55,391 nt of DNA from positions 1 to 55,391 of the IMG/VR virus record IMGVR_UViG_3300036771_000024, one strand, 5' to 3'. The position numbers and the translations under genes are program-made. The stretch comes from a virus. How positions within the stretch are numbered: position 1 is the stretch's first letter; every line of letters starts with the position of its first letter. Shown here piece after piece: positions 1-55,391 of this stretch. The notes beneath the pieces are model-generated. The model made no database searches, had not been told where the DNA came from, and saw only the letters and a program-made list of their open reading frames with translations.

Positions 1-38
1 CGTCCTTTATTCCTTCCTTTCCTGGTGCTGGTGCGGGG

Positions 39-83
39 GTGCGGCCCCGGGCTGGGACGGCCTGGTGGCACCCGGGGCCGCAC
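39..83 (-). terminator. GC-rich hairpin after the leftmost gene
   Basis: A perfect 13-bp inverted repeat (GTGCGGCCCCGGG and its complement) around a 19-nt loop begins 10 bases beyond the stop of the leftmost minus-strand gene. There is no clear T-run, which is common for actinobacterial terminators. Termination is inferred from its position and stem strength. Confidence 0.6.
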
Positions 84-92
84 GTCTTAGGG

Positions 93-332
93 TTACTCGG
101 TGAGGTTGGTTATCTTCTCTGCCATGATGACTGAGTACACCGCGTAGATGACCGCGACGACAGCAGCAATGATCCAGCTCTCGTCTATGCAGTAGCCGAG
201 GAACAAGCCGAAACCTGTCATCCCCGTACAGGCCGCGTGACCCCCCACCTGGAGGTGGCGCCACGTGCGGAGCGCACCTGTCGTGGTGTTCCTCGCACGG
301 ACCGGCCATGTGTGGTTCTCTGAGCTGGACAT
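93..332 (-). CDS. Small single-span membrane protein, 79 aa
   Basis: Unknown function. The N-terminal half is polar and the C-terminal half holds one strongly hydrophobic stretch (about residues 52-72, WIIAAVVAVIYAVYSVIM), so a one-helix membrane protein is likely. The ATG is chosen because AGAGGT lies just upstream and the preceding 40-aa gene stops two bases before it. An in-frame start 11 codons earlier would overlap that gene and lacks a ribosome site. Last gene of the leftward block before the hairpin at 39-83. Confidence 0.75.
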   Translation of the reverse strand: MSSSENHTWPVRARNTTTGALRTWRHLQVGGHAACTGMTGFGLFLGYCIDESWIIAAVVAVIYAVYSVIMAEKITNLTE

Positions 333-334
333 GG

Positions 335-457
335 TTACCTCTTGTTCTTGTACCGCTTCCAGCATTTACCGCACAGGCCGCGGTGCAGGTCCAGCCACAG
401 CTGGCCACATTTCGCCTGGCAGTTGTGACATTTCCCGCGTAGCCCTAGCATGCCCAT
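335..457 (-). CDS. Mini zinc-ribbon protein, 40 aa
   Basis: A 40-codon gene preceded by a strong AGGAGG ribosome site. It has two knuckles, CHNCQAKC near residue 10 and CGKC near residue 32, separated by a short hydrophobic segment, which is the pattern of a minimal zinc ribbon. The C-terminus is basic (KRYKNKR). It sits two bases from the next start, so translation is probably coupled. Function unknown; nucleic-acid binding would be inference only. Confidence 0.7.
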   Translation of the reverse strand: MGMLGLRGKCHNCQAKCGQLWLDLHRGLCGKCWKRYKNKR

Positions 458-459
458 CG

Positions 460-576
460 CTAACCTCCTATCCTCTGTTTAGGGTGCTCACACAGTGCCC
501 GGTGGGGGCGCATCAGGTTGCCGGTGCGGAACTGCACCCACGAATACCTGCACCGCCAGCACCACAGGATCGTCAT
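460..576 (-). CDS. Hypothetical small basic protein, 38 aa
   Basis: Start and preceding stop overlap as ATGA, and the stop lies within the ribosome site of the 40-aa zinc-ribbon gene. The protein starts MTILWCWRCRYSW and has three cysteines and many Arg residues. It may be a very small zinc or nucleic-acid binding protein, but no family is recognised. Support is the coupling on both sides and the lack of any other explanation for the gap. Confidence 0.55.
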   Translation of the reverse strand: MTILWCWRCRYSWVQFRTGNLMRPHRALCEHPKQRIGG

Positions 577-911
577 GACACGCCCATCCACGTGAGCATG
601 TCGAGCAGGCCCGTGAGCCTGTCTGATGCTTCGGACACCGAACCGGACGGGTGCGGGCTGAAATCACCCAGCAGGGCTGCTTCGGTGATGACGCGCAGGT
701 CCTCCCTGGCCTGGTGGATCATGACCGTCCACGCCACAGGTATCGTGCCCTCCGGTGGTCCACCCTCTTCGAGGGCGGTCAGGAGTTTCAGCTCGTTGCT
801 CGCAGCGTTCACCTCCTGGGCCCGTTGCAGGCGGCCCTCGCGGCGGGTGGAGTCCAGCAGGTGCTTGCGTATGCTGCGGACCCTCTCTTCACGTTCCTTC
901 GCGGATAGCAT
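573..911 (-). CDS. Hypothetical protein, 112 aa, helical N-terminus
   Basis: No family recognised. The first 50 residues are rich in Lys, Arg and Glu with leucines at helical spacing (AKEREERVRSIRKHLLDSTRR), so a long helix or coiled coil is likely. The start follows the previous stop by three bases and the stop overlaps the next start, placing it inside the leftward operon. The overlapping long open frame on the plus strand is dismissed because the whole neighbourhood is coded on the minus strand. Confidence 0.75.
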   Translation of the reverse strand: MLSAKEREERVRSIRKHLLDSTRREGRLQRAQEVNAASNELKLLTALEEGGPPEGTIPVAWTVMIHQAREDLRVITEAALLGDFSPHPSGSVSEASDRLTGLLDMLTWMGVS

Positions 912-914
912 CAG

Positions 915-1115
915 CTACGCTTTCCGTATCGCGATGGCTTCCGGCGTTTCCACCGGGATAACGATCCACCCGCGGCCCTGCATCGGACCGCTGCGGTAGC
1001 CCGCTTTCGCGAACGCACCAGCGGCTTCCTTTGACGCGAACCCGCCTTCCGGTGCGATAGCCTCCCAGCGTGGCGGCTGGGCCATCTTGTCAGGCTTGTA
1101 CACAATCACGTACAT
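915..1115 (-). CDS. Hypothetical protein, 66 aa
   Basis: First gene of the leftmost block after the hairpin at 1244-1322. A near-ideal AAGGAGG precedes the ATG. The sequence (MYVIVYKPDKMAQPPRWEAIAPEGGFASKEAAGAFAKAG) looks like a small alpha/beta fold with a GGF.SKEAA segment seen in short phage proteins. No function can be given. Confidence 0.8.
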   Translation of the reverse strand: MYVIVYKPDKMAQPPRWEAIAPEGGFASKEAAGAFAKAGYRSGPMQGRGWIVIPVETPEAIAIRKA

Positions 1116-1243
1116 GTCTGTACCTCCTTCCTGGTGTGGTGCAGGGCGATGCGCCTAGTTTGGCTCGATGTCGTTTACTGGCGTATGCACAAGATGCACA
1201 TTCTTGGTTATCCTGCCAGCGGACCCTGCGGTATGCGTGTGTT

Positions 1244-1322
1244 GCGGCATACCGGGAGCCGCCCATCCTCGTTTCACGTCACACCGGAGGTGGGACAGGA
1301 TGGGCGGCTCCCCGCTTGCCGC
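1244..1322 (-). terminator. Composite hairpin, GCGGCA...TGCCGC family, copy 1
   Basis: An outer GCGGCA/TGCCGC stem encloses a perfect 16-bp stem (GGGAGCCGCCCATCCT). It begins 8 bases after the stop of the 126-aa gene on its right. The same outer-stem plus variable-inner-stem plan recurs at 3930, 5282 and 5735. The 128 bases between this hairpin and the next start (1116-1243) hold a ribosome site but no gene I can support. Confidence 0.7.
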
Positions 1323-1329
1323 AGCGAAG

Positions 1330-1710
1330 TTACGGGAGTGGCAGCGCCATGCGCACCAGGAATACCAGCATGACCACCACGTAGGGTGCGACGAACATCA
1401 CCGTAGCGGCGACGACAATACGGGCGAGCACCGGCAGCACCCAGTCCCACGCGCTGACCTGGTACACCGGTTGCGGTTCAGGGATCCGGGCTACGCACTG
1501 CTCGATCAGGTCGAGCATCGCTGCCACAGTCGGCGTGACCAGATTCTCCATCGTGTCCAGGTCACCCGTCCCGGCCGCTACCGCGTCCCGGGCGGTCGTG
1601 TAGGCACGGAACTGCTCCGACAGGGCTGAGAGCGGCACACCGGTATCGGTGGAGATCTGCGTGATATGCAGGAACAATTCCTCGTCAGCCATGACATCTT
1701 CCAGTTCCAT
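1330..1710 (-). CDS. Membrane-anchored hypothetical protein, 126 aa
   Basis: About 85 polar residues are followed by a hydrophobic C-terminus (WVLPVLARIVVAATVMFVAPYVVVMLVFLV) long enough for one or two membrane helices, a tail-anchored layout. The ATG shares one base with the previous stop (TGATG) and has GGAGGT six bases upstream. A GTG one codon earlier is possible. Function unknown. Terminates just before the composite hairpin at 1244-1322. Confidence 0.8.
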   Translation of the reverse strand: MELEDVMADEELFLHITQISTDTGVPLSALSEQFRAYTTARDAVAAGTGDLDTMENLVTPTVAAMLDLIEQCVARIPEPQPVYQVSAWDWVLPVLARIVVAATVMFVAPYVVVMLVFLVRMALPLP

Positions 1711-1964
1711 CACTTCACCTCCTGTCCTGTCACGCGGAATGCGACGTACCGGTCGTTGATCCTGACGGCGGTCGGGGTGAGCCCCTTGTTGTACGCGGCC
1801 TGCCGCAGGGAATTCGCCAGCTGCCGCGATGTGACTACGTTGTAGTCCAGGCGGTCCACCTTGTACGGCCTGCCGTCCAGCAGGTGATCATATTTCCCGG
1901 GGCCGCCCCGGGAGCCGCCACGCTTGGGCGTGAACACCGACATGTCAGTTATGACCTCATCCAT
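1710..1964 (-). CDS. Hypothetical protein, 84 aa
   Basis: A small basic protein preceded by GGAGG. It has a Gly/Arg-rich segment (KRGGSRGGPGKYDHLLDGRPYKV) and an alpha/beta C-terminal half containing SRQLANSLRQAA and AFRVTGQEV. It resembles small phage proteins of unknown function. Coupled by TGATG to the membrane-anchored gene downstream. Confidence 0.78.
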   Translation of the reverse strand: MDEVITDMSVFTPKRGGSRGGPGKYDHLLDGRPYKVDRLDYNVVTSRQLANSLRQAAYNKGLTPTAVRINDRYVAFRVTGQEVK

Positions 1965-1976
1965 TTCAGCCTCCTC

Positions 1977-2186
1977 TCATGGTCTGCTACTGAGATGCCA
2001 GTAGCCGCATTCAGCCGGGTACGCCCGGCGCGGGTGGTAGTCCTTGTCAGGCCCGGACACGTTCGTCGCGTACCCGGCCAGCGCGTTGATCGCTGCCTTA
2101 CGGGTGCGGAACATCTCCTTGCCATGCGGTTCGCAGCGTGGCCGCGCATGCCTGTTGCCACGCGGCCTCCTGTTACGGTGCGGCAT
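1977..2186 (-). CDS. Small basic protein with CGYWHL C-terminal motif, 69 aa
   Basis: The order is a basic N-terminus (MPHRNRRPRGNRHARPRC), a helix around FRTRKAAINALAGYA, and a C-terminal ECGYWHL. The last motif is common in short actinophage proteins that resemble half zinc ribbons. The start lies 14 bases inside the upstream gene with GAGG before it. Two longer alternative frames here are less plausible because they run through that neighbour. Confidence 0.65.
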   Translation of the reverse strand: MPHRNRRPRGNRHARPRCEPHGKEMFRTRKAAINALAGYATNVSGPDKDYHPRRAYPAECGYWHLSSRP

Positions 2187-2385
2187 CTGGTACCGCCTCG
2201 CAGTCACGGTGTATGTTGGCCCACTCGACCAGTTCCGCCAGGTCGGCCACATGGTCAGCGACTCCGGCACCATACTCCGCGATGTGACCCACCGGGCAGG
2301 TGATACGCACCTGCTCGACGTATTCCAGCATCTCGTCATTCCATCCGGCGACGTGGAATTTGTCACGCTGGACCGGCTGGTACAT
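2173..2385 (-). CDS. Hypothetical protein, 70 aa
   Basis: Acidic, helical protein (WNDEMLEYVEQVRITCPVG...HVADLAELVEWANIH). The third possible start (MYQPV) is preferred because GAGGTGA lies about 8 bases before it; a GTG and an ATG two to three codons earlier are alternatives. No recognised family. Confidence 0.7.
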   Translation of the reverse strand: MYQPVQRDKFHVAGWNDEMLEYVEQVRITCPVGHIAEYGAGVADHVADLAELVEWANIHRDCEAVPDAAP

Positions 2386-2395
2386 GATCATCACC

Positions 2396-2686
2396 TCATT
2401 TCTTCCTGCGTGGGTCCTTCTTCTTCTCTGGACCCCAGTACCACTTCCTGCGTGGTTCCTTCGGGTACTCCTTGCCGTGCTTCGGGCTTGGCGTACCCTT
2501 CTTCACACCGCCCCTGCCTTTCAGGGGTCCGCGCTGTTTGGCTTCCAGCTTTTCCTTACGGTGCTTCCCGTCGTCAGGGCAGATGTACTTCCACCCGCGC
2601 CCGCGCTTGAACGCGGACATCTTCTTACCGCACCCCTTCTCGGGGCAGAACTTGACGGGTGCCTGCTCAGGAGGCTTTTTCGACAT
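2396..2686 (-). CDS. Basic zinc-ribbon protein, 96 aa
   Basis: N-terminal C-x4-C (CPEKGC) and a later CPDDGKH form a probable zinc site. The remainder is extremely Lys/Arg/Pro rich (KGRGGVKKGTPSPKHGKEYPKEPRRKW). Strong positive charge suggests nucleic-acid binding, by inference only. It overlaps the start of the 66-aa gene's 3' end by about 20 bases, as do several neighbours. Confidence 0.72.
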   Translation of the reverse strand: MSKKPPEQAPVKFCPEKGCGKKMSAFKRGRGWKYICPDDGKHRKEKLEAKQRGPLKGRGGVKKGTPSPKHGKEYPKEPRRKWYWGPEKKKDPRRKK

Positions 2687-2867
2687 GATTCTTCTTCCGG
2701 ATCGTCATGTTGTTCCGTGCAAAATCATCCGACGCGGCCACATACATGATGCCCGTGTATGACGTGACGTTCGCGTGGACCAGATCCTCGCTGAACCAGC
2801 CACAACCATTAGATTCCGTGGTCCACACACACCCGTCGCGCCACTCGGTGACACGAAACTGCTCCAT
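2667..2867 (-). CDS. Hypothetical protein, 66 aa
   Basis: Short protein starting MEQFRVTEWRDGCVWTTESNGCGWF, probably a small beta-rich fold. The ATG is preferred over a GTG five codons earlier because GAGG lies 5 bases before it and it then clears the upstream peptidase gene. No family recognised. Confidence 0.7.
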   Translation of the reverse strand: MEQFRVTEWRDGCVWTTESNGCGWFSEDLVHANVTSYTGIMYVAASDDFARNNMTIRKKNHVEKAS

Positions 2868-2874
2868 GTACACC

Positions 2875-3444
2875 TCATACACCGGAATGCTCCTTATCCC
2901 ACGTGATCAGCGCGCGGGGGTCACCGACAGGACCGCACCGCAGGCAGTACCACAACTGGCCGGGCTGACGCCTGCGCCTGCGGTGCGGGTGACCGCCCCG
3001 GCACGTGCCCACCAGGGGCTTCTTGATTTCCTTCTCGCCAGCTTCCCCCCACAACCGGGTGGGCCTGGCACCGAGGATGCGGCACCAGCCCCGCCAGGTC
3101 GTGTCGTGCCCGTGGTCGGGGCACATGATGTGGGCGATCTCATGCAGGATCGTGTCACGCGCCTGCCCCGGGGTCCACAGTGACATCAGCGGCCCGGACA
3201 GCGTGAGCGTACCAGGCTCACCGTCCCACACACCGTCGTCGTTCTTGGTGTACCTGACGGAAGCGGACAGGTCCCTGGCACCGCCGATGCGGAGTCTCCA
3301 GTCTGACACGCCATGCTCCGCCATAAGTTCCATGCACAGACGCCACGCGTACTCGATGTTGTACGCGTCACCTCCCGCCTCGGTGGCCCATTTCTGCCAC
3401 TGAGGTGAGATGTACACGTTGGGGTCCTGGCGGGGGTCAAGCAT
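2875..3444 (-). CDS. SprT-like zinc metallopeptidase, 189 aa
   Basis: The catalytic signature HEIAH lies at about residues 101-105 (DTILHEIAHIMCPDHGHDTTW), with a further His-rich stretch that can supply the third zinc ligand. A C-terminal treble of Cys/His (TCRGGHPHRR...WYCLRCG) matches the zinc ribbon that follows the SprT domain in this family. SprT/Spartan proteins cleave DNA-bound proteins, and a phage copy may act on DNA-protein crosslinks or host factors. Length is normal for a phage SprT-like protein. The start is an ATG inside the end of the previous gene; a GTG one codon earlier is possible. Confidence 0.88.
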   Translation of the reverse strand: MLDPRQDPNVYISPQWQKWATEAGGDAYNIEYAWRLCMELMAEHGVSDWRLRIGGARDLSASVRYTKNDDGVWDGEPGTLTLSGPLMSLWTPGQARDTILHEIAHIMCPDHGHDTTWRGWCRILGARPTRLWGEAGEKEIKKPLVGTCRGGHPHRRRRRQPGQLWYCLRCGPVGDPRALITWDKEHSGV

Positions 3445-3649
3445 CACGCACCACCTGGTCCAGCGCGGCGGCCAGGATCGGCTGCCGCTCTTTCAGCAGG
3501 TCACGCACGTACCGGCAGTTCTCATCCGAGTACCGCCGACGGATACCCTCCGAAACTTCGAGGAGTGTCCGCGCCTGCTCGCGGCGGTCCGGCATCTCAT
3601 GCCGGTACAGGATCCACCAGCCGAACGGGTTCCCGACCACGGTAATCAT
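3437..3649 (-). CDS. Hypothetical protein, 70 aa
   Basis: Mostly helical (RREQARTLLEVSEGIRRRYSDENCRYVRDLLKERQPILAAALDQVV), preceded by a short hydrophobic start. Coupled by ATGA to the upstream gene and overlapping the peptidase start by 8 bases. Unknown function. The repeated Arg/Glu pattern suggests a helical bundle. Confidence 0.78.
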   Translation of the reverse strand: MITVVGNPFGWWILYRHEMPDRREQARTLLEVSEGIRRRYSDENCRYVRDLLKERQPILAAALDQVVRDA

Positions 3650-3888
3650 CGGGACTGCCTCTCCGCTGCCAGGTCCCGGAGCAGTTCCGCCTCGGTGACC
3701 AGCAGGCCGTGTGCGATGTAATGCTCGTCTTCCAGGTCACCGACCGTCTTGTCCTCCACCCACCGGGCGTACCGCTCGGGGTGCTTCTCGGCCACGTGCA
3801 CAGCCAGCGGTGCGTTCACCTCGGGACTGTGCGGCTTGTACGCGTACGACTCGACGTGTGCCAGCCTGGATTCCAGGTCCTCATTCAT
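3646..3888 (-). CDS. Hypothetical acidic helical protein, 80 aa
   Basis: First gene after the hairpin at 3930-3987, with GAGGAGG before the ATG. The sequence is acidic and helical (MNEDLESRLAHVESYAY...LLRDLAAERQSR). It likely starts the transcript that carries the SprT-like gene. No recognised family. Confidence 0.8.
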   Translation of the reverse strand: MNEDLESRLAHVESYAYKPHSPEVNAPLAVHVAEKHPERYARWVEDKTVGDLEDEHYIAHGLLVTEAELLRDLAAERQSR

Positions 3889-3929
3889 CGTTGCCTCCTC
3901 TCACGTGTTGCTCGGTGGTCTCGCACGAT

Positions 3930-3987
3930 GCGGCAGACCGCAGGCCACCCCAGCCCCCGCAGGTTGGGGTGGCCCACCGCGTGCCGC
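3930..3987 (-). terminator. Composite hairpin, GCGGCA...TGCCGC family, copy 2
   Basis: An outer GCGGCA/TGCCGC stem encloses a 10-bp inner stem (GGCCACCCCA/TGGGGTGGCC). The arm reads GCGGCAGACCGCA and the far side CACCGCGTGCCGC, the same flanks as copies 3 and 4. It follows the stop of the 165-aa gene by 8 bases. Confidence 0.7.
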
Positions 3988-3994
3988 AGCGGTA

Positions 3995-4492
3995 TTACCT
4001 GTCGCCGGCCGCCCAGGATTCCAGGGAGAACATCCACCCGCGCCTGTTGCGTGGCCTGCGGCTGATCCACGCTTTCATGCCGTCCAGCTCGGTGATGAAC
4101 TGCTCGTAGCTGATCACCGCGTCGGGACCGGGGAACACCTGTGGCTTCTCATGCGTGGTCGGGTGCGTGGTGCACATCCGGGAACCGTCGAACATCCCGG
4201 AACCACCACCATCGCAGCGTTCCACCATGTGCCACGCGACGATGCCCAGCGGGCCGTCCGGGGTCCCCTCGAACGAGTGGTCCACCTCGGTGACCACACC
4301 GGGACGCAGATCATAGTCCCACACCAGCAGGCCCACCGTGATCTCGACACCATCAGCGGTGTACCGCCCGTTGATCGGCGGCAGGCAATCCCCGTGACCG
4401 TTCAGGACCTGCTTCTCAGGGTTCGCCCTGCATTCCTCGCAGGACCTTCGCCATGGCTGCCGCTCCGGCAGCCACCGCTCTGTGGTGCTCAT
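3995..4492 (-). CDS. Hypothetical protein, 165 aa, with CEEC/HGDC knuckle
   Basis: The N-terminal third contains CEECRANPEKQVLNGHGDC, a possible metal knuckle. The middle is beta-like (GVEITVGLLVWDYDLRPGVVTEVDHSFEG), reminiscent of small barrel folds. The C-terminus is basic with Trp (RRPRNRRGWMFSLESWAAG). ATGA overlap with the upstream gene fixes the start. No family recognised. Confidence 0.78.
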   Translation of the reverse strand: MSTTERWLPERQPWRRSCEECRANPEKQVLNGHGDCLPPINGRYTADGVEITVGLLVWDYDLRPGVVTEVDHSFEGTPDGPLGIVAWHMVERCDGGGSGMFDGSRMCTTHPTTHEKPQVFPGPDAVISYEQFITELDGMKAWISRRPRNRRGWMFSLESWAAGDR

Positions 4493-4734
4493 GGCCTGTC
4501 CTTCCTCATGATTCCGTCTGCGCAGTCACGGCAGACACGCACGTCGGTGGCCTGGTTCATGTCGGTCCGGACCTGATGCGTCACGGGTGAACCGCACCGG
4601 CACATCAGCTCCGCGTCGACCAGGACATTGGTGAACATGATGTTCTGCCTGAGTCGCTGGTCATGGGTCTGCCCGACCCGCTCCATCGGGGGTCCTATGT
4701 GCTGGCCGCCGTACCAGAGCCGGGATGTGGTCAT
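4489..4734 (-). CDS. Zinc-ribbon protein, 81 aa
   Basis: CRCGS in the middle and VCRDCADG near the end give four cysteines spaced as a zinc ribbon. The ATG overlaps the previous stop (ATGA) and is preferred to a GTG three codons earlier. Probably a small nucleic-acid or protein binding module; function unknown. Confidence 0.78.
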   Translation of the reverse strand: MTTSRLWYGGQHIGPPMERVGQTHDQRLRQNIMFTNVLVDAELMCRCGSPVTHQVRTDMNQATDVRVCRDCADGIMRKDRP

Positions 4735-4991
4735 GACGGCCACCTGAACAGGCGGAACCTGGTGCTGTTAACAGCGCACACCCAGTCGCTCCCGTCGTTG
4801 CGGATGACATCACCGGGGACCACGATCTCCCCGGTGGCCGGGTCGGTGCATTCTGGCACCGGCCTGGTCACCGTGTAGTTGTACGATGCCTCATGCCCGG
4901 CCGGGTTACCGGCCAGGACTCCCGCACCGGGACCTGCCATGGTCCAGGCGGCAGCCGCTATCGCTGCGGCCGGGACTATTGCCAGCATCAT
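4731..4991 (-). CDS. Hypothetical exported or membrane protein, 86 aa
   Basis: It begins with a hydrophobic Ala-rich segment (MMLAIVPAAAIAAAAWTMAGPGAGVLAG) that could be a signal peptide or anchor. A polar beta-like domain with two cysteines follows (PECTDPATGEIVVPGDVIRNDGSDWVCAV). GGAGGAG precedes two consecutive ATG codons. If exported, it would act in the envelope, which is inference. Confidence 0.78.
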   Translation of the reverse strand: MMLAIVPAAAIAAAAWTMAGPGAGVLAGNPAGHEASYNYTVTRPVPECTDPATGEIVVPGDVIRNDGSDWVCAVNSTRFRLFRWPS

Positions 4992-5082
4992 GTCTCCTCC
5001 TTCTTCTGTTGAACTGGTCCACCGCTATCTGCGGTGTGAGCCACGATGACAGCAGCCATATGAGCGTGAACGCCCACGTCAC
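4906..5082 (-). CDS. Possible small membrane peptide, 58 aa
   Basis: A GTG overlaps the preceding stop as GTGA. The reading begins VTWAFTLIWLLSSWLTPQIAV, a plausible membrane helix, followed by five consecutive arginines. It would overlap the next gene by 86 bases in another frame, which is unusual for this operon. The sequence may instead be a 90-base spacer. Kept as a weak call. Confidence 0.3.
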   Translation of the reverse strand: MTWAFTLIWLLSSWLTPQIAVDQFNRRRRRHDAGNSPGRSDSGCRLDHGRSRCGSPGR

Positions 5083-5240
5083 TGCTCGCGCCGGGTCATC
5101 AGCGTGCCACGCATAATGTGGTCACCCTGGACGTGCTCGGTCACTGCCATGGAGATCCACACGCGCACGTCATGCCAGATCACGCGGTGGAATTCCCTGC
5201 CGTTGAACCAGACCTTTATCACGGTCCTCTTGTCCTTCAC
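5079..5240 (-). CDS. Small protein with VWFNG motif, 53 aa, GTG start
   Basis: The GTG start is placed by GGAGG about 8 bases upstream. An ATG 14 codons earlier lies inside the hairpin at 5282-5341 and is rejected. The core IKVWFNGREFHRVIWHDVRVW...VQGDHIMRGTL resembles the C-terminal half of the 96-aa protein at 5855-6145 (VWFNGAFHIV...QGQPVRGHI), so the two are probably paralogous folds. Function unknown. Confidence 0.65.
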   Translation of the reverse strand: MKDKRTVIKVWFNGREFHRVIWHDVRVWISMAVTEHVQGDHIMRGTLMTRREQ

Positions 5241-5281
5241 CGTCTCCACCTCCTCTGTGTGTCGTCCGGGGTCTGCCGCCA

Positions 5282-5341
5282 CGGCAGACCGCAGAACACC
5301 GGCACCACCTTGAGGTGGTGCCGGTGTCCCGCCGCGTGCCG
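5282..5341 (-). terminator. Composite hairpin family, copy 3
   Basis: A perfect 13-bp stem (CACCGGCACCACC) with a TTGA tetraloop lies inside the conserved outer arms CGGCAGACCGC and CCGCGTGCCG. It lies between the 108-aa gene on its right and the VWFNG gene on its left. This is the clearest intrinsic-terminator-like structure in the block. Confidence 0.75.
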
Positions 5342-5368
5342 GGTGACGCTAGTTTCAGGTGTTTCTGG

Positions 5369-5695
5369 TCACCTCACGTTGACGTAGTTGAGGTGGTTCC
5401 ACCGCTGGGCGAACTCGCCCTGCTCGGTGTCGGCGTTCCCTGGTGCCAGGGAGTCCACGCTGCCGAACGACCACTTGCCGTCAGCAGGGAACCGGATCGT
5501 CACGGTCCACTTGCCGTGGGGCGGCACGATCACGTTCCGGTCGCCCCACGCGTACAGGTGCCCGTGGTAGAGGTTGATGCCGGGGTCCCACTCGCCGTAG
5601 CTGGTCTCGTTGGTCACGGTGAACCTGTACGTGTCGTCTCGCACGTAGCTGACTGCCACCATGTCGACCGGGGGTGGCGGGCTGATGAACATCAT
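5369..5695 (-). CDS. Hypothetical beta-rich protein, 108 aa
   Basis: After the start the sequence alternates beta strands (MVAVSYVRDDTYRFTVTNETSYGEW...NVIVPPHGKWTVTIRFPADGKWSFG), suggesting an immunoglobulin-like or jelly-roll domain. The start is a double ATG preceded by AAGGA. A start 21 codons earlier would lie in the hairpin at 5735-5801 and is rejected. No family recognised. Confidence 0.75.
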   Translation of the reverse strand: MMFISPPPPVDMVAVSYVRDDTYRFTVTNETSYGEWDPGINLYHGHLYAWGDRNVIVPPHGKWTVTIRFPADGKWSFGSVDSLAPGNADTEQGEFAQRWNHLNYVNVR

Positions 5696-5734
5696 GATCC
5701 GGGGTCCTTCCTGTGAGGGTATGACCTGCCCATA

Positions 5735-5801
5735 CGGCAGACCGCGGGACACCCGCACCGCTCAACGCGAGTAGTGCGTGCGGGTGCCCCGCCGCGTGCC
5801 G
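5735..5801 (-). terminator. Composite hairpin family, copy 4
   Basis: The inner stem GGG-A-CACCCGCAC pairs with GTGCGGGTG-CCC around a 19-nt loop. It is enclosed by CGGCAGACCGC and CCGCGTGCCG as in copies 2 and 3. It lies between the 96-aa and 108-aa genes, about 50 bases beyond the stop of the former. Confidence 0.7.
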
Positions 5802-5854
5802 CCCGGGGTGCTATGTGCTGACATCCGCACCGCGCGGTACGATCATCGCGGGGT

Positions 5855-6145
5855 CTATCGTGTGCTGTACATGTCCCACCGGTACCAGTCGCGGCAGATA
5901 CCGGTGATGTGACCGCGCACGGGCTGACCCTGGTATGTGTGCACCACGATCGTCGGGACGATCCTGGTGGACACGATGTGGAACGCGCCGTTGAACCACA
6001 CGTACCTGACTTGCGGCGCGACCGCCATGTGGACCACCAGCTCGGGGTCGCCCTGGACTACGCCATCGTCGCGCAGGTGAGTCACCGTCGGTGGCCCGTC
6101 ATATACCGGGTCGAACGGGTCCCACGCGGGGTCACTGAAACTCAT
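5855..6145 (-). CDS. Hypothetical protein with VWFNG motif, 96 aa
   Basis: The N-terminus is acidic and Pro-rich (MSFSDPAWDPFDPVYDGPP). The C-terminal half YVWFNGAFHIVSTRIVPTIVV...RGHITGICRDW aligns by eye with the 53-aa protein at 5079-5240. The ATG overlaps the previous stop (ATGA), which rules out a start 79 codons upstream inside the neighbour. Function unknown. Confidence 0.75.
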   Translation of the reverse strand: MSFSDPAWDPFDPVYDGPPTVTHLRDDGVVQGDPELVVHMAVAPQVRYVWFNGAFHIVSTRIVPTIVVHTYQGQPVRGHITGICRDWYRWDMYSTR

Positions 6146-6513
6146 GACTGTACCTCCTGTGTCTGGGTTCTGCGTGCCAGTTCGGTGGTGATCATGCCCA
6201 GCAGGATCTTCACGTCGGCCCGCTGCTCGGGGTCCGTGTACACGGCGTACTCGGGCTTCAGCATGTACGTGAGCTGCTGGTGCTCCCGGTGGAGCATGGC
6301 CACGTCCACGGTCCGCAGCCTGGCCCTGATGGCGCGGCGTCTCAGCGCCGCGTGACGCACCCGGTTGGCTACCACGATCCACCCTGCGTCCGCCCTGGCG
6401 TAGTCACGCTGGAGCTGCTCACGTGCCCTGCGGACCGTCGCACGGTACTTATCCCGTGCGTCCGCCCTGGCCACGCGGCGTTCCAGCGCGGCGTAATCTA
6501 GTGTCTTGTCCAT
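6142..6513 (-). CDS. Hypothetical Arg-rich helical protein, 123 aa
   Basis: Nearly all predicted helix and very Arg-rich (ALERRVARADARDKYRATVRRAREQLQRDYARAD...RHAALRRRAIRARLRTVD), consistent with a coiled coil or nucleic-acid binding bundle. The start is one base after the previous stop. No family recognised. Confidence 0.78.
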   Translation of the reverse strand: MDKTLDYAALERRVARADARDKYRATVRRAREQLQRDYARADAGWIVVANRVRHAALRRRAIRARLRTVDVAMLHREHQQLTYMLKPEYAVYTDPEQRADVKILLGMITTELARRTQTQEVQS

Positions 6514-6514
6514 G

Positions 6515-6661
6515 TCACACCAGCCATTCAACGAGCGAACGGACCGCTGCCCGCCTGGCTTCCGGTGTGGTGGCCGCGTCCAGCGCGGCCATGAGCTGGT
6601 CGGTGTACCCGTCCACCTCTTCTTCGTGGATCTGCTCCAGGCTTTTCACCTTGGCCGCCAT
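6515..6661 (-). CDS. Hypothetical acidic protein, 48 aa
   Basis: Short acidic helical protein (MAAKVKSLEQIHEEEVDGYTDQLMAALDAATTPEARRAAVRSLVEWLV). TGATG coupling to the 37-aa gene upstream fixes the start; an apparent start 17 codons earlier lies inside that gene. Function unknown. Confidence 0.7.
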   Translation of the reverse strand: MAAKVKSLEQIHEEEVDGYTDQLMAALDAATTPEARRAAVRSLVEWLV

Positions 6662-6774
6662 CACGCACGCCCCCAGCCCAGGATGTGATACCGGAACCCG
6701 TGACCCTTGCACTTACAGATCGCCTGGTGCAGCCGGGGGTTCTTCCGGGAGCTGATGTAGTGACGCACCCGCAT
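6661..6774 (-). CDS. Hypothetical small basic protein, 37 aa
   Basis: A basic 37-residue protein with a CKC knuckle and several His (SSRKNPRLHQAICKCKGHGFRYH). A GTG two codons earlier overlaps the previous stop as GTGA and may be the real start. Coupled to the 48-aa gene by TGATG. Its support is the exact fit between neighbours. Confidence 0.6.
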   Translation of the reverse strand: MRVRHYISSRKNPRLHQAICKCKGHGFRYHILGWGRA

Positions 6775-6776
6775 TT

Positions 6777-7130
6777 TCACAGGACTTCACCGGTGTCCTG
6801 CCACGCCCACACGCTGCCAGCGTAGGTGCGTGCGACGGGGGTTCCGTCAGCGAGCCTGCCGGTGAACGTGACGCCGCTGCCGTCAATCTCCCAGCCGTCA
6901 CCCCACCGGGACAGGTGCTCGGTCCACGTGGCCTGCCCCACAACCGGGACCCACGCGTACCTGTGTTTCACCGGGAAGCACCCGGCCCGCTCGGCCACTG
7001 TCGTGACGATGCGCAGCATCGCGCTGCGGATCTCACGTCGGCTGTCCAGCCTGGACTCCAGCACCAGCCAGCCGTGCAGCTCCTGGTACCGCGCCACCAG
7101 TTCCTCGGTGGTCATGCTCGGGAAATCCAT
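6777..7130 (-). CDS. Hypothetical protein, 117 aa
   Basis: Helical N-terminus (TTEELVARYQELHGWLVLESRLDSRREIRSAMLRIVTTVAERAG) and a beta-rich C-terminal half with several Trp (WTEHLSRWGDGWEIDGSGVTFTGRLADGTPVART). GGAAGGAG precedes the ATG. It is the first gene downstream of the hairpin at 7193-7233. No family recognised. Confidence 0.8.
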   Translation of the reverse strand: MDFPSMTTEELVARYQELHGWLVLESRLDSRREIRSAMLRIVTTVAERAGCFPVKHRYAWVPVVGQATWTEHLSRWGDGWEIDGSGVTFTGRLADGTPVARTYAGSVWAWQDTGEVL

Positions 7131-7192
7131 GGGTAATCACTCCTTCCGTCCTGCTAATCGGGACTGTGCGCACCTACGTACACACACCAAAA

Positions 7193-7233
7193 CGGCCACG
7201 CCCGCACCCCCTCTCGGGGGTGCGGTGTGGCCG
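7193..7233 (-). terminator. Hairpin between blocks, tetraloop TCTC
   Basis: CGGCCAC/GTGGCCG outer arms enclose a perfect GCACCCCC/GGGGGTGC stem with a TCTC loop. The two-stem plan resembles the composite hairpins to the left but the arm sequence differs. It follows the 149-aa gene stop by 36 bases. Confidence 0.65.
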
Positions 7234-7268
7234 CATGGTGGAGGAACGTCGGTGTTCCTGCCGGGGTG

Positions 7269-7718
7269 CTACTTGGAGGACTTGGCGGTCTCGGCCGGCT
7301 TGTTCTCCTGCGTGGCCGCGTGCGGCGCGTACCATGCGCCCATCTCGTGGCGCTTGCCGTCCTGCGCACCCGCCATGGAGATGCTCGGCGTGTTGGACAG
7401 GCCCACCAGCATGGGGACCAGCTGCGTCTCCATGCGCACCAGCGCCTGCGCGGGGTCCTCGCGGTAGGACTCCACCCAGTTCTGGACCACGGCACCAGCA
7501 GCCGCGTACAGCGCCTGCGTGGCGTTCCGCTCGGTGACGCCATCGGGCATCGTCCCACGCGCGTTGGTCCGCTTCCGGTCCTCCTTGGCCTTGTTCGCCT
7601 TGGCGACCCGCTCGTCGTCCTTGGCCTTGAGCGCCAGGAGCTGCTTGAGCAGCTCACCGTCCAGCGTGGCGGTGGTGCCGTCAGCGGTGGTGATGGTCTG
7701 CGCGGTGTTCTCGGACAT
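7269..7718 (-). CDS. Hypothetical protein, 149 aa, coiled-coil N-terminus
   Basis: Residues 20-55 are Lys/Asp/Glu-rich and helical (ELLKQLLALKAKDDERVAKANKAKEDRKRTNARG). The middle (ATQALYAAAGAVVQNWVESYREDPAQALVRMETQLVPMLVGLSNTP) is amphipathic. AGGAGG precedes the ATG. It is isolated by hairpins on both sides, so it may be separately expressed. Function unknown. Confidence 0.8.
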   Translation of the reverse strand: MSENTAQTITTADGTTATLDGELLKQLLALKAKDDERVAKANKAKEDRKRTNARGTMPDGVTERNATQALYAAAGAVVQNWVESYREDPAQALVRMETQLVPMLVGLSNTPSISMAGAQDGKRHEMGAWYAPHAATQENKPAETAKSSK

Positions 7719-7740
7719 GATTCCTCCTGAGAGGCTTACT

Positions 7741-7841
7741 GCCGCACCTCGGTATCACTGTGGGATACCTAGCTAGGTGCGGCGCTGACAATCCTGATGA
7801 TTGGCCAGCATCCCCGCACCCATACCGGACGGTATGGGTGC
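7741..7841 (-). terminator. Two tandem hairpins
   Basis: The first is GCCGCACCT/AGGTGCGGC enclosing GGTATC/GATACC. The second is GCACCCATACC/GGTATGGGTGC with a GGAC loop. Both carry a GGTAT core. They fill the 141-base gap between the 117-aa gene and the 149-aa gene, where I see no coding frame. Confidence 0.65.
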
Positions 7842-7859
7842 CGGGAAACAGGTAGATCA

Positions 7860-8213
7860 TCACAGCTCAGCCACGGGCACGTCGGTGTTGCACTGGTCAC
7901 AGTGCATGTAGTCCACGTCGGGTTGCGCGAACACGCCCGGGTGCATGCACCCGTGATCCTGCGTGGCCCTGAGTAGCGCGTTGCGCCACTCCTGGACCTG
8001 AACCCACGCGCCCGCCAGGGAAACGCTGGTGCTGTACTGCTCCAGCCACGTGAGCATGTCCACGATCACGTCAGCGACTGTCGTGTCGTCCTCCACGTCA
8101 GCCACCGGGATACGCGGGTTGTTCTTGTTACGCTCCCAGTACGCCCGGGACTCCTCATGCTGGTGCGCGATCTCAGCGTTGAACAGGTCAATCGCGCGTG
8201 TTGCGTCGGTCAT
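7860..8213 (-). CDS. Hypothetical protein, 117 aa, with C-terminal Cys/His cluster
   Basis: A helical N-terminal two-thirds (AIDLFNAEIAHQHEESRAYWERNKNNPRI...VADVIVDMLTWLEQ) ends in CMHPGVFAQPDVDYMHCDQCNTD, a likely zinc site. The start ATG has AAGGAGG upstream, and a start 58 codons earlier would cover the hairpin at 8274. Function unknown. Confidence 0.78.
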   Translation of the reverse strand: MTDATRAIDLFNAEIAHQHEESRAYWERNKNNPRIPVADVEDDTTVADVIVDMLTWLEQYSTSVSLAGAWVQVQEWRNALLRATQDHGCMHPGVFAQPDVDYMHCDQCNTDVPVAEL

Positions 8214-8273
8214 AACTCCTCCTTCCGTTCGGTGTTCCGTTGCCGTACCTCTTGTGATACGCCACCATGGCGA

Positions 8274-8291
8274 GCACCCCTGCCGGGGTGC
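8274..8291 (-). terminator. Short hairpin between blocks
   Basis: A perfect 7-bp stem GCACCCC/GGGGTGC with a TGCC loop. It lies 20 bases beyond the stop of a 31-aa membrane peptide gene. Shorter than the other hairpins, so termination is less sure. Confidence 0.5.
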
Positions 8292-8311
8292 CACCATGAC
8301 TGGAATGTCAC

Positions 8312-8407
8312 TCACCTGCTGAACAGCCACCGTGCGAACAGGACTATCGCCAGGACAACCACGGCGTACCCTGCCACGATCAGCCACGCCACCTGGTCGG
8401 GAGTCAC
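8312..8407 (-). CDS. Single-helix membrane peptide, 31 aa
   Basis: A GTG one base after the previous stop opens VTPDQVAWLIVAGYAVVVLAIVLFARWLFSR. This is one clear membrane helix flanked by a polar N-terminus and Arg residues. One-helix peptides recur in this phage (see 16318 and 17708). Function unknown; a longer frame is rejected because it runs backwards through the neighbour. Confidence 0.6.
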   Translation of the reverse strand: MTPDQVAWLIVAGYAVVVLAIVLFARWLFSR

Positions 8408-8408
8408 G

Positions 8409-8603
8409 TCACACGCACCACGATGCGTAGCGTCCCAGCGTGCCGTCACCCATGACGTACACCAGGTCGAACTCACGGAGCCGCTTGGGTGCCACCCGGT
8501 TAACCTCACGTAGCTCGGCCACGGCCTGCTCGTAATCCATGCGCATATCCGGTATCTCTTCCACGTCACACTCAGACGTGTAACGCACGATCGCTACTTG
8601 CAT
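8409..8603 (-). CDS. Hypothetical protein, 64 aa
   Basis: Starts MQVAIVRYTSECDVEEIPDMRM, followed by a helix (YEQAVAELREVNRVAPKRLREFDLVYV). AGAGGA precedes the ATG. A small alpha/beta protein of no recognised family. Confidence 0.72.
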   Translation of the reverse strand: MQVAIVRYTSECDVEEIPDMRMDYEQAVAELREVNRVAPKRLREFDLVYVMGDGTLGRYASWCV

Positions 8604-8614
8604 CGCTGGTCCTC

Positions 8615-9040
8615 TCACCACTCGATAATGTTGGCTGGCCGACCGTACCCGGCGGGTACAACCGTCAGCAACGTGTCACATGCTGCGTGGCGGGTACGCA
8701 GGGCGAACCTGCCCTTGACCGTGCCACGTAGCGGGTAGGGTGCGCGTGAGACCATATGCTCAATCTCCACGCGTCGCGCCCACCATTTATCCAGCTTGTC
8801 AGGCTTGTTATCCACGCTCCACGCAGCGGTGTCACGGGACACGCGGACCTGTGTTTCAAGCTGGTCGCTGATCTCGTCAGGCGTAGCCTTACGGTAGTCA
8901 CCGATGCTATGGTCCCAGACCACCCGGTACGGGAACACCCGAGTATCGTCATCAGCGGGCACCGTGTTGTCTGCCACGCTGTACCGTGGCACGGTGAACC
9001 CGCCAGACTCCACGCTGTACGCCACCACCGACTCACTCAT
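8615..9040 (-). CDS. Hypothetical protein, 141 aa
   Basis: A mixed alpha/beta protein with conserved-looking polar segments (FPYRVVWDHSIGDYRKATPDEISDQLETQVRVSRDTAAWSVDNKPDKLDKWWARRVEIEHMVS). The ATG overlaps the preceding stop as ATGA. No family recognised. Confidence 0.78.
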   Translation of the reverse strand: MSESVVAYSVESGGFTVPRYSVADNTVPADDDTRVFPYRVVWDHSIGDYRKATPDEISDQLETQVRVSRDTAAWSVDNKPDKLDKWWARRVEIEHMVSRAPYPLRGTVKGRFALRTRHAACDTLLTVVPAGYGRPANIIEW

Positions 9041-9192
9041 GATCGGCGCACCTCCACACACAGGATCACCAGCGCGTCACCCGTGGAATCACGGCCGACC
9101 CACTGGCAGTCAGGGCACCCGTACGCATGATCGCGTTCGCTGCGTGCCAGATGACGCAGCGAACGCTTACGGGCAGGCATCACGGGAGTCAC
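9037..9192 (-). CDS. Small zinc-knuckle protein, 51 aa
   Basis: Contains YGCPDCQW and a later Cys, with a basic N-terminus (PARKRSLRHLARSERDH). The start is taken as the GTG that overlaps the previous stop (GTGA); an ATG four codons later is equally possible. Function unknown. Confidence 0.6.
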   Translation of the reverse strand: MTPVMPARKRSLRHLARSERDHAYGCPDCQWVGRDSTGDALVILCVEVRRS

Positions 9193-9386
9193 CGTGCCGG
9201 TATCCAGCACTGTGCACGCGCGTACCATTCCAGGTTCCGCGTGCCAAACAGACCGATAGCGCGTGTCCACGCTGCCGATATGTGGTGATGCTGGCAGCTA
9301 CCTAGCGTCGCGTTGCAACGCGGACACGTTGGGACGGCAGGCAATGACGCCACAAACGGGACGTATGCGTGAGGCTCAACAGCCAT
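9189..9386 (-). CDS. Small CxxC protein, 65 aa
   Basis: Contains CPRCNATLGSCQHHH, a compact potential zinc site, then Trp-rich sequence. The ATG follows AAGGGGTGAG. A start 57 codons upstream would run across the hairpin at 9447-9470 and is rejected. Confidence 0.65.
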   Translation of the reverse strand: MAVEPHAYVPFVASLPAVPTCPRCNATLGSCQHHHISAAWTRAIGLFGTRNLEWYARAQCWIPAR

Positions 9387-9446
9387 GGGTAACTCACCCC
9401 TTCCGTAAGATCGCTGGGACGATTGGCGAAACGTACCAATCTGGCA

Positions 9447-9470
9447 ACTGCCACGGGATACCGTGGCAGT
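9447..9470 (-). terminator. Perfect 10-bp hairpin
   Basis: ACTGCCACGG and its exact complement flank a GATA loop, 18 bases after the stop of the 112-aa gene. No T-run follows. Acts as a terminator or mRNA-stabilising element, by inference. Confidence 0.55.
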
Positions 9471-9487
9471 CACCACACTGGGACGTG

Positions 9488-9826
9488 TCACGCAGCGTTG
9501 GTCTTGCGCGTGCGCTTGACGCCGCGAACGCTGGGCGTGATCTTGCTGAATCGCCACGTAACCATGGCGTTGTTCGCGCCGCTGCGCTTCACGACGCAGC
9601 TACGGTTGTTCTCTTTGGCGTACTGGCGGATCTGCCGCTCGTAGAGATCAGCGGCGACCGTCGTGCCCATGTTCTGCGGCACGTACGTCGTGTTGGGAAC
9701 GCTGGCGAACGCGATCACGGCCTTTGCGAACGTGGCGCGCAGATCAGCAGGTATCTCTACCGTGCTGCTCTTGACGGTTGTGACGCCAAAGAGGGCGTCT
9801 AGGCTGATGGCTGGTGACTGAGACAT
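9488..9826 (-). CDS. Hypothetical protein, 112 aa, basic C-terminus
   Basis: First gene of the leftmost group, preceded by ACGGAGG. The sequence suggests a helix-rich domain (LRATFAKAVIAFASV...VAADLYERQIRQYAKENNRSCVVKRSG) and a C-terminal Arg/Lys tail (SVRGVKRTRKTNAA), so it may bind DNA. Unknown family. Its position next to the large control region makes it a candidate regulator or replication accessory, by inference. Confidence 0.8.
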   Translation of the reverse strand: MSQSPAISLDALFGVTTVKSSTVEIPADLRATFAKAVIAFASVPNTTYVPQNMGTTVAADLYERQIRQYAKENNRSCVVKRSGANNAMVTWRFSKITPSVRGVKRTRKTNAA

Positions 9827-9869
9827 GGTGATCCTCCGTGCTGCTGAGCGGACGTGAAACTACCCTCAG

Positions 9870-9898
9870 TCTATACTATGCGTGTTTATGCAGGTCAC
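9870..9898 (-). promoter_or_regulatory. Candidate leftward promoter
   Basis: On the minus strand GTGACC and TATAGA are separated by 17 bp, close to the -35/-10 arrangement of the housekeeping sigma factor. The inferred start site lies about 40 bases before the 112-aa gene. This would drive the leftmost operon. Confidence 0.5.
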
Positions 9899-9899
9899 A

Positions 9900-10574
9900 G
9901 CGTTGCGCCACCAGGTAGGCCGACTACTCTCCGTCACATCTGTCCGTTATGTCCGATTCCACTATCACGCACAGTCATAATTATGACTGCCTGCCACTAC
10001 CTAGCCACCCTACGCACACTCTGAACAGTCATTTAAACGACAGTCAACCTATGATGCCAGTGTTAGCTATGTCCGTTTTATCGTTACCATCCTGTGACCT
10101 TGCGCATAGCGCACACACGTACGCATAGCGCACATGTAGTCCACCCCAGTCGACCCCAACCATCCATGCCCACCCACGACCATGGTCGACTACCCTCCAC
10201 ACACACCCACCACCCCAGGTAGGCCAGCTACGCTCAGTTACCACCCTGCCCCACTCCCACCCACTCTGACCTGCGACGATCACGCTCAGTGACCATCCCC
10301 AGACTGTCTTGACGTCAAGACATTAGCCAGACTAGTTAGCCGCGCTAACGATTTCAGCCACGAACTAGACCATGGTCACAGGACCTACGACGATGGTCGA
10401 CCACACGACCACCCTCGACCACACGACCACCCACACCACCCCCCAACCATGGTCGACTACCCCCAACCACCCCCGACCATGGACGAGGGTGGTCGACTGT
10501 TTTTTGAGTGAAATTTTCACCCGACGTCCCTCGCTTGCTTTTCTCTCCCCGCGTGAAAATCCGCGGCTCCCCCT
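9900..10574. other. Repeat-rich non-coding control region, possible origin
   Basis: About 700 bases with a strongly C-rich plus strand. No frame here has convincing codon use or a ribosome site. Visible elements are several copies of ACCATGGTCGACTACC-like sequence with the GACCATGGTC palindrome (near 10190, 10370, 10447, 10476), and CAGGTAGGCC followed by GACTAC or AGCTAC (9913 and 10216). There are also two ACGCTCAGT(T/G)ACCA copies, a direct repeat CGCATAGCGCACA (10101 and 10122), the 18-bp palindrome CAGTCATAATTATGACTG near 9972, and a short AT-richer stretch at 10020-10090. Iterons plus AT-rich DNA suggest an origin; a regulator array is the alternative. Confidence 0.5.
10306..10321. promoter_or_regulatory. 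16-bp palindromic operator GTCTTGAC-GTCAAGAC
   Basis: A perfect palindrome inside the large non-coding region. Near-copies occur at 28104-28117, beside divergent promoter-like sequences, and at 47708-47723, over a leaderless start. The half-site contains GTCAAG, also found in the stoperators of L5-like mycobacteriophages, though those are not inverted repeats. A repressor site is inferred. Confidence 0.5.
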
Positions 10575-10628
10575 GCACCGCACAACACCGCCCACCTGCG
10601 GTGATGCTGGTGGGCGGTGCGGCGGTGC
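10575..10628 (-). terminator. Strong two-stem hairpin
   Basis: An 11-bp stem CACCGCCCACC/GGTGGGCGGTG lies inside GCACCGC/GCGGTGC arms, directly after the stop of the 53-aa zinc-ribbon gene. A run of six T follows it on the plus side, so it could also stop rightward transcription. Confidence 0.65.
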
Positions 10629-10631
10629 GGC

Positions 10632-10793
10632 TCATTTTTTATGTCGTCTTAGATATTTGCGGATGCTGAGCTTTCGTGCTTGCGCGGTGTATCTGGGGTC
10701 TTGGTCGCATACCCAGCTTCCTTTGACGCGGCGGATTCCCTTGTGTCCGCGTGACCTGCCGCAGTATGGGCAGGATGTGGACTGGTCAGGCAT
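10632..10793 (-). CDS. Zinc-ribbon protein, 53 aa
   Basis: CPYCGRSRGHKGIRRVKGSWVCD gives three cysteines of a treble or ribbon, followed by a very basic helix (ARKLSIRKYLRRHKK). The ATG lies two bases after the previous stop, with GGAG in that gene's last codons. Probably a DNA/RNA-binding small protein. Confidence 0.68.
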   Translation of the reverse strand: MPDQSTSCPYCGRSRGHKGIRRVKGSWVCDQDPRYTAQARKLSIRKYLRRHKK

Positions 10794-10795
10794 CT

Positions 10796-11455
10796 TTATG
10801 ACTCCGGTGGGGTCCAGCCCTGTTCTATCAGGACTGAGGTTAGTTTGCGGCTTCCCCAGGTGCGCCGCCTTGATTCCGGTATCCGGTTGCTGCCACCTGC
10901 TAGGTTGCCGATTCGCGGTTCGGAGTAGGAGCTGCCTGGCGGGAGGTCTAGCTTAGGTATGGTGTGTGATGCAGAGATTGAGATGGGGCGCACACCCTGG
11001 TGGCGCACCTTCTTGTCGGGGTGAGCTTCCTGGTACGCACTGATGACCTGGGAACTGAGAGTGCCGGTGCGGTAGGTCGTGCCGGAGAATTCGTCCTGGG
11101 TTGCTGCCCAGTCCCGGACTTCCTTGATCGATGCTTCGGTCGCTGGCCTGCGGCTGCGCTTCTGGAATACGAGCCTGGCGCGGATGTGCAACGGCAGTCG
11201 CGGTTTGATGCCATTGTCGAAGCTGAGGAGTGCCGCGGCGGCGTCTGGTGGTGTCCTGTAGATCAGCCGTTCGCCTGTCGCGGGGTTTGTGAACCTTATG
11301 TAGTCGGAGTCCGCGATGGGGTTGGAGCGTGGCCCGTACTTGGCCTTTAGCGCTTGGGCGATCATGCAGCGTGCCGAGTGGTTCCGGCCTTCGATGGCGC
11401 GATCGAAGGCCGCTTCGTCTACTGTCAGGTTGAGATAGGTAGTGCCTTTTGACAT
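10796..11455 (-). CDS. Hypothetical protein, 219 aa
   Basis: The N-terminal part (YLNLTVDEAAFDRAIEGRNHSARCMIAQALKAKYG) resembles a small helix-turn-helix or ribbon-helix-helix-like opening seen in several phage proteins. A beta segment (YIRFTNPATGERLIYRTPPDAAAALLSFDNG) follows, then a long basic C-terminus. GGAAAAAGG precedes the ATG. A regulator or replication-initiation role is possible because it borders the repeat region, but no family is recognised. Confidence 0.75.
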   Translation of the reverse strand: MSKGTTYLNLTVDEAAFDRAIEGRNHSARCMIAQALKAKYGPRSNPIADSDYIRFTNPATGERLIYRTPPDAAAALLSFDNGIKPRLPLHIRARLVFQKRSRRPATEASIKEVRDWAATQDEFSGTTYRTGTLSSQVISAYQEAHPDKKVRHQGVRPISISASHTIPKLDLPPGSSYSEPRIGNLAGGSNRIPESRRRTWGSRKLTSVLIEQGWTPPES

Positions 11456-11479
11456 CCTTTTTCCTTAGAATGGCCTAAC

Positions 11480-11521
11480 GTTGTACCTCTAGTGTAGCAT
11501 ACTCTACGCTAGAGGTACAAC
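11480..11521. promoter_or_regulatory. Large dyad with two inverted promoter-like elements
   Basis: GTTGTACCTCTAGTGTAG and its near-complement (one mismatch) flank a 6-nt centre. Each arm read outward ends in CTAGAGGTACAAC, the same element as the leaderless promoters at 19033, 23497 and 27255. The leftward copy would start transcription about 18 bases before the ATG of the 219-aa gene. The rightward copy points into the antisense of the next gene. Confidence 0.6.
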
Positions 11522-11529
11522 TTGGCTGG

Positions 11530-11736
11530 TCACAGGTCGCGTAGGCACCGGAATGTCTCGCATCGTTCGCAGGCGCAGACGGTGGCTGAGCGGCATGTGG
11601 TGCACCACCAGTATGGTTCTGCGTGTCCTTCTCGGCGTTTCAGCGGGTTTTGGCATTTCCAGCAGGTTTCTGGGGTGTGGTGGAGGTCCGGGCTAGTTCT
11701 GGCCAGGTCAGGGGGCTCTACTGGGGTTTCAGGCAC
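11530..11736 (-). CDS. Zinc-binding protein with six cysteines, 68 aa
   Basis: A Pro-rich start (MPETPVEPPDLARTSPDLHHTPE) is followed by CWKCQ, WWCTTCRSATVC and CERCE pairs, enough for one or two zinc ribbons. The start is a GTG inside the end of the 59-aa gene; the ribosome site is poor because GGAG abuts the GTG. Function unknown. Confidence 0.7.
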   Translation of the reverse strand: MPETPVEPPDLARTSPDLHHTPETCWKCQNPLKRREGHAEPYWWCTTCRSATVCACERCETFRCLRDL

Positions 11737-11908
11737 TCCTGGGGCCTTTCACGGGGTGTACCCTCCGTTTAGGTGGTTGTTCGTGGAGGCGGTGCCGGGC
11801 GAGCATGAACCAGGGGTCATCGGATGCGGCGGCGAACCAGAACGCGGTGCGCGAGCCGAGTTCGAGGGCGTCGGTCTCGAACTGGACTGTCCTGATGTAT
11901 TCAGTCAT
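11729..11908 (-). CDS. Hypothetical protein, 59 aa, probably leaderless
   Basis: Reads MTEYIRTVQFETDALELGSRTAFWFAAASDDPWFMLARHRLHEQPPKRR. No ribosome site precedes the ATG. Instead TTATAC lies exactly six bases before it, as in the other leaderless genes here. First gene of the leftward group that ends at 10632. No family recognised. Confidence 0.65.
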   Translation of the reverse strand: MTEYIRTVQFETDALELGSRTAFWFAAASDDPWFMLARHRLHEQPPKRRVHPVKGPRSA

Positions 11909-11927
11909 GGTGGTGTATAACGGGGTT
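11909..11927. promoter_or_regulatory. Overlapping divergent leaderless promoters
   Basis: The same AT patch serves both strands. On the plus strand TATAAC, six bases and GTG (methyltransferase) follow one another. On the minus strand TTATAC, six bases and ATG (59-aa gene) do. The two -10-like hexamers share five bases, so polymerase could fire in only one direction at a time. Confidence 0.55.
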
Positions 11928-12473
11928 GTGAGGGTGCTGGTCGCGTGTGAGTTCAGCGGTCGTGTCCGTGATGCTTTCGCACGCCGTGGTCATGACGCGT
12001 GGTCGGTGGACCTGCTGCCGAGCGAGCGACCGGGGCAGCACCGGTGTGAGGATGTGCGTTCCGTGCTGGGTGACGGCTGGGATCTGATGGTGGCGTTCCC
12101 GCCGTGTACGTACCTGTGCCGGAGCGGGGCACGGTGGTATTCGGGTTCGCCGATGCAGGCGGAGGCGCTGGAGTTCGTCCGTGTGCTGCTGGGCGCACCG
12201 GTGCCGAGGATATGCTTGGAGAACCCTATCGGGGCGATCAGCAGCAAGATACGTAAGCCTGACCAGATCGTGGAGCCGTATTTTTTCGGTGAGGATTACC
12301 GGAAGGCGACGTGCCTGTGGCTGAAGGGCCTGCCTGAGCTGGAGGCGACGTGCCTGGTGCGTATCAGGCAGTGGAACAAGGTCAGGGATGCGGAGAACAC
12401 GCCGGACCGGTGGAAGGAGCGGTCCCGCACCGTGCAGGGCATGGCTGATGCCATGGCTGACCAGTGGGGTTAG
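11928..12473 (+). CDS. Small C5-type DNA cytosine methyltransferase-like protein, 181 aa
   Basis: The opening VRVLVACEFSGRVRDAFARRGHDAWSVDLLP is the AdoMet-binding strand-loop-helix of the family. AFPPCTYLC at about residues 56-64 carries the Pro-Pro-Cys of C5 cytosine methyltransferases, and the ending has PDRWKERSRTVQGMADAMADQWG. It is about half the length of a full C5 enzyme and lacks an obvious target-recognition domain, like other short phage and prophage relatives. It is the only rightward protein gene in the left half, facing minus-strand genes on both sides. The GTG start is chosen because TATAAC lies six bases upstream; an ATG seven codons earlier is possible. Confidence 0.8.
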   Translation: MRVLVACEFSGRVRDAFARRGHDAWSVDLLPSERPGQHRCEDVRSVLGDGWDLMVAFPPCTYLCRSGARWYSGSPMQAEALEFVRVLLGAPVPRICLENPIGAISSKIRKPDQIVEPYFFGEDYRKATCLWLKGLPELEATCLVRIRQWNKVRDAENTPDRWKERSRTVQGMADAMADQWG

Positions 12474-12475
12474 GT

Positions 12476-13147
12476 TCATGGTGATCCGGTTTGCGTGGGC
12501 GTGGTGACGGTTGCCGTGGGGGCCGGGGTTGTGCTGGCGGGTGCCGGGGTGGTGGGGGACTGGTCCGGGCTGGCGTCGGGTGTCTGATCCGGGGTCGGGG
12601 TGGGTGTGCTGCTGTCTGGTGTTACGGTCGGGGTTTGCGCGGGGGACGGGGGTGTGGTGTGGTACCCGCCGAGGGTGGTGCCGTACTGGTTGTTCCCTGT
12701 CGTCACGGCGTGCAGCGTTTTCCCCGTGGCGACCTCTATGGTGAAACCGAGCAGGGCCAGGGCTGCGAGGGTGGCGAGGACGGAGATCCCGGCCCGGCGC
12801 AGCATCCGGCTGCGCGTGCCGCTGACCCGCATGTTGCGTTTCGTGCGCGCCCGGATCAGGGCTTCCTCACCGAGGGGCAGGGCGATCAGCCGCTGCTGGA
12901 GCGGGTGCTTCCCCGGTTCGGCCTTGTCCTGCTCCAGTTTCAGCCGGGCCCTGACCTTCGCGTGGGCTTTAGCCGCACCCTGCTCGGTAGTGAAGCTGAC
13001 GACCCCGTACAGGATGGAGCCGAGGGCCGCACCGGTGATGGTCCCCGCTGTGCCGAGGATGCTCCCGGCGAACAGCGACGCGACCGCTGCTACTGCCCCG
13101 CCCGCCAGGGCGAACGGGTTGATCTTCTTTTTCTCTTCGGCAGTCAG
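12476..13147 (-). CDS. Two-helix membrane protein with Pro/Thr-rich tail, probable CTG start, 223 aa
   Basis: The frame is open from a TAA at 13160 down to 12476. The only plausible initiator before residue 107 is a CTG five bases after GGAGG. Domains are a glycine-zipper hydrophobic segment (AVASLFAGSILGTAGTITGAALGSILYGVVS), a charged linker (AKVRARLKLEQDKAEPGKHPLQQR), a second helix (ISVLATLAALALLGFTIEV) and a 75-residue Thr/Pro/Ser tail. An ATG-only start would give just the last 118 residues and lose the first helix. The tail resembles actinobacterial wall-spanning linkers. Role unknown; a membrane or cell-surface protein is likely. Confidence 0.65.
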   Translation of the reverse strand: MTAEEKKKINPFALAGGAVAAVASLFAGSILGTAGTITGAALGSILYGVVSFTTEQGAAKAHAKVRARLKLEQDKAEPGKHPLQQRLIALPLGEEALIRARTKRNMRVSGTRSRMLRRAGISVLATLAALALLGFTIEVATGKTLHAVTTGNNQYGTTLGGYHTTPPSPAQTPTVTPDSSTPTPTPDQTPDASPDQSPTTPAPASTTPAPTATVTTPTQTGSP

Positions 13148-13159
13148 GTCTTCCTCCGT

Positions 13160-13345
13160 TTAGCAGTCGTCCTGGTTTGCCCACCGGTGCCAGGGTGAAT
13201 GCCAGCGCGACCCGTTACTGTAGCGTCCCCCGGTGGGGAGGCCAGCCCGGATCTGCCAGGGCCCCACGCGGATCAGGGCGGTGCGGTGGGTTGGCGGTAT
13301 GAGCATGATACGGACTGGCCCGCATGCCGGGATCATCCTGGTCAT
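13160..13345 (-). CDS. Hypothetical protein, 61 aa
   Basis: Starts MTRMIPACGPVRIMLIPPTHRTALIRVGPWQIRAG with an Arg/Trp/His-rich end. ATGA coupling fixes the start. Beta-rich by appearance; no recognised family. Confidence 0.65.
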   Translation of the reverse strand: MTRMIPACGPVRIMLIPPTHRTALIRVGPWQIRAGLPTGGRYSNGSRWHSPWHRWANQDDC

Positions 13346-13521
13346 GACTGTGGGGTGCGGAGCCCGAGGTTTTTCGCGGCGAACTCGGCGTATTTCAGGG
13401 CGTGCTCGGCGCAGAGGCTGGTGCCGCTGAAAATGTAGGGGGCAGGCTGACCGCATAGCTGCTTCCCGTCGTAGGAGACGCAGCGGGCGGTAACCTGGAT
13501 TCCCGGCAGGGTGCTGATCAT
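13342..13521 (-). CDS. Zinc-finger-like protein, 59 aa
   Basis: Spaced Cys/His residues (ARCVSYDGKQLCGQPAPYIFSGTSLCAEHALKYAEFAAKNLG) give C-x8-C...C-x2-H, a common actinophage small zinc module. Coupled by ATGA at both ends. Function unknown. Confidence 0.72.
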   Translation of the reverse strand: MISTLPGIQVTARCVSYDGKQLCGQPAPYIFSGTSLCAEHALKYAEFAAKNLGLRTPQS

Positions 13522-13757
13522 TTCGCTGAGGCTCCTCGGGTGATGGTGACCGGGTTGGGGTGGCCGCAAATGCAGTCGAGGATGGCCGAGGTGTAGGTGT
13601 CGGCGCATCGCTGGCTGCACAGCTCGGCGTAGGTGTGGTTGAGGCATTCGCATTCGTCGCGTTGCAGGATCCATGGGAGCCCGTCGATATGGGCCTGGTC
13701 GAGTCTGAGGGAGCACAGGTCGCAGCCGTAGTAGATGCACCGGTCTTTACCGCACAT
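13518..13757 (-). CDS. Cysteine-rich protein, 79 aa
   Basis: Ten cysteines (for example CGKDRCIYYGCDLC, CECLNH, CSQRC, CICG) imply two or more metal sites. The end of the protein (CSQRCADTYTSAILDCICGH) resembles a short TRASH/MYM-like or FCS-type finger, by eye only. First of three consecutive cysteine-rich products in this operon. Confidence 0.75.
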   Translation of the reverse strand: MCGKDRCIYYGCDLCSLRLDQAHIDGLPWILQRDECECLNHTYAELCSQRCADTYTSAILDCICGHPNPVTITRGASAK

Positions 13758-13984
13758 CAGTCTTGCCCGGCTTCCTGTACGGTCCCGTCAGCGAACGTGA
13801 CCCTGGCGGTGAGTGTTTTCCCGTCGTTGACTTCCGCGCGGGACGGGACGTGCAGGACGCCTGGTCCTTTGACGAGTGCCGTCCAGCGGACGAGGCGTGT
13901 TTCCGCGTCGAGCAGTTCGATGGTAAACGGGAACGAGTCCGCGGGGAGGTCCGTGTACTTGGCTTCGTAGCTCATTTTGTTCAT
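13757..13984 (-). CDS. Hypothetical beta-rich protein, 75 aa
   Basis: Alternating strands (PFTIELLDAETRLVRWTALVKGPGVLHVPSRAEVNDGKTLTARVTFADGTVQEAG) suggest a small barrel or sandwich. The ATG overlaps the previous stop (ATGA), so the start nine codons earlier is rejected. Confidence 0.75.
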   Translation of the reverse strand: MNKMSYEAKYTDLPADSFPFTIELLDAETRLVRWTALVKGPGVLHVPSRAEVNDGKTLTARVTFADGTVQEAGQD

Positions 13985-14292
13985 CCGTGCCTGGGTGCGC
14001 ACCGCTGGCATGATGCGACTTCTTCGAGGTTGGCGTGGGTGTGCATGGGGTCGCTGTACCGTTCGGTGAGGTAGTGCAGCATGGAGGCGAGCTGTTCGAC
14101 TTGCCGTGTGCTGGTGCGTACGGTCGTGTCGAGTTCTCCTATCGCTTCGGTGCAGAACGACATGCTGCTCCAGCTGGTCCCGAAGTCGACGTGGCCTGTC
14201 GAGTACCGCCGTGGGGCCGAGTTGTTAGGCTGGGTTTCCCCACGGCAGGTGAGGTGCCCGAACACGAGGGGGTCGTGGCAGATGCAGTTCAC
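13981..14292 (-). CDS. Hypothetical protein, 103 aa, with Cys pairs at both ends
   Basis: N-terminal CICHDPLVFGHLTC and C-terminal CQRCAPRHG bracket a helical centre (GELDTTVRTSTRQVEQLASMLHYLTERYSD). The GTG start overlaps the previous stop as GTGA. The centre resembles a coiled coil. Confidence 0.72.
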   Translation of the reverse strand: MNCICHDPLVFGHLTCRGETQPNNSAPRRYSTGHVDFGTSWSSMSFCTEAIGELDTTVRTSTRQVEQLASMLHYLTERYSDPMHTHANLEEVASCQRCAPRHG

Positions 14293-14501
14293 CGGTACCC
14301 TCCTGTGCAGACGATGGTCCCGCAGGGTTTCATGCACGTGCAGGGCCCGTAGTCTTCGGTGCACGCCCGGCACAGCGGGTTGGGTGGCCCCGTGTGCACG
14401 GGGCAGCCCGGGTTGAGTTTGATGACCTGGACGGTGGTGCCGGGGCCGAATTCCCCGTCCAGCTCGGGTGCTTCTATGAGCGTGCAGGTGCAGGTGGTCA
14501 T
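14289..14501 (-). CDS. Cysteine-rich protein, 70 aa
   Basis: Nine to ten cysteines in groups (TTCTCTL, GCPVH, CRACTEDYGPCTCMKPCG), probably one or two zinc sites. ATGA coupling to the upstream gene. Function unknown. Confidence 0.75.
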   Translation of the reverse strand: MTTCTCTLIEAPELDGEFGPGTTVQVIKLNPGCPVHTGPPNPLCRACTEDYGPCTCMKPCGTIVCTGGYR

Positions 14502-14680
14502 GGTTCCTGCCTGTCTGGTCGGGTGAGGAAGATTTTCAGGGTGCGGCCTTCGTCTTGCAGGTCGATGTCCACGTGGACACCGTGGCCGATGACGAGACGC
14601 GGCGTGTTCGGGTAGACGGACACGCCACCGTGGGTGTGGTCGATGACCTCGACCCGGGTGACGGTGCTGTAGCTGATCAT
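14498..14680 (-). CDS. Hypothetical protein, 60 aa
   Basis: Beta-rich sequence (MISYSTVTRVEVIDHTHGGVSVYPNTPRLVIGHGVHVDIDLQDEGRTLKIFLTRPD) with many His. ATGA coupling sets the start and rejects a 77-codon upstream extension. No family recognised. Confidence 0.72.
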   Translation of the reverse strand: MISYSTVTRVEVIDHTHGGVSVYPNTPRLVIGHGVHVDIDLQDEGRTLKIFLTRPDRQEP

Positions 14681-14874
14681 TTCAGTCCCGGGTCTGTGAT
14701 GACGGCCCATAGCCACCAGGCTTCCACGACGAACACGAGGTACCACCAGGGGGATGAGAGCGCGATGAGCGACGTGACGATGATGATCAGGCCGGACACA
14801 AGGTAACCCACCGCCCGGACGCGTTTCCTGTTTCGCTTCTTCTCGTGCCCTTCTGGCATCTGGATAGTGAGCAT
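14677..14874 (-). CDS. Two-helix membrane protein, 65 aa
   Basis: A basic N-terminus (EGHEKKRNRKRVR) precedes two close hydrophobic stretches (AVGYLVSGLIIIVTSLIAL and WWYLVFVVEAWWLWAVI). TGATG couples the ATG to the 70-aa gene. Holin-like in size and layout, but lies far from any lysis gene visible here, so no role is assigned. Confidence 0.72.
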   Translation of the reverse strand: MLTIQMPEGHEKKRNRKRVRAVGYLVSGLIIIVTSLIALSSPWWYLVFVVEAWWLWAVITDPGLK

Positions 14875-15086
14875 CAGGGTGCGATCCCTTCGTCCCAGCC
14901 GCCGACCGCATCCCTGAACTGGTGGTATTCGTCCGATTCGCCCAGTTCGTAATCGTTGAGGGACGGGCACCCGGTGAGCGCCCGGACCATCTGGTCGATG
15001 ACCCACATCTTGTGGTGACCCCCGTCGTACGAACCTGCCGGGGCGAACGACAGGGCCAGTTCGATGCGTTCTTCGGGTGTGGTCAT
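14874..15086 (-). CDS. Hypothetical protein, 70 aa
   Basis: Acidic helical protein (MTTPEERIELALSFAPAGSYDGGHHKMWVIDQMVRALTGCPSLNDYELGESDEYHQFRD). It is similar in style to short phage proteins of unknown function that begin PEERIELAL. Coupled on both sides. Confidence 0.78.
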   Translation of the reverse strand: MTTPEERIELALSFAPAGSYDGGHHKMWVIDQMVRALTGCPSLNDYELGESDEYHQFRDAVGGWDEGIAP

Positions 15087-15208
15087 GGTTGTATGTCTTC
15101 CGGTTGATCCTCGGTGTCAGCGTCACGGGTGCTGGGTGCCCAGCGTCCGTCGTCCCAGAGCCAGTGACACCAGCAATACGATGGATGGTTAGGGTTAGGG
15201 CAGGCCAT
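15083..15208 (-). CDS. Hypothetical small protein, 41 aa
   Basis: Reads MACPNPNHPSYCWCHWLWDDGRWAPST..., with C-x8-C-x-C-H (possible metal site) and an acidic tail. GGAGG lies nine bases before the ATG, and the stop overlaps the next start as ATGA. Confidence 0.65.
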   Translation of the reverse strand: MACPNPNHPSYCWCHWLWDDGRWAPSTRDADTEDQPEDIQP

Positions 15209-15210
15209 AA

Positions 15211-15474
15211 TCCTGGTCCTCCGTGGGTGCTGTGTCCGTTACCGCGGGCCTCATTGCATTTGCGGTGCGCGGCGCGCAGGTTACTTGAGTTCCTGCGTCC
15301 CAGATACGACTTGGGGAGGATGTGGTCCAGCGACGGTGCCCACGGTGAACTGGTGCCGTACAGGCCCCTGTCCAGGTCCCGGCCGTCAGGGCACAGGCAG
15401 ACAGGCATGCGGCACTGCCAGGCGTCCCGCAGGTACACGGCCTGGTCGTGGCGGTGCGGACGTTTCCTCGGCAT
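15211..15474 (-). CDS. HNH endonuclease, 3' end uncertain
   Basis: The HNH core is clear: CRMPVCLCPDGRDLDRG..., then SLDHILPKSYLGRRNSSNLRAAHRKCNEARGN, with the DH pair, Asn, and final His-x2-Cys. Phage HNH proteins nick or cut DNA and often sit near packaging genes. The frame has no stop after this core; it stays open to 14677 through three other genes. A TAA lies one base out of frame right after the RGN residues (about 15235). The real end is therefore probably there or at 15195 in a shifted frame. A sequence error or an inactivating frameshift is possible. Confidence 0.7.
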
Positions 15475-15594
15475 CGTCGTCTCTTGGGTTTGGTGGAGGG
15501 CCCGGGGTTCAACCCCAGCCGGAAGCACGGCGTCGGCCGGGCCCCCCGGGACCGCCCGCTGATCATGGCAGACGGTGCTTCATCGTCTTACATG

Positions 15595-16038
15595 TTAGAT
15601 GAGCCTGGCGAAGAACGCCCTGATCCGGCTGTTCTGCACGCGGCGTTTGCTGGTCGCCCCGTCGAACGGCTCGTTCAGCTTCGCGATCAGCCGCAGCTCG
15701 GCAGGGTTATCCCAGATCATGTCGGCGTCCAGCATGGATTCGACGTTGTTCTTTATCAGCATCCAGTTGATGTCATCGATCTCCGGTGCCATCGTGGCGA
15801 TCCGGTCAGCGATAGCCCGGGGGTCCTGCTGCACGACGAACGGGATCTCAGGGCTTACTTCTATGAACTGCTCAGGGATCCGGTCGGTTTCGCCGTTGCG
15901 GAACTTAACGCTGAGCCGTTCCAGGTACAGCTTGTGGATGTCATCGCGGACCTTGTTACCCCGTTCCCTCGGGGTCAGGTCGGGATACACCAGGTCGATA
16001 AGATCCTGGATCTGCTGTGTAACAGTGATGCTGCTCAC
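15595..16038 (-). CDS. Hypothetical protein, 147 aa
   Basis: Acidic helix-rich protein (VTQQIQDLIDLVYPDLTPRERGNKVRDDIHKLYLERLSVKFRNGETDRIPEQFIEV). The GTG at 16038 is one of three close GTG choices; none has a strong ribosome site. The 120 bases on its left (15475-15594) are GC-rich and palindromic with no gene; they probably form a terminator. Function unknown. Confidence 0.7.
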   Translation of the reverse strand: MSSITVTQQIQDLIDLVYPDLTPRERGNKVRDDIHKLYLERLSVKFRNGETDRIPEQFIEVSPEIPFVVQQDPRAIADRIATMAPEIDDINWMLIKNNVESMLDADMIWDNPAELRLIAKLNEPFDGATSKRRVQNSRIRAFFARLI

Positions 16039-16063
16039 GGTTCTCACTCTCACGCTCGCGGTA

Positions 16064-16321
16064 TTACTCGTTGACTAGGCTTTCCATCCGCATAGGTAGT
16101 TCGATGGTCACGCAGTCTTCGGGCACCTCCTTCATCCCGGGTATGTCGCAGGGCCACGCCTGCGCGAAACCCTTGCCGTCTTCACCGAACACTGTAGCCG
16201 GGGACTGGACGGCTGGTTCGGGGGGGAGGGGCCCGTGCGCGGTGATGATCAGCATGCTATCCCGCAGGGTCAGCTTCACGATCGAGTAGGTGCTGCCGTT
16301 GACGACCACCGTCCCGATCAC
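16064..16321 (-). CDS. Hypothetical protein, 85 aa
   Basis: Beta-rich start (VIGTVVVNGSTYSIVKLTLRDSMLIITAHGPLPPE), then an acidic end. The GTG overlaps the previous stop as GTGA, so a 26-codon upstream extension is rejected. No family recognised. Confidence 0.7.
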   Translation of the reverse strand: MIGTVVVNGSTYSIVKLTLRDSMLIITAHGPLPPEPAVQSPATVFGEDGKGFAQAWPCDIPGMKEVPEDCVTIELPMRMESLVNE

Positions 16322-16434
16322 GGCTGCCCCGTGTTCCACGCCAGGGACAGCAGCGCTACCGCGAGCCCGAGCAGCCCGAGCGCACCGACGAGACACCACA
16401 TGTAGAATACCCAGGGGTCCCGTGGTTTCCTCAT
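16318..16434 (-). CDS. Single-helix membrane peptide, 38 aa
   Basis: MRKPRDPWVFYMWCLVGALGLLGLAVALLSLAWNTGQP: a basic start, one membrane helix and a short polar end. Exact coupling to both neighbours supports it. Function unknown. Confidence 0.65.
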   Translation of the reverse strand: MRKPRDPWVFYMWCLVGALGLLGLAVALLSLAWNTGQP

Positions 16435-16435
16435 G

Positions 16436-16948
16436 TCACAACCCCGATTTCAGGCCGCGCAGCTCACGGCCAGCTTCCAGGTCGGCTATGTCTTCCGGGT
16501 AGAACGGGTTGATCCCCAGGACCGGCACGTGAGCGTGTTCCGCGATGTACGCGGCGGCCTCACCCCAGTCTTCGTAAAACAGGGCGACCGGGATGCCGCG
16601 CCTGGACAGCTCGCGGATGTAATGCACCTTGAACCGCCCGTTCGGGGTGTGATCCCGGTCGGGCCGCATGTGCAGGTAGTCGTACGCGCACGCGTACTTG
16701 TCCAGCCATGCCACCGTCAGGTCCCGGGCGGCCTCGGACCGTCCCGTGCAGATGTGCACCTGAAAATCCTGGTAGTCCAGCCCCATCCGCATGATCGTCC
16801 CGGCGATGGGAAGGTCACCGGGGCAGGCCAGGGAGTATTTCTCCCAGTCCGACGACGGGTCCGCGCGGGGGTTGAGATGCCACCGGTGGCGCGTGTCGGC
16901 CAGGGTGGAGTCCAGGTCGTACACGACCGCTACCTTCGCTTCTTTCAT
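16436..16948 (-). CDS. HAD-superfamily phosphatase, 170 aa
   Basis: VVYDLDSTLADTRHR near residues 9-22 is the DxDx(T/S) nucleophile motif. HICTGRSEAARD supplies the Thr/Ser motif II, and FYEDWGEAAAYIAEHAHVPVLGIN gives an acidic motif IV. The pattern matches phage 5'/3'-nucleotidase or polynucleotide 3'-phosphatase-like HAD proteins. It may repair RNA or DNA ends or act on nucleotides. No kinase domain is present. The ATG is preferred over one 21 codons upstream, which would overlap the zinc-ribbon gene. Confidence 0.82.
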   Translation of the reverse strand: MKEAKVAVVYDLDSTLADTRHRWHLNPRADPSSDWEKYSLACPGDLPIAGTIMRMGLDYQDFQVHICTGRSEAARDLTVAWLDKYACAYDYLHMRPDRDHTPNGRFKVHYIRELSRRGIPVALFYEDWGEAAAYIAEHAHVPVLGINPFYPEDIADLEAGRELRGLKSGL

Positions 16949-16952
16949 TCTC

Positions 16953-17072
16953 TTATCCTGTCTGCCAGGTCGCACCGCACGACTTGCAACGCCAGTAGGT
17001 TGCCACGCCACCTTTGTGTGCCCGGGTGCCGGTGACTTTAGTTTTCCTGCTTCCGCACTCGGGACAGTTCAC
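16953..17072 (-). CDS. Mini zinc ribbon, 39 aa
   Basis: CPECGSRKTKVTGTRAHKGGVATYWRCKSCGATW is a textbook C-x2-C...C-x2-C ribbon like those of transcription factors and topoisomerases. A GTG follows AAGGAGG by seven bases. Nucleic-acid binding is likely. Confidence 0.75.
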   Translation of the reverse strand: MNCPECGSRKTKVTGTRAHKGGVATYWRCKSCGATWQTG

Positions 17073-17286
17073 GGCGACCTCCTTCGGGCGGCTGGTCGGG
17101 GGTCCATTCCAGGCCAGGCCAGTTGTGGTTGTGCAGGTTCCAGATACGCGCCGGGTTGCTCCACGTAGCGTCGCTGAACGTGTCGGATTCCTCGGTGACT
17201 TCGATGAGGTCGTGGCATTCGGTGGCGTCATCGAACCTGTTATACGCCCACGAGTACCCTTCGGGCGAGTTGAGCCACTCGATCAC
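17038..17286 (-). CDS. Hypothetical protein, 82 aa
   Basis: Acidic, Trp-rich protein (VIEWLNSPEGYSWAYNRFDDATECHDLIEVTEESDTFSD...IWNLHNHNWPGLEW). The GTG overlaps the previous stop (GTGA). It overlaps the zinc-ribbon start by 35 bases. No family recognised. Confidence 0.72.
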   Translation of the reverse strand: MIEWLNSPEGYSWAYNRFDDATECHDLIEVTEESDTFSDATWSNPARIWNLHNHNWPGLEWTPDQPPEGGRRELSRVRKQEN

Positions 17287-17528
17287 TTCCCTCGGCGGCG
17301 GTTCCACGGGGTGTCTGGCCTGTCCTCTATCTGCTCTAGCGTGCGGTGGGGCGGGGTGCGGTCCTTCCGGGGCCGCCGCGGATCGTACCGGGTGACTCTC
17401 ATGGCTTCCTGGCACCCGGTGTAGTCCTTGTGCCGGTACCGCACCGGGCTGGTGAACCCCTCGACTAGCTCCTCGTCGCCGGGATCTGAGATTCTGTATC
17501 CACATGACAGGCATTTATGCTGGTACAT
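17283..17528 (-). CDS. Hypothetical protein, 81 aa, N-terminal CxxC
   Basis: Begins MYQHKCLSCGYRISDPGDEELVEGF, a CxxCG knuckle, then a basic C-terminus (RYDPRRPRKDRTPPHRTLEQIEDRPD). It may be a half zinc ribbon. Start ATG lies in the end of the upstream gene. Confidence 0.75.
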   Translation of the reverse strand: MYQHKCLSCGYRISDPGDEELVEGFTSPVRYRHKDYTGCQEAMRVTRYDPRRPRKDRTPPHRTLEQIEDRPDTPWNRRRGK

Positions 17529-17718
17529 CCCGTGGTTCCTCCAGCGGCTTGTGAGACCGGACCGGATAGTCGGACGTGGGCTGGCATTTCCACACCCGCT
17601 GCGCCAGCCGGGTGACGTTCACGTACTTGTAGTGCAGCCCGAACGGCACCAGCGCGATGAACTGCCCGCAGCGCGTGCAGGTCGTGATGCTGCCAGGGAC
17701 AACAGGGTTAACGATCAT
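17515..17718 (-). CDS. Hypothetical protein, 67 aa, CxxC
   Basis: Contains TCTRCGQFIALVPFGLHYKYVNVTRLAQRVWKCQ, with CxxC plus a later Cys, and a basic C-terminus. It overlaps the upstream membrane peptide by about 11 bases. Unknown function. Confidence 0.72.
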   Translation of the reverse strand: MIVNPVVPGSITTCTRCGQFIALVPFGLHYKYVNVTRLAQRVWKCQPTSDYPVRSHKPLEEPRDVPA

Positions 17719-17827
17719 GGTGATCCATTATGGCGATGACGATGAAGATGACGATGAGCAGCGTGAAAGCGGCCAGCATGACCGCCAGGGGGATCCCCAG
17801 GTACAGGGGGATCTGGTCACTGCTCAC
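17708..17827 (-). CDS. Single-helix membrane peptide, 39 aa
   Basis: VSSDQIPLYLGIPLAVMLAAFTLLIVIFIVIAIMDHHDR: one long hydrophobic segment with a charged end. The GTG lies eight bases after GGAGG. Third membrane peptide of this type in the leftward block. Confidence 0.65.
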   Translation of the reverse strand: MSSDQIPLYLGIPLAVMLAAFTLLIVIFIVIAIMDHHDR

Positions 17828-18083
17828 GCTGGCGGCCTCCTACGACGAGCCCTTCCTTGTAGTTTTCAGCGGCGTAGCTGATCATTTCCGTGATCTGCCC
17901 CCTGGTGGGGTGGGTAATGTCCGGTTCGGTCTGGACGGCGATGGATGCGAGCAGCCAGATCATGCCGTACATTTCCTCGGCCATCTCGTAGGCGTCACCC
18001 AGGTTCTCGATCATCCCGCAGAAATTCTCGTTGTTCAGCAGCTTCCCGCCCTTGGTGGTGGCGTGCTGCCAGGATCCGGCCAT
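17817..18083 (-). CDS. Hypothetical helical protein, 88 aa
   Basis: Mostly helix with many Met and acidic residues (NFCGMIENLGDAYEMAEEMYGMIWLLASIAVQTEPDITHPTRGQITEMISYAAENYKEGL). TGATG coupling. No family recognised. Confidence 0.78.
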   Translation of the reverse strand: MAGSWQHATTKGGKLLNNENFCGMIENLGDAYEMAEEMYGMIWLLASIAVQTEPDITHPTRGQITEMISYAAENYKEGLVVGGRQREQ

Positions 18084-18325
18084 CAGAGTGCTTTCCTGAT
18101 CCAGTAGCGGTGCCCGTCGAGGTTGAGCGGCATGTCCTCGTCGCCGACCTTCTCGATGATCGCCTGGGCGAGCGGGTTCGGGTCACCGGGACGCCAGTTG
18201 ATTTCCAGCACCCGGTGACGCTCACCCTCTTTGATGGGTGTCAGCTTGTAGAAGATCCCGTCCCGGATACCCTCCTCGATGGCCTGCTGTATCTCCGGTG
18301 GCAGCTGCCGTGGTTCTGGTGTCAT
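18083..18325 (-). CDS. Hypothetical protein, 80 aa
   Basis: Alpha/beta protein (PEIQQAIEEGIRDGIFYKLTPIKEGERHRVLEINWRPGDPNPLAQAIIEKVGDEDMP). ATGA coupling to the upstream zinc protein. No family recognised. Confidence 0.78.
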   Translation of the reverse strand: MTPEPRQLPPEIQQAIEEGIRDGIFYKLTPIKEGERHRVLEINWRPGDPNPLAQAIIEKVGDEDMPLNLDGHRYWIRKAL

Positions 18326-18615
18326 GTCATCAGCCTGTCGTTGAGACGGTCGGTGTTGTGCGAGCGGACCTGGTTGACGGGGTAGTTGGGGAAGTCAGCG
18401 GAGGTGAGCCTGCGGCCCAGGCGCTGTTCCAGGCAGGCGATGCACAGGTAGTACCCGGTGGTGTTCTCGGTCATCACTTCCCTGGTGGGTGCCCCGGCCT
18501 GGTCCCAGATGTCGTCGTAGACCATGTACCACTCGGACGGGTGCCTGTCACGGTAGGTGGGTTCCCCGCAGTCCATGCACGGGTTCCGCCACACCGTTTT
18601 ACGGCGGTTACTCAT
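18322..18615 (-). CDS. Zinc-ribbon protein, 97 aa
   Basis: CMDCGEPTYRDRHPSEW and CIACLEQRLGRRLTSADFPNYPVN give the paired CxxC of a ribbon. The CxxCLExRLGRxLT segment is frequent in actinophage and actinobacterial small proteins. Function unknown. Confidence 0.78.
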   Translation of the reverse strand: MSNRRKTVWRNPCMDCGEPTYRDRHPSEWYMVYDDIWDQAGAPTREVMTENTTGYYLCIACLEQRLGRRLTSADFPNYPVNQVRSHNTDRLNDRLMT

Positions 18616-18775
18616 CGAGGTAGCCTCGGCGTTCGTTTTCGAGTTCGGTGCGCAGCTGCTCGACGTGACGCAGGATCAGGTCGCGTTCCTCGGGCCTGCC
18701 AGCACGCATCGGATGGTTGGCCTGGCTGATCCACTTGCGCATGAGGTCACGCAGGCGGGTTTCGAGAGAATCCAT
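18608..18775 (-). CDS. Hypothetical basic helical protein, 55 aa
   Basis: MDSLETRLRDLMRKWISQANHPMRAGRPEERDLILRHVEQLRTELENERRGYLDE is almost all helix with heptad-like Leu. Two adjacent ATG codons overlap the previous stop. It may form a small coiled coil. Confidence 0.65.
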   Translation of the reverse strand: MDSLETRLRDLMRKWISQANHPMRAGRPEERDLILRHVEQLRTELENERRGYLDE

Positions 18776-19026
18776 CATTCCCCCAGCAGGTAGGTACGGG
18801 TAAACCAGTTCATGTACTCTTCGGTATCTTCGCCGTACGCGCTGCGCATGAGCTGCGCCGTGAGCAGAGCCATGCTATTCAGCCGCTGGCATGCTTCTTC
18901 CCTGTTCAGTGACAGGACGAGTGCTACGGTAGCGTCGGTGTCGTTGCGCAGTGCTGCCCGGACTAGAGCGAGAACGTCACGGGCAGCGTCTGCGATTTCC
19001 GGGGTCATCCCAGGCACTTTCGTCAT
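18775..19026 (-). CDS. Hypothetical helical protein, 83 aa, leaderless
   Basis: Helix-rich (EIADAARDVLALVRAALRNDTDATVALVLSLNREEACQRLNSMALLTAQLM), resembling small phage proteins with a two-helix bundle. No ribosome site precedes the ATG; TACAAT lies six bases before it, so the mRNA probably starts at the ATG. First gene of the operon reaching down to about 11,900. Confidence 0.75.
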   Translation of the reverse strand: MTKVPGMTPEIADAARDVLALVRAALRNDTDATVALVLSLNREEACQRLNSMALLTAQLMRSAYGEDTEEYMNWFTRTYLLGE

Positions 19027-19046
19027 ACCCCTATTGTACCACTAAC
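19027..19046 (-). promoter_or_regulatory. Leaderless promoter element
   Basis: Minus strand reads GTTAGTGGTACAAT, then AGGGGT, then the ATG. The TAGTGGTACAAT core recurs at 23497 and 27255 with the same six-base spacing, and in altered form at 11480-11521 and 28952. No standard -35 lies 17 bp upstream, so an atypical sigma factor or an operator over the -10 is likely. Confidence 0.6.
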
Positions 19047-19066
19047 GTCTACGGATTTCCGCAGGT

Positions 19067-19477
19067 CTAAGGCTCACGTGCCAGTTCTTCCAGGTAGCTT
19101 TTCAGCGCAGCCTGGACAGAGAGCTGCACAGGCCCGGTCACAGGGGGGCGGGCGTCGAAGCACCTGACCTGGAATCCTTCCTCCACGGCGAACACGCCAA
19201 CGTATAGCACGCCTTTGGCCAGCCTGCCAGGAGAAGCAGGCGGGGACATCCGCTTGCGGTATCCTGGCAGGTGACCCACGTGGTAATGCTTCCGCCCGAA
19301 CGTGTTGACATCAGTGAACCAGCACGGATACACCTGAATGTAATCAGCGTCGATCTTCAACCGCCGCTGGTGACGGCGCATGTGACGCCACGCGCCCAGC
19401 CACGTCCGGTACACCCGTTTCGGGCGGATACCCCGCCCCTGGTGCATCCGGTACCAGTTAGCGGCCGGCTTGCTCAT
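19067..19477 (-). CDS. Hypothetical basic protein, 136 aa
   Basis: Very Arg/His-rich N-terminal half (MHQGRGIRPKRVYRTWLGAWRHMRRHQRRLKID) and a beta-like C-terminal half (GVLYVGVFAVEEGFQVRCFDARPP). ATGA coupling selects the start. Possibly nucleic-acid binding; no family recognised. Confidence 0.75.
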   Translation of the reverse strand: MSKPAANWYRMHQGRGIRPKRVYRTWLGAWRHMRRHQRRLKIDADYIQVYPCWFTDVNTFGRKHYHVGHLPGYRKRMSPPASPGRLAKGVLYVGVFAVEEGFQVRCFDARPPVTGPVQLSVQAALKSYLEELAREP

Positions 19478-19860
19478 ACCTCCTGCTGAGCCAGGTACAT
19501 AGCGCGCTGCTCCGAGTACACCTTGAGGACCCGGTCCAGCTCCCACCCCTCCACGTACAGGGCCAGCTCATTCGTGCGGCTCGCCCAGTAGTGCGTCACA
19601 TACCCGAACTGGCCGGTGTAGTCCTTATCCACAGTCCACTGGTGCGGGTTGGACAGGCGCAGGCTGTCACCATCACGGTCGGGCAGGTGGGGGCTCCAGA
19701 TCAGCGTGTGCCAGGGACGCTGCTCGATGGGATGTTCCATCACATCCCACTCGGTCACCTCATCCGCACCGGCGTAATCCTCGGCGTCCTCGCGGTTCGC
19801 GAAGATGTGGTGGATACGGAAATCGCTGTACTCCCCGCTGGTCGCCACGTACACCTTCAT
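19474..19860 (-). CDS. Hypothetical protein, 128 aa
   Basis: Alpha/beta protein beginning MKVYVATSGEYSDFRIHHIFANREDAEDYAGADEVTEW. This opening is typical of phage proteins that read out a quantity with a strand followed by a helix of Asp/Glu. ATGA overlap upstream. No function known. Confidence 0.8.
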   Translation of the reverse strand: MKVYVATSGEYSDFRIHHIFANREDAEDYAGADEVTEWDVMEHPIEQRPWHTLIWSPHLPDRDGDSLRLSNPHQWTVDKDYTGQFGYVTHYWASRTNELALYVEGWELDRVLKVYSEQRAMYLAQQEV

Positions 19861-19991
19861 TTCTTCTTTCCCTGCTTCCTTGCTATCTCAATGAGATTCT
19901 CGCGGAGGCACTTGTTGCACAGGCCGCCGTTCAGCTTCGCCGTGCGCCGGTTGATCTTCTTCCCGCACGACTGACACAGGACATGCGGCAT
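19857..19991 (-). CDS. Mini zinc ribbon, 44 aa
   Basis: CQSCGKKINRRTAKLNGGLCNKCLRENLIEIARKQGKKK is a compact ribbon with a Lys-rich tail. The ATG that follows the stop of the 30-aa gene is chosen. Second of two adjacent mini zinc ribbons. Confidence 0.72.
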   Translation of the reverse strand: MPHVLCQSCGKKINRRTAKLNGGLCNKCLRENLIEIARKQGKKK

Positions 19992-19993
19992 GG

Positions 19994-20086
19994 TTACCCC
20001 GCTTTCCTGCACTTGCGGCAGACGAGAATTTCCAGCCACTTCAGCTTCGCACCGCACTTATAGCAGCGGTAAGTTTTCTTGGGCAT
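19994..20086 (-). CDS. Mini zinc ribbon, 30 aa
   Basis: MPKKTYRCYKCGAKLKWLEILVCRKCRKAG has CxxC...CxxC spaced like a rubredoxin-type ribbon. At 30 residues it is among the smallest credible genes here. It fits exactly between two genes on the same strand. Confidence 0.65.
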   Translation of the reverse strand: MPKKTYRCYKCGAKLKWLEILVCRKCRKAG

Positions 20087-20089
20087 GAC

Positions 20090-20479
20090 TCACTCCTGGT
20101 CGAGGTCGACGTTCCCCAGTATCCGGTCTACCCTGCCCAGCGCCGCCTCATCACCGGCGAACTCCTCGGTCAGCTTGTCCTTGATGTTCCGCCAGAACGC
20201 GGTCCGCTCGATCGACGGGGCCAGCTCGATGCCCGCGTGGACCGCGAACTCCTCCAGCGTCATCGAACCGTCCAGCGGGTGCCCGTACTCGAACACCGCG
20301 ACTTCCTCGATGAACTGGTCGTGCTCGATGTCTTCGCACCAGTTCTCGGTCTCGTACCGGGCAACACTGCCGTAGCCGCCCCGGTACCGCAGGTAGTAGT
20401 AGTTCCCCTCGGCGTCCCACGCGTCCCACTGCGACGGGCATGCCATGGCGGTCTGTACTGCTTTCACGAGAGTGACCAC
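20090..20479 (-). CDS. Hypothetical acidic protein, 129 aa
   Basis: Starts VVTLVKAVQTAMACPSQWDAWDAEGNYYYLRYRGGYGSVARY, a beta-rich opening found in several phage proteins. It ends in an acidic helical region (LTEEFAGDEAALGRVDRILGNVDLDQE). The GTG is chosen because AAGGA lies before it, just beyond the upstream stop. Function unknown. Confidence 0.75.
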   Translation of the reverse strand: MVTLVKAVQTAMACPSQWDAWDAEGNYYYLRYRGGYGSVARYETENWCEDIEHDQFIEEVAVFEYGHPLDGSMTLEEFAVHAGIELAPSIERTAFWRNIKDKLTEEFAGDEAALGRVDRILGNVDLDQE

Positions 20480-20483
20480 GTTG

Positions 20484-20831
20484 TCATCCTTCGTTCGGTA
20501 TCTGGCTGATCGTCCCGGCGATCCGGCACGCGTCATACCCGCGTCCGGCCAGGACGAGCTGGGTCCTGCGCGGCGGCCTGGTGATCAGCGCACGCTGTGC
20601 ATCGGTGGTGGGCTGGGCCAGCGCGATCAGGGCGTAGATCCACATCATCCGGTGGATCGTGTAATGGCACGAGTCGCACACCTGGACCAGGTTCGCGGCG
20701 ACCGTCTGGCCACCGGCCTCTTTCGGCTGGACGTGATGCCACACGAACCGCACCGGGACCGGGCTGTGGGTCAGGCTGGCCTCGCAGTGGTTCGCTACTG
20801 AACCGGCGAACTCAAGCAGTGGTTCTATCAT
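20484..20831 (-). CDS. HNH-type endonuclease-like protein, 115 aa
   Basis: The core is RFVWHHVQPKEAGGQTVAANLVQVCDSCHYTIHRMMW. It carries the double His, the Asn, and the C-x2-C-H...H arrangement of HNH domains. The C-terminus is basic. It may be a nicking enzyme or a mobile-type endonuclease; no flanking intron or repeat is seen. The start overlaps the previous stop. Confidence 0.75.
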   Translation of the reverse strand: MIEPLLEFAGSVANHCEASLTHSPVPVRFVWHHVQPKEAGGQTVAANLVQVCDSCHYTIHRMMWIYALIALAQPTTDAQRALITRPPRRTQLVLAGRGYDACRIAGTISQIPNEG

Positions 20832-20917
20832 CCCTTGCCTCCACGGCAGTTACGGCAGAACCTGTGCAGCCCGGCCGCGCATTTCTTACATAGGCAGTAG
20901 CATCTGATCTTCGCCAT
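20828..20917 (-). CDS. Cysteine-rich peptide, 29 aa
   Basis: MAKIRCYCLCKKCAAGLHRFCRNCRGGKG has seven... six cysteines paired as CxC, CxxC and CxxC, enough for one or two zinc ions. ATGA coupling to the HNH gene and a ribosome site (GAGAGGA) support translation. Smallest metal-binding candidate in the window. Confidence 0.6.
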   Translation of the reverse strand: MAKIRCYCLCKKCAAGLHRFCRNCRGGKG

Positions 20918-21092
20918 GTCCTGGTCCTCTCACGCATTCCGGGCAGAGCCGGTCCTCCTGACGGCAGTCGATGGTCCGCCACAGCTCGTAAACCCTGAGC
21001 GGCCTGCCGCACCTGGTGAAACCGGGCTGCTGGTCCTCGTCGTGAATATGCAGGACCGTGAGCGGCTCCAGGGCCGGGACGATGTACCTCAT
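20886..21092 (-). CDS. Hypothetical protein, 68 aa, with C-terminal CxxC
   Basis: YIVPALEPLTVLHIHDEDQQPGFTRCGRPLRVYELWRTIDCRQEDRLCPECVRGPGH contains one Cys plus a CxxC. This is a form common in actinophage proteins that begin with a short beta hairpin. ATGA coupling. Function unknown. Confidence 0.72.
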   Translation of the reverse strand: MRYIVPALEPLTVLHIHDEDQQPGFTRCGRPLRVYELWRTIDCRQEDRLCPECVRGPGHGEDQMLLPM

Positions 21093-21301
21093 GGTTCACT
21101 CCGGTGGTTGGCACGCTTATGGCGGGCCACGTCGAGGGTGGGGTGCCCGCAGAACGGGCAGCGTTCACGCCGGTCACCGCGCACCCTCTTCTCGGCGCGC
21201 AGCTTCTTGTCATGCCCCGCACCCCGCGCGCCGGAGTGCATGCGGGCGTGGCGGGGCTTCTGGGTGTGGGCCTTCGGCGTGTTCCAGTCGTGTCGTGGCA
21301 T
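21089..21301 (-). CDS. C2H2-like zinc-finger protein, 70 aa
   Basis: The C-terminal CPFCGHPTLDVARHKRANH is a C-x2-C...H-x3-H-type finger. The rest is basic and His/Arg-rich (KPRHARMHSGARGAGHDKKLRAEKRVRGDRRER). Probably binds DNA or RNA. First gene after the hairpin at 21342-21369. Confidence 0.75.
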   Translation of the reverse strand: MPRHDWNTPKAHTQKPRHARMHSGARGAGHDKKLRAEKRVRGDRRERCPFCGHPTLDVARHKRANHRSEP

Positions 21302-21341
21302 ATGAACCGTTTTACACCCGGCGTGGTGGTGAAAGGTGGGT

Positions 21342-21369
21342 GGGGGAGCAGCCCTGGGGCTGCTCCCCC
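21342..21369. terminator. Very strong hairpin, possibly bidirectional
   Basis: A perfect 12- to 13-bp stem GGGGGAGCAGCC/GGCTGCTCCCCC with a 2- to 4-nt loop. A T-rich stretch follows on the plus side (TTGTGTTTTTGTGTTTT) and the minus-strand side is A-rich before the stem, so it can terminate in either direction. It closes the unit carrying the 48-aa basic gene. Confidence 0.75.
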
Positions 21370-21385
21370 GTTGTGTTTTTGTGTT

Positions 21386-21532
21386 TTAGCCGTGACCGGG
21401 GGCGCGTTCCTTGGCTCGCTGTGTGCGTGCCGGGTTGTTCTTGACCCTGCGGTGCTCGGCTGCGTACCGGGCGCACTTGACCCGGTTGCGGTTGAACTTG
21501 CGGTTCTTCTTTCCGCCCTTGTGCGGAGGCAT
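21386..21532 (-). CDS. Small highly basic protein, 48 aa
   Basis: MPPHKGGKKNRKFNRNRVKCARYAAEHRRVKNNPARTQRAKERAPGHG: about one-third Lys/Arg and no acidic stretch. Possibly a nucleic-acid-binding or ribosome-associated protein. It is alone between two hairpins, with its ribosome site in a stem (see next feature), so expression is probably regulated. Confidence 0.7.
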   Translation of the reverse strand: MPPHKGGKKNRKFNRNRVKCARYAAEHRRVKNNPARTQRAKERAPGHG

Positions 21533-21533
21533 G

Positions 21534-21582
21534 GGGAGGCTTCACCTCCCTTCCCTGTCGGAGTTACCTTTCCGGCAGGGAA
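21534..21582 (-). promoter_or_regulatory. Structured 5' leader of the 48-aa gene
   Basis: On the minus strand, TTCCCTGCCGGA pairs with TCCGACAGGGAA (one wobble). GGGAGG then pairs with CCTCCC just before the ATG, which buries the only ribosome site. The second stem is six base pairs with a five-base loop. The pair could act as attenuator plus sequestrator; no ligand-binding fold is recognised. Confidence 0.45.
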
Positions 21583-21615
21583 TGCGTGCTGCGCACAGTG
21601 GCCTCCTTCCGTTGC

Positions 21616-21837
21616 TTAATCGTCTTCGTACATACCCTCGATCAGCTCAGCGAACGGGTCCAGGGTATCCAGGTAGTCCTGACCACCAGGCTTGGTAGCC
21701 AGAACCTCGTCTGCCTGCGTCTTGGTCAGCGCCTCAGCGTCGGACCAGGTGCAGTAATCGCTGTCGTGCAGGCCCTCATGACGGGGGTCCTTCGTGCACC
21801 GCCCGCCATGCGAGCAGTAGCTGTCGCACATCAGCAC
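21616..21837 (-). CDS. Hypothetical protein, 73 aa, N-terminal Cys/His cluster
   Basis: MCDSYCSHGGRCTKDPRHEGLHDSDYCTW is a C-x3-C-x2-H...C...H-x3-H...C cluster, then an acidic helical half (DAEALTKTQADEVLATK...DPFAELIEGMYEDD). The C-H-H-C pattern with HEGLHDS is common in small actinobacterial proteins. The GTG start has AAAGGA seven bases before it. Confidence 0.75.
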   Translation of the reverse strand: MLMCDSYCSHGGRCTKDPRHEGLHDSDYCTWSDAEALTKTQADEVLATKPGGQDYLDTLDPFAELIEGMYEDD

Positions 21838-21853
21838 GGTCGTGTCCTTTCTA

Positions 21854-22282
21854 TCAGATCTGGCGCATGACCTCAGCGTCGAACGCCTGCCTGGCGAGGC
21901 TGCGGCATTCCGCCTCGACGTACGAGGTGGTCTTGATCGTCCCGTACGTCGGGATGCCGTACCGCAGCATCTGCTCAGAACCCGGCAGCTCCGGGTCGGG
22001 TGCGTCCATGTGGTGGGCACAGTCGAAACCGAGCCACCACGCATTGTCGTCGCCGCCCTTACCGCAGTCGGTGTCCGCCTCGGAGAAGGTCAGGCCACCG
22101 TGGACCTCCGGGTACGGCTCGATGGAGCTGTAGTCCTTCCCGTGCCACGGATGCCCCGGGGGGACCCGGACGTAACCGCAGCGGTAGCCGAGACGGTTGC
22201 TCGTCACCTCCCATTCGTAACCGGCCTCCATGCCCTTCGAGATCAGGCAATCCGGGTTCGCGGTGGTGATCGGGTTACACAT
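21854..22282 (-). CDS. Conserved phage protein with GHPWHGKDY and GGLTFSE motifs, 142 aa
   Basis: VRVPPGHPWHGKDYSSIEPYPEVHGGLTFSEAD...NAWWLGFDCAHHMDAPDPELPG is a well-conserved arrangement I recognise from many actinophage and other phage proteins, where its function is unknown. The remainder is a helical C-terminus (SYVEAECRSLARQAFDAEVM). The conserved His/Asp/Cys residues suggest metal binding or catalysis, not proven. GAGGAG lies five bases before the ATG. Confidence 0.8.
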   Translation of the reverse strand: MCNPITTANPDCLISKGMEAGYEWEVTSNRLGYRCGYVRVPPGHPWHGKDYSSIEPYPEVHGGLTFSEADTDCGKGGDDNAWWLGFDCAHHMDAPDPELPGSEQMLRYGIPTYGTIKTTSYVEAECRSLARQAFDAEVMRQI

Positions 22283-22284
22283 AA

Positions 22285-22515
22285 CTACTCCTCGATCCTT
22301 GCTGGCTGGTTCAGCGGCGGAAGTTCGCGTCCGGTACCCCACTGGTACATGGCTTCGTCCGTACCGCACTGGCTACAGATGTAGGTCTCGTTGTCGACCC
22401 GTGAGAGCGCACCGGGGTACTGGCCGAGTTTCTCACTGGACGGCACCCCGCCTCCGCAACGCGGGCACGGGCCTGCGAAGTCGGAACGCCTGGGGTCGGT
22501 CCTGTTGAGCAGCAT
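22285..22515 (-). CDS. Zinc-ribbon protein, 76 aa
   Basis: CPRCGGGVPSSEKLGQYPGALSRVDNETYICSQCGTDEAMYQW is a clean ribbon of the type seen in many actinophage small proteins (CSxCGxxEA). The end is Pro-rich. Function unknown. Confidence 0.8.
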   Translation of the reverse strand: MLLNRTDPRRSDFAGPCPRCGGGVPSSEKLGQYPGALSRVDNETYICSQCGTDEAMYQWGTGRELPPLNQPARIEE

Positions 22516-22526
22516 AGTGCTTCCTC

Positions 22527-22691
22527 CTACTCGTCCTGGGGCTGGTCCCCGTCAGCGCCGAGCGAGATATGGCCGGCCCAGTACAGGGGACTCAGCTTGC
22601 CGCCCACCAGGTCGATGGCTTCATCTACGGTGCTGGCCTTTTCACGTGGTACGAGGATGGTCACCTTGACCACCCACTCCTTGTCCTTCAC
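22527..22691 (-). CDS. Hypothetical protein, 54 aa
   Basis: VKDKEWVVKVTILVPREKASTVDEAIDLVGGKLSPLYWAGHISLGADGDQPQDE: one strand, one helix, one strand, with an acidic end. A GTG with AGGAAGG upstream; frame is well separated from neighbours. Confidence 0.72.
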   Translation of the reverse strand: MKDKEWVVKVTILVPREKASTVDEAIDLVGGKLSPLYWAGHISLGADGDQPQDE

Positions 22692-22701
22692 GGTGCCCTT
22701 C

Positions 22702-22749
22702 CTAGACGAACGGGTAGGCGTCGCGGATGGCGGTACGGAACTCCATCAT
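22702..22749 (-). CDS. Possible 15-aa peptide
   Basis: MMEFRTAIRDAYPFV, opened by two ATG codons after GAGGGGGTGA. It ends 10 bases before the next GTG. Too short to judge by codon use; listed because the ribosome site is strong and the gap would otherwise be empty. Confidence 0.3.
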   Translation of the reverse strand: MMEFRTAIRDAYPFV

Positions 22750-22761
22750 CCGCTCACCCCC

Positions 22762-23490
22762 TCAAATGTGGCAGTCCACGCAGATCAGGAACGTGGTCTC
22801 CGGCAGTTCATCGATGTACGCGTTGGCGACTTCGAGGTAACCGATCTTGGATCCCTCGCTGGCGTCGTTCATCGCCCACCAGCCCATCTGTCCCTGCTCC
22901 ATCCATCGCCCGTCGCGGGTGAGTATCGCCCAGCCAGGGATCGCGTGCGCCCGGCCCCGCTCGACGTACAGTTCCTCGGGGACCTGCAACGAGCTGATCG
23001 GGTCATCCTGCCACTGGAAGTCGGTTCCTTTCAGCGCCCTGACCCGCGGCTGGGAGTGGTACTCTTCGCGGGCCTGCGCGATGGTGTACCCGTTTTCCTC
23101 GCTGATGTTCTGGGTGAACACCGTCCAGGGCAGCGCTTCCGGGGTTCCGGCTGTTACCTTGAGCCACTCGGCGTACATTTCCCGGGCGGTAGCGGCTCCC
23201 TCGGCGCGCATCCGGTCCAGGTCGAGGGCCATCTTGGGGCCGCCGTCGCAGTACCCCGGCTTGAGTTCGGGGGAACTCCACTGCTTTTCCGGCGTGATGA
23301 CCAGGCTTTCGTGCTCGGGCTTGAACGGGAAGTACCCGCCCCAGCGCCCGCCGGTTACCCACCAGTCCCACTTGGCCTGGGCGTCACCGCCTGGGTGCCA
23401 TTCCTCGGTGAGGTTCTCATCGAACGGGGCGAGTGCCTCTTCTAGCTTGGTCGGGTCGTCAAGGCAGACGACCACAGGAAAGTGTGTCAT
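22762..23490 (-). CDS. Conserved phage protein with DWWVTGGRWGGYF motif, 242 aa, leaderless
   Basis: WDWWVTGGRWGGYF near residue 42 is the signature of a widespread phage protein family of unknown function, often next to replication or recombination genes. The order is a short alpha/beta start, the motif, a long helical middle (ALDLDRMRAEGAATAREMYAEWLKV) and a Trp-rich end (WAILTRDGRWMEQGQMGWWAMNDAS). No ribosome site; TACAAT is six bases before the ATG. Confidence 0.8.
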   Translation of the reverse strand: MTHFPVVVCLDDPTKLEEALAPFDENLTEEWHPGGDAQAKWDWWVTGGRWGGYFPFKPEHESLVITPEKQWSSPELKPGYCDGGPKMALDLDRMRAEGAATAREMYAEWLKVTAGTPEALPWTVFTQNISEENGYTIAQAREEYHSQPRVRALKGTDFQWQDDPISSLQVPEELYVERGRAHAIPGWAILTRDGRWMEQGQMGWWAMNDASEGSKIGYLEVANAYIDELPETTFLICVDCHI

Positions 23491-23510
23491 ACCTATATTG
23501 TACCACTCAT
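23491..23510 (-). promoter_or_regulatory. Leaderless promoter element
   Basis: ATGAGTGGTACAAT, then ATAGGT, then the ATG. Shares GAGTGGTACAAT with the 19027 and 27249 elements and the same spacing. Confidence 0.6.
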
Positions 23511-23517
23511 GTCCTAG

Positions 23518-23703
23518 CTATGTACACTTGGGACAGCGTACAAGTTTCTTCCTGTTCCAGATGATCTTGCTGTCCTTGCACCTGTCACACTTCCAGCATC
23601 GTACGTCACGCTCACACCCGTCTTCGCAGGCAGGATGATCCGTGATACGCGCCGAGACAGACTGCAAGCACTCACCGCTGATACTGACCGGACAGCGGAT
23701 CAC
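23518..23703 (-). CDS. Cysteine-rich zinc protein, 61 aa
   Basis: Six CxxC-type cysteines in pairs (CEDGCERDVRCWKCDRCKDSKIIWNRKKLVRCPKC). The GTG start is the only convincing one; upstream sequence in the frame has a basic, Pro/Arg-rich look and no ribosome site. The 133 bases between this start and the hairpin at 23802 hold only very short frames. Confidence 0.65.
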   Translation of the reverse strand: MIRCPVSISGECLQSVSARITDHPACEDGCERDVRCWKCDRCKDSKIIWNRKKLVRCPKCT

Positions 23704-23801
23704 CCGGGGACCTGCCGCGTGGTGCGAGGACAGCCATGCGCGAACACGACGGCCTACCGGGCCTCTGTCTACCCGGTTCCTGCACGGTGGTATCCCCGGG
23801 G

Positions 23802-23818
23802 TTCCGCCCCGGGCGGAA
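23802..23818 (-). terminator. Palindromic GC-rich hairpin
   Basis: TTCCGCCC and GGGCGGAA are separated by one base, with CCCCGGGG beside it. It lies beyond the stop of the ribbon-helix-helix gene. Probably terminates that transcript. Confidence 0.4.
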
Positions 23819-23836
23819 AGGAGGAACACCCGGGCT

Positions 23837-24106
23837 TCAGATAGCTGATGGCATCCCGCAGGCATAACAGAACCCCTTGATCACACGCGCCCGCGGGTGG
23901 GGACAACGCCCCGTCTCCTGTACACGTTTCTTCCCTGGCTGCGGCTCCGCGGGCACATTACCCAGGGCCATCTCGACACCCAGGGCCATCTCGATAGCAC
24001 CCGCCACCCACGAAGCCCTGGACTGCCCGGCACGGGCCGAATCAATGGCCTGCGCTACCTCGTCGGACACGCGGACGTTGATGATGACACGCTTCGCCGC
24101 AGCCAT
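23837..24106 (-). CDS. Ribbon-helix-helix DNA-binding protein with C-terminal zinc knuckle, 89 aa
   Basis: RVIINVRVSDEVAQAIDSARAGQSRASWVAGAIEMALG is a typical ribbon-helix-helix domain (strand, two helices, with the N-x-R-x strand that contacts DNA). Then EMALG is repeated in tandem. The C-terminus CPHPRARVIKGFCYACG holds a possible zinc site. The ATG has TATGCT six bases before it and no strong ribosome site, so it is likely leaderless. A repressor or transcription regulator, possibly of this phage. Confidence 0.8.
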   Translation of the reverse strand: MAAAKRVIINVRVSDEVAQAIDSARAGQSRASWVAGAIEMALGVEMALGNVPAEPQPGKKRVQETGRCPHPRARVIKGFCYACGMPSAI

Positions 24107-24126
24107 AATCCCAGCATACGCCCCTG

Positions 24127-24402
24127 TCAGTCGCCTAGCTGCTCGCTGATACGGTCGATCTGGTCCACCAGCCACGACTTGCTCATGCCGTCTTCACCGA
24201 TACCCTCGATCACGTTGAGCACATGCTCAGTGATCTCGGATACATCCAGGGCGACGGAATGGTGATGGGTCAGCGCGTTGACCAGCGTCCCGGCCAGCTC
24301 GTACTTCTCGGTGCGCTGACGCAGCAGCGCCATGTACAGCAGGCGGCGGGTCTCATCGAAGTCCGTAGCGTCACTGTCGCTGAATCTAGTCATCTTCGTC
24401 AT
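24127..24402 (-). CDS. Hypothetical helical protein, 91 aa
   Basis: Helix-rich (DATDFDETRRLLYMALLRQRTEKYELAGTLVNALTHHHSVALDVSEITEHVLNVIEGIGEDGM). The upstream in-frame start would reach into the tRNA; the ATG after AGAAAGAGA is used. No family recognised. Confidence 0.72.
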   Translation of the reverse strand: MTKMTRFSDSDATDFDETRRLLYMALLRQRTEKYELAGTLVNALTHHHSVALDVSEITEHVLNVIEGIGEDGMSKSWLVDQIDRISEQLGD

Positions 24403-24403
24403 G

Positions 24404-24421
24404 TCGTCTCTTTCTGTTATG
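24404..24421 (+). promoter_or_regulatory. Candidate -10 of the tRNA promoter
   Basis: TATGAT on the plus strand, with TTCGTC 17 bp upstream, lies about 53 bases before the tRNA. It overlaps the start region of the minus-strand 91-aa gene. Weak on its own; position is the main support. Confidence 0.35.
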
Positions 24422-24473
24422 ATGGTTCCTGCCCGGGTCAAAGCCGTGCGGGCCCAGGCCCGGGCACACCCGA

Positions 24474-24547
24474 CGCGGGGTGGAACAGTTCGGTAGTTCG
24501 CTGGGCTCATAACCCAGAGGTCGCGGGTTCAAGTCCCGCCCCCGCTA
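24474..24547 (+). tRNA. tRNA-fMet (initiator), anticodon CAU
   Basis: A full cloverleaf of 74 bases without an encoded CCA. The anticodon stem-loop is CTGGG-CTCATAA-CCCAG, and GGG:CCC pairs next to the loop are a mark of initiator tRNAs. The first base C faces T at the acceptor end, so the 1:72 pair is broken, as in initiators. The T-arm is GCGGG-TTCAAGT-CCCGC. It opens CGCGGGGTGGAACAG, very close to bacterial initiators. It is on the plus strand between minus-strand genes, with a GCCCGGG/CCCGGGC hairpin just upstream. Either it supplies initiator tRNA or it marks a former attachment site. Confidence 0.9.
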
Positions 24548-24748
24548 CTAACCGCCGCCGTACACGTACCAGCCCTGCGGCTTCGTCTTCCGGTTGATCT
24601 CGATCACCTCGGGTTCGGCCTTGGCCAGGTCTTCCCGTACGTAGCTTTCACCGAAGGATGCCAGCGCGGATTCCAGGTCGGGTGCTATCGCGGCGGCCAT
24701 CCCGGCTGTGTAGTCGTGGAGCACGTTGGTCCACACGTACAGCTTCAT
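24548..24748 (-). CDS. Hypothetical protein, 66 aa
   Basis: Alpha/beta protein MKLYVWTNVLHDYTAGMAAAIAPDLESALASFGESYVREDLAKAEPEVIEI..., a pattern common in short phage proteins with a LYVWTNVLxDYxxGxxxAxAxxxExA motif. Its stop touches the last base of the tRNA on the opposite strand. Confidence 0.78.
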   Translation of the reverse strand: MKLYVWTNVLHDYTAGMAAAIAPDLESALASFGESYVREDLAKAEPEVIEINRKTKPQGWYVYGGG

Positions 24749-24753
24749 GTGCT

Positions 24754-24897
24754 TTATCCTGTCACGGTTGCGCCGGTGAACAGGCTGACGAAGAATTTCG
24801 CGACGGCGACCTCACCGCCGTGCCACTGGCCGTGTCCCAGCACGGCGAGCATGATGAAAAACGCGACCAGTATGACCGCTGTGATACTGATAGTCAT
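24754..24897 (-). CDS. Small membrane protein, 47 aa
   Basis: MTISITAVILVAFFIMLAVLGHGQWHGGEVAVAKFFVSLFTGATVTG: a first membrane helix and a weaker second. GGAGG of the upstream methyltransferase end serves as ribosome site. Function unknown. Confidence 0.65.
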   Translation of the reverse strand: MTISITAVILVAFFIMLAVLGHGQWHGGEVAVAKFFVSLFTGATVTG

Positions 24898-24898
24898 C

Positions 24899-26293
24899 CT
24901 AAAAATCCTCCATGTCGAACAGGGCCCCCTGGCGGGGGTCCGGTGGCGGCGGTGGCTTCTTCACTTGCATAGCCTTGGCGCGCTCGTTCGTGTCGGTGGT
25001 CCGCCAGCGGGCGAACCGTGAGTAGGAGTGGGAGTAGTCCACGGTCAGGCCGATCCGCCCCAGTGACGCAGCTACCATAGCAGCGCAGCCGGTCCCCCCG
25101 AACGGGTCGAGGATGACCGCAGGCCGGGTGGGTGCCTCGGGCGTGTCGCAGTCACACTCGTACCCGATGACAGTCACGTCGCTGTTGGCGTGGTGGAACG
25201 AACCGGGCTTCTCGTTGCCGTGACCCTCGGTCCCGGCAGCACGGTGCCGGGAGTGGGGTGTGTGGGTGAACCACCCGCCTCGTCTTTCCCGCTCCACGAC
25301 GGGCCGCCTCCCGGTGTTGCACTTGGTGCAGATACCGGTGGGGGACCACCCGGTGATGATCTTCCGGGGCAGCTCCATGGGGAACGCGGCGTAATGCTCA
25401 GCTTCGGGACGCAGGCTGGGACGGTCATCTTTACCGGACCACGACCACGGCTCGCGTGCGAGCATGCGCATGTAATCCTCACCCTCCTTCCACGTGCCGA
25501 ACCAGCAGACGGTACGGCCAGCCTGCACCAGCCTGCACTGCGGGCCGATCAGCGGCTGCACCGGCATCGTCCACACTGACCCGGGCAGGCGGCCAGCGGG
25601 GTGCAGACCTTTTTCCAGGCTTAGCGTCTGCCCCGGTTTCCCGTTGTAGATTTCCGCTGGCCTCCTGCCAGGCTGAGCCCGGCCCGGCTGGAACCGGGTG
25701 AACGACGAGTCGCTGTGTGGTTCACGGATCTCATCGATGCCCGTGAAATACCGGCGTTCCTTCACGATGTGGAAGACGTACTCGTGGCTGGTGCGGGCCC
25801 GGTCATCGACCGATTCGGGGATACCGTTCGTCTTGGACCAGATGATGTCCCGGCGTACGGTCAGGCCCTCGTCTATCACCGCGAGCATGTACCGCTGCGG
25901 GATCCCGATCAGCGACTTGAACGGGACACCCCACGCCTTCTCACCGCCACGCTGGCCCAGTGCCTCACCCCGGGACTTGCGCCGGCCGGACAGGTTCTGG
26001 TCGTGATCGGTGCGGTGACCCTGTGACGAGCAGTACGTGTCACCCAGGTTCACGAACATCGAACCGGACGGCTTGAGGACACGCGCCCATTCACGGGTAC
26101 ATTCCATCAGCGACTCGATGTACTGCCCGGGCGTGGGCTCGGCCCCGATCTGCCCGTCGTAATGCTGCCCCTGGTCGGTGTAGGAGCGGAGAGAGTAGTA
26201 CGGGGGGCTGGTCACGATCAAGTCGACCGAGTTGTCAGGCAGGGGCAAGTGCCGTGCCTCCCCGCGTATCACGACACTGCGCCCGCCTGGCAT
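24899..26293 (-). CDS. DNA amino-methyltransferase (N4-cytosine or N6-adenine), 464 aa
   Basis: The catalytic motif TSPPYYSLR is at about residues 28-36 and the AdoMet-binding DPFGGTG at 396-402, an order typical of beta-class enzymes. The TSPPY variant occurs in both N4-cytosine and N6-adenine enzymes. A CTKC knuckle near residue 312 belongs to the insertion carrying target recognition. It probably protects phage DNA from host restriction; no restriction enzyme is adjacent. GGAGATCTAG lies before the ATG. Confidence 0.88.
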   Translation of the reverse strand: MPGGRSVVIRGEARHLPLPDNSVDLIVTSPPYYSLRSYTDQGQHYDGQIGAEPTPGQYIESLMECTREWARVLKPSGSMFVNLGDTYCSSQGHRTDHDQNLSGRRKSRGEALGQRGGEKAWGVPFKSLIGIPQRYMLAVIDEGLTVRRDIIWSKTNGIPESVDDRARTSHEYVFHIVKERRYFTGIDEIREPHSDSSFTRFQPGRAQPGRRPAEIYNGKPGQTLSLEKGLHPAGRLPGSVWTMPVQPLIGPQCRLVQAGRTVCWFGTWKEGEDYMRMLAREPWSWSGKDDRPSLRPEAEHYAAFPMELPRKIITGWSPTGICTKCNTGRRPVVERERRGGWFTHTPHSRHRAAGTEGHGNEKPGSFHHANSDVTVIGYECDCDTPEAPTRPAVILDPFGGTGCAAMVAASLGRIGLTVDYSHSYSRFARWRTTDTNERAKAMQVKKPPPPPDPRQGALFDMEDF

Positions 26294-26539
26294 CTAGATC
26301 TCCTCGCCTGGGATGTACCCCATGTTCGCCCTGATCGCGACGAACGAATGGCCCGTCTCCGTCATGTGTTCCTTGTGTTTTTCCATGTGGTTGTGGTGCC
26401 CGGATGCGGGCAGGATCAGGGTGCGGTCGCCGTTCAGCTCGCAGTCGATGCACCACGCCTCACCCTTGTCCGGGTAGGGGTCCAGCCACTTCACCAGGCG
26501 GAAACGCACCAGGGTGAGAAGGGAATGCGGGTTAGCCAC
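26294..26539 (-). CDS. C2H2-like small protein, 81 aa
   Basis: WCIDCELNGDRTLILPASGHHNHMEKHKEHM has C-x2-C...H-x3-H of a finger, with a helical N-terminus (PHSLLTLVRFRLVKW). The GTG has AAGGAG before it. Function unknown. Confidence 0.72.
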   Translation of the reverse strand: MANPHSLLTLVRFRLVKWLDPYPDKGEAWCIDCELNGDRTLILPASGHHNHMEKHKEHMTETGHSFVAIRANMGYIPGEEI

Positions 26540-26657
26540 TGATTCTCCTTGACACAAGGACTATGCGCAGCCTGCCGGCCGCTATGAACAGGCCGGTACG
26601 CCGGAGCACGAACTGCCAGCGTCGCGTACCGGCTATCCAGATCCGCTTACCTCTCAT
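26532..26657 (-). CDS. Hypothetical basic protein, 41 aa
   Basis: MRGKRIWIAGTRRWQFVLRRTGLFIAAGRLRIVLVSRRISG: Arg-rich and amphipathic, with hydrophobic patches, so it may associate with membranes or nucleic acid. ATGA coupling upstream and an eight-base overlap downstream fix its place. Confidence 0.58.
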   Translation of the reverse strand: MRGKRIWIAGTRRWQFVLRRTGLFIAAGRLRIVLVSRRISG

Positions 26658-27007
26658 TCGACGGCGTAGACGGCGTTGGTCGCGGCGAATCCGGCGCTCC
26701 ACGACCAGTTATCCATGACGAGCTGGTCGAACAGGCGGGAATCCAGGGTGACCTGGTTGGAGACTTCCATTTCGAGCATCCGCAGCTCACGGTTGTAATC
26801 GGCGGTGTGATCCTCGGGGACGGGCAGGCGGAACGCGAGGTCGATGTGCCGTCCTTCACGGGCGTCAGCGAGCCTGGCGTCCAGGATCTCGATAATCCTG
26901 GCCCGGTACGCCTTCTGCGCGGCGAGGAACTTCTCCCGGTGCGAGTCCCGGTTTTCCTCCAGGACGGTGATCAGTTCCGTCTTGTTGACGGTGGTCTCAG
27001 CGGGCAT
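26654..27007 (-). CDS. Hypothetical helical protein, 117 aa
   Basis: Long amphipathic helices (TELITVLEENRDSHREKFLAAQKAYRARIIEILDARLADAREGRHIDLAFRLPVPEDHTADYNRELRMLEMEVSNQVTLD). This matches a well-known small phage protein type that forms a helical dimer and ends in a Trp-rich segment (MDNWSWSAGFAATNAVYA). GGAGG precedes the ATG. Function unknown. Confidence 0.8.
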   Translation of the reverse strand: MPAETTVNKTELITVLEENRDSHREKFLAAQKAYRARIIEILDARLADAREGRHIDLAFRLPVPEDHTADYNRELRMLEMEVSNQVTLDSRLFDQLVMDNWSWSAGFAATNAVYAVE

Positions 27008-27248
27008 CGTTGCCTCCGGTGGGGGTGCGGGGTACGTACATGGGGGATCGTGAGTTGTAGTGAGCCTGGCACGGGCATTCACGGCAGATGCAGATACCGC
27101 CAGTGTCACCGGCGTAGCGCATGAAGCAGCGCTGGCACATGCACCAGCAGTTCCTGAGTCCTTCTGCCATGTGCAGCCGGTCGTGCTTGGGGCCTGCATT
27201 CCGGGGTGGTGTCCCGGGCTGGTTCAACTGTAGAACCGATGCTGTCAT
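26997..27248 (-). CDS. Cysteine-rich protein, 83 aa, leaderless
   Basis: A run of cysteines (CWCMCQRCFMRYAGDTGGICICRECPCQAH) follows a polar N-terminus (MTASVLQLNQPGTPPRNAGPKHDRLH). Likely metal-binding. No ribosome site; TACGAT lies six bases before the ATG. First gene of the unit leading to the DNA methyltransferase. Confidence 0.75.
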   Translation of the reverse strand: MTASVLQLNQPGTPPRNAGPKHDRLHMAEGLRNCWCMCQRCFMRYAGDTGGICICRECPCQAHYNSRSPMYVPRTPTGGNDAR

Positions 27249-27275
27249 ACCCTTATCGTACCACTAGTGTAGCAA
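27249..27275 (-). promoter_or_regulatory. Leaderless promoter element
   Basis: GCTACACTAGTGGTACGAT, then AAGGGT, then the ATG. The upstream part GCTACACTAG is identical to the arms of the dyad at 11480-11521. This is the longest copy of the shared motif. Confidence 0.6.
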
Positions 27276-27893
27276 TTAATAGCTACTGTCATCCCAGTTA
27301 AGAGCCCAAGCCTCTAGTGACCGTCCAGTCACGGGTAGTAGCATCCCCCATGAGAGCATCCCGCCGGGGAGCATCAGCACCGCGTGATAACCGGTGCGGA
27401 ACTGCACCTCGTACACCAGGCCGGGGACGGCCAGCTCGCAGTCGCATCGGCAGAAACGAGCCAGCCGAACCCCGGCCAGGCCACCAGTGGCCGCCTGCTC
27501 CAGGTAATCGGCCAGGCAGCCTCCGGGGGTCCGGTTAGCCAGATCAATGATCTGGTCATCGGTCGCGTACACGCCAGTCGCCGCCAGCAGGTGCTCAGCT
27601 ATGGCGACCGGCCCGCACACCGGCAGGTCATGCAGCCCGGACCCGGGCAGCGCCAGGGCTGGTTTCGTCTTCGCCAGCGGTTTCAGGTGATTCCGCTTCC
27701 TTGCCTGAGCAGCGCGGCCGGCAGCAGCAAATCGCAGCGTAGCCTGACGCTGCGCTTTGGAACGCGCGGGCGGTTTACCTGTCTTCGCGATAGCGGCAGC
27801 CCGCGTCCTGGCCTGTGCAGCCCGGCCACCGGCAGCGAACTTGAGAGCTGCGACGTGCTGCGCCTTGGTCTGTACATGCTTCGGATGTTTCAC
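27276..27893 (-). CDS. Cysteine-peptidase-like protein with repeated basic N-terminus, 205 aa
   Basis: Residues 12-30 and 48-66 are two copies of an Ala/Arg repeat (AALKFAAGGRAAQARTRAA and ATLRFAAAGRAAQARKRNH), probably helical and basic. The C-terminal part has CGPVAIAEHLLAATGVYATDDQIIDL, then GYHAVLMLPGGMLSWGMLLP and ALNWDD. A Cys near the start of a helix and a later GxHAV are the layout of C39 or papain-like peptidases, and the family is known in actinobacteria and their prophages without a defined role. A GTG follows GGGAGG. Activity is not proven. Confidence 0.65.
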   Translation of the reverse strand: MKHPKHVQTKAQHVAALKFAAGGRAAQARTRAAAIAKTGKPPARSKAQRQATLRFAAAGRAAQARKRNHLKPLAKTKPALALPGSGLHDLPVCGPVAIAEHLLAATGVYATDDQIIDLANRTPGGCLADYLEQAATGGLAGVRLARFCRCDCELAVPGLVYEVQFRTGYHAVLMLPGGMLSWGMLLPVTGRSLEAWALNWDDSSY

Positions 27894-27917
27894 GGCACCT
27901 CCCCGCTGCCGCTTATC

Positions 27918-28085
27918 CTACTCCCGCTGAGTGCAGCGCGCCAGGTAATCGGAATACTGGGCGACCCAGTTCAGCGCCGCCATGTATGCCTGCGATGGGG
28001 TCATGGACGGGCGTGCACCGAGGTACGCGGCGAGCAGGAGGCTGGCGGTGCGCATCCTCGCGGCACGCTGTTCAGCAGGTGACAT
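27918..28085 (-). CDS. Hypothetical helical protein, 55 aa
   Basis: MSPAEQRAARMRTASLLLAAYLGARPSMTPSQAYMAALNWVAQYSDYLARCTQRE: two helices with heptad-like Ala/Leu. GGAG lies eight bases upstream. Small unknown protein; first gene downstream of the divergent control site at 28104. Confidence 0.65.
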   Translation of the reverse strand: MSPAEQRAARMRTASLLLAAYLGARPSMTPSQAYMAALNWVAQYSDYLARCTQRE

Positions 28086-28103
28086 TTTCGTATCTCCGTG
28101 GTT

Positions 28104-28149
28104 TCTTGACCTCAAGACTCTTGTGTTTTGTTTTTCCGTGGGTTATTCT
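28104..28149. promoter_or_regulatory. Divergent promoter pair with TCTTGA-TCAAGA operator
   Basis: TCTTGACCTCAAGA (28104-28117) is a palindrome matching that at 10306. To its right, on the plus strand, TTGTGT and TATTCT are 17 bp apart. To the left, on the minus strand, TTGAGG and TACGAA are 17 bp apart. This is the best site for a switch between leftward and rightward genes. Confidence 0.5.
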
Positions 28150-28164
28150 GGCGTTGGACCAGTC

Positions 28165-28184
28165 TGCCCGACCATCGTCGGGCA
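28165..28184 (-). terminator. Perfect 8-bp hairpin
   Basis: TGCCCGAC and GTCGGGCA flank a four-base loop, 12 bases beyond the stop of the 117-aa gene. It may end the 28196-28549 unit. Only short, unconvincing frames lie between 28086 and 28195. Confidence 0.5.
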
Positions 28185-28195
28185 CCATCGAGTGG

Positions 28196-28549
28196 TCACT
28201 CCTGGCCGGGTGTCTCGTCTTCCAGATCATCGGCACTGGCCGGGAAAGCACCGCGGATTTCCTGCTCCAGATCGTACGGAAGTGCCTCACGGCCGGTACG
28301 CCGGTCGAGTGAGCGGCGCATCAGGTTCTCCGCGAGCTGCATGTCTTCCTCATCGAGGATGACTTCGATCCTGCGGATACGAGCGGTCGGTACTGTCTCC
28401 CCGCTGTCTGCGTCGGTGGTGACTTTCTTGCCATCCAGGATGCAGATACAGACGTGGAGTTTCTTCGGTTCGCGGATCAGGTCGGACATGATGGCCGACA
28501 AGCCGTTGCCGTCACCGTCAGGCAGGCGGCCAGAAACGCTAACTCCCAT
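28196..28549 (-). CDS. Hypothetical acidic protein, 117 aa
   Basis: Beta-rich middle (KKLHVCICILDGKKVTTDADSGETVPTARIRRIEVILDEED) followed by acidic helices ending in DDLEDETPGQE. AAGGA precedes the ATG. It sits at the strand switch and has no recognised family. Confidence 0.75.
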   Translation of the reverse strand: MGVSVSGRLPDGDGNGLSAIMSDLIREPKKLHVCICILDGKKVTTDADSGETVPTARIRRIEVILDEEDMQLAENLMRRSLDRRTGREALPYDLEQEIRGAFPASADDLEDETPGQE

Positions 28550-28578
28550 GATGTGTCCTTCTAGTAAGGGGTGCTGTT

Positions 28579-28740
28579 GTGGCGTTCGATCGCAATCTGC
28601 TGCGCTGGGTCCTGATCATCGCGGCGCTAGTGTTCGGTGCGCTGTGGTTCCTGGCGACGGTCGCTTCCGGGTTCTCTATCCCCGACTGGGTTCCCCCGAC
28701 CGGTTTCCTGTGCCTGGTCGTCGCTGTCGCCATGCCGTAG
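28579..28740 (+). CDS. Two-helix membrane protein, 53 aa
   Basis: VAFDRNLLRWVLIIAALVFGALWFLATVASGFSIPDWVPPTGFLCLVVAVAMP: two hydrophobic segments around a short polar loop. The GTG lies after AAGGGG, and third-position GC is very high, as in the real genes. First gene of the rightward block; its 3' half overlaps the HicA-like gene on the other strand. Holin-like in shape only. Confidence 0.7.
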   Translation: MAFDRNLLRWVLIIAALVFGALWFLATVASGFSIPDWVPPTGFLCLVVAVAMP

Positions 28741-28935
28741 GGCGCGACAGGCGTGACGGCGGATATCCGCCTTGAGGTTGTCCAGCGACCTTCTGTCGCT
28801 ACCGCCGTTCCCGGAGTGGACTGCTACCAGGCAGCCATGCCGGTCGTAGATTTTCAGGTGGCTCGTACGCAGGCTACGCGTGATGATATAGCCTTGTCGT
28901 CGCAGTTCACGCAGGTACTGATCCTGATGCTGCAT
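28627..28935 (-). CDS. HicA-like toxin, 102 aa with extended C-terminus
   Basis: The first 60 residues, QYLRELRRQGYIITRSLRTSHLKIYDRHGCLVAVHSGNGGSDRRSLDNLKADIRRH, match the HicA fold: a helix, GY, a strand with a conserved His-x-K, then a SDxRxxxNLKxxIRR end. HicA is an mRNA interferase paired with HicB, but no HicB-like gene is adjacent. The last 40 residues lie antisense to the membrane protein gene and have poor codon use, so the true end may be earlier. GGAGG precedes the ATG. Confidence 0.6.
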   Translation of the reverse strand: MQHQDQYLRELRRQGYIITRSLRTSHLKIYDRHGCLVAVHSGNGGSDRRSLDNLKADIRRHACRALRHGDSDDQAQETGRGNPVGDREPGSDRRQEPQRTEH

Positions 28936-28951
28936 CCCATCCCTCCGGTCT

Positions 28952-28973
28952 GTTGTACTGGCATTGTAGCAGG
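28952..28973 (-). promoter_or_regulatory. Variant of the GTACAAC promoter element
   Basis: Minus strand GCTACAATGCCAGTACAAC matches the 11480 arm GCTACACTAGAGGTACAAC in 14 of 19 bases. It lies 17 bases before the HicA-like ATG, upstream of its ribosome site. Confidence 0.4.
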
Positions 28974-28999
28974 TGGTCGTGCCGTAAGGGAGGGGTGTC

Positions 29000-29284
29000 A
29001 TGCCAGCTCGGCGTAAGATCGGGGCCCTGGAACGAGCCGTCCGGCGTGACCTCAGGACCTTCCCCGAATCGGTGTCGTCCGGGACCGTTGCCCAGGCGAT
29101 GCTAACCTTGGCGGCGGAGGCCGACGGGCGCTCACTGGAACCCCGCGACCTGTCCCAGGTCCTCCGCGAGCTGCGCCTGTGCACGGTGCAGCTCCGCGAG
29201 ATGGCCCCGCCCGGAGCTGAGGGAGATAAGATCGATGAACTTCGCAAGCGCCGTGAGGAACGGCTGATGCGGGAACACGGCTGA
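29000..29284 (+). CDS. Putative small terminase subunit, 94 aa
   Basis: Order: a basic start MPARRKIGALERAVRRDLRTF; helices with an Ala-rich core (VAQAMLTLAAEADGRSLEPRDLSQVLRELRLCTVQLREMAP); an acidic Asp/Glu and Arg end (DKIDELRKRREERLMREHG). This matches the short small-terminase-type proteins that precede TerL in actinophages (ALE..V..DL..L...A..LA..LD...L..RD.......EL). GGGAGGGG lies before the ATG. Direct evidence of terminase function is lacking, but position and pattern agree. Confidence 0.65.
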   Translation: MPARRKIGALERAVRRDLRTFPESVSSGTVAQAMLTLAAEADGRSLEPRDLSQVLRELRLCTVQLREMAPPGAEGDKIDELRKRREERLMREHG

Positions 29285-29448
29285 TGGACGACAGCATTCC
29301 CCAGGACCCAATGACGCAACTCGCTGCTGGTGTCGCGCAGCAGCATGAGATGTTCATGGCCTACGTCGAGGCCGGGTTCACCCGCCCCGAGGCGCTGAAG
29401 ATCATGATCGCGGTCATCGTCGCGCACATAACCGAAGACGAAGACTAG
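29284..29448 (+). CDS. Hypothetical protein, 54 aa
   Basis: MDDSIPQDPMTQLAAGVAQQHEMFMAYVEAGFTRPEALKIMIAVIVAHITEDED: two helices of a type often seen beside small terminase genes (QLHEMFMAYVEAGFTRxEALxLxxAxL). TGATG couples it to the previous gene and it ends five bases before TerL. Confidence 0.72.
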   Translation: MDDSIPQDPMTQLAAGVAQQHEMFMAYVEAGFTRPEALKIMIAVIVAHITEDED

Positions 29449-29452
29449 CATC

Positions 29453-31027
29453 ATGGCCATGCCCGCGTACGCCAGCGAACCCGTCTACGGTGATCAGCGC
29501 CCGCGGATCTGCTCGGTACCCCGGTACCACTCGGACGCGACCGGGCTGGAATGCATCGAGTTCTGCAAGTCGGTAGGGTTCGAGTACGACCCGTGGCAGT
29601 CGTGGTCGCTGAAAGAATCCCTCGGCACCCGGGAGAACGGCACGTGGGCGGCTAAGGAAGTAGCGGACGTGCTGTCCCGGCAGAACGGGAAGAACGCCAT
29701 CGTGGAGGGCCGGGAGCTGTTCGGCCTGTTCGAGCTGTCAGAGCCGCTGATCATCCACACCGCGCACGAGTTCAAGGCGTCGAACGAGCATTTCCTCCGG
29801 CTCCGCGACAGGATCAAGGGCTGCGAGGAACTGGACCGCCGGGTCAAGTCGATCATCACGTCGCACGGCGAGGAAGCTGTGTCGCTGCGCCCGGCGTCGG
29901 CGCTGATCTTCGGTTCGCACGCCAGGCTGGTCCGCAAGTCGGTGGCACCCCGGCTCAGGTTCCTCGCCCGGTCCCGTGGTTCAGGCCGGTCGTTCACGTG
30001 TAACTGCCTGGTGTGGGACGAGGCGATGATCCTGACCACCGACCAGGTGGGCGCTTCGATGCCTACAATGAGTGCTGTACCGAACCCTCAGCTCTGGTAC
30101 CTCGCGTCAGCCGGGTACCCCGACAGCACGCAGCTAGCTTCGGTGCGACGTCGGGGTATCCGCGGGGACGATGACCGGCTCGCGTACTTCGAGTGGTCGA
30201 TCCGCCCGCACAACGAGATGTGCCCGCGGGATGAGCGTAAGGGCCGCAGGTCGAACCAGTTCATCATCTGCGACCAGCATGACGACCGGGATGACATCGC
30301 GTCGTGGGCGAAGGCGAACCCCGCGCTGGGTTACCGGATCGCCGCTGAGCATGTCGCGTGGGAACTTGACAGCATGCCCGACGACGCGTTCAACGTGGAA
30401 CGTCTGGGTGCCGGTCACTGGCCCACCGACGAAGAGGGCTGGCTGGTCGTCTCCGAGGAACAGTGGAACGCGTGCGAGACCACCGTCATGGGCGGCGCTG
30501 TCACCCCGGTGTGCTTCGCCGTGGACGTGACGCCCGACCTGACCGCTGCGTGCATCTCCGTGGCATGGCAGCGTCCCAGCGACGGGCTGATCATCGTGGA
30601 GATCCCGAAGGACTGCTTCCGCCCGGGCACCGGGTGGGTGGTCCCGAGGCTGCTGGAGCTGCGGCGCAAGTGGAAGCCGCTGGGTATCGCCGTGCCGAAG
30701 ACAGCACCCGCGTCGGCGCTGATAGACGACGGCGAGAACAAGGGCCTGGACTTCCTGAAAGCCGGTGCGTCCGAAGAGGCGCAGGCGTTCACCCTGATGG
30801 TCACCGCGATCCGCGACAAGCAGATCGGGCAGCTCGGCCCCGACGAGGCCCCCTACCTGCGGTCCGCGGTCGCACGGGCTGAGACCAGGGACGTGGGAGA
30901 CGGGATGCGCGGCTGGTCGAGGAAGAACACCGCCAGTGACATCACCCCGCTGACATCGGCGACGCTAGCGCACTGGGCGTTCAACCGGCTGCGCCGCAGC
31001 TATAATCCCATACGCAGCATCGGGTGA
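29453..31027 (+). CDS. terL: Terminase large subunit, 524 aa
   Basis: The ATPase P-loop variant SRQNGKN is at residues 75-81 and the Walker B strand CLVWDEA at 185-191, as in HK97/actinophage TerL. The C-terminal nuclease has AVDVTPD (Asp 358) and later acidic segments (SALIDDGENKGLDF, ARAETRDVGDGMRGWSRKN). TerL translocates DNA into the prohead and cuts it. Size is normal. The ATG lies just after the 54-aa gene; a second ATG two codons later is possible. Confidence 0.95.
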   Translation: MAMPAYASEPVYGDQRPRICSVPRYHSDATGLECIEFCKSVGFEYDPWQSWSLKESLGTRENGTWAAKEVADVLSRQNGKNAIVEGRELFGLFELSEPLIIHTAHEFKASNEHFLRLRDRIKGCEELDRRVKSIITSHGEEAVSLRPASALIFGSHARLVRKSVAPRLRFLARSRGSGRSFTCNCLVWDEAMILTTDQVGASMPTMSAVPNPQLWYLASAGYPDSTQLASVRRRGIRGDDDRLAYFEWSIRPHNEMCPRDERKGRRSNQFIICDQHDDRDDIASWAKANPALGYRIAAEHVAWELDSMPDDAFNVERLGAGHWPTDEEGWLVVSEEQWNACETTVMGGAVTPVCFAVDVTPDLTAACISVAWQRPSDGLIIVEIPKDCFRPGTGWVVPRLLELRRKWKPLGIAVPKTAPASALIDDGENKGLDFLKAGASEEAQAFTLMVTAIRDKQIGQLGPDEAPYLRSAVARAETRDVGDGMRGWSRKNTASDITPLTSATLAHWAFNRLRRSYNPIRSIG

Positions 31028-31037
31028 GAGAAGCGAA

Positions 31038-31307
31038 ATGGCGGCGCTGAGCCCGGACGACGTGTTCAGGCTCAAGCATTCCCTGGCAGAAGCTGACGGG
31101 AATCACTACTACGGTGACGGCGGCACGATACATGGCACCGGATACCTGGACATAGAGATCGACCCGGCGACAGGCGAGGTGACCGCTGTGTGGTTCCGCT
31201 GCCTGAACCTTCCGTTCAGGACGTTCAGCCGGGACGAGCCCGCGGTAGTCAATCCTGATATCGGGATACGCGGGGTTGAGTACCGCGAAAGAGGCGAAGG
31301 TAAATGA
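31038..31307 (+). CDS. Hypothetical beta-rich protein, 89 aa
   Basis: Contains GYLDIEIDPATGEVTAVWFRCLNLPFRTFS, found in small actinophage proteins placed after TerL, and ends in an acidic tail. GAGAGAAG lies before the ATG. Function unknown; it overlaps the protease start by four bases (ATGA). Confidence 0.78.
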   Translation: MAALSPDDVFRLKHSLAEADGNHYYGDGGTIHGTGYLDIEIDPATGEVTAVWFRCLNLPFRTFSRDEPAVVNPDIGIRGVEYRERGEGK

Positions 31308-32188
31308 TCAGCACCTGGACGACTACCCGCGGGATCATCCCGTGGAATCCTGTATCGAAGGAGAACCCGTATCCGCTCGGCCGTAACCTGTACCACGACT
31401 CACGGAACCGGGCGTACCCGTGGAAGCGGCAGCTCCCCGTGGAGATGATGACCTCGCAGGACTGGCCCCGTCACATCCCTATCCTGGATCAGGGTCAGGT
31501 CGGTTCGTGTACCGGCAACGAGCAGGTCGGCGCGCTGGGTACAGGTCCCCTGTTCGACGCCCTCTCTGCCGGTCATCCCTCGCTGGATGAGGCACTGGCG
31601 CTGAAGATCTACTCGGGTGCCGAGACGATCGACGGTGACGGGCCCTACCCGCCGAACGACAACGGTTCGAGCGGTCCGTCAGCAGCGCAGGTCGCGAAGA
31701 ACCTGGGGCTCATCTCCGGGTACCTGCACTGCTTCTCCCTCACCGACGTGCTGGACGCGCTGGAAACCGGGCCGGTGGGCATCGGGTCGAACTGGTATGA
31801 CTCGATGGACCGCCCGGACAGCTCGGGCCTGGTCTCCATATCAGCTAACGCGAGCGTCCGCGGGGGCCACGAGTACCTGTGCAGGGGTAAGGACATGGAC
31901 CGGAAGATGGTCCACCTGGACAACTCGTGGGGGACCTCGTTCGGTCTCAGCGGTTCGTTCATGTACTCCTTCGACACGCTGGAAAGGCTGCTCGCAGAGC
32001 AAGGTGACGGGACCGTGTCACTTCCCTTGTCAGTACCGGCACCCGTCCCGGTGCCTGTTCCCGTACCGGTCGACCCGGACCACGTGTTCGCGCAGGTGCT
32101 GCACCCCTGGGTCCTGCTGCATCACGTCGGGGGGAACAAGGTCGTATCGCGTGAGGCGCAGGTCTGGATGAAGGCTAAGGGGCTGTGA
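31304..32188 (+). CDS. Papain-family (C1A) cysteine protease, 294 aa
   Basis: The catalytic Cys is in LDQGQVGSCTGNEQVGAL (Cys 69), the His in GGHEYLCRG (His 189) and the Asn in LDNSWGTSFG (Asn 207), the order of papain. The Gln of the oxyanion hole is in DQGQVGSC. A Pro-Val repeat (PVPVPVPVPV) joins it to a C-terminal domain with HPWVLLHHVGGNKVVSREAQVWM. Lysosomal-type proteases are rare in phages; here it sits between terminase and portal. It could mature virion proteins or attack host proteins. No signal peptide is seen. Confidence 0.9.
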   Translation: MISTWTTTRGIIPWNPVSKENPYPLGRNLYHDSRNRAYPWKRQLPVEMMTSQDWPRHIPILDQGQVGSCTGNEQVGALGTGPLFDALSAGHPSLDEALALKIYSGAETIDGDGPYPPNDNGSSGPSAAQVAKNLGLISGYLHCFSLTDVLDALETGPVGIGSNWYDSMDRPDSSGLVSISANASVRGGHEYLCRGKDMDRKMVHLDNSWGTSFGLSGSFMYSFDTLERLLAEQGDGTVSLPLSVPAPVPVPVPVPVDPDHVFAQVLHPWVLLHHVGGNKVVSREAQVWMKAKGL

Positions 32189-32511
32189 TGGCAGCGGAAA
32201 CCCAGCAGTTCCCCATCCCCGACCAGGGATACAGGAGCAAGGCGAAGTCACGGCTGGAGTCAGTCCCACGGGGCCAGATCAGCGAGCACGCTGACAAGGT
32301 CCGCGCTGGCGAGACGTTCGCTATGGTCATCACCGCGTTCTTCTTCGCGATCGGCTGGACGTTCGGTGCTTCGTGGCGGGCCGTGGTGTTCTGCTGCCTC
32401 GCCATCCGGTACGGATACCGGGCTGGTGCGCACGTCACAGTGGAAGCTCAGCAGCCTGAACCGGCGCGCAGGACACGCCCGGGGCCGGGTGGCACCTTCA
32501 TAGAAGAGTAA
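32188..32511 (+). CDS. Membrane protein, 107 aa
   Basis: A polar N-terminus, then one or two membrane segments (GETFAMVITAFFFAIGWTFGASWRAVVFCCLAIRYGYRAG), and a Pro/Arg-rich tail. The ATG overlaps the protease stop (TGATG). Widespread type in actinophages between terminase and portal; role unknown. Confidence 0.82.
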   Translation: MAAETQQFPIPDQGYRSKAKSRLESVPRGQISEHADKVRAGETFAMVITAFFFAIGWTFGASWRAVVFCCLAIRYGYRAGAHVTVEAQQPEPARRTRPGPGGTFIEE

Positions 32512-32825
32512 GCGCCTGGGGTGGGAGAGCGCGCCGAGCCCTACTCGCGCTCCTGCCCGGGGTACCTGAGGGTCAGTGCGGACTGGTATTGCCCAGTCCC
32601 AATCCGGGCGGCGGGGACTAGTACGTCCCACCCGCAGGTTAGCTCCCCCTCCACCGGTGAGGGTGGACTGGGCCCGTTCCAGACCAGGATTTGCATCCTG
32701 CGGATACGCCCAGGGCCTGCGGCCGGGGGACCGGGCTGGACCACCGGTTGAAGGGGGCCCAGCCGCGTGCTCCGTTCACGTGAGCACTGAGAGCATACCA
32801 AACCACAACACGGGAGGGAAGACCT
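32512..32825. other. Non-coding structured stretch before portal
   Basis: No gene fits in these 314 bases. It holds a row of hairpins: GAGCGCG/CGCGCTC, GGACTGG/CCAGTCC, GGGAC/GTCCC, TCCACC/GGTGGA and CAGGAT/ATCCTG. None matches a tRNA with an intact T-loop. It may be a structured 5' leader or a small RNA. Confidence 0.45.
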
Positions 32826-34472
32826 GTGGGCCTTGTCGACCGTGTGCGTGAAAGCAGGACAGAACAGCGCGTCATCGGGGGAGTGCCCTGGAGGCCGTGG
32901 GACTCGCCTTATTTCCCGTTCAACACGGGCGGGCCGGTCCACCCGACCCGCTCGTTCTACGGTGCTGACGAGGCATTGCGCCTGGTCCCCGTGTATGCAG
33001 CGGTGAGGATGATCGCCGAATACATCGCCAGTTTGCCGTTGAAAATGTACATCAAGACGGACACGGGGCAGAAGCGGTGGGATGGCCCGTCGATCTTCGA
33101 TGACCCGTCCCCGTCCACGAACATCATGGACTGGCTGTACGAGTGCCTGGTGTCACTGCTGCTGCACGGCAACGCGTGGGGTTTCATCCTGTCACGTGAC
33201 GGCTACGGATATCCGCAGCAGATCCAGTGGATGCCCCCGGAAATGGTGCAGGTCATAGACGACGAGTCGCAGCCGTTTAACCCGCTGCGGTCCCGGGTGT
33301 ACTTCTACGGCCGGCTGATGCGCCGGGAAGACTACTTTCACATCAAGGCGTTCTCGCTCCCGGGCCGCACCGAGGGGATCAGCCCGCTGCGTGCGTTCGC
33401 GCTGACGATCCTGAACGGCCTCGAAGCGACCCGGTACGGCACTGACTGGTTCAAGGCCGGGGGTTTCCCGCCCGGTACGTTCAAGAACAACGAGATCGAG
33501 GTCAACCCCGAGGACGCAGCTGAGATCCGGTCGATGCTGAACACGTCGATCCGCAGGCGCGAACCCCTGGTGTACGGCAGGGACTGGGATTACCACCCGG
33601 TAACTGTGCCGCCGAGTGAAGCGCAGTTCATTGAGGCAATGCAAATGAACGCGACGCAGATCGCCGCGGTGTACGGGCTGCCCCCCGACCGTGTTGGCGG
33701 CAAGCGGGGTGACTCTCTCACCTACTCAACGACGCAGCAGGCCGCGATCCAGATCATCGAGGCGCTCCGCCCGTGGCTGGTCCGGCTGGAGACAGCGTTC
33801 TTCAACATCCTGCCGCAGCGCCGGATTGTCCGGTTCAACTCTGATGCGCTGCTGAAAACCGACCTGTCTGAACGCGCCGCGATCTACCAGACGTGGCGGC
33901 AGATCGGTTTCAAGTCGATCGATGAGATGCGGGAAACGGAAGACCTGGAGCCGCTGCCCAATAAGACGGGTACGGATAACATCCCGCTCGAAGCGATCGT
34001 CGCGATGGCACGGTCGGTCCGGGCGATCCCGAATGAGCTGCTCCCGCAGGTCACACTGGAACAGCGGCTGCTGTACGAATACTTGCAGTCGCTCGCAGCA
34101 GGTGCCGAACCTCCAGGGTTGCCGCCGGGTGGCACACCGGCCGCGGCAGGCCCGGGTGCTTCTGACGCCCCGCCAGCGGTCAACGCGCCGGGTGCTGCCG
34201 GGGCTAATGTGTCAGGCCCTGGTGGTGCAGGGGGTTTCCAGCCGCCGAACGTGCTCCAGCAGATCGTCAAGGACATGCTGTCCGTACGCAAAAACGAGGA
34301 GATGCCGGCCGGTCAGTATGGTCTGCCACCGGAGGTCCTCGCACAGATCGTCGCCGCGGTCCGCCAGGCGGAACGCGACGAGGCACTGGGCCCAGAGTAT
34401 GTGGGGCCGTGGATTCCGCCCGGTAAAACAGCCCATAATGGCCGTCATGGCAGCAACGGGCGTGATCATTAG
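32826..34472 (+). CDS. Portal protein, 548 aa
   Basis: HK97-type portal signature: VYAAVRMIAEYIASLPLKMYIK near residue 60, HGNAWGFI, then GTDWFKAGGFPPGTFKNNE and AAVYGLPPDRVGGKRGDSLTYSTTQQ. A Gly/Pro/Ala-rich C-terminal extension (about residues 420-470) is unusual for core portals and probably forms a flexible tail. The dodecameric portal is the DNA entry channel and the base for tail attachment. The GTG has GGGAGGG before it. Confidence 0.92.
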   Translation: MGLVDRVRESRTEQRVIGGVPWRPWDSPYFPFNTGGPVHPTRSFYGADEALRLVPVYAAVRMIAEYIASLPLKMYIKTDTGQKRWDGPSIFDDPSPSTNIMDWLYECLVSLLLHGNAWGFILSRDGYGYPQQIQWMPPEMVQVIDDESQPFNPLRSRVYFYGRLMRREDYFHIKAFSLPGRTEGISPLRAFALTILNGLEATRYGTDWFKAGGFPPGTFKNNEIEVNPEDAAEIRSMLNTSIRRREPLVYGRDWDYHPVTVPPSEAQFIEAMQMNATQIAAVYGLPPDRVGGKRGDSLTYSTTQQAAIQIIEALRPWLVRLETAFFNILPQRRIVRFNSDALLKTDLSERAAIYQTWRQIGFKSIDEMRETEDLEPLPNKTGTDNIPLEAIVAMARSVRAIPNELLPQVTLEQRLLYEYLQSLAAGAEPPGLPPGGTPAAAGPGASDAPPAVNAPGAAGANVSGPGGAGGFQPPNVLQQIVKDMLSVRKNEEMPAGQYGLPPEVLAQIVAAVRQAERDEALGPEYVGPWIPPGKTAHNGRHGSNGRDH

Positions 34473-34486
34473 AAAGGGTCAGGTAA

Positions 34487-35500
34487 ATGGCCGAAATTAG
34501 CTCAGCCGCCCAGAACGACCTTCCCGACTCCAGTTTCGCCTACGTGGAGCCGGGCGGCATGAAGGACGCCCAGGGCAAGACAACGCCCCGGAGCAAGCGG
34601 CACTTCCCGATTCACGACGCCGCACATGTGCGGAACGCCCTGGCGCGGGCTTCGCAGTCCCCGTTCGGGAAGATGGCCATGCCCAAGATCGTCTCAGCCG
34701 CGAGGCGGTTCGGCGTTACGGTCACTGCCGGGCAGCGGGCGTTCGGCGGCCTGGACCCCGACAGTGCATCGTTCCCCGAGCGGCGGTTCACCCGGTTCCC
34801 GCTGGAACTGCGTGCTGACCCCGCGGGTAAGCAGGGTGCCCAGCACATCTGGGGATACGCTGCGTGCTTCGGTAAGCTGTCCCGCAGGCTGGGCGGTTTC
34901 GTTGAGCAGGTGGGCACGAACGCGTTCGATGAGTCGAAGACCGAAGGCTGGCCGGATGTGGTATGCCGGTACAACCACAAGGACGACGCGCTCCTGGGCA
35001 CCACATACGCGCGGACGCTGACTCTGGGGATCGATGAGACGGGCCTCGCGTACGACGTGGAACCACCGCAAGCCCGCGCCGACGTGCTGGAATATGTGCA
35101 GCGCGGTGACATCAGGCACTCCTCATTCGCGTTCAGGGTCTTCCCCGGTGGTGACGAGTGGGGCGTGTCGGAGTTCGACTACCCGATGCGGACGCTCCAC
35201 GCGGTGCAGCTGATCGATGTCGCACCGGTACTCGACCCGGCTTACCCGGATGCCACGGCTGCTGCACGGGCGATGGACGGCGCGGTCCGGTCCCTGGCTG
35301 AATGGGTTCAGGCCGAACCAGACGAAGTACGGGAGCGCCTGGTGGAGAACAGGGCGATGGAGTTCTTCAAGCGGACCGACAACATCAGCCCCGCACGTCA
35401 GGCATCCAAGCAGCAGGAGCGCAAGAAGACCCTCACGGGTGCGCTGGCGATGCTGGACCTGCTGGACAACGCGCAGGACCCGTACGCAGAAACCGAGTAA
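34487..35500 (+). CDS. Prohead protease with N-terminal accessory domain, 337 aa
   Basis: The protease part (about 110-290) has YNHKDDALLGTTYARTLTLGIDE with the catalytic His and RHSSFAFRVFPGGDEWG with the Ser, as in HK97 gp4-type U35 proteases. Residues 1-95 (SSFAYVEPGGMKDAQGKTTPRSKRHFPIHDAAHVRNALARASQSPFGKMAMPKI) match the small domain commonly found as DUF6582 in actinophages. The C-terminal helix-rich end could be a scaffold. It cleaves the major capsid delta domain. Confidence 0.88.
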   Translation: MAEISSAAQNDLPDSSFAYVEPGGMKDAQGKTTPRSKRHFPIHDAAHVRNALARASQSPFGKMAMPKIVSAARRFGVTVTAGQRAFGGLDPDSASFPERRFTRFPLELRADPAGKQGAQHIWGYAACFGKLSRRLGGFVEQVGTNAFDESKTEGWPDVVCRYNHKDDALLGTTYARTLTLGIDETGLAYDVEPPQARADVLEYVQRGDIRHSSFAFRVFPGGDEWGVSEFDYPMRTLHAVQLIDVAPVLDPAYPDATAAARAMDGAVRSLAEWVQAEPDEVRERLVENRAMEFFKRTDNISPARQASKQQERKKTLTGALAMLDLLDNAQDPYAETE

Positions 35501-35563
35501 GAAAATCATCAGGCACCGACTCCAGACCCCGGCCCCTGCCTGCTTCAGTGCATGGAGGGCGTC

Positions 35564-35677
35564 GTGGAGAAACTCGTCAACGGGCTGCCTGGCCCGCACG
35601 AGTCGTGGCAGGAACTAGCTGACCACAGCATCGAACATGACCAGCTGCCGGAACCCGTGGTCCCGGTAGCAGGGTGA
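35564..35677 (+). CDS. Hypothetical protein, 37 aa
   Basis: A GTG after GGAGGG opens VEKLVNGLPGPHESWQELADHSIEHDQLPEPVVPVAG. An in-frame ATG is four codons earlier. Only the ribosome site and open frame support it. Confidence 0.5.
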   Translation: MEKLVNGLPGPHESWQELADHSIEHDQLPEPVVPVAG

Positions 35678-35723
35678 TTTACAACTTAATAGCGCCACCG
35701 AGGCCGTAGCCACCCTTCGGGTG

Positions 35724-35755
35724 CGGACGGAGCCGGTTCTTAACAGATCCGTCCG
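35724..35755 (+). promoter_or_regulatory. Hairpin in the capsid gene leader
   Basis: CGGACGGA/TCCGTCCG, perfect 8 bp, 22 bases before the capsid ATG and just before its AAGGAGG. It may stabilise the mRNA of a highly expressed gene. Confidence 0.45.
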
Positions 35756-35776
35756 TAGCAGTAAGGAGGGCCAGTC

Positions 35777-37015
35777 ATGGCCAGTGAAGTTGCTAAGCGG
35801 CTTCGCGACAGGCGGCTCAACGTGTGGAGCGAGGCGAAGAAGATCGCCGAAGATGCCGCCGCTGAGAACCGCGCGTTCACCCCTGAGGAGCAGGGTAAGT
35901 GGGACGCGATGCAGGAAGAGATGCGGACCCTCGACACGCGGATCGGTGCCGTTCTCGACACCGAGAAGCGCGCCAAGGCCGCAGACGACGCGTTCAACGA
36001 CCTTGAGGGTCGCCCGCGTGAGGGTGCACAGGAGCAGCGGCAGAGTGACATGGCCGCTGAGGTCCGCAAGTGGGCACGCGGCGAAGAGGGTGCCGGTCGC
36101 GCCCTTGAGATCCGCCGTCAGGCATCAGGCCCGGTTAACTACCGGACCCTGCTGACCACGGGCACCGCATCCTCGGTTATCCCGACCGACTTCTACGACC
36201 AGCTCATCGCCCACCTCATCGAGGTTTCGGGTGTCATGCAGTGCGGTCCCACGGTCCTGAACACCGGGGGCGGCGAAACGCTCCAGGTGCCGAAGACCAC
36301 CGCTCACTCCACCGCCGCCTCGGCAGCACAGGCCGGACTGATCCCCAGCTCCGACCCCACGTTCTCGATGCAGCCTCTGTCCGCTTACAAGTACGGCATC
36401 CTCTTGCAGGTCGCCCGTGAGCTGATCGATGACACCGCGGTGGACCTGCTCGGATACCTCGCGATGCAGGCAGGCCGTGCGCTTGGTAACGCATTCGGCA
36501 CCGACCTCGTTAACGGCACCGGTACCAGCCAGCCAGCTGGTATCGTTACCACCGCTACGACTGGCGTCACCGGCGCTACTACCGGTGTTTCCGGCGCACC
36601 GTCGTATGCGAACCTGGTCGACCTCGAATACTCGGTTATCGCGCCGTACCGTCAGTCCCGGAGCTGCTACTGGCTGGCGGCTGACAAGACCATCGGCGGT
36701 TTCCGGAAGATCACCGACACGACCGGCCGTCCGATCTGGGAGCCCTCCGCGGTTCTCGGCTCTCCGGACCTGCTGCTGGGTAAGCCCCTGGTGGCTGACC
36801 CGTTCATGCCCGCCCAGGCGCTGTCCGCGAAGTGCATCGCTTTCGGTGACTTTTCGCAGTACTTCGTCAGGCTGGTCGGCGGGGTCCGTTTCGAGCGTTC
36901 GGACGACTTCGCCTTCGGCACCGACCTGGTGACGTTCCGCGCGATCCTGCGTGGTGACGGAACCCTGGTCGACCGCACCGGGGCGATCAAGCTGTACGTC
37001 GGCGCTGCGACCTGA
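35777..37015 (+). CDS. HK97-fold major capsid protein, 412 aa
   Basis: Residues 1-115 form the helical delta (scaffold) domain (LNVWSEAKKIAEDAAAENRAFTPEEQGKWDAMQEEMRTLDTRI). The mature capsid starts around 120 with GPVNYRTLLTTGTASSVIPTDFYDQLIAHLIEVSGVM. Motifs YKYGILLQVARELIDDTAVDLLGYLAMQAGRALG and FERSDDFAFGTDLVTFRAILRGDGTLVD are diagnostic of the family. The upstream protease should cleave near residue 115-118. AAGGAGG precedes the ATG. Confidence 0.96.
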   Translation: MASEVAKRLRDRRLNVWSEAKKIAEDAAAENRAFTPEEQGKWDAMQEEMRTLDTRIGAVLDTEKRAKAADDAFNDLEGRPREGAQEQRQSDMAAEVRKWARGEEGAGRALEIRRQASGPVNYRTLLTTGTASSVIPTDFYDQLIAHLIEVSGVMQCGPTVLNTGGGETLQVPKTTAHSTAASAAQAGLIPSSDPTFSMQPLSAYKYGILLQVARELIDDTAVDLLGYLAMQAGRALGNAFGTDLVNGTGTSQPAGIVTTATTGVTGATTGVSGAPSYANLVDLEYSVIAPYRQSRSCYWLAADKTIGGFRKITDTTGRPIWEPSAVLGSPDLLLGKPLVADPFMPAQALSAKCIAFGDFSQYFVRLVGGVRFERSDDFAFGTDLVTFRAILRGDGTLVDRTGAIKLYVGAAT

Positions 37016-37019
37016 TCTG

Positions 37020-37319
37020 ATGTCCAACAAGCGGAAGCTGAAGGTTTCCGGTGCGGAACCCGCGGAACGCTGCTCGTCCTGCGGGCGGCGTATCGGGGCT
37101 AACGCTGACGCCTTGCGGTTGCGGACCGGCCAGGTTATCTGCCCGCGTTGCCGCCAGTCGGGGGACCTCCCCCGGCTGGCGTGCGGGCATTACGCTCTGC
37201 CCGGGACGCTGATCAGCTCAGACAGCGAAGATCACAGCACGATGCAGTGCCCGCGCTGCTCACCGGTAGCGGGTAAGTTCGGCATGGCAAGGCTTGGCCT
37301 GCCCCAGCAGGGGCAGTAG
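37020..37319 (+). CDS. Zinc-binding protein after capsid, 99 aa
   Basis: CSSCGRRIGANADALRLRTGQVICPRCRQSGDLPRLACGH...QCPRCS gives six cysteines and a His for two zinc sites. Four bases after the capsid stop. Role unknown; perhaps head completion. Confidence 0.75.
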   Translation: MSNKRKLKVSGAEPAERCSSCGRRIGANADALRLRTGQVICPRCRQSGDLPRLACGHYALPGTLISSDSEDHSTMQCPRCSPVAGKFGMARLGLPQQGQ

Positions 37320-37326
37320 TATCTGA

Positions 37327-37361
37327 CCGCACCGGCGGAGACACGGGCTCCGCTGGTGCGG
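37327..37361 (+). terminator. Strong hairpin after the capsid cluster
   Basis: A 14-bp stem CCGCACCGGCGGAG/CTCCGCTGGTGCGG (one wobble) with a seven-base loop begins eight bases past the stop of the zinc protein. Probably a partial terminator that lowers expression of the genes to the right. Confidence 0.65.
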
Positions 37362-37399
37362 CCAGTCATAAGATGCATGAAGAAGATAGGAGAGGTGCC

Positions 37400-37954
37400 A
37401 TGGCGGGTACTAACCAGCCGAGTCAGAAGCCGGACGGCGGCGGCCAGCGTGCTGGTGGCGGTCGTGGCTACTCTGGCGTTTCCGGGGGTAATGACCCCAC
37501 GACCGAACCGGGTCAGTACCCACCGGCCAGCGACGGTGGTATTTTCGGTGGCCCCCTCCCCACGGGGACGGGCGCACCGGGCACGACCGGCGGACGTGGC
37601 GGTGGCGATGACACGACTGAGCCGGGTCAGCTGACTGACGGCCTGACTGGTGTCGATGACTCGGATATCACCAGCACGGGTGCCCCGGGTACGTCCACTT
37701 CCCCGGGTAGCGGTGGTGGCGGCACGTCGGTCACCTACACGAAGATGGGGTCGCACCTGACGGGTACGTACCAGTCGGAGACTTCCAGCGAGACCCTCAC
37801 CGGTCCTGGTGAGTCGACCGAGGCGAACAGTGAGGGTTACGCGACGGGCGGCCCGCAGCTCCCCGGTATCAAGGGGAACGAGCCGGTACCTGGCGGGAAA
37901 TACCAGCCTGGCAGTGGCCGGGTCCTGCGTGGCGGAAGGGCGGTGCGGGGATGA
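37400..37954 (+). CDS. Gly/Thr-rich disordered protein, 184 aa
   Basis: Low-complexity sequence full of Gly, Pro, Thr and Ser. It has repeated TEPGQ segments (DPTTEPGQYPPASDGG and DDTTEPGQLTDG) and little hydrophobic core except SVTYTKMGSHLTGTYQ near the end. GGAGAGG lies before the ATG. First of four short disordered proteins between capsid and the sugar island. Could be a decoration or anchoring protein; unknown. Confidence 0.75.
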   Translation: MAGTNQPSQKPDGGGQRAGGGRGYSGVSGGNDPTTEPGQYPPASDGGIFGGPLPTGTGAPGTTGGRGGGDDTTEPGQLTDGLTGVDDSDITSTGAPGTSTSPGSGGGGTSVTYTKMGSHLTGTYQSETSSETLTGPGESTEANSEGYATGGPQLPGIKGNEPVPGGKYQPGSGRVLRGGRAVRG

Positions 37955-38100
37955 GTGACGTAGCACGTCAGTACCCGCCTGGTTCGGAACCATCGAAGGG
38001 TGGCGGCCTGCTGGCGGTGCAGTACCCGCCCGGCCTGGAGAAGGCCAGTCACCAGAACAAGGACCTGGCGCACGACTACAAGGATGACCGGACCAAGTAG
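37951..38100 (+). CDS. Hypothetical disordered protein, 49 aa
   Basis: MSDVARQYPPGSEPSKGGGLLAVQYPPGLEKASHQNKDLAHDYKDDRTK contains QYPPG twice, as in the neighbour (QYPPA). ATGA coupling. Function unknown. Confidence 0.65.
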   Translation: MSDVARQYPPGSEPSKGGGLLAVQYPPGLEKASHQNKDLAHDYKDDRTK

Positions 38101-38109
38101 GAGGCCGCT

Positions 38110-38382
38110 ATGCAGGATCTTTCTAACCTGCTGAAGCCCGACCCGGTGACCGCCCTGGCTCCCACGTCGCAGGCTGGCGGGAACCAGATCGTCAGTAACG
38201 CGAACGCGCAGACCGCGCCGGGCAGCCAGCCTGCGCAGCCAGCGACGAGTATCACCGGTGAGGTCATCGATCACAACGAGCCGGTCATCCCGGCTTCCGG
38301 GCCGAAGATCCCGCCTGGCACGGATGGTAAGCCGCAGCCTGGTAAAACGTGGTCGCCGGGTGCACCGGCGTGGAAGAAGTAG
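38110..38382 (+). CDS. Pro/Ala-rich disordered protein, 90 aa
   Basis: MQDLSNLLKPDPVTALAPTSQAGGNQIVSNANAQTAPGSQPAQPATSITGEVIDHNEP...: an amphipathic start then Pro/Gln/Ala/Gly. AGGAGGCC precedes the ATG. Unknown function. Confidence 0.7.
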   Translation: MQDLSNLLKPDPVTALAPTSQAGGNQIVSNANAQTAPGSQPAQPATSITGEVIDHNEPVIPASGPKIPPGTDGKPQPGKTWSPGAPAWKK

Positions 38383-38391
38383 GAGGAAATC

Positions 38392-38640
38392 ATGCCTCAA
38401 GTTCCTGCCCCGGTCGAGGGCACCCCGAATCTGCCGTACCAGCCGTATGACGCGTCCGCCGAGGGCACGTCGGACACCGCACCAGGCCCCGGCCAGGTGT
38501 ATGACGGCAACAGCGGTGCAGACCCGACCGGCTGGGAGAAGCTGCGTGACGGCGGTGCTGCTGACATGAGCAGCGGCCGGGTCACCGGTGGCTGGCCTGA
38601 TAACGGCACGTCTGACGGTTCTGCCTGGAAGCAGACCTGA
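38392..38640 (+). CDS. Gly/Asp/Pro-rich disordered protein, 82 aa
   Basis: MPQVPAPVEGTPNLPYQPYDASAEGTSDTAPGPGQVYDGNSGADPTGWEKLRDGG... with little structure. AGGAGG precedes the ATG. Fourth of the set; the shared style suggests a common role. Confidence 0.7.
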   Translation: MPQVPAPVEGTPNLPYQPYDASAEGTSDTAPGPGQVYDGNSGADPTGWEKLRDGGAADMSSGRVTGGWPDNGTSDGSAWKQT

Positions 38641-38678
38641 TCCTGCGCCGGTTAGCGGCTGGCACCTGGAGGGCCCAT

Positions 38679-39455
38679 GTGGTGGGTTACTGTCACTGGT
38701 GCGGCGGTTGGTCGCTGGAACCTCTCGATTCCTCATACATGTGCGGGCGGTGCCGGGATGGGTGGAGAGAAGCACACACCATGCGTGACCTGCTGATCAT
38801 CACCCCGACCCGGGGCCGCCCTCACGGGGCCCAGCGCCTGATCGACGCGGTAGAGAAAACCTCCACAGCCGTGACTGACCTGGTGTTCGCGATGGACGAC
38901 GACGACCCGTCTTACCCTGGCCTGACCGGGCGGTTCGAGTCAACTAGCGGCCCGAGAGACACGTGCGGCGGGTGGACGAACAAGATCGCCGCTGAACGCC
39001 TGGGCAGGTACCACGCGATCGCGTCGATCGGTGACGACCATGAGCCTCTCACCCGCGGGTGGGACACCATACTGCTGAACGCCATCGTGGACATGGGCGG
39101 TACGGGTATCGCCTACGGGAACGACACTGAGCACGGTGAAGACGTTCCTACCGCAGCGGTGATCAGCTCTGACATCGTGGCGGCACTGGGCTGGGTGTTC
39201 GAGCCGACCATGAATCACTTCTACGCCGACCTGGTGTGGAAAGAGATAGCGTGGGCGTCGTGCCTGGCGTACCTGCCTGGCGTGATCATCAAGCATTACA
39301 ACCCGAACTACGGCACCGCCCCCATGGATGACACGTACACGGAGGCCCGTGACCGTTACGGTGAAGACGGCGACGCGTACAAGGTGTGGGGTGAGCACCG
39401 CCGCGCTGCTGACACTGCCACGGTCAGGGCACTGGCACAGGCCAGGCGGTCGTGA
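38679..39455 (+). CDS. GT-A glycosyltransferase with N-terminal zinc ribbon, 258 aa
   Basis: Residues 5-25 form a zinc ribbon (CHWCGGWSLEPLDSSYMCGRC). The rest is a GT-A fold: LLIITPTRGRPHGAQRLIDAV, then FAMDDDDPSYPGL and ASIGDDHEPLTRGWD, and AYGNDTEHGED, where acidic pairs bind metal and sugar nucleotide. The GTG start follows GGAGGGCCCAT; starting at the ATG at 38781 would drop the ribbon. First sugar gene of the island. Confidence 0.78.
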   Translation: MVGYCHWCGGWSLEPLDSSYMCGRCRDGWREAHTMRDLLIITPTRGRPHGAQRLIDAVEKTSTAVTDLVFAMDDDDPSYPGLTGRFESTSGPRDTCGGWTNKIAAERLGRYHAIASIGDDHEPLTRGWDTILLNAIVDMGGTGIAYGNDTEHGEDVPTAAVISSDIVAALGWVFEPTMNHFYADLVWKEIAWASCLAYLPGVIIKHYNPNYGTAPMDDTYTEARDRYGEDGDAYKVWGEHRRAADTATVRALAQARRS

Positions 39456-40225
39456 AGATTTACGACTCGTTCCTGTTCCGTGACGAGCTGGACCTGCTGG
39501 AATGCCGCATGGTCCAGATGGACACCTGGCCGGTGTGGCAGCACATTCTCGTAGAGGCGAAGGTGGATCACCAGGGGCACCAGAAGCCGCTGGTGTACGC
39601 GGAGAACCGGGAGCGGTTCGCACCGTGGGCTGACCGGATCAGGCACGTCGTCGTGGATTCCCTGCCTGACGCCGAGCCGATGATACGGGAAGCAGCACAA
39701 CGGGACGCGGTATCCCGGGGCCTGACTGACGTTGAGGCGGGTGACTGGCTGATCCTCGCTGACGTGGACGAGATCCCGAACGATGTCGCGCTGGCAGCGG
39801 TGAAGAACCGCGAGGTGGGCGTGTTCGAGATGGTCTGCTGCATGTTCGCGGTCGACTGGCTGTGGGGGCCGCCGCTGAAAACCTCCGTGATCCTGCCGGC
39901 TGGTAACGGCGGGCAGATGTCCGTAGCACGCAGGGACGGGTGGTCCGCCGGGCCGGAGATACCGGGTGCGGGTCACCACCTGACGTGGCTAGGCGGGCAG
40001 GACGGGATCGCCGCGAAGATAAACTCGCACTGCCACACCGAATGTAACGCGGGCCTGGCCACGGGGAACGCCGCGGATGTTCTCTACCAGCATGGCCATA
40101 ACCCGTTCGGGACACGCTTCGGGTACTCGGACCAGATGATCCCGGTAGACGTGGACGAGTCGTGGCCACGCTGGGTGTATGAGAAACGCTGCCCCGGGAA
40201 CTGGTTCCGTCCCAGGGCAGGCTAG
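39452..40225 (+). CDS. GT17-like glycosyltransferase, 257 aa
   Basis: The opening KIYDSFLFRDELDLLECRM and ADVDEIP (about residue 103-108) are marks of family 17 (beta-1,4-GlcNAc transferase-type). Then a His/Asp-rich end (HLTWLGGQDGIAAKINSHCHTE). GTGA coupling to the upstream gene. It likely adds a GlcNAc-like residue; substrate unknown. Confidence 0.8.
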   Translation: MKIYDSFLFRDELDLLECRMVQMDTWPVWQHILVEAKVDHQGHQKPLVYAENRERFAPWADRIRHVVVDSLPDAEPMIREAAQRDAVSRGLTDVEAGDWLILADVDEIPNDVALAAVKNREVGVFEMVCCMFAVDWLWGPPLKTSVILPAGNGGQMSVARRDGWSAGPEIPGAGHHLTWLGGQDGIAAKINSHCHTECNAGLATGNAADVLYQHGHNPFGTRFGYSDQMIPVDVDESWPRWVYEKRCPGNWFRPRAG

Positions 40226-40234
40226 GATGACCGC

Positions 40235-41200
40235 GTGAGATACCTGATAACTGGCGGGGCCGGTTTCATCGGTTCCGCGCTGACACGCCGCCTGTCCCTA
40301 GAAGGCCACGAGACAGTCGTCCTGGATGACATGAGCCGCGGCCGGGATGACCGGCTCAGCGGACTGGAACGCTGCCACATCATCCACGGTGACGTACGCG
40401 AACCCGACATCGTGAACTACGCATCGCTGGGCTGCGAGACCATCCTGCATTTGGCTTACATGCAGGGAACCCAGACTTTCTACTCCGAACCCCGCCAGGT
40501 CCTCGACGTGGCCCTGCGGGGGATCGTGAACGTCCTCGAAGCGTGCCGGGTGAACGCCTGCCGGGAACTGCTCCTGGTGTCCTCATCGGAGGCGTACGAG
40601 ACACCCCCGGTGTGGCCCACCCCCGAGGAAGTGCCGCTGGTCGTGCCTGACCCGCTGAACCCGCGCTACTCCTACGGGGGCGGGAAGATCGCATCGGAGC
40701 TGGCCGCGCTGGCGTGGCAGCGGACCGGGATCCTGGACCGGCTGGTCATCGTCAGGCCCCATAACATTTACGGGCCGGACATGGGCACCCACCATGTGAT
40801 CCCCGAGTTCTGCCAGCGGATGAACGAGCTGACCAGCACCCACCCTGACGGGCCTATCGCGTTTCCCATCCAGGGAAGCGGTCAGGAAACACGGTCGTTC
40901 TGCTGGATCGATGACTGCGTGGACCAGTTCATGCTTCTGCTGGCGAACTCACCGGCCGGTTCTGAGATTTACCACATGGGCACGATGGAGGAGAAAACAG
41001 TCGCTGACGTGGCGTACCGTATCGCTGAGTGTTACGGGCGGAACATTAAACTGGAACCGGGGATCCTCCCGAAGGGTTCCCCGTCGCGCCGCCTCCCTGA
41101 CATCGCGAAGATCACCCGTCTCGGGTACACCGGGCCCCGGGTCGGTTTCGATGAGGGTGTCGCCCGCGCCGCAGCCTGGTACCGTGAGCATCATGGCTGA
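40235..41200 (+). CDS. NDP-sugar epimerase/dehydratase (extended SDR), 321 aa
   Basis: The Rossmann motif GGAGFIG is at residues 7-13, and the Tyr-x3-Lys pair at 147/151 (YSYGGGK) follows VSSSEAYETPP (Ser 116-118). Complete for the family, which makes or epimerises NDP-hexoses. The pattern HNIYGPDMG and RSFCWIDDCVDQFMLLL supports it. GTG start. Confidence 0.9.
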   Translation: MRYLITGGAGFIGSALTRRLSLEGHETVVLDDMSRGRDDRLSGLERCHIIHGDVREPDIVNYASLGCETILHLAYMQGTQTFYSEPRQVLDVALRGIVNVLEACRVNACRELLLVSSSEAYETPPVWPTPEEVPLVVPDPLNPRYSYGGGKIASELAALAWQRTGILDRLVIVRPHNIYGPDMGTHHVIPEFCQRMNELTSTHPDGPIAFPIQGSGQETRSFCWIDDCVDQFMLLLANSPAGSEIYHMGTMEEKTVADVAYRIAECYGRNIKLEPGILPKGSPSRRLPDIAKITRLGYTGPRVGFDEGVARAAAWYREHHG

Positions 41201-41438
41201 GACGACGCAGGAACGGCCCCGGCGGATGCACTGGCGCAACCAGGATCTGCTCGACGCGCTGAAAGAAGCAGGAATCATCCGTGATGGTGATTACGTCCGC
41301 AGGGTCGTGATCGACGTGTGCGTGGGCAGCGCAGTCGTGGTCCACGTTGAACGGTACGGGGATGACCGGCTGCTGCGGGTGATCCGCGGGATGACCGGGG
41401 TGGATGTTCACTGTGACACGAGGGCCGAGAATGAGTAG
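41193..41438 (+). CDS. Hypothetical protein, 81 aa
   Basis: Starts MAETTQERPRRMHWRNQDLLDALKEAGIIRDGDYVRRVVIDVCVGSAVVVHVERYGDDRLL, an alpha/beta fold seen in other phage sugar-gene clusters between enzymes. Overlaps the epimerase by eight bases. Unknown function. Confidence 0.72.
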   Translation: MAETTQERPRRMHWRNQDLLDALKEAGIIRDGDYVRRVVIDVCVGSAVVVHVERYGDDRLLRVIRGMTGVDVHCDTRAENE

Positions 41439-42639
41439 GCACCTCGGCACCTATTACCGCCCCGAGGGACCGGTGCTTTCCTGCGGTTCGTGCGGCTCCG
41501 GCGGCCTGGAACATGTCCTCGACCTGGGGATGCAGCCGACCCCCCAGGCTACCGTAGGCAAGAAGAACAGCACGTACCCGCTGAGGCTGGTTAAATGCCC
41601 CAGATGCACCCTCGTCCAGCTCGATTACATCGCACCGCAGGACGAAGTGTTCGGAGTAGACTATCCGTACACCACCGGGAACACCAAAGCTCTCCGTGAC
41701 CATTTCGAGCAGCAGGCCAAAGACGTGGACACCCTGCTGTGGAACGAGGGCTTCACCCTGCGCGGTGCTGTCCCCGGGCCGCTGGTCATCGACATCGGCG
41801 GCAACGACGGGACGATGCTGAAAGCGCTCCGCAACGAGGCCCCCGATGCGCGGCTGATGCTGATCGAGCCGACTGACCAGGCGAAACGCTGCACCGACCA
41901 TTTCATCGAAGTGGTGCAGGAGTATTTCACCGCTGACCTGGCCGAGGACATCCGGGCGCAGCGTGGTGCCGCGCAGGTCATCACCGTGTCGAACGTGTTC
42001 GGGCATATCCCCGACCCGCATGACTTCCTCGACGGCATCCAGATCCTGCTGGCCGAGGATGGCACGTTCCTGATCGATAACCAGGACTGGTACAACGTAT
42101 CCCAGGACCTCCAGATCGACACGATCTATCACGAGCACCTGCGGTTCTACACCCCGGCGTCGCTGGGGCTGCTGCTCGCCCAGCACGGCCTGATGATCAC
42201 GAGCTGGAACCGGATAGGGATGCACGGCGGCTCGTTCCGCGCCCTGGTGGTCAGGGAGAAGCCCGACCTGGAAGTCCGGTCGATGGCGGTGGTCAACAAG
42301 CTGATCGGCCTGCTGTATGAGGCTGAGCGGGCCGGGCCTATCTACGCGGTGACAGCACCCACCCGGGCGACACCGCTGGTGAACTACGCGGGCCTGGGGA
42401 AGTTCCTGACGTGCGCGTGTGAGGTTGCCGGGTCGGAGAAGATCGGCGCGACCATACCGGGCACGGAAGTGCCGATCGTGGACGAGAAGGTGCTGTTCGA
42501 GGAGCAGCCGCCCACCGCCCTGCTCCTGGCGTGGGACCTCGCCAGGGGACTCATCCCCGCTTTGCAGCGCAAAGGGTACAGGGGTGACTTCATCGTCCCC
42601 CTGCCCGAGCCGAGGATCGTCAAAGGGGTGACGGACTGA
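41431..42639 (+). CDS. Sugar C-methyltransferase, 402 aa
   Basis: Three domains of the NDP-hexose C-methyltransferase family (as in TylCIII and NovU) can be seen. An N-terminal zinc domain is CGSC 18-21 and CPRC 56-59. The central AdoMet domain is IDIGGNDGTML 120-130, with YHEHLRFYTPASL at about 235-247. A C-terminal Rossmann-like domain is LLAWDLARGLIPALQRKGYRGDFIVPLPEPRIV. It adds a methyl group to a carbon of a 4-keto-6-deoxy sugar. ATGA overlap. Confidence 0.88.
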   Translation: MSRHLGTYYRPEGPVLSCGSCGSGGLEHVLDLGMQPTPQATVGKKNSTYPLRLVKCPRCTLVQLDYIAPQDEVFGVDYPYTTGNTKALRDHFEQQAKDVDTLLWNEGFTLRGAVPGPLVIDIGGNDGTMLKALRNEAPDARLMLIEPTDQAKRCTDHFIEVVQEYFTADLAEDIRAQRGAAQVITVSNVFGHIPDPHDFLDGIQILLAEDGTFLIDNQDWYNVSQDLQIDTIYHEHLRFYTPASLGLLLAQHGLMITSWNRIGMHGGSFRALVVREKPDLEVRSMAVVNKLIGLLYEAERAGPIYAVTAPTRATPLVNYAGLGKFLTCACEVAGSEKIGATIPGTEVPIVDEKVLFEEQPPTALLLAWDLARGLIPALQRKGYRGDFIVPLPEPRIVKGVTD

Positions 42640-44012
42640 TGCCTGAGCCGATGATCCCGCTGCGGCTGATACCCCCAGCCCACCGACGCAGCGGGGTCAT
42701 CTCGGTGACTGTCCCGTCGCGGGGACGTGAGGCGAAGCTGGCTGACTCCCTGCGGTCGCTGCTTCAGACAGCGCACCGCCCGGATCTCATCGAGATCCTC
42801 GTCGCGTACGACCCGGATGACCCGGACACGAAAAAGGTCGCGGTCCTGATGAACGCCGACGTGATCTGGGAGGCACCCGAACGGTACGGGTACGCCCGGT
42901 CAGGTCACTACTGGGCTGAGCTGCTGAACCGCTCGACCGGCGAGTGGGTGCTGCCCACCTGGTCCGATGATGCGATCATGAAATCCCCGAACTGGGACGA
43001 CATGCTCCGCGCGCAGCCCCCGGGTTCCATCGCCTACCTCGACGGCAACTACCCGGGGCTGACATGTTTCCCGGCGGTCCACGCTGACGCGCTCGGCGCT
43101 ATCGGCAGGCTCGCACCGCTGCCCGCACTGGACACGTGGTTCGAGTATGCGGGACGTGACAGCGGCAACCTCGTGCACCCTGGTATCTACGTCCACCAGG
43201 ACCGCCCCGACCTGACCGGCTGCGAAGCAGACCAGACCCACGCTGAGGGCGGGGGTGCGTGGCGCAGCGGTGCGGGCGGCACGGTCCAGCAGGCGTTCTA
43301 CCAGATGCCGTACGTCGAATGGCGGGCGGAAGACACCATGGCCCTGCGTCATCACCGCCAGATCGAAGAAGAGTACCAGGCCCGGATGGGTGCCTGGTCG
43401 GACATCATAGAGCAGATGCCGCTGATCAGGCAGGCTGCCCGGTCCTACTGGAAACCTGTCATCGGCGAGCTGGGAACCCGCACCGGTGAGTCAACATCGG
43501 CGCTGATCGCCGGGGCTTCCGCTTCTGGCGGCCACGTGTACAGCGTGGACCTGGACATGGGTGACCGGACTGGTGCCCCTAACGGTTTCAATGCCCCGCC
43601 GTGGTGGTGCGAGCAGGCAGGACTGTGGTCCGCGCTGTCCGGTAACGACCTGGGTGACGAGGCGGCAGCGTTCATCCCGGCCGAGCTGGACATCCTGTTC
43701 ATCGACACGTCGCACCTGTACCAGCACACCCTGGATGAGCTGGCCATGTACGTCCCCCGGGTGAAGCCGGGCGGCACGGTCCTGATGCACGACGTGGAGC
43801 TGACCATCGGGGAGATGGTCGCCTACGGTGAACCGGGCGCTAGGGAAGATACCTACAGCCCCGAGTACCCGGTCGCAGCGGCGCTGGACTTCTACTGCTC
43901 CCAGCACGGGCTGACATGGACCCGCCAGACTGAAAGGCCCAGCCCGGTGCCGGGACGCCCGTTCTTCGGGCTCGGCACCATCGTGATCCCCGGGGGAGGT
44001 GATGCCCTGTGA
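42639..44012 (+). CDS. Glycosyltransferase-methyltransferase fusion, 457 aa
   Basis: The N-terminal half is GT2-type: VISVTVPSRGREAKLADSLRSLLQTAHR, YDPDDPDTKK, LPTWSDDAIMKSPNWDDM. The C-terminal half is a class I methyltransferase (about 265-457): IGELGTRTGESTSALIAGASASGGHVYSVDLDMGD, then LDILFIDTSHLYQHTLDELAMYVPRVKPGGTVLMHDVE. The second half resembles sugar-methylating families linked to glycan clusters. A single protein that could transfer and then O-methylate a sugar. ATG overlaps the previous stop. Confidence 0.85.
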   Translation: MPEPMIPLRLIPPAHRRSGVISVTVPSRGREAKLADSLRSLLQTAHRPDLIEILVAYDPDDPDTKKVAVLMNADVIWEAPERYGYARSGHYWAELLNRSTGEWVLPTWSDDAIMKSPNWDDMLRAQPPGSIAYLDGNYPGLTCFPAVHADALGAIGRLAPLPALDTWFEYAGRDSGNLVHPGIYVHQDRPDLTGCEADQTHAEGGGAWRSGAGGTVQQAFYQMPYVEWRAEDTMALRHHRQIEEEYQARMGAWSDIIEQMPLIRQAARSYWKPVIGELGTRTGESTSALIAGASASGGHVYSVDLDMGDRTGAPNGFNAPPWWCEQAGLWSALSGNDLGDEAAAFIPAELDILFIDTSHLYQHTLDELAMYVPRVKPGGTVLMHDVELTIGEMVAYGEPGAREDTYSPEYPVAAALDFYCSQHGLTWTRQTERPSPVPGRPFFGLGTIVIPGGGDAL

Positions 44013-44071
44013 CGACTGTCGCGCCGTATCCTTCGCCTTATCCAGGGTCTTGTGGCAGGGTGGGTGGGTGA
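44009..44071 (+). CDS. Possible 20-aa peptide
   Basis: A GTG overlapping the previous stop as GTGA, after GGAGGTGA, opens VTTVAPYPSPYPGSCGRVGG. No support from codon use because of its length; the 66-base gap could be spacer. Confidence 0.25.
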   Translation: MTTVAPYPSPYPGSCGRVGG

Positions 44072-44078
44072 GCAAGAC

Positions 44079-45341
44079 ATGAAACTGAGCCTGGTGAGCT
44101 GCCGGTCCCCGTTTCTCGATGACGACCGGATCTACCCGCCGCTGGGGCTGCTGTACCTGAAAGCCGCGGTGATGGCGCAGGTCCCCGAAGCCAAGGTCGA
44201 CGTGATCGATGACTACGGTGACCCGGGTGAGTTCGCGGACGCTGACGTGATAGGCGTCTCGGTGATGACACCGCAGCGTAAAGAAGCCGACCAGCTGGCC
44301 CGCATGATCAAGGACGCGTGGCCGGACAAGACGCTGATCGCCGGTGGCCCGCACGTTCGGCATTACGGCCGGGACATGTCGGACCGGTGGGATTACCTGG
44401 TCGGCGGGGACGGTGAACGTGTCCTGCCGCAGATCCTGCGGGGCGAACGTGTCCCCCGCACCACGTACGACCAGATCCCACGCGCCGAGCTGGCGGCTAT
44501 GCCGCCACCGGACCGGCTGGGTGAAGCGTCGTTCCTGCGGGGTTACACGTACAAGCTCGCGGGCCTGCCGTCCACGACGATGCTGCTGGGGCGCGGATGC
44601 CCGATGGCATGCAAGTTCTGCGAGGACGCCCGGACGCTGACCCGGTGGACGTCGCTGGAAAACGCCGAGGCGGAACTAGCCGACATCGTTCTGCTGGGCT
44701 ACCGCGGCGTGTACTTGTTCGATGACCTGTTTGCGATTAACCTGGGAAAATGCCAGCCATACCTGAACCTGCTGAAGAAGTCGGGCCTGAAATTCCGGTG
44801 CAACGTCCACGCGAAGTTCATGACGGACGAGTTCGCCGCGGCCCTCTCCTCCGCTGGATGCGTCGAAGTAGCGTTCGGGGCAGAGAGTGGTTCCCAGCAG
44901 ATCCTGGACCGGATCGACAAGAAGACGACTGTGCAGCAGAATTACGACTGCGTGCGGCACTGCAAGAACCACGGGATCACCGTGAAGGCGTTCCTGATGA
45001 TCGGCCTGCCCGGTGAGAACATGGAGACAATCGCCGAGACGGAGCGGTTCATCTGCACGTCCGGTATCGATGACGCGCAGATCGCGATCTACTACCCGTA
45101 CCGGGGTACTGAGCTGCGCCGCGAAATGGACGAGGGCCTCACCACGGACCTGGCGTTCGAGGGTGAGGGGCTAGGTGCGTACGGGCAGAAGAACCTGGGG
45201 ACCGACTCGGTGGTCCGCACCGAGGAACTCACCGCGCATGACCTGGTGCGGATCCGGTCGGACCTGATCGAGACGTACAAGTTCCACTCCCACGTGGGAC
45301 CCCGGGATCATTTCTTCGACACGCACATGGCGGTGTCGTGA
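44079..45341 (+). CDS. B12-binding-domain radical SAM enzyme, 420 aa
   Basis: The N-terminal domain (about 1-135) has the Rossmann layout of cobalamin-binding radical SAM proteins (LLYLKAAVMAQVPEAKVDVIDDYG...IGVSVMTPQRKEADQLARMI...LIAGGPHVRHYGRD...LVGGDGERVLPQIL). The classic DxHxxG is not seen, as in many members. The radical SAM core has GRGCPMACKFC with the 4Fe-4S ligands Cys 174, 178 and 181, then VEVAFGAESGSQQILDRIDKKTTVQQNYDCVRHCKNHGITVKAFLMIGLPGE. Such enzymes methylate unreactive carbon or rearrange sugars. Rare in phages. Confidence 0.88.
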   Translation: MKLSLVSCRSPFLDDDRIYPPLGLLYLKAAVMAQVPEAKVDVIDDYGDPGEFADADVIGVSVMTPQRKEADQLARMIKDAWPDKTLIAGGPHVRHYGRDMSDRWDYLVGGDGERVLPQILRGERVPRTTYDQIPRAELAAMPPPDRLGEASFLRGYTYKLAGLPSTTMLLGRGCPMACKFCEDARTLTRWTSLENAEAELADIVLLGYRGVYLFDDLFAINLGKCQPYLNLLKKSGLKFRCNVHAKFMTDEFAAALSSAGCVEVAFGAESGSQQILDRIDKKTTVQQNYDCVRHCKNHGITVKAFLMIGLPGENMETIAETERFICTSGIDDAQIAIYYPYRGTELRREMDEGLTTDLAFEGEGLGAYGQKNLGTDSVVRTEELTAHDLVRIRSDLIETYKFHSHVGPRDHFFDTHMAVS

Positions 45342-45958
45342 GCCTCCCCCTGGTCTCGGTGATAACCGCTACGTGGAAGCGGAATGACCTGCTGCTGAGC
45401 CGGTGCATCCCGTCGGTGCAGGCGCAGGGATACCCCGCGGTGGAACACATCGTCATCTCCGACGGGCCGGACAACAGGCTGGCCAGGCGGCTGGCTGAAC
45501 CGCGGCTGGACGGGTGGAAGAACCTGCTGTACAAGGAGGTGGACTGCCACGTCAGCGACGACCATTACGGTCATTACGCGCGGCTACTCGGCCTGGAATA
45601 CGCGTCAGGCGAGTACGTCACCTACTGCGACGACGACGACTCGCTGCGGCCGGACCACTGTTACCGCCTCGCCACGGCACTGGATGAGGATCCTGACGCA
45701 GGGTTCGCCGTGTCGCGTATGGTCGCGCACCACGCCCACCCGGTGACGGTCGGGTGGGGGCCGCTCGCACCCGGCAACGTGGGCTCCCCGATGATCATGC
45801 ACCGCAAGTGGGTGCTGGACCACGGCACGTGGGGACCGGCTTCGTGGAAGGAAGACTGGGAGCTGGTCGAACGGTGGCTGGACGCGGGCGTCAAGTACGT
45901 GAACGTGGACGCTGAGACTTCCGACGTGTGGCCGTCACGGTTCCGGGTTGAGGCGTGA
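45338..45958 (+). CDS. GT2 glycosyltransferase, 206 aa
   Basis: Standard GT2 sequence: VSVITATWKRNDLLLSRCIPSVQAQGYPAVEHIVISDGPDN, ARLLGLEYASGEYVTYCDDDD (the metal-binding acidic cluster) and a short C-terminal part. GTGA coupling. Complete but shorter than many GT2 enzymes. Confidence 0.85.
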   Translation: MSLPLVSVITATWKRNDLLLSRCIPSVQAQGYPAVEHIVISDGPDNRLARRLAEPRLDGWKNLLYKEVDCHVSDDHYGHYARLLGLEYASGEYVTYCDDDDSLRPDHCYRLATALDEDPDAGFAVSRMVAHHAHPVTVGWGPLAPGNVGSPMIMHRKWVLDHGTWGPASWKEDWELVERWLDAGVKYVNVDAETSDVWPSRFRVEA

Positions 45959-46629
45959 AAGCCTTCATCATCTTCCGGGATCGTGTGACATACGCGGCCC
46001 GGTGTGCTGCCGCACTGGCCCGTGCTGGCCTGGAAGTGGTCATCGTGGACCAGGGATCCACGTATCCTCCTGCGCTGGCCTGGCTGGACGTGCTGGAGAT
46101 CCGCGCAGGCACGCAGGTGCTCCGAAAGGGCGGCGGGCACCCGCAGGAACTATGGGGCTGGGACCCCTTCCGGCAGGCATGCGGGACTGAACGGTACGTC
46201 GTGACCGACCCGGACGTGGTACCGGATGACCTGTGCCCGCTGGACTGGCCGGAACGGCTGGAGAAAATCCTGGACGACTCGGACTACTCCAAGATCGGGA
46301 TGGGCCTGCGGATCGATAACATCCCCGAGACGTACCAGCATCACGACCACGTGGTCGAGTGGGAACGGCAGTTCTGGACGCACCCCGTGGGTGACGGCAG
46401 CGTGTTCTCCGCGCAGGTCGACACGACCCTGGCGATGTACAACCCGCTGCCCGACTTCCCCCACTTCACCATCGACGGGCTCCGCACCGGCCCCCCGTAC
46501 GTAGCGGAGCACCTGGCGTGGTATGAGGACCTTGAAAATCTTTCACCGGAGTTGCAGTATTACCATGAGCACGCCGAAGCTGGCATCTCATTCTGGACTC
46601 TGGAGGACCGCAGTGCCTGGAACCAGTGA
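45955..46629 (+). CDS. GT-A glycosyltransferase-like protein, 224 aa
   Basis: RCAAALARAGLEVVIVDQGSTYPPALAWLD and VTDPDVVPDDLCPLDWPERLEKIL have the shape of a GT-A nucleotide domain with an acidic pair (DPD). It ends with EHLAWYEDLENLSPELQYYHEHAEAGISFW. Family assignment is less sure than for the other transferases. Confidence 0.7.
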   Translation: MKAFIIFRDRVTYAARCAAALARAGLEVVIVDQGSTYPPALAWLDVLEIRAGTQVLRKGGGHPQELWGWDPFRQACGTERYVVTDPDVVPDDLCPLDWPERLEKILDDSDYSKIGMGLRIDNIPETYQHHDHVVEWERQFWTHPVGDGSVFSAQVDTTLAMYNPLPDFPHFTIDGLRTGPPYVAEHLAWYEDLENLSPELQYYHEHAEAGISFWTLEDRSAWNQ

Positions 46630-47173
46630 CCGGACGATCATCTTCCCGTCTATCACCACGGCGGTCACCCCCGCTGAGTCAGCGGAGCTGGCCCGGCTCG
46701 CAACCGGGTGCACAGTCCTGGAACTGGGGTCGTTCTACGGGTACTCCACGATCGTGATGGCGTCGGTCGCTGACATGGTGTACTCAGTCGACTGGCATCA
46801 GGGCGACGACCACGCGGGCCAGTACGACACGTGGGAAGACTTCAACGCGAACCTGCTCGGGTATGGTGTCAAACCGCACGTGCAGGCGGTGAAGGGCCGG
46901 TTCGAGGAGGAAGTGCCCCGGCTGTGGCGTGCGGGTGTCCGCACTGACGGCGCGTTCCTCGACGGCCAGCACGACGAAGCCTCTGTCCGCAGGGACCTGG
47001 AACTGGCACTCATGCTGGTTAAGCCGGGCGGGTGGGTCGCGTTCCACGACTACGGGCGTGGTGAGGAAACAGGACACCACGGGTTCGAGGTCACGAAGGT
47101 AGCGGACGACTTCGGTGTGACCGACGTGGTGGGCTGCCTGGCGTGGGGAACCTACGAGCCGCCCGAAGACTGA
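46613..47173 (+). CDS. Class I methyltransferase, 186 aa
   Basis: TVLELGSFYGYSTIVMASVADMVYSVDWHQGDDH is an AdoMet-binding motif with the Asp of motif II. GAFLDGQHDEASVRRDLELALMLVKPGGWVAFHDYGRGEETGHHG follows the pattern of the Methyltransf_24 family, found in glycan clusters. GTG after GGAGGACC. Possibly O-methylates a sugar. Confidence 0.82.
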   Translation: MPGTSDRTIIFPSITTAVTPAESAELARLATGCTVLELGSFYGYSTIVMASVADMVYSVDWHQGDDHAGQYDTWEDFNANLLGYGVKPHVQAVKGRFEEEVPRLWRAGVRTDGAFLDGQHDEASVRRDLELALMLVKPGGWVAFHDYGRGEETGHHGFEVTKVADDFGVTDVVGCLAWGTYEPPED

Positions 47174-47174
47174 C

Positions 47175-47456
47175 ATGCGTCACTGGCTGGGTGTCGACTC
47201 GGGTGAAGGCGTGCCGTACCTGTTCTACTCGGGGCTGTTCGGCGTGATCGTGTTCACGCTCGGTCAGGTCGCGAACGTGTACGCCACGCTGCGGCGGAAC
47301 AACTGCCACCAGCCGAACTGCTGGCGTCTCGGCCGGTTCCCCGTGGAGGGCACCGCGTGGAACTGCTGCCACCGGCACCACCCGGAACCCCCGGTGAAAG
47401 AAACGATCCGCGAGCGGTACCACCTGTATGCGGGAGACAAGATCGGTGATGGCTGA
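47175..47456 (+). CDS. Membrane protein with Cys/His motif, 93 aa
   Basis: One hydrophobic segment (VPYLFYSGLFGVIVFTLGQVANVYATLRRNNC) leads to CHQPNCWRLGRFPVEGTAWNCCHRHHPE. Proteins with the same H-C-x3-C-W-R-x-G-x(2)-P-V-x-G-T-x(2)-x-C-x3-H ending occur widely in actinophages; role unknown, perhaps membrane- or virion-associated. ATG two bases after the previous stop. Confidence 0.8.
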   Translation: MRHWLGVDSGEGVPYLFYSGLFGVIVFTLGQVANVYATLRRNNCHQPNCWRLGRFPVEGTAWNCCHRHHPEPPVKETIRERYHLYAGDKIGDG

Positions 47457-47658
47457 TAACGCAGACGGCCTGGCGGATTTCATCATGGGCCTGCCCGAGG
47501 GTGAACGCCACAAAGGGTTTTTCTGGGCGGCGAAGACCGCGGCCGGGAATGACCTGCCGCCAGTCGAGGTGACGAAGATCATCAACGCGGGTATCCGCGC
47601 CGGGCTGGAAGAAGCGTACGTCCACCGGACCGTCACCGAAGCGCAGGAGGAAAAGTGA
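47449..47658 (+). CDS. Hypothetical helical protein, 69 aa
   Basis: MADNADGLADFIMGLPEGERHKGFFWAAKTAAGNDLPPVEVTKIINAGIRAGLEEAYVHRTVTEAQEEK resembles the fragment seen in DNA primase-polymerase-type C-terminal helices (AxxxGLxxxEVxxxIxAGIxAGxxxP), but only the small helical module is present. Ends before a leaderless promoter. Function unknown. Confidence 0.7.
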   Translation: MADNADGLADFIMGLPEGERHKGFFWAAKTAAGNDLPPVEVTKIINAGIRAGLEEAYVHRTVTEAQEEK

Positions 47659-47703
47659 GCCGTTTCATGATCCCGCGGGTAGCTCACTGTTCCACCGGCG
47701 GTT

Positions 47704-47723
47704 TACAATCTTGACGTGAAGAT
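47704..47723 (+). promoter_or_regulatory. Leaderless promoter with overlapping palindrome
   Basis: TACAAT is six bases before the GTG of the next gene, the same spacing as the leftward leaderless genes. ATCTTGACGTGAAGAT covers the start and is one mismatch from a perfect palindrome like that at 10306. A 19-codon frame opening at 47655 is judged spurious. Confidence 0.5.
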
Positions 47724-48726
47724 TTTCGCTGGTCATGATGGCGGGTCCGGGTGCGGCTGGTACCGCATGGAACTCCCCATGGCACAGCTCGCCGCCCACG
47801 GCTACGAGGTGACGCTGGCATCGGCGGATGCGGATAAGACACCGGGTATCACCGCCCGCTCTATGGAGGGTCACGACGTGATCGTGGCGCAGCGGTTCAA
47901 CAAGCCCGGTGGCGTCCACATTTACCGTGAAGCCCGCACCCCGCGGAACCGGCTGGTGTACGAGCTGGACGACGACGTGTTCGCGATCTCACCGGAGAAC
48001 TTCAACGCGTACCACATGTGGCAGCGGCCCGACATCCTGGATGCGGCGACGCACGCGATGGAAGTGTCAGACCTGATAACGTGCAGCACGGAGCCGCTGG
48101 CGGAGGTGCTCCGCGAGTACAACCCCAACGTGGCCGTGCTGCCTAACCACATCCCCGGGTGGGTATGTGACGTGGAACGGAACCGGCGGGTGCGCCCAGC
48201 AGTGGGCTGGGCCGGGGGCGCTTCGCATGGCGCGGACGTTGGCCTGATCTCTGGTCCGGTCCGCCGGTTCCTCAAACGTTTCCCCGGGTGGGACCTGCGC
48301 CTGACCGGGACGGATTACCGTCCCACGTTCAAGGCGGGTGACCGTGCGGTCTTCACCAAGTGGGTGCAGGTCAACGACCACCCGGAGAAGTTCTACAAGT
48401 CTCCCGACTGGGACATCGGGCTGGCCCCCGTGGTGCCGAACCGGTTCAACGCAGCCAAGTCGTGCCTGAAAGCGATGGAGTACGGGGCTCTGGGCATACC
48501 CACGATCGCGTCGGACTACTACCCGTACACCGGTTACATCCGGCACGGCGAGACCGGGTTCCTGGTCAGGCGGGATCACGAGTGGCTCAGCTACATGTCG
48601 GAGCTGGCCTCCGACGACAGCCTGCGGGAGAAAATGGGTGCCGCTGCCCGTGAGCAGGCCCGCCAGTGGACCATCGAGAACGGGTGGGCGAAATGGGCGG
48701 AGACTTACGAGGGGCTGTTCCGGTGA
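47716..48726 (+). CDS. GT4-type (GT-B) glycosyltransferase, 336 aa
   Basis: Two Rossmann halves: MKIFAGHDGGSGCGWYRMELPMAQLAAHGYEVTLAS with the Gly-rich start, VYELDDDVFAI, and the C-terminal AVGWAGGASHGADVG...DWDIGLAPVVPNRFNAAKSCLKAMEYGALGIPTIASDYYPY, the GT4 donor site with conserved Glu. Complete. Adds a sugar from a nucleotide donor. Confidence 0.9.
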   Translation: MKIFAGHDGGSGCGWYRMELPMAQLAAHGYEVTLASADADKTPGITARSMEGHDVIVAQRFNKPGGVHIYREARTPRNRLVYELDDDVFAISPENFNAYHMWQRPDILDAATHAMEVSDLITCSTEPLAEVLREYNPNVAVLPNHIPGWVCDVERNRRVRPAVGWAGGASHGADVGLISGPVRRFLKRFPGWDLRLTGTDYRPTFKAGDRAVFTKWVQVNDHPEKFYKSPDWDIGLAPVVPNRFNAAKSCLKAMEYGALGIPTIASDYYPYTGYIRHGETGFLVRRDHEWLSYMSELASDDSLREKMGAAAREQARQWTIENGWAKWAETYEGLFR

Positions 48727-48851
48727 TCTGCCACCCGTGCAAAATGGATTTCCACGATTCCTGTGATAACACGCAGCCGTCCCACGGTGGCGGCAACTGG
48801 TGCGACTGTCAGCATGAGGACCGGGTCTGGCCGGAGGAAGAGGAACACTGA
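48723..48851 (+). CDS. Zinc-finger-like protein, 42 aa
   Basis: VICHPCKMDFHDSCDNTQPSHGGGNWCDCQHEDRVWPEEEEH: C-x2-C-x4-H-x2-C...C-x-C-x-H with an acidic end, a type found in actinophages. GTG overlaps the previous stop. Confidence 0.68.
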   Translation: MICHPCKMDFHDSCDNTQPSHGGGNWCDCQHEDRVWPEEEEH

Positions 48852-49294
48852 TGACAAACGTTCAGATGCTGGTGCACATCACCGGCGGGCGCGCTGACGG
48901 CAGCGTGTGGCCAGCGGTGGGTCACGAGAAGCCGCTGAAGGTCAGCAAGGCTGAGGCGCAGGACCTGTACACCGCGCAGCTCGCCCGCCCCTGGCCGGGT
49001 GGTGACGAAGAGGAGCAGACCGCTGAGGCCGCTGCGACCGCGCAGACCGAGGCGCTCGTAGAGGCAGCAGTACCACCGGTGCAGTGGCCCCCCGATGAGC
49101 CGACCAGGATGGGTGCGCAGGCTGAGCCGGTAGCGGAGGCTGACGAGCCCGAGGCGCAGGATGCTGACGCACCCAAGCCGGCCGCACCCAAGGCTGACTG
49201 GGTGGAATGGGCGGTGTCGCAGGGTGCTGACGAGGAAGAGGCTAACGCTTCCACGAAACAGCAGCTGATGGAACAGTACGGGGCGCGCCCGTGA
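48851..49294 (+). CDS. Acidic protein with C-terminal SAP/LEM-like segment, 147 aa
   Basis: A structured start (MTNVQMLVHITGGRADGSVWPAVGHEKPLKVSKAEAQDLYTAQLARPW), then an Ala/Glu/Pro-rich linker of about 55 residues, then DWVEWAVSQGADEEEANASTKQQLMEQYG, a helix-extended loop-helix type module common in actinophage structural proteins. It resembles head-tail connector-region proteins. Function not proven. Confidence 0.75.
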   Translation: MTNVQMLVHITGGRADGSVWPAVGHEKPLKVSKAEAQDLYTAQLARPWPGGDEEEQTAEAAATAQTEALVEAAVPPVQWPPDEPTRMGAQAEPVAEADEPEAQDADAPKPAAPKADWVEWAVSQGADEEEANASTKQQLMEQYGARP

Positions 49295-49476
49295 CGACGC
49301 GCGTAACCAAATCGAACGGCAAGGTCTCGTTCGATAACGGTGAAACCTGGCATACGGTCACTGACATGGAAATGTCGTGGAGCACCATCGAGGAAACCCG
49401 TGGCGGGGAAGAACCGGGTGACTGGAAGGTCGCCTGCGAGGTCATCCCGGTGGTCAAGGAGAAGGACAGCGAATGA
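49291..49476 (+). CDS. Hypothetical small protein, 61 aa
   Basis: MTTRVTKSNGKVSFDNGETWHTVTDMEMSWSTIEETRGGEEPGDWKVACEVIPVVKEKDSE: beta-rich with an acidic end. GTG start with coupling. Confidence 0.72.
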   Translation: MTTRVTKSNGKVSFDNGETWHTVTDMEMSWSTIEETRGGEEPGDWKVACEVIPVVKEKDSE

Positions 49477-50009
49477 CCACGAAGCTCCGTGAGCTTCTCG
49501 ACACGGTCCGGCAGGTTGACCGGAAGTGGCAGAAGCAAGTTGAGGTCCCGGAAAAATTCACCCCGTGGATGCCCGCTGACGTGGCCCAGTACCTGGTGCT
49601 GCTGATCGAGGCGATGCATGAGGCACCGGGGGAGAAGTTCCTTGAGATCGGCTGCGGCCCGGGCACGAAGATGCTCCTGGCGCGGGACGCCCTGTGTGAC
49701 ATGCTGGACGTATCCGGGTTCGACCGGGTCCCCGAATACGTGCAGGCCGCACGTGAACTTGGCCTGAACGCCGTGGTGTGCGACGCGTTTGACTACCCGG
49801 CGTACAACAAGCATGACATCGTGTTTTTCAACCGGCCGTTCCGTGACCGGCAGATGCAACGTGACCTGGAACGCCTCGTCTACACGAGGATGCGCCGAGG
49901 TGCCGTGGTGATCTGCATGAACCTGGAGAACAAGCCGCCATCTGACAAGTTCCTCGTCATCACCGACGACTGGGAAGAGGGGCGGCGCGGGGTATGGCTG
50001 AAGTTGTAA
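49473..50009 (+). CDS. Class I methyltransferase, 178 aa
   Basis: FLEIGCGPGTKMLLARDA is the AdoMet motif and SGFDRVPEYVQAARELGLNAVVCDAFDYP has the acidic motif II (Asp). No clear motif IV. Substrate unknown; located beside glycosyltransferases but also next to structural genes. Confidence 0.8.
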   Translation: MTTKLRELLDTVRQVDRKWQKQVEVPEKFTPWMPADVAQYLVLLIEAMHEAPGEKFLEIGCGPGTKMLLARDALCDMLDVSGFDRVPEYVQAARELGLNAVVCDAFDYPAYNKHDIVFFNRPFRDRQMQRDLERLVYTRMRRGAVVICMNLENKPPSDKFLVITDDWEEGRRGVWLKL

Positions 50010-50152
50010 TCTCCCACGACTACGGCGGGGACGTAGGCGAGAACCCCGTGACCGCGCCGGTGGAGAACAAGGTCGTGGTGGCTGGCCTGGCATCGGCTTC
50101 CGCGGCACCGGGTCCAGCGGAAGTCGAGGAACCTGACAGTGGCGTGGACTGA
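49994..50152 (+). CDS. Hypothetical acidic protein, 52 aa
   Basis: MAEVVISHDYGGDVGENPVTAPVENKVVVAGLASASAAPGPAEVEEPDSGVD: beta start, then Ala/Pro/Glu-rich. Its last codons overlap the first codons of the structural gene at 50139, just as the 52-aa gene at 50974 overlaps the paralogue at 51119. Confidence 0.6.
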   Translation: MAEVVISHDYGGDVGENPVTAPVENKVVVAGLASASAAPGPAEVEEPDSGVD

Positions 50153-50657
50153 CAGCCGCATTTTCCAGCAGGCTATGCTCAACCCGATCGCAGGGCGTTC
50201 CTGGACGACAGCGGCACCCACCACATATTCTTCGCTTTCCGCCGATACGATCGACGTGTCACTTTTCAATAACACGACCACCCCTGACCGCACCGCAGCG
50301 GTCGCTAACACCGGATATAACACGGGGGTATGGGTCACCGGTAATGAGGTTGTGGACGTGACGAACTGGGTGGCTGGCGGCCGGGCGCTAGCATCGAAGA
50401 CGTTCACCATCGACACCGGTTCATCCAGTATCTGTTTCGGTGCGGCGAACCTGTCCGGTGGCGGCAACGTCACCCTGGCGAACGTGTTCGGGTGCTTCGT
50501 CTACGACGCCACGATCACAGGCGGAACAGTCTTGAAGCAGGGGCTCTGCTATAACTACTTCGGCGGGGCCCAGGGTGTCACCGCCGGGGCTTTCACGATC
50601 GTCTGGGCGACACCCGGTGGTGGCGCTATCAGCGCGGTCTTCAACATTACCGTGTGA
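50139..50657 (+). CDS. Structural protein, paralogue A, 172 aa
   Basis: Begins MAWTDSRIFQQAMLNPIAG and consists of short beta strands with many Thr, Gly and Asn, as in tail or head fibres and decoration proteins. The N-terminus is nearly identical to that of the protein at 51119, so the two are duplicates that have diverged. GTG start; no close ribosome site. Confidence 0.78.
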   Translation: MAWTDSRIFQQAMLNPIAGRSWTTAAPTTYSSLSADTIDVSLFNNTTTPDRTAAVANTGYNTGVWVTGNEVVDVTNWVAGGRALASKTFTIDTGSSSICFGAANLSGGGNVTLANVFGCFVYDATITGGTVLKQGLCYNYFGGAQGVTAGAFTIVWATPGGGAISAVFNITV

Positions 50658-50665
50658 GGCTGGAT

Positions 50666-50977
50666 ATGAACGTTCCCCTGCTCGTCGCCTACCAGGACTG
50701 GTACTGCCCGGAGTGCGGGGCTGAGGAGCGTACCCCGCCGCTCCCTCCGAACTCGTCACGCATGCACACCTGCCCTCGACTCCACATGCTCACCGCGCCC
50801 CTGGTGCGGGCCGGAGCGGACTGCAAGCTCGTCGCCAGTGAACGCGAGGACTACCTGGGTGACGAAGTGCAACGCACCGGGGACGACGGAAAGCCATACA
50901 TGAACGTGGAAACACAGCACGCCGATGGGCACAACGACATCGCCGTTTTCGCGCCAGTAGCGAGAGGTTACCTGTGA
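50666..50977 (+). CDS. Zinc-binding phage protein, 103 aa
   Basis: WYCPECGAEERTPPLPPNSSRMHTCPRLH forms a zinc ribbon. This arrangement (LV.Y.DW.CP.CG...HTCP.L) is common in actinophage tail regions and leads to a C-terminal beta domain (YMNVETQHADGHNDIAVFAPVARG). The ATG has GAGG before it; a GTG four codons earlier is an alternative. Confidence 0.78.
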   Translation: MNVPLLVAYQDWYCPECGAEERTPPLPPNSSRMHTCPRLHMLTAPLVRAGADCKLVASEREDYLGDEVQRTGDDGKPYMNVETQHADGHNDIAVFAPVARGYL

Positions 50978-51132
50978 GTAAGTACGACGAGGGTGGCATA
51001 CTCCCACCCGGCTGGGCGACGGTAGAAAACGACACAGGTCAGGATCTTGTTATCCACGCACCCTGCGCAGCGGCGCAGGGTTCAGCGTCCATGAACAGCG
51101 AATCTGAGGAGGCGGGCGATGGCCTGGACTGA
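50974..51132 (+). CDS. Small tail-region protein with KYDxGGxLPPG motif, 52 aa
   Basis: VSKYDEGGILPPGWATVENDTGQD matches the K-Y-D-x-G-G-x-L-P-P-G motif found at the C-terminus of many actinophage tape-measure and tail proteins, here as a separate small gene. It has a Ser/Glu-rich end. GTG overlaps the previous stop. Confidence 0.7.
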   Translation: MSKYDEGGILPPGWATVENDTGQDLVIHAPCAAAQGSASMNSESEEAGDGLD

Positions 51133-51622
51133 CAGCCGGATCTTCACCCAGGCGGTACTGAACCCGCTCACCGCGTCCGCGTGGTCTACGGTCGAGCCCA
51201 CCTCGTATGGTGCGACCGGGTTGTCCACGGACACGATTAACGTCGCTACGTACAACAACTCGGTGACACCCGACCGTGACGCTGCTGTCGCATCCACCGG
51301 ATACGCGACGGGCACATGGTCCGGTAACGAGATCACCGGGACGAACTGGGCGGCTGGCGGGCAGGCTCTCGGATCCAAGACTTACACCGCCAACCTGGGC
51401 GCTGTGCCGTTCATCGTTTCGTTCGACGCGGCTGACGTATCCGTGGCTGCTGTCACCTTGCTGGCGTTCTTCGGGGACCTGACGTACGACAACACGATCT
51501 CAGGCGGGACCGTCGCGAAGCAGGGATACTGTTTCCACTACTACGGCGGGACGCAGAGCGTCACGGCGGGCAACCTCACGATCATCTGGGACACGACCGG
51601 GGTCTTCCGGTTCAGCGTTTAA
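51119..51622 (+). CDS. Structural protein, paralogue B, 167 aa
   Basis: MAWTDSRIFTQAVLNPLTASAWSTVEPTSYGATGLSTDTINVATYNNSVTPDRDAAVASTGY resembles the 50139 protein along its full length (NNTTTPDRTAAVANTGY in the other). AGGAGG precedes the ATG. Confidence 0.82.
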   Translation: MAWTDSRIFTQAVLNPLTASAWSTVEPTSYGATGLSTDTINVATYNNSVTPDRDAAVASTGYATGTWSGNEITGTNWAAGGQALGSKTYTANLGAVPFIVSFDAADVSVAAVTLLAFFGDLTYDNTISGGTVAKQGYCFHYYGGTQSVTAGNLTIIWDTTGVFRFSV

Positions 51623-51633
51623 GGAGAAGCAGC

Positions 51634-51933
51634 ATGATCTTGACGGGCACGTTCAATCTCGCTGGCGATCCGACTATCTCCGTGGATATCGTCGCCGCCG
51701 CCTACGAAAACGCCGGGCTCAGCGTCCCTCCCGAATACCCTGACCAGCACTGGTATCTTCAGCGGGCTGACACCGCTTCTGTCTCGCTGGAAGGTTTCGC
51801 GGCCACCGGCTACCCGCTGCCAGGCAATGCAGGATCTGTTACTCAGTACAATTTCCCACTGGGCAACACTCCACACCTGCGGAATCACTCCACTAGCACA
51901 GCCACGCTCTACTACATACTAGTAGCTAGCTGA
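51634..51933 (+). CDS. Hypothetical beta-rich structural protein, 99 aa
   Basis: MILTGTFNLAGDPTISVDIVAAAYENAGLSVPPEYPDQHWYLQRADTASVSLEGFAATG: beta-rich with an Asn/Thr-containing end. AAGGAG precedes the ATG. Probably a virion component from its place. Confidence 0.7.
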   Translation: MILTGTFNLAGDPTISVDIVAAAYENAGLSVPPEYPDQHWYLQRADTASVSLEGFAATGYPLPGNAGSVTQYNFPLGNTPHLRNHSTSTATLYYILVAS

Positions 51934-51942
51934 CAAAGCAAC

Positions 51943-52515
51943 GTGAGAATCTGCTACTTCTGGACGAAGCTCTGGGACGAGGCCGTCGAGGCGCTCCCAC
52001 CCGACGCCGAGCAAGTGTACGTCGGTGAGTCGCTTACCTCCTACTGGGACGCTCTGAGCGCACGGTGGGGCACTGATGACCTGATGATCGTGGAGCACGA
52101 CATCGTTCTGCACGACCAGGTGGTGGAGCAGTTCGAGGCGTGCCCGAACGTTTGGTGCACGTTCCCGTACTGGCATGACGAGTGGCTGGACGAGGCCCTC
52201 GGGTGCACCCGGCTCCGCCTGTCGATCCAGCAGCAGATCACCCCGGCGGAGATCCAGGAGGAATCCTGGGGGTCGTGCTGGGAGTGCAACCCGACCGCGA
52301 CGATGCCGACCGTGGATGAGCTACGAGACCTGCCGAAGTGGCGGCAGCGGATCAAGGACGGCGAGATCCTGGGATGCTGGCGTCACATCGACGGAAAGCT
52401 CATCTGGTCGATGCGCAGGCATAAGCAGAAGGTGTGCGTACACCTGCCCACGGTGGAACACCTGAGTCACCGTGTCATCCCCGATGGTAATTTTTACGTG
52501 AGGAGCTGGGAATGA
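51943..52515 (+). CDS. Glycosyltransferase-like protein, 190 aa
   Basis: Opening MRICYFWTKLWDEAVEALPPDAEQVYVGESLTSYWDAL, then DLMIVEHDIVLHDQVVEQFEACPNVWCTFPYWHDEW, where EHD is a DxD-like metal motif of GT-A folds such as in some phage and viral transferases, followed by a Cys/Trp-rich end. Family is not certain. GTG start. It may be a late sugar transferase placed in the tail region. Confidence 0.6.
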   Translation: MRICYFWTKLWDEAVEALPPDAEQVYVGESLTSYWDALSARWGTDDLMIVEHDIVLHDQVVEQFEACPNVWCTFPYWHDEWLDEALGCTRLRLSIQQQITPAEIQEESWGSCWECNPTATMPTVDELRDLPKWRQRIKDGEILGCWRHIDGKLIWSMRRHKQKVCVHLPTVEHLSHRVIPDGNFYVRSWE

Positions 52516-53132
52516 CATTCCAGACCGGGACGAACACCGAGGTCCTGTACTGCATGCCCGCCGCTGGCGCAGCCCTGGCGAACAGCACCGCAGCGGCGAT
52601 CATTTCCGCGAACACGTCCACCAACCCGCCGTACCAGCTTCCCCCGATACAGAACCTGTTCGGCGGTCCTTCCTATGCACCAGGACGGGCCATGCGCGTC
52701 GTGGCCCGGGGTACGTTTGGCACCACGGGCAGCCCGACGTTTACACTCACCTGCGGTTTGAACGTTTCCGGGTCCCAGGGCAATACGGGTTTCGCGACTG
52801 GGGTCATCCTCGCTGCGACGGGGGCATTTACGGCACCTACCACGATCACGAACGGGATCTGGGAGCTGGAATTCGGGATCGACATCAACTCGATCGGTGA
52901 CACGAACGCCACCGCTGCGCTGAGCCTGGATGCGCTCGGCCGATTCATCCTCGGTTCGGGTAACAACGCTGCCACCGCAGCGGCGACCGCATACATGGTG
53001 GGCTCCGCCACGGCGATCACTACGGTGGTCCCGCAGAACGCGTACTGGGTTGAGCTGGTCGGCAAGTGGGGTACGGCCAGCGCGTCGAACACGATCACCT
53101 GTCTCCAGTTTGAGGTGCTCGGCCTGAACTAA
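52512..53132 (+). CDS. Structural protein, 206 aa
   Basis: Thr/Ala/Gly-rich beta protein (ALANSTAAAIISANTSTNPPYQLPPIQNLFGGPSYAPGRAMRVVARGTFGTTGSPTFTLTCGLNVSGSQGN...), with a conserved LPP..F and ARG.F.TT.SPT.T. pattern of actinophage tail or head proteins. ATGA overlap with the previous gene. Confidence 0.78.
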   Translation: MTFQTGTNTEVLYCMPAAGAALANSTAAAIISANTSTNPPYQLPPIQNLFGGPSYAPGRAMRVVARGTFGTTGSPTFTLTCGLNVSGSQGNTGFATGVILAATGAFTAPTTITNGIWELEFGIDINSIGDTNATAALSLDALGRFILGSGNNAATAAATAYMVGSATAITTVVPQNAYWVELVGKWGTASASNTITCLQFEVLGLN

Positions 53133-53175
53133 ACATAGGTCCCGGACACCTGCCGGCCGGAAAGGGTAGCCCGCC

Positions 53176-55391
53176 ATGGCTTTCACGGTTAAGGCTACTC
53201 AGTCGGGTGGCGCGGGTATCTTCCTGGCCGTCAAGGTTCTCTCTGGTGCCAGGGTCGCGTCTTCACCCGCCACTGCTACAGAGAACAGCCTGACTCTCGC
53301 GCCTACCGCGAGCATCACCACCACCACGGTAGGCGCTCAGGTCTACGGCTCGATCATCTACACGGTCAACAACAGCTCGACGTTCACCGCAGCAGCCGGC
53401 AATACGATCGCTGACTCGATCGCGGGTGTTGGCGACACGTTCGGCTCCACCCGCCTGACTGCCGCTGTCGTCACGCCCGGAGCGACCGCTGTCGGTGCCA
53501 CCGCCCCAGCCGGTAACGGGACGTTCGGCACGTCGGCCGCGTTCCTGGAGATCCTCCCGGCCGGGACTATTGCCCAGGACGGTTCTACCCCGGCTGCTGT
53601 CGCCAGCGGTGCGCTGTCTTCAATTACGACAGCGGCGTTCACCCCGCCGCCTGGCACGCTCCTGGTAGCGCTGGTCAACACCGACGCGGCGCAGACCATC
53701 CCGGTGATCACGGATACGTCGGGCCTGGGCCTGGTCTGGACACGGCAGGTCTCATCGACCAGCGCTAGCCAGTCCGGTGGTGCCTGGATCTACACCGCTG
53801 TGATGCCAGGTGTCGCTTTCGACAATGCTGTGGGCGCGAGCACGGCTGGTACCGCTTTCACGGTCAGCCCGCACACCTGGACGCACGTCAACAACGGCAA
53901 CTGCATCATCGTCGCGTTCGACGCTTCTGCGGCCAGCACCAACCTCGTCTCGGCGGTCACCTACGGCGGCGTGAACATCCCGCTGCTGACATCCCAGAAC
54001 GGCGCTGGTGCCACCCCGAACCTCACGGTCTACGGGCTGGCAGGCCCCACCGTCCCGACCGGCAGCAACACCGTATCGGTCACGTTCACCACCGGTTCCG
54101 GGGATTTCATCGCCGGGTCCGTCTCCCTATCAGGGGCGGCCTCGCTGGGTACCCCAGTGAGCAATTCCATCGCCGGTGCAGGGGCGGGCACGCTCACGGT
54201 CTCTGTGCCCGGTACCACGGCCGGTGGCGTGATCGTCGCTTCTGCGACTTTCGGTGGTGGCGGCGGTGGCACGTTCTCCGGTACGAACGGTGTCACCATC
54301 GGGTGGCAGAACAACGTCGGCACCGGCAACGCGGGCGATAACGCGACGATGGGCACTGTGTCCTCCGCTGGCGGTGCCCAGACGGTCGGCTTCAGTGACA
54401 GCGGTGGCAGCGACACCTGGACGCTCATCGCGGTCGAGGTGCTGCCCCCTTCACCTCCTTCTTCTCCTCCGCCGCCTCGTGCCCAGCCAGGTAGTGCGTG
54501 GCGGGTGCAGCGCAAGTTCAGTCACACGCGCCGCCCGAAGCCTTCGGTCGTCAAGATCCCGCCCCCGTTCGTCACGAATGTCACCGGGGCGCTGACCTCG
54601 AACGTCGGACCAGGCGGTGTGCTGCTGCGGGTCTACGCGCTGACCGGTCAGGCTGCCAGCCCGATCGGGAACACGGGCTCGGCTGCTTTCCATGCCGCCT
54701 CGACGGTGCTGGCCGCGTCGATCACGACCACGCAGACGGGCAGCCGTGTCTACGGGGCGCTGGAAAACAACAACACGTCCGGGGCTAGCTCCGCTCAGGC
54801 TGGCACGACGCTGGTCGATGATGTCCCTGACGGGCTCAACAGCGCCCAGTACCTGTCGTGCAAGACCACCAGCCTGACGGGCACGCCGGGTGCTGCCACA
54901 GTGGGTGCTACTAACGCGTTCACTTCTGGTTCTGTGGCGCTGGTGGAGATCCTGCCAGGGACCGGGCTGACCGAGGATTTGTCGTCGCCGCCCCCGGTGT
55001 CCTCGACTTCGCTTACCTCGGTCACGTCGGCCTGGTTTGCGCCGCCACCCGGGTCTCTGCTGGTCGCACTGTTCACCGCTGAGGGTGACGGGGTTAACAC
55101 ACAAACCGCCAGTATCACGGACGCCGCGGGCCTGGTGTGGACGCAGCAGAAGCTGGCCTGCATCACAGCTTCGGGTCTTTCCGGTGTGTGGACCGCGCAG
55201 GTGCCGCCCGCACCGGTAGCCCCGACCAATGTCAATGTCAACGCGCCAGGTGTCGCGGCGACGGGCGTATCACCGCAGCCTGTCGTCAAGATAGACCTGC
55301 CGCAGACCGGTGTCGCAGCTACCGGTTCAGCCCCGCAGGCGACGGTCAGCCTGACCGTTTTCGCGGGCATCCCGACTGCTACGGGCACAGC
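53176..55391 (+). CDS. Large repeated-domain virion protein, N-terminal 738 aa (runs off the window)
   Basis: Open to the window edge. Two homologous modules of roughly 220 residues can be seen, with AQVYGSIIYTVNN, FTPPPGTLLVALVNTD and TSGLGLVWTRQ in the first and SRVYGALENNN, FAPPPGSLLVALFTAE and AAGLVWTQQ in the second. They are joined by a Pro/Ser run and a basic segment (QPGSAWRVQRKFSHTRRPKP). The end has short repeats of VAATG..PQ.  It is beta-rich throughout. Likely a tail or fibre protein. GAAAGGG precedes the ATG. Confidence 0.85.
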   Translation, partial: MAFTVKATQSGGAGIFLAVKVLSGARVASSPATATENSLTLAPTASITTTTVGAQVYGSIIYTVNNSSTFTAAAGNTIADSIAGVGDTFGSTRLTAAVVTPGATAVGATAPAGNGTFGTSAAFLEILPAGTIAQDGSTPAAVASGALSSITTAAFTPPPGTLLVALVNTDAAQTIPVITDTSGLGLVWTRQVSSTSASQSGGAWIYTAVMPGVAFDNAVGASTAGTAFTVSPHTWTHVNNGNCIIVAFDASAASTNLVSAVTYGGVNIPLLTSQNGAGATPNLTVYGLAGPTVPTGSNTVSVTFTTGSGDFIAGSVSLSGAASLGTPVSNSIAGAGAGTLTVSVPGTTAGGVIVASATFGGGGGGTFSGTNGVTIGWQNNVGTGNAGDNATMGTVSSAGGAQTVGFSDSGGSDTWTLIAVEVLPPSPPSSPPPPRAQPGSAWRVQRKFSHTRRPKPSVVKIPPPFVTNVTGALTSNVGPGGVLLRVYALTGQAASPIGNTGSAAFHAASTVLAASITTTQTGSRVYGALENNNTSGASSAQAGTTLVDDVPDGLNSAQYLSCKTTSLTGTPGAATVGATNAFTSGSVALVEILPGTGLTEDLSSPPPVSSTSLTSVTSAWFAPPPGSLLVALFTAEGDGVNTQTASITDAAGLVWTQQKLACITASGLSGVWTAQVPPAPVAPTNVNVNAPGVAATGVSPQPVVKIDLPQTGVAATGSAPQATVSLTVFAGIPTATGT

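Follow-up and report, generated by a model that had tools for sequence, protein, structure and literature searches.

A putative virion glycosylation cassette with sugar C-methylation genes next to the capsid gene of an uncultured phage

The uncultured phage of IMG/VR record IMGVR_UViG_3300036771_000024, whose host is probably an actinobacterium, encodes glycosyltransferases (GTs), methyltransferases and nucleotide-sugar enzymes beside its capsid gene. With this gene set the phage probably makes an unusual sugar of its own and glycosylates its virions, and the cassette is best read as a new variant on known phage virion glycosylation. The analyzed window comprises positions 1 to 55,391 of the record. 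For gene calls beyond it, the remaining record stretches were joined to the window.

Gene calling recovered all genes of the initial annotation at approximately the coordinates first given, on the plus strand and with intact frames (Table 1). Neighboring genes mostly overlap by 4 bases or lie less than 60 bases apart, and the island has the major capsid gene on one side and the head-tail/tail genes on the other, as had been described. Its confinement to 38679-50009 did not hold, as the sugar genes starting at 51943, 58223, 58987 and 70602 are also part of the set. Purifying selection acts on every gene compared (island dN/dS 0.10-0.36 against an 81%-identical relative). These values and the intact frames rule out decayed or host-derived genes. 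Homologs in related phages, which the initial annotation had proposed to check for scattering and frameshifts, are neither scattered nor frameshifted.

Table 1. Features of the capsid-proximal sugar cassette and its surroundings. Positions marked "record" lie beyond the window.
Feature	Position	Strand	Evidence
Major capsid protein (MCP, HK97-type)	35777..37015	+	34% to Streptomyces phage MCPs
Ser/Thr/Gly/Pro-rich protein, invariant TGAPG repeats	37400..37954	+	
GT1-type GT-A glycosyltransferase	38679..39455	+	phrog_14945 1.7e-34 (PHROGs)
GT17-family glycosyltransferase	39452..40225	+	PF04724 7.9e-18 (Pfam)
NDP-sugar SDR enzyme	40235..41200	+	PF01370 1.1e-36
TylC3/TcaB9-type NDP-sugar C-methyltransferase	41431..42639	+	PF08421+PF13489+PF08484
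Fusion: GT-A-like domain + Methyltransf_24 sugar O-methyltransferase domain	42639..44012	+	PF13578 6.3e-14
B12-binding radical SAM enzyme	44052..45341	+	PF02310 1e-9; PF04055 1.2e-19
GT2 glycosyltransferase	45338..45958	+	PF00535 2.7e-14
Predicted GT-A glycosyltransferase without Pfam family	45955..46629	+	AF2 model, Foldseek
Methyltransf_24 O-methyltransferase (start uncertain)	46580..47173	+	PF13578 7.5e-17; MeT1 2.5e-5
GT4 glycosyltransferase	47716..48726	+	phrog_7162 9.8e-55; PF00534 1.2e-8
Small class I methyltransferase	49473..50009	+	PF13847 3.8e-7
GT-A-like protein	51943..52515	+	weak, by eye; no family match above cut-off
Ser/Thr-rich (very) virion-type protein, 1152 aa	53176..55391 in window, continues to record base 56634	+	
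NDP-sugar dehydrogenase-like gene	58223-58990 (record)		
GT	58987-60048 (record)		
GT2-like gene	70602-71240 (record)		

Central to the cassette is a pair of genes for an SDR enzyme and a sugar C-methyltransferase. The SDR enzyme had been called an NDP-sugar epimerase. It is indeed an NDP-sugar enzyme, but its active site (S117-S118-E119, Y147, K151; SSE, Y and K invariant) suits a dehydratase/decarboxylase-type SDR better, and the SSE motif disfavors a GalE-type epimerase. A Thr/Ser-Ser-Glu motif with YxxxK fits UDP-glucuronate decarboxylase or GMD-type SDRs, whereas the Thr-Asp-Glu motif of RmlB-type NDP-hexose 4,6-dehydratases is replaced by the invariant Ser-Ser-Glu. The enzyme probably makes a 4-keto sugar.

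The C-methyltransferase, whose start is uncertain (41404, 41431 or 41473), carries a Zn-binding N-domain, a SAM-methyltransferase domain and a C-terminal domain, all above the Pfam cut-offs. It matches TcaB9 (6.9e-38) and MtmC (1.6e-37) and aligns with TcaB9, MtmC and KijD1 across both lobes. It shares with these sugar 3-C-methyltransferases the three-part architecture, the conserved zinc site and aligned catalytic residues. They serve antibiotic sugars, whereas the phage enzyme is paired with an SSE-type SDR. Y89, H201, Y242, E244 and H245, which we take to be the catalytic positions, are invariant in five phages together with both Cys pairs, and the Tyr, His and Tyr-x-Glu-His positions align to TcaB9. 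The two genes adjoin in every relative whose C-methyltransferase is at least 45% identical, and they co-diverge (r = 0.80), more closely than with the capsid gene (0.41-0.48). One divergent phage largely drives the correlations of the MCP with GT2 and GT4. The adjacency and the invariant catalytic residues lend good support to the earlier proposal of a C-methylated sugar that is made and transferred. The cassette contains no recognized 4-ketoreductase.

The presence of five glycosyltransferases of differing type was confirmed, namely GT1-type, GT17, GT2, GT-A (via its predicted fold) and GT4. The GT1-type enzyme has invariant D39/D41/D42, G84-D85-D86 and W94-D95. The zinc ribbon ascribed to it is present, but the stretch that encodes it (38679-38780) is a mobile N-terminal piece found on GT17 in a relative; the enzyme core has a possible start at ATG 38781. 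The product of 45955-46629 has no Pfam match. Its AF2 model (pLDDT 82) resembles GT-A enzymes in Foldseek, with D85/D87 as DxD, which supports its assignment as a GT-A glycosyltransferase.

The companion genes also proved to be as described: besides the SDR enzyme and the C-methyltransferase, there are a fusion of a transferase with an O-methyltransferase, a radical SAM enzyme with a B12-binding domain and a further two methyltransferases. The methyltransferase of the fusion matches MeT1 by profile (1.6e-5) and by fold (1.6e-9). MeT1, a sugar 1-O-methyltransferase (PMC9883506), is also the closest solved relative of the stand-alone Methyltransf_24 enzyme. Fold matches of the fusion fall on its methyltransferase half. 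In its GT-A half, the model reaches only partial confidence and is too weak for structural confirmation of the GT.

The radical SAM enzyme comprises a B12-binding domain followed by a CxxxCxxC domain (C183-x3-C187-x2-C190, invariant). AprD4, its best solved match (2.7e-13), has the same arrangement. B12 radical SAM enzymes of the GenK/GenD1 type act on sugars. Every NCBIfam match is far under its curated cut-off, leaving the enzyme without a named equivalog; the best match is PhpK (87.7 versus 600), and the KedN5 methyltransferase family scores 22.9 versus 700. Two other phage groups encode relatives of the enzyme, arranged as GT-MT-GT-rSAM and GT-MT-rSAM-gp10 (MT, methyltransferase; rSAM, radical SAM), and a bacterial relative (38%) adjoins glycosyltransferases. 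We propose that the enzyme tailors a sugar or glycan. Most relatives lack the gene, among them whole 63-159 kb records, and it is therefore accessory rather than core.

We infer the substrates, product and acceptor of the pathway; the keto-sugar, C-methylation and O-methylation steps follow from enzyme families. The SDR enzyme would turn a host NDP-sugar into an NDP-4-keto sugar, and the C-methyltransferase would methylate the carbon beside the keto group, yielding a branched sugar. The GT-A, GT17, GT2 and GT4 enzymes could then assemble an oligosaccharide in the cytoplasm on newly made virion protein. This glycan would be O-methylated by both Methyltransf_24 enzymes, the fused and the stand-alone one. 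More speculatively, the B12 radical SAM enzyme might act on an unactivated sugar carbon, by a second C-methylation or a deoxygenation. The order of these steps is similarly tentative, as is the acceptor, which is perhaps the Ser/Thr/Gly/Pro-rich protein, a guess from position and composition. Its gene lies 3' of the MCP gene in 28 of the 28 relatives with sufficient sequence. The very Ser/Thr-rich 1152-aa protein is an alternative candidate.

Within this favored pathway, the SDR enzyme could be UDP-glucuronate decarboxylase-like and the C-methylated sugar a pentose, with the dehydrogenase-like gene at 58223 feeding the pathway. UDP-glucuronate decarboxylases are the best solved relatives of the SDR enzyme (1.4e-30), and 17 kb downstream there is the gene resembling UDP-glucose dehydrogenase, which in one relative (L007) adjoins the radical SAM gene. 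The idea is nevertheless doubtful, as this gene is short (255 aa) and does not encode the C-terminal domain. Nor was a dehydrogenase found in 10 of the 12 searched records, all 10 of which have a C-methyltransferase relative, ruling out an obligate tie to UDP-glucose dehydrogenase.

About 239 stretches in IMG/VR carry a gene for a related capsid protein. A census of the 21 distinct, non-redundant contigs with at least 8 kb 3' of the capsid gene identified sugar genes within 10 kb downstream in all 21, in varying combinations; the conserved gene for the Ser/Thr/Gly/Pro-rich protein also occurs in each of them. The 10 kb upstream contain no sugar genes in 12 of 15 cases and one GT2 gene in the other three. 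The major capsid gene is the constant left neighbor of the cassette. In the listed relatives, the capsid protein is 79-96% identical to that of the window, and cassette content is very different. The SDR and C-methyltransferase pair occurs in 15/21 contigs, accompanied by a cupin or a radical SAM gene, never both, which could reflect one old two-clade split. The cupin best matches oxalate decarboxylases and, weakly, WxcM/Cap5F. We tentatively entertain the view that a constant capsid is clothed by a swappable, serotype-like sugar locus, and that in one branch a B12 radical SAM enzyme remodels the coat sugar. To our knowledge, such remodeling at an unactivated carbon is known from no virus coat. 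If the cassette works as proposed, some phages make their own branched sugars, beyond attaching host sugars to their coats, and swap sugar genes next to a capsid gene that hardly changes. Comparisons among relatives could then test how phage coats diversify and why, be it through host binding, defence, predation or antibody recognition, and such loci would be a source of new sugar-modifying enzymes.

The target had been given as the virion or the host surface. The virion is favored by the location of the genes, the soluble enzymes and the lack of a flippase. It is unlikely that the cassette instead modifies a cell-wall glycan or teichoic-type polymer of the host, for example to exclude other phages, even though phage glycosylation of host surfaces is known from serotype conversion (described in PMC12619734), cell-wall loci contain the same enzyme families, and the bacterial radical SAM relative adjoins glycosyltransferases. 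A search for Wzx-type flippases found none, and by hydropathy the enzymes have no clear membrane segment apart from a marginal one in the GT encoded at 58987; neither the membrane flippase nor the membrane-bound transferases of gtr-type seroconversion were seen. The GT and methyltransferase genes lie inside the virion operon, beside the capsid gene, in every relative.

Glycosylation of DNA bases is known for GTs from other phages (Pyle et al. 2024, quoted in PMC12619734), but such hypermodification by the transferases described here is highly unlikely. The NDP-sugar and C-methylation genes are located among virion genes, not replication genes. No thymidylate synthase-type gene was detected in a search in which 9 of 14 controls gave a signal, and no Tet/JBP match in one that had no positive control. 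Antibiotic-sugar pathways include TcaB9, MtmC and AprD4, so the genes might, instead of building a structural glycan, contribute to host metabolism in general or to a small metabolite that is glycosylated. We regard this as very improbable, given that no aglycone-making genes were seen, that there are several transferases of different folds, and that the cassette sits with virion genes in every contig of the census.

Virion glycosylation, our preferred reading, has precedents. Mycobacterium phages have been shown to carry capsid and tail-tube glycans (Freeman et al. 2023, as quoted in PMC12619734). Cluster O mycobacteriophages likewise have GT and O-methyltransferase genes in the head operon; in Corndog, the portal and protease genes are separated by genes for an O-methyltransferase, a putative GlcNAc-transferase and two GTs, with no nucleotide-sugar-making, C-methyltransferase or radical SAM gene described among its modification genes (PMC4351075). 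The present cassette differs in lying 3' of the capsid gene and being several times larger. The fusion protein is comparable in architecture to A064R of chlorovirus PBCV-1, in which GT domains are fused to an O-methyltransferase domain and which extends and methylates the capsid glycan (PMC9614988), although A064R has two GT domains and acts on a eukaryotic-virus N-glycan.

The earlier statement that no known phage has this set stands for the whole set, which is absent from INPHARED, but partial counterparts exist. INPHARED and literature searches returned nothing comparable to a phage cassette combining a radical SAM enzyme with GTs. Isolated phages carry smaller versions, and none in INPHARED carries the present set. 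In Streptomyces phage Zuko, a relative of the GT4 (33%) adjoins a UDP-glucose dehydrogenase gene just upstream of the terminase, but only these two sugar genes lie there, with no C-methylation. Synechococcus phage DSL-LC02 (OR032571) belongs to another phage family and has neither an adjoining capsid gene nor a radical SAM gene in the stretch examined. Like the present phage, it encodes a dehydratase directly followed by a relative of the C-methyltransferase (25%), and further a reductase, several transferases and an FkbM methyltransferase. Its enzymes are annotated as GDP-mannose/GDP-fucose enzymes, and the dehydratase and reductase have been discussed in terms of GDP-fucose metabolism (PMC10611076).

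The phage encodes a tightly packed set of sugar-making and sugar-transferring enzymes downstream of its major capsid gene, within a full IMG/VR record of 119,391 bases of which the window is bases 1-55391. Every gene named in the initial annotation was found, intact and on a single strand, with frequent 4-base overlaps. The proposed island at 38679-50009 holds these genes as described, but the set reaches further, with members at 51943, 58223, 58987 and 70602. The island genes that were compared with the related contig L008 have dN/dS values of 0.10-0.36 (Nei-Gojobori). The GT-A-like transferase at 45955-46629 is the one transferase that has no Pfam match; its predicted model (mean pLDDT 82) matches the fold of the GT-A glycosyltransferases B4GALNT1, LH3 and RmlT, and its D-x-D is invariant. 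The zinc ribbon is a mobile N-terminal piece, joined to the GT1-type enzyme here and to GT17 in the relative L010.

Features of the sugar locus and its surroundings (bases of the full record unless in kb)
Feature	Position	Remark
tRNA-Met gene (CAT)	24474-24548	separates leftward small-gene block from virion genes
Terminase, portal, protease, major capsid protein	29.4-37.0 kb	
Ser/Thr/Gly/Pro-rich gene	37400-37954	
Three small Pro/Gly/Ser-rich proteins	37951-38640	lie between capsid gene and cassette; kept in relatives
Zinc ribbon	38679-38780	
GT1-type	38679	
GT17	39452	
SDR	40235	
C-methyltransferase	41431	
GT-A-like/Methyltransf_24 fusion	42639	
B12 radical SAM enzyme	44052	
GT2	45338	
GT-A-like transferase	45955-46629	
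Methyltransf_24	46580	
GT4	47716	
Paralogous virion-type pair (MAWTDSRIF..., 55% identical)	50139-50657; 51119-51622	both among the genome's most Ser/Thr-rich
Head-tail adaptor, major tail protein, tape measure	56.6-67.4 kb	
NDP-sugar dehydrogenase-like gene	58223-58990	L002:3223-3990

The SDR carries Ser-Ser-Glu with Tyr and Lys, a set common to decarboxylases and GDP-mannose dehydratases, rather than the Thr-Asp-Glu of RmlB. The C-methyltransferase matches TcaB9, MtmC and KijD1, which methylate NDP-4-keto sugars at C3; TcaB9 is a C-3' methyltransferase (PMC9539859). SDRs of either kind proceed via a 4-keto sugar, the form that a C3-methyltransferase requires. The dehydrogenase-like gene encodes 255 amino acids, with NAD-binding and central domains and without the C-terminal domain; among the records searched, it was found in the phage described here, in the identical contig and in the relative L007, and in no other.

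In the radical SAM enzyme both domains that define its class are present and the CxxxCxxC motif is invariant, yet it fits no named equivalog. Its best solved relative is AprD4, an apramycin-pathway enzyme that acts on a sugar. Two further groups of phages have distant relatives of it (28-31%) in GT-MT-GT-rSAM and GT-MT-rSAM-HK97gp10 arrays, and a bacterial relative (38%) has a GT2 gene and more transferase-like genes in its vicinity. We propose a role in glycan tailoring, chiefly because this kind of neighborhood recurs. Several of the arrays in the two phage groups (L016-L028) adjoin head/tail-type genes. The stand-alone Methyltransf_24 enzyme and the methyltransferase half of the fusion have as nearest relative MeT1, an O-methyltransferase of mannosides. 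Chlorovirus PBCV-1 also has a glycosyltransferase-methyltransferase fusion, whose capsid-glycan activity is proven.

The radical SAM gene is also found on one 100%-identical contig and on others at 76-82%. L008 keeps the order from GT17 to GT4, L010 has the radical SAM gene shifted to the front of the cassette, and L007 has an NDP-sugar dehydrogenase gene immediately after the radical SAM gene; a second phage group, from the C-methyltransferase profile search, has related capsid proteins and lacks the radical SAM gene. A capsid profile search gave 239 relatives, and the best 80 provided 28 contigs (21 non-redundant) with at least 8 kb downstream of the capsid gene. The Ser/Thr/Gly/Pro-rich gene is in every one of the 28, and at least 23 carry GT1-type, 21 GT2, 20 SDR, 19 C-methyltransferase and 10 GT4 genes, as some stretches stop before the cassette ends. 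SDR and C-methyltransferase co-occur in 15 of the 21 distinct contigs, accompanied by a cupin in 11, radical SAM in four and both in none; the other six have different transferase sets. On the upstream side of the capsid gene, the nearest 10 kb hold no such sugar gene in 12 of 15 and one GT2 relative in 3 of 15. The capsid side is thus constant and the sugar side swapped. SDR and C-methyltransferase distances correlate more strongly with each other (r = 0.80) than with capsid distances (0.41-0.48), a hint from eight or nine phages that the pair travels as a unit. The cupin (117-123 amino acids) accompanies this pair in relatives lacking radical SAM, directly after the C-methyltransferase gene in L033, L034, L040 and L041.

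No Wzx-type flippase was found by a search that gave a match in 13 of 14 control genomes, and none of the enzymes shows a clear membrane segment, the one marginal case being a stretch in the glycosyltransferase at 58987. A thymidylate synthase-type gene was likewise looked for and not found. Together with the virion-operon position, this leads us to favor the view that virion proteins are glycosylated in the cytoplasm. The acceptor may be the Ser/Thr/Gly/Pro-rich protein, a candidate only on account of its position, its conservation and its composition. We read the host as probably actinobacterial, from phage genes rather than a host link: among the listed TerL relatives, nearly every named host is an actinobacterium (Arthrobacter, Rhodococcus, Mycobacterium, Gordonia), and the closest capsid relatives are Streptomyces phages.

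Phage virion glycosylation is already known from Freeman et al. 2023, as described in PMC12619734, and from cluster O phages (PMC4351075). A lake cyanophage, Synechococcus phage DSL-LC02, has a C-methyltransferase with a dehydratase, reductase and glycosyltransferases, in a paper that treats GDP-fucose synthesis (PMC10611076). INPHARED gave no match for GT17 or the fusion, C-methyltransferase relatives all below 27%, and only partial radical SAM matches (22-30%). What appears new is therefore a swappable locus beside the capsid gene that would combine sugar making, transfer and tailoring by a radical SAM enzyme. The GT4 gene of the related phage IMGVR_UViG_3300031754_000001 (L039:16392-18545 = L011:12762-15062) carries an in-frame intein-like insertion, in which a homing endonuclease domain of the LAGLIDADG type is recognized (PF14528 3e-17, PF14890 3.6e-4).
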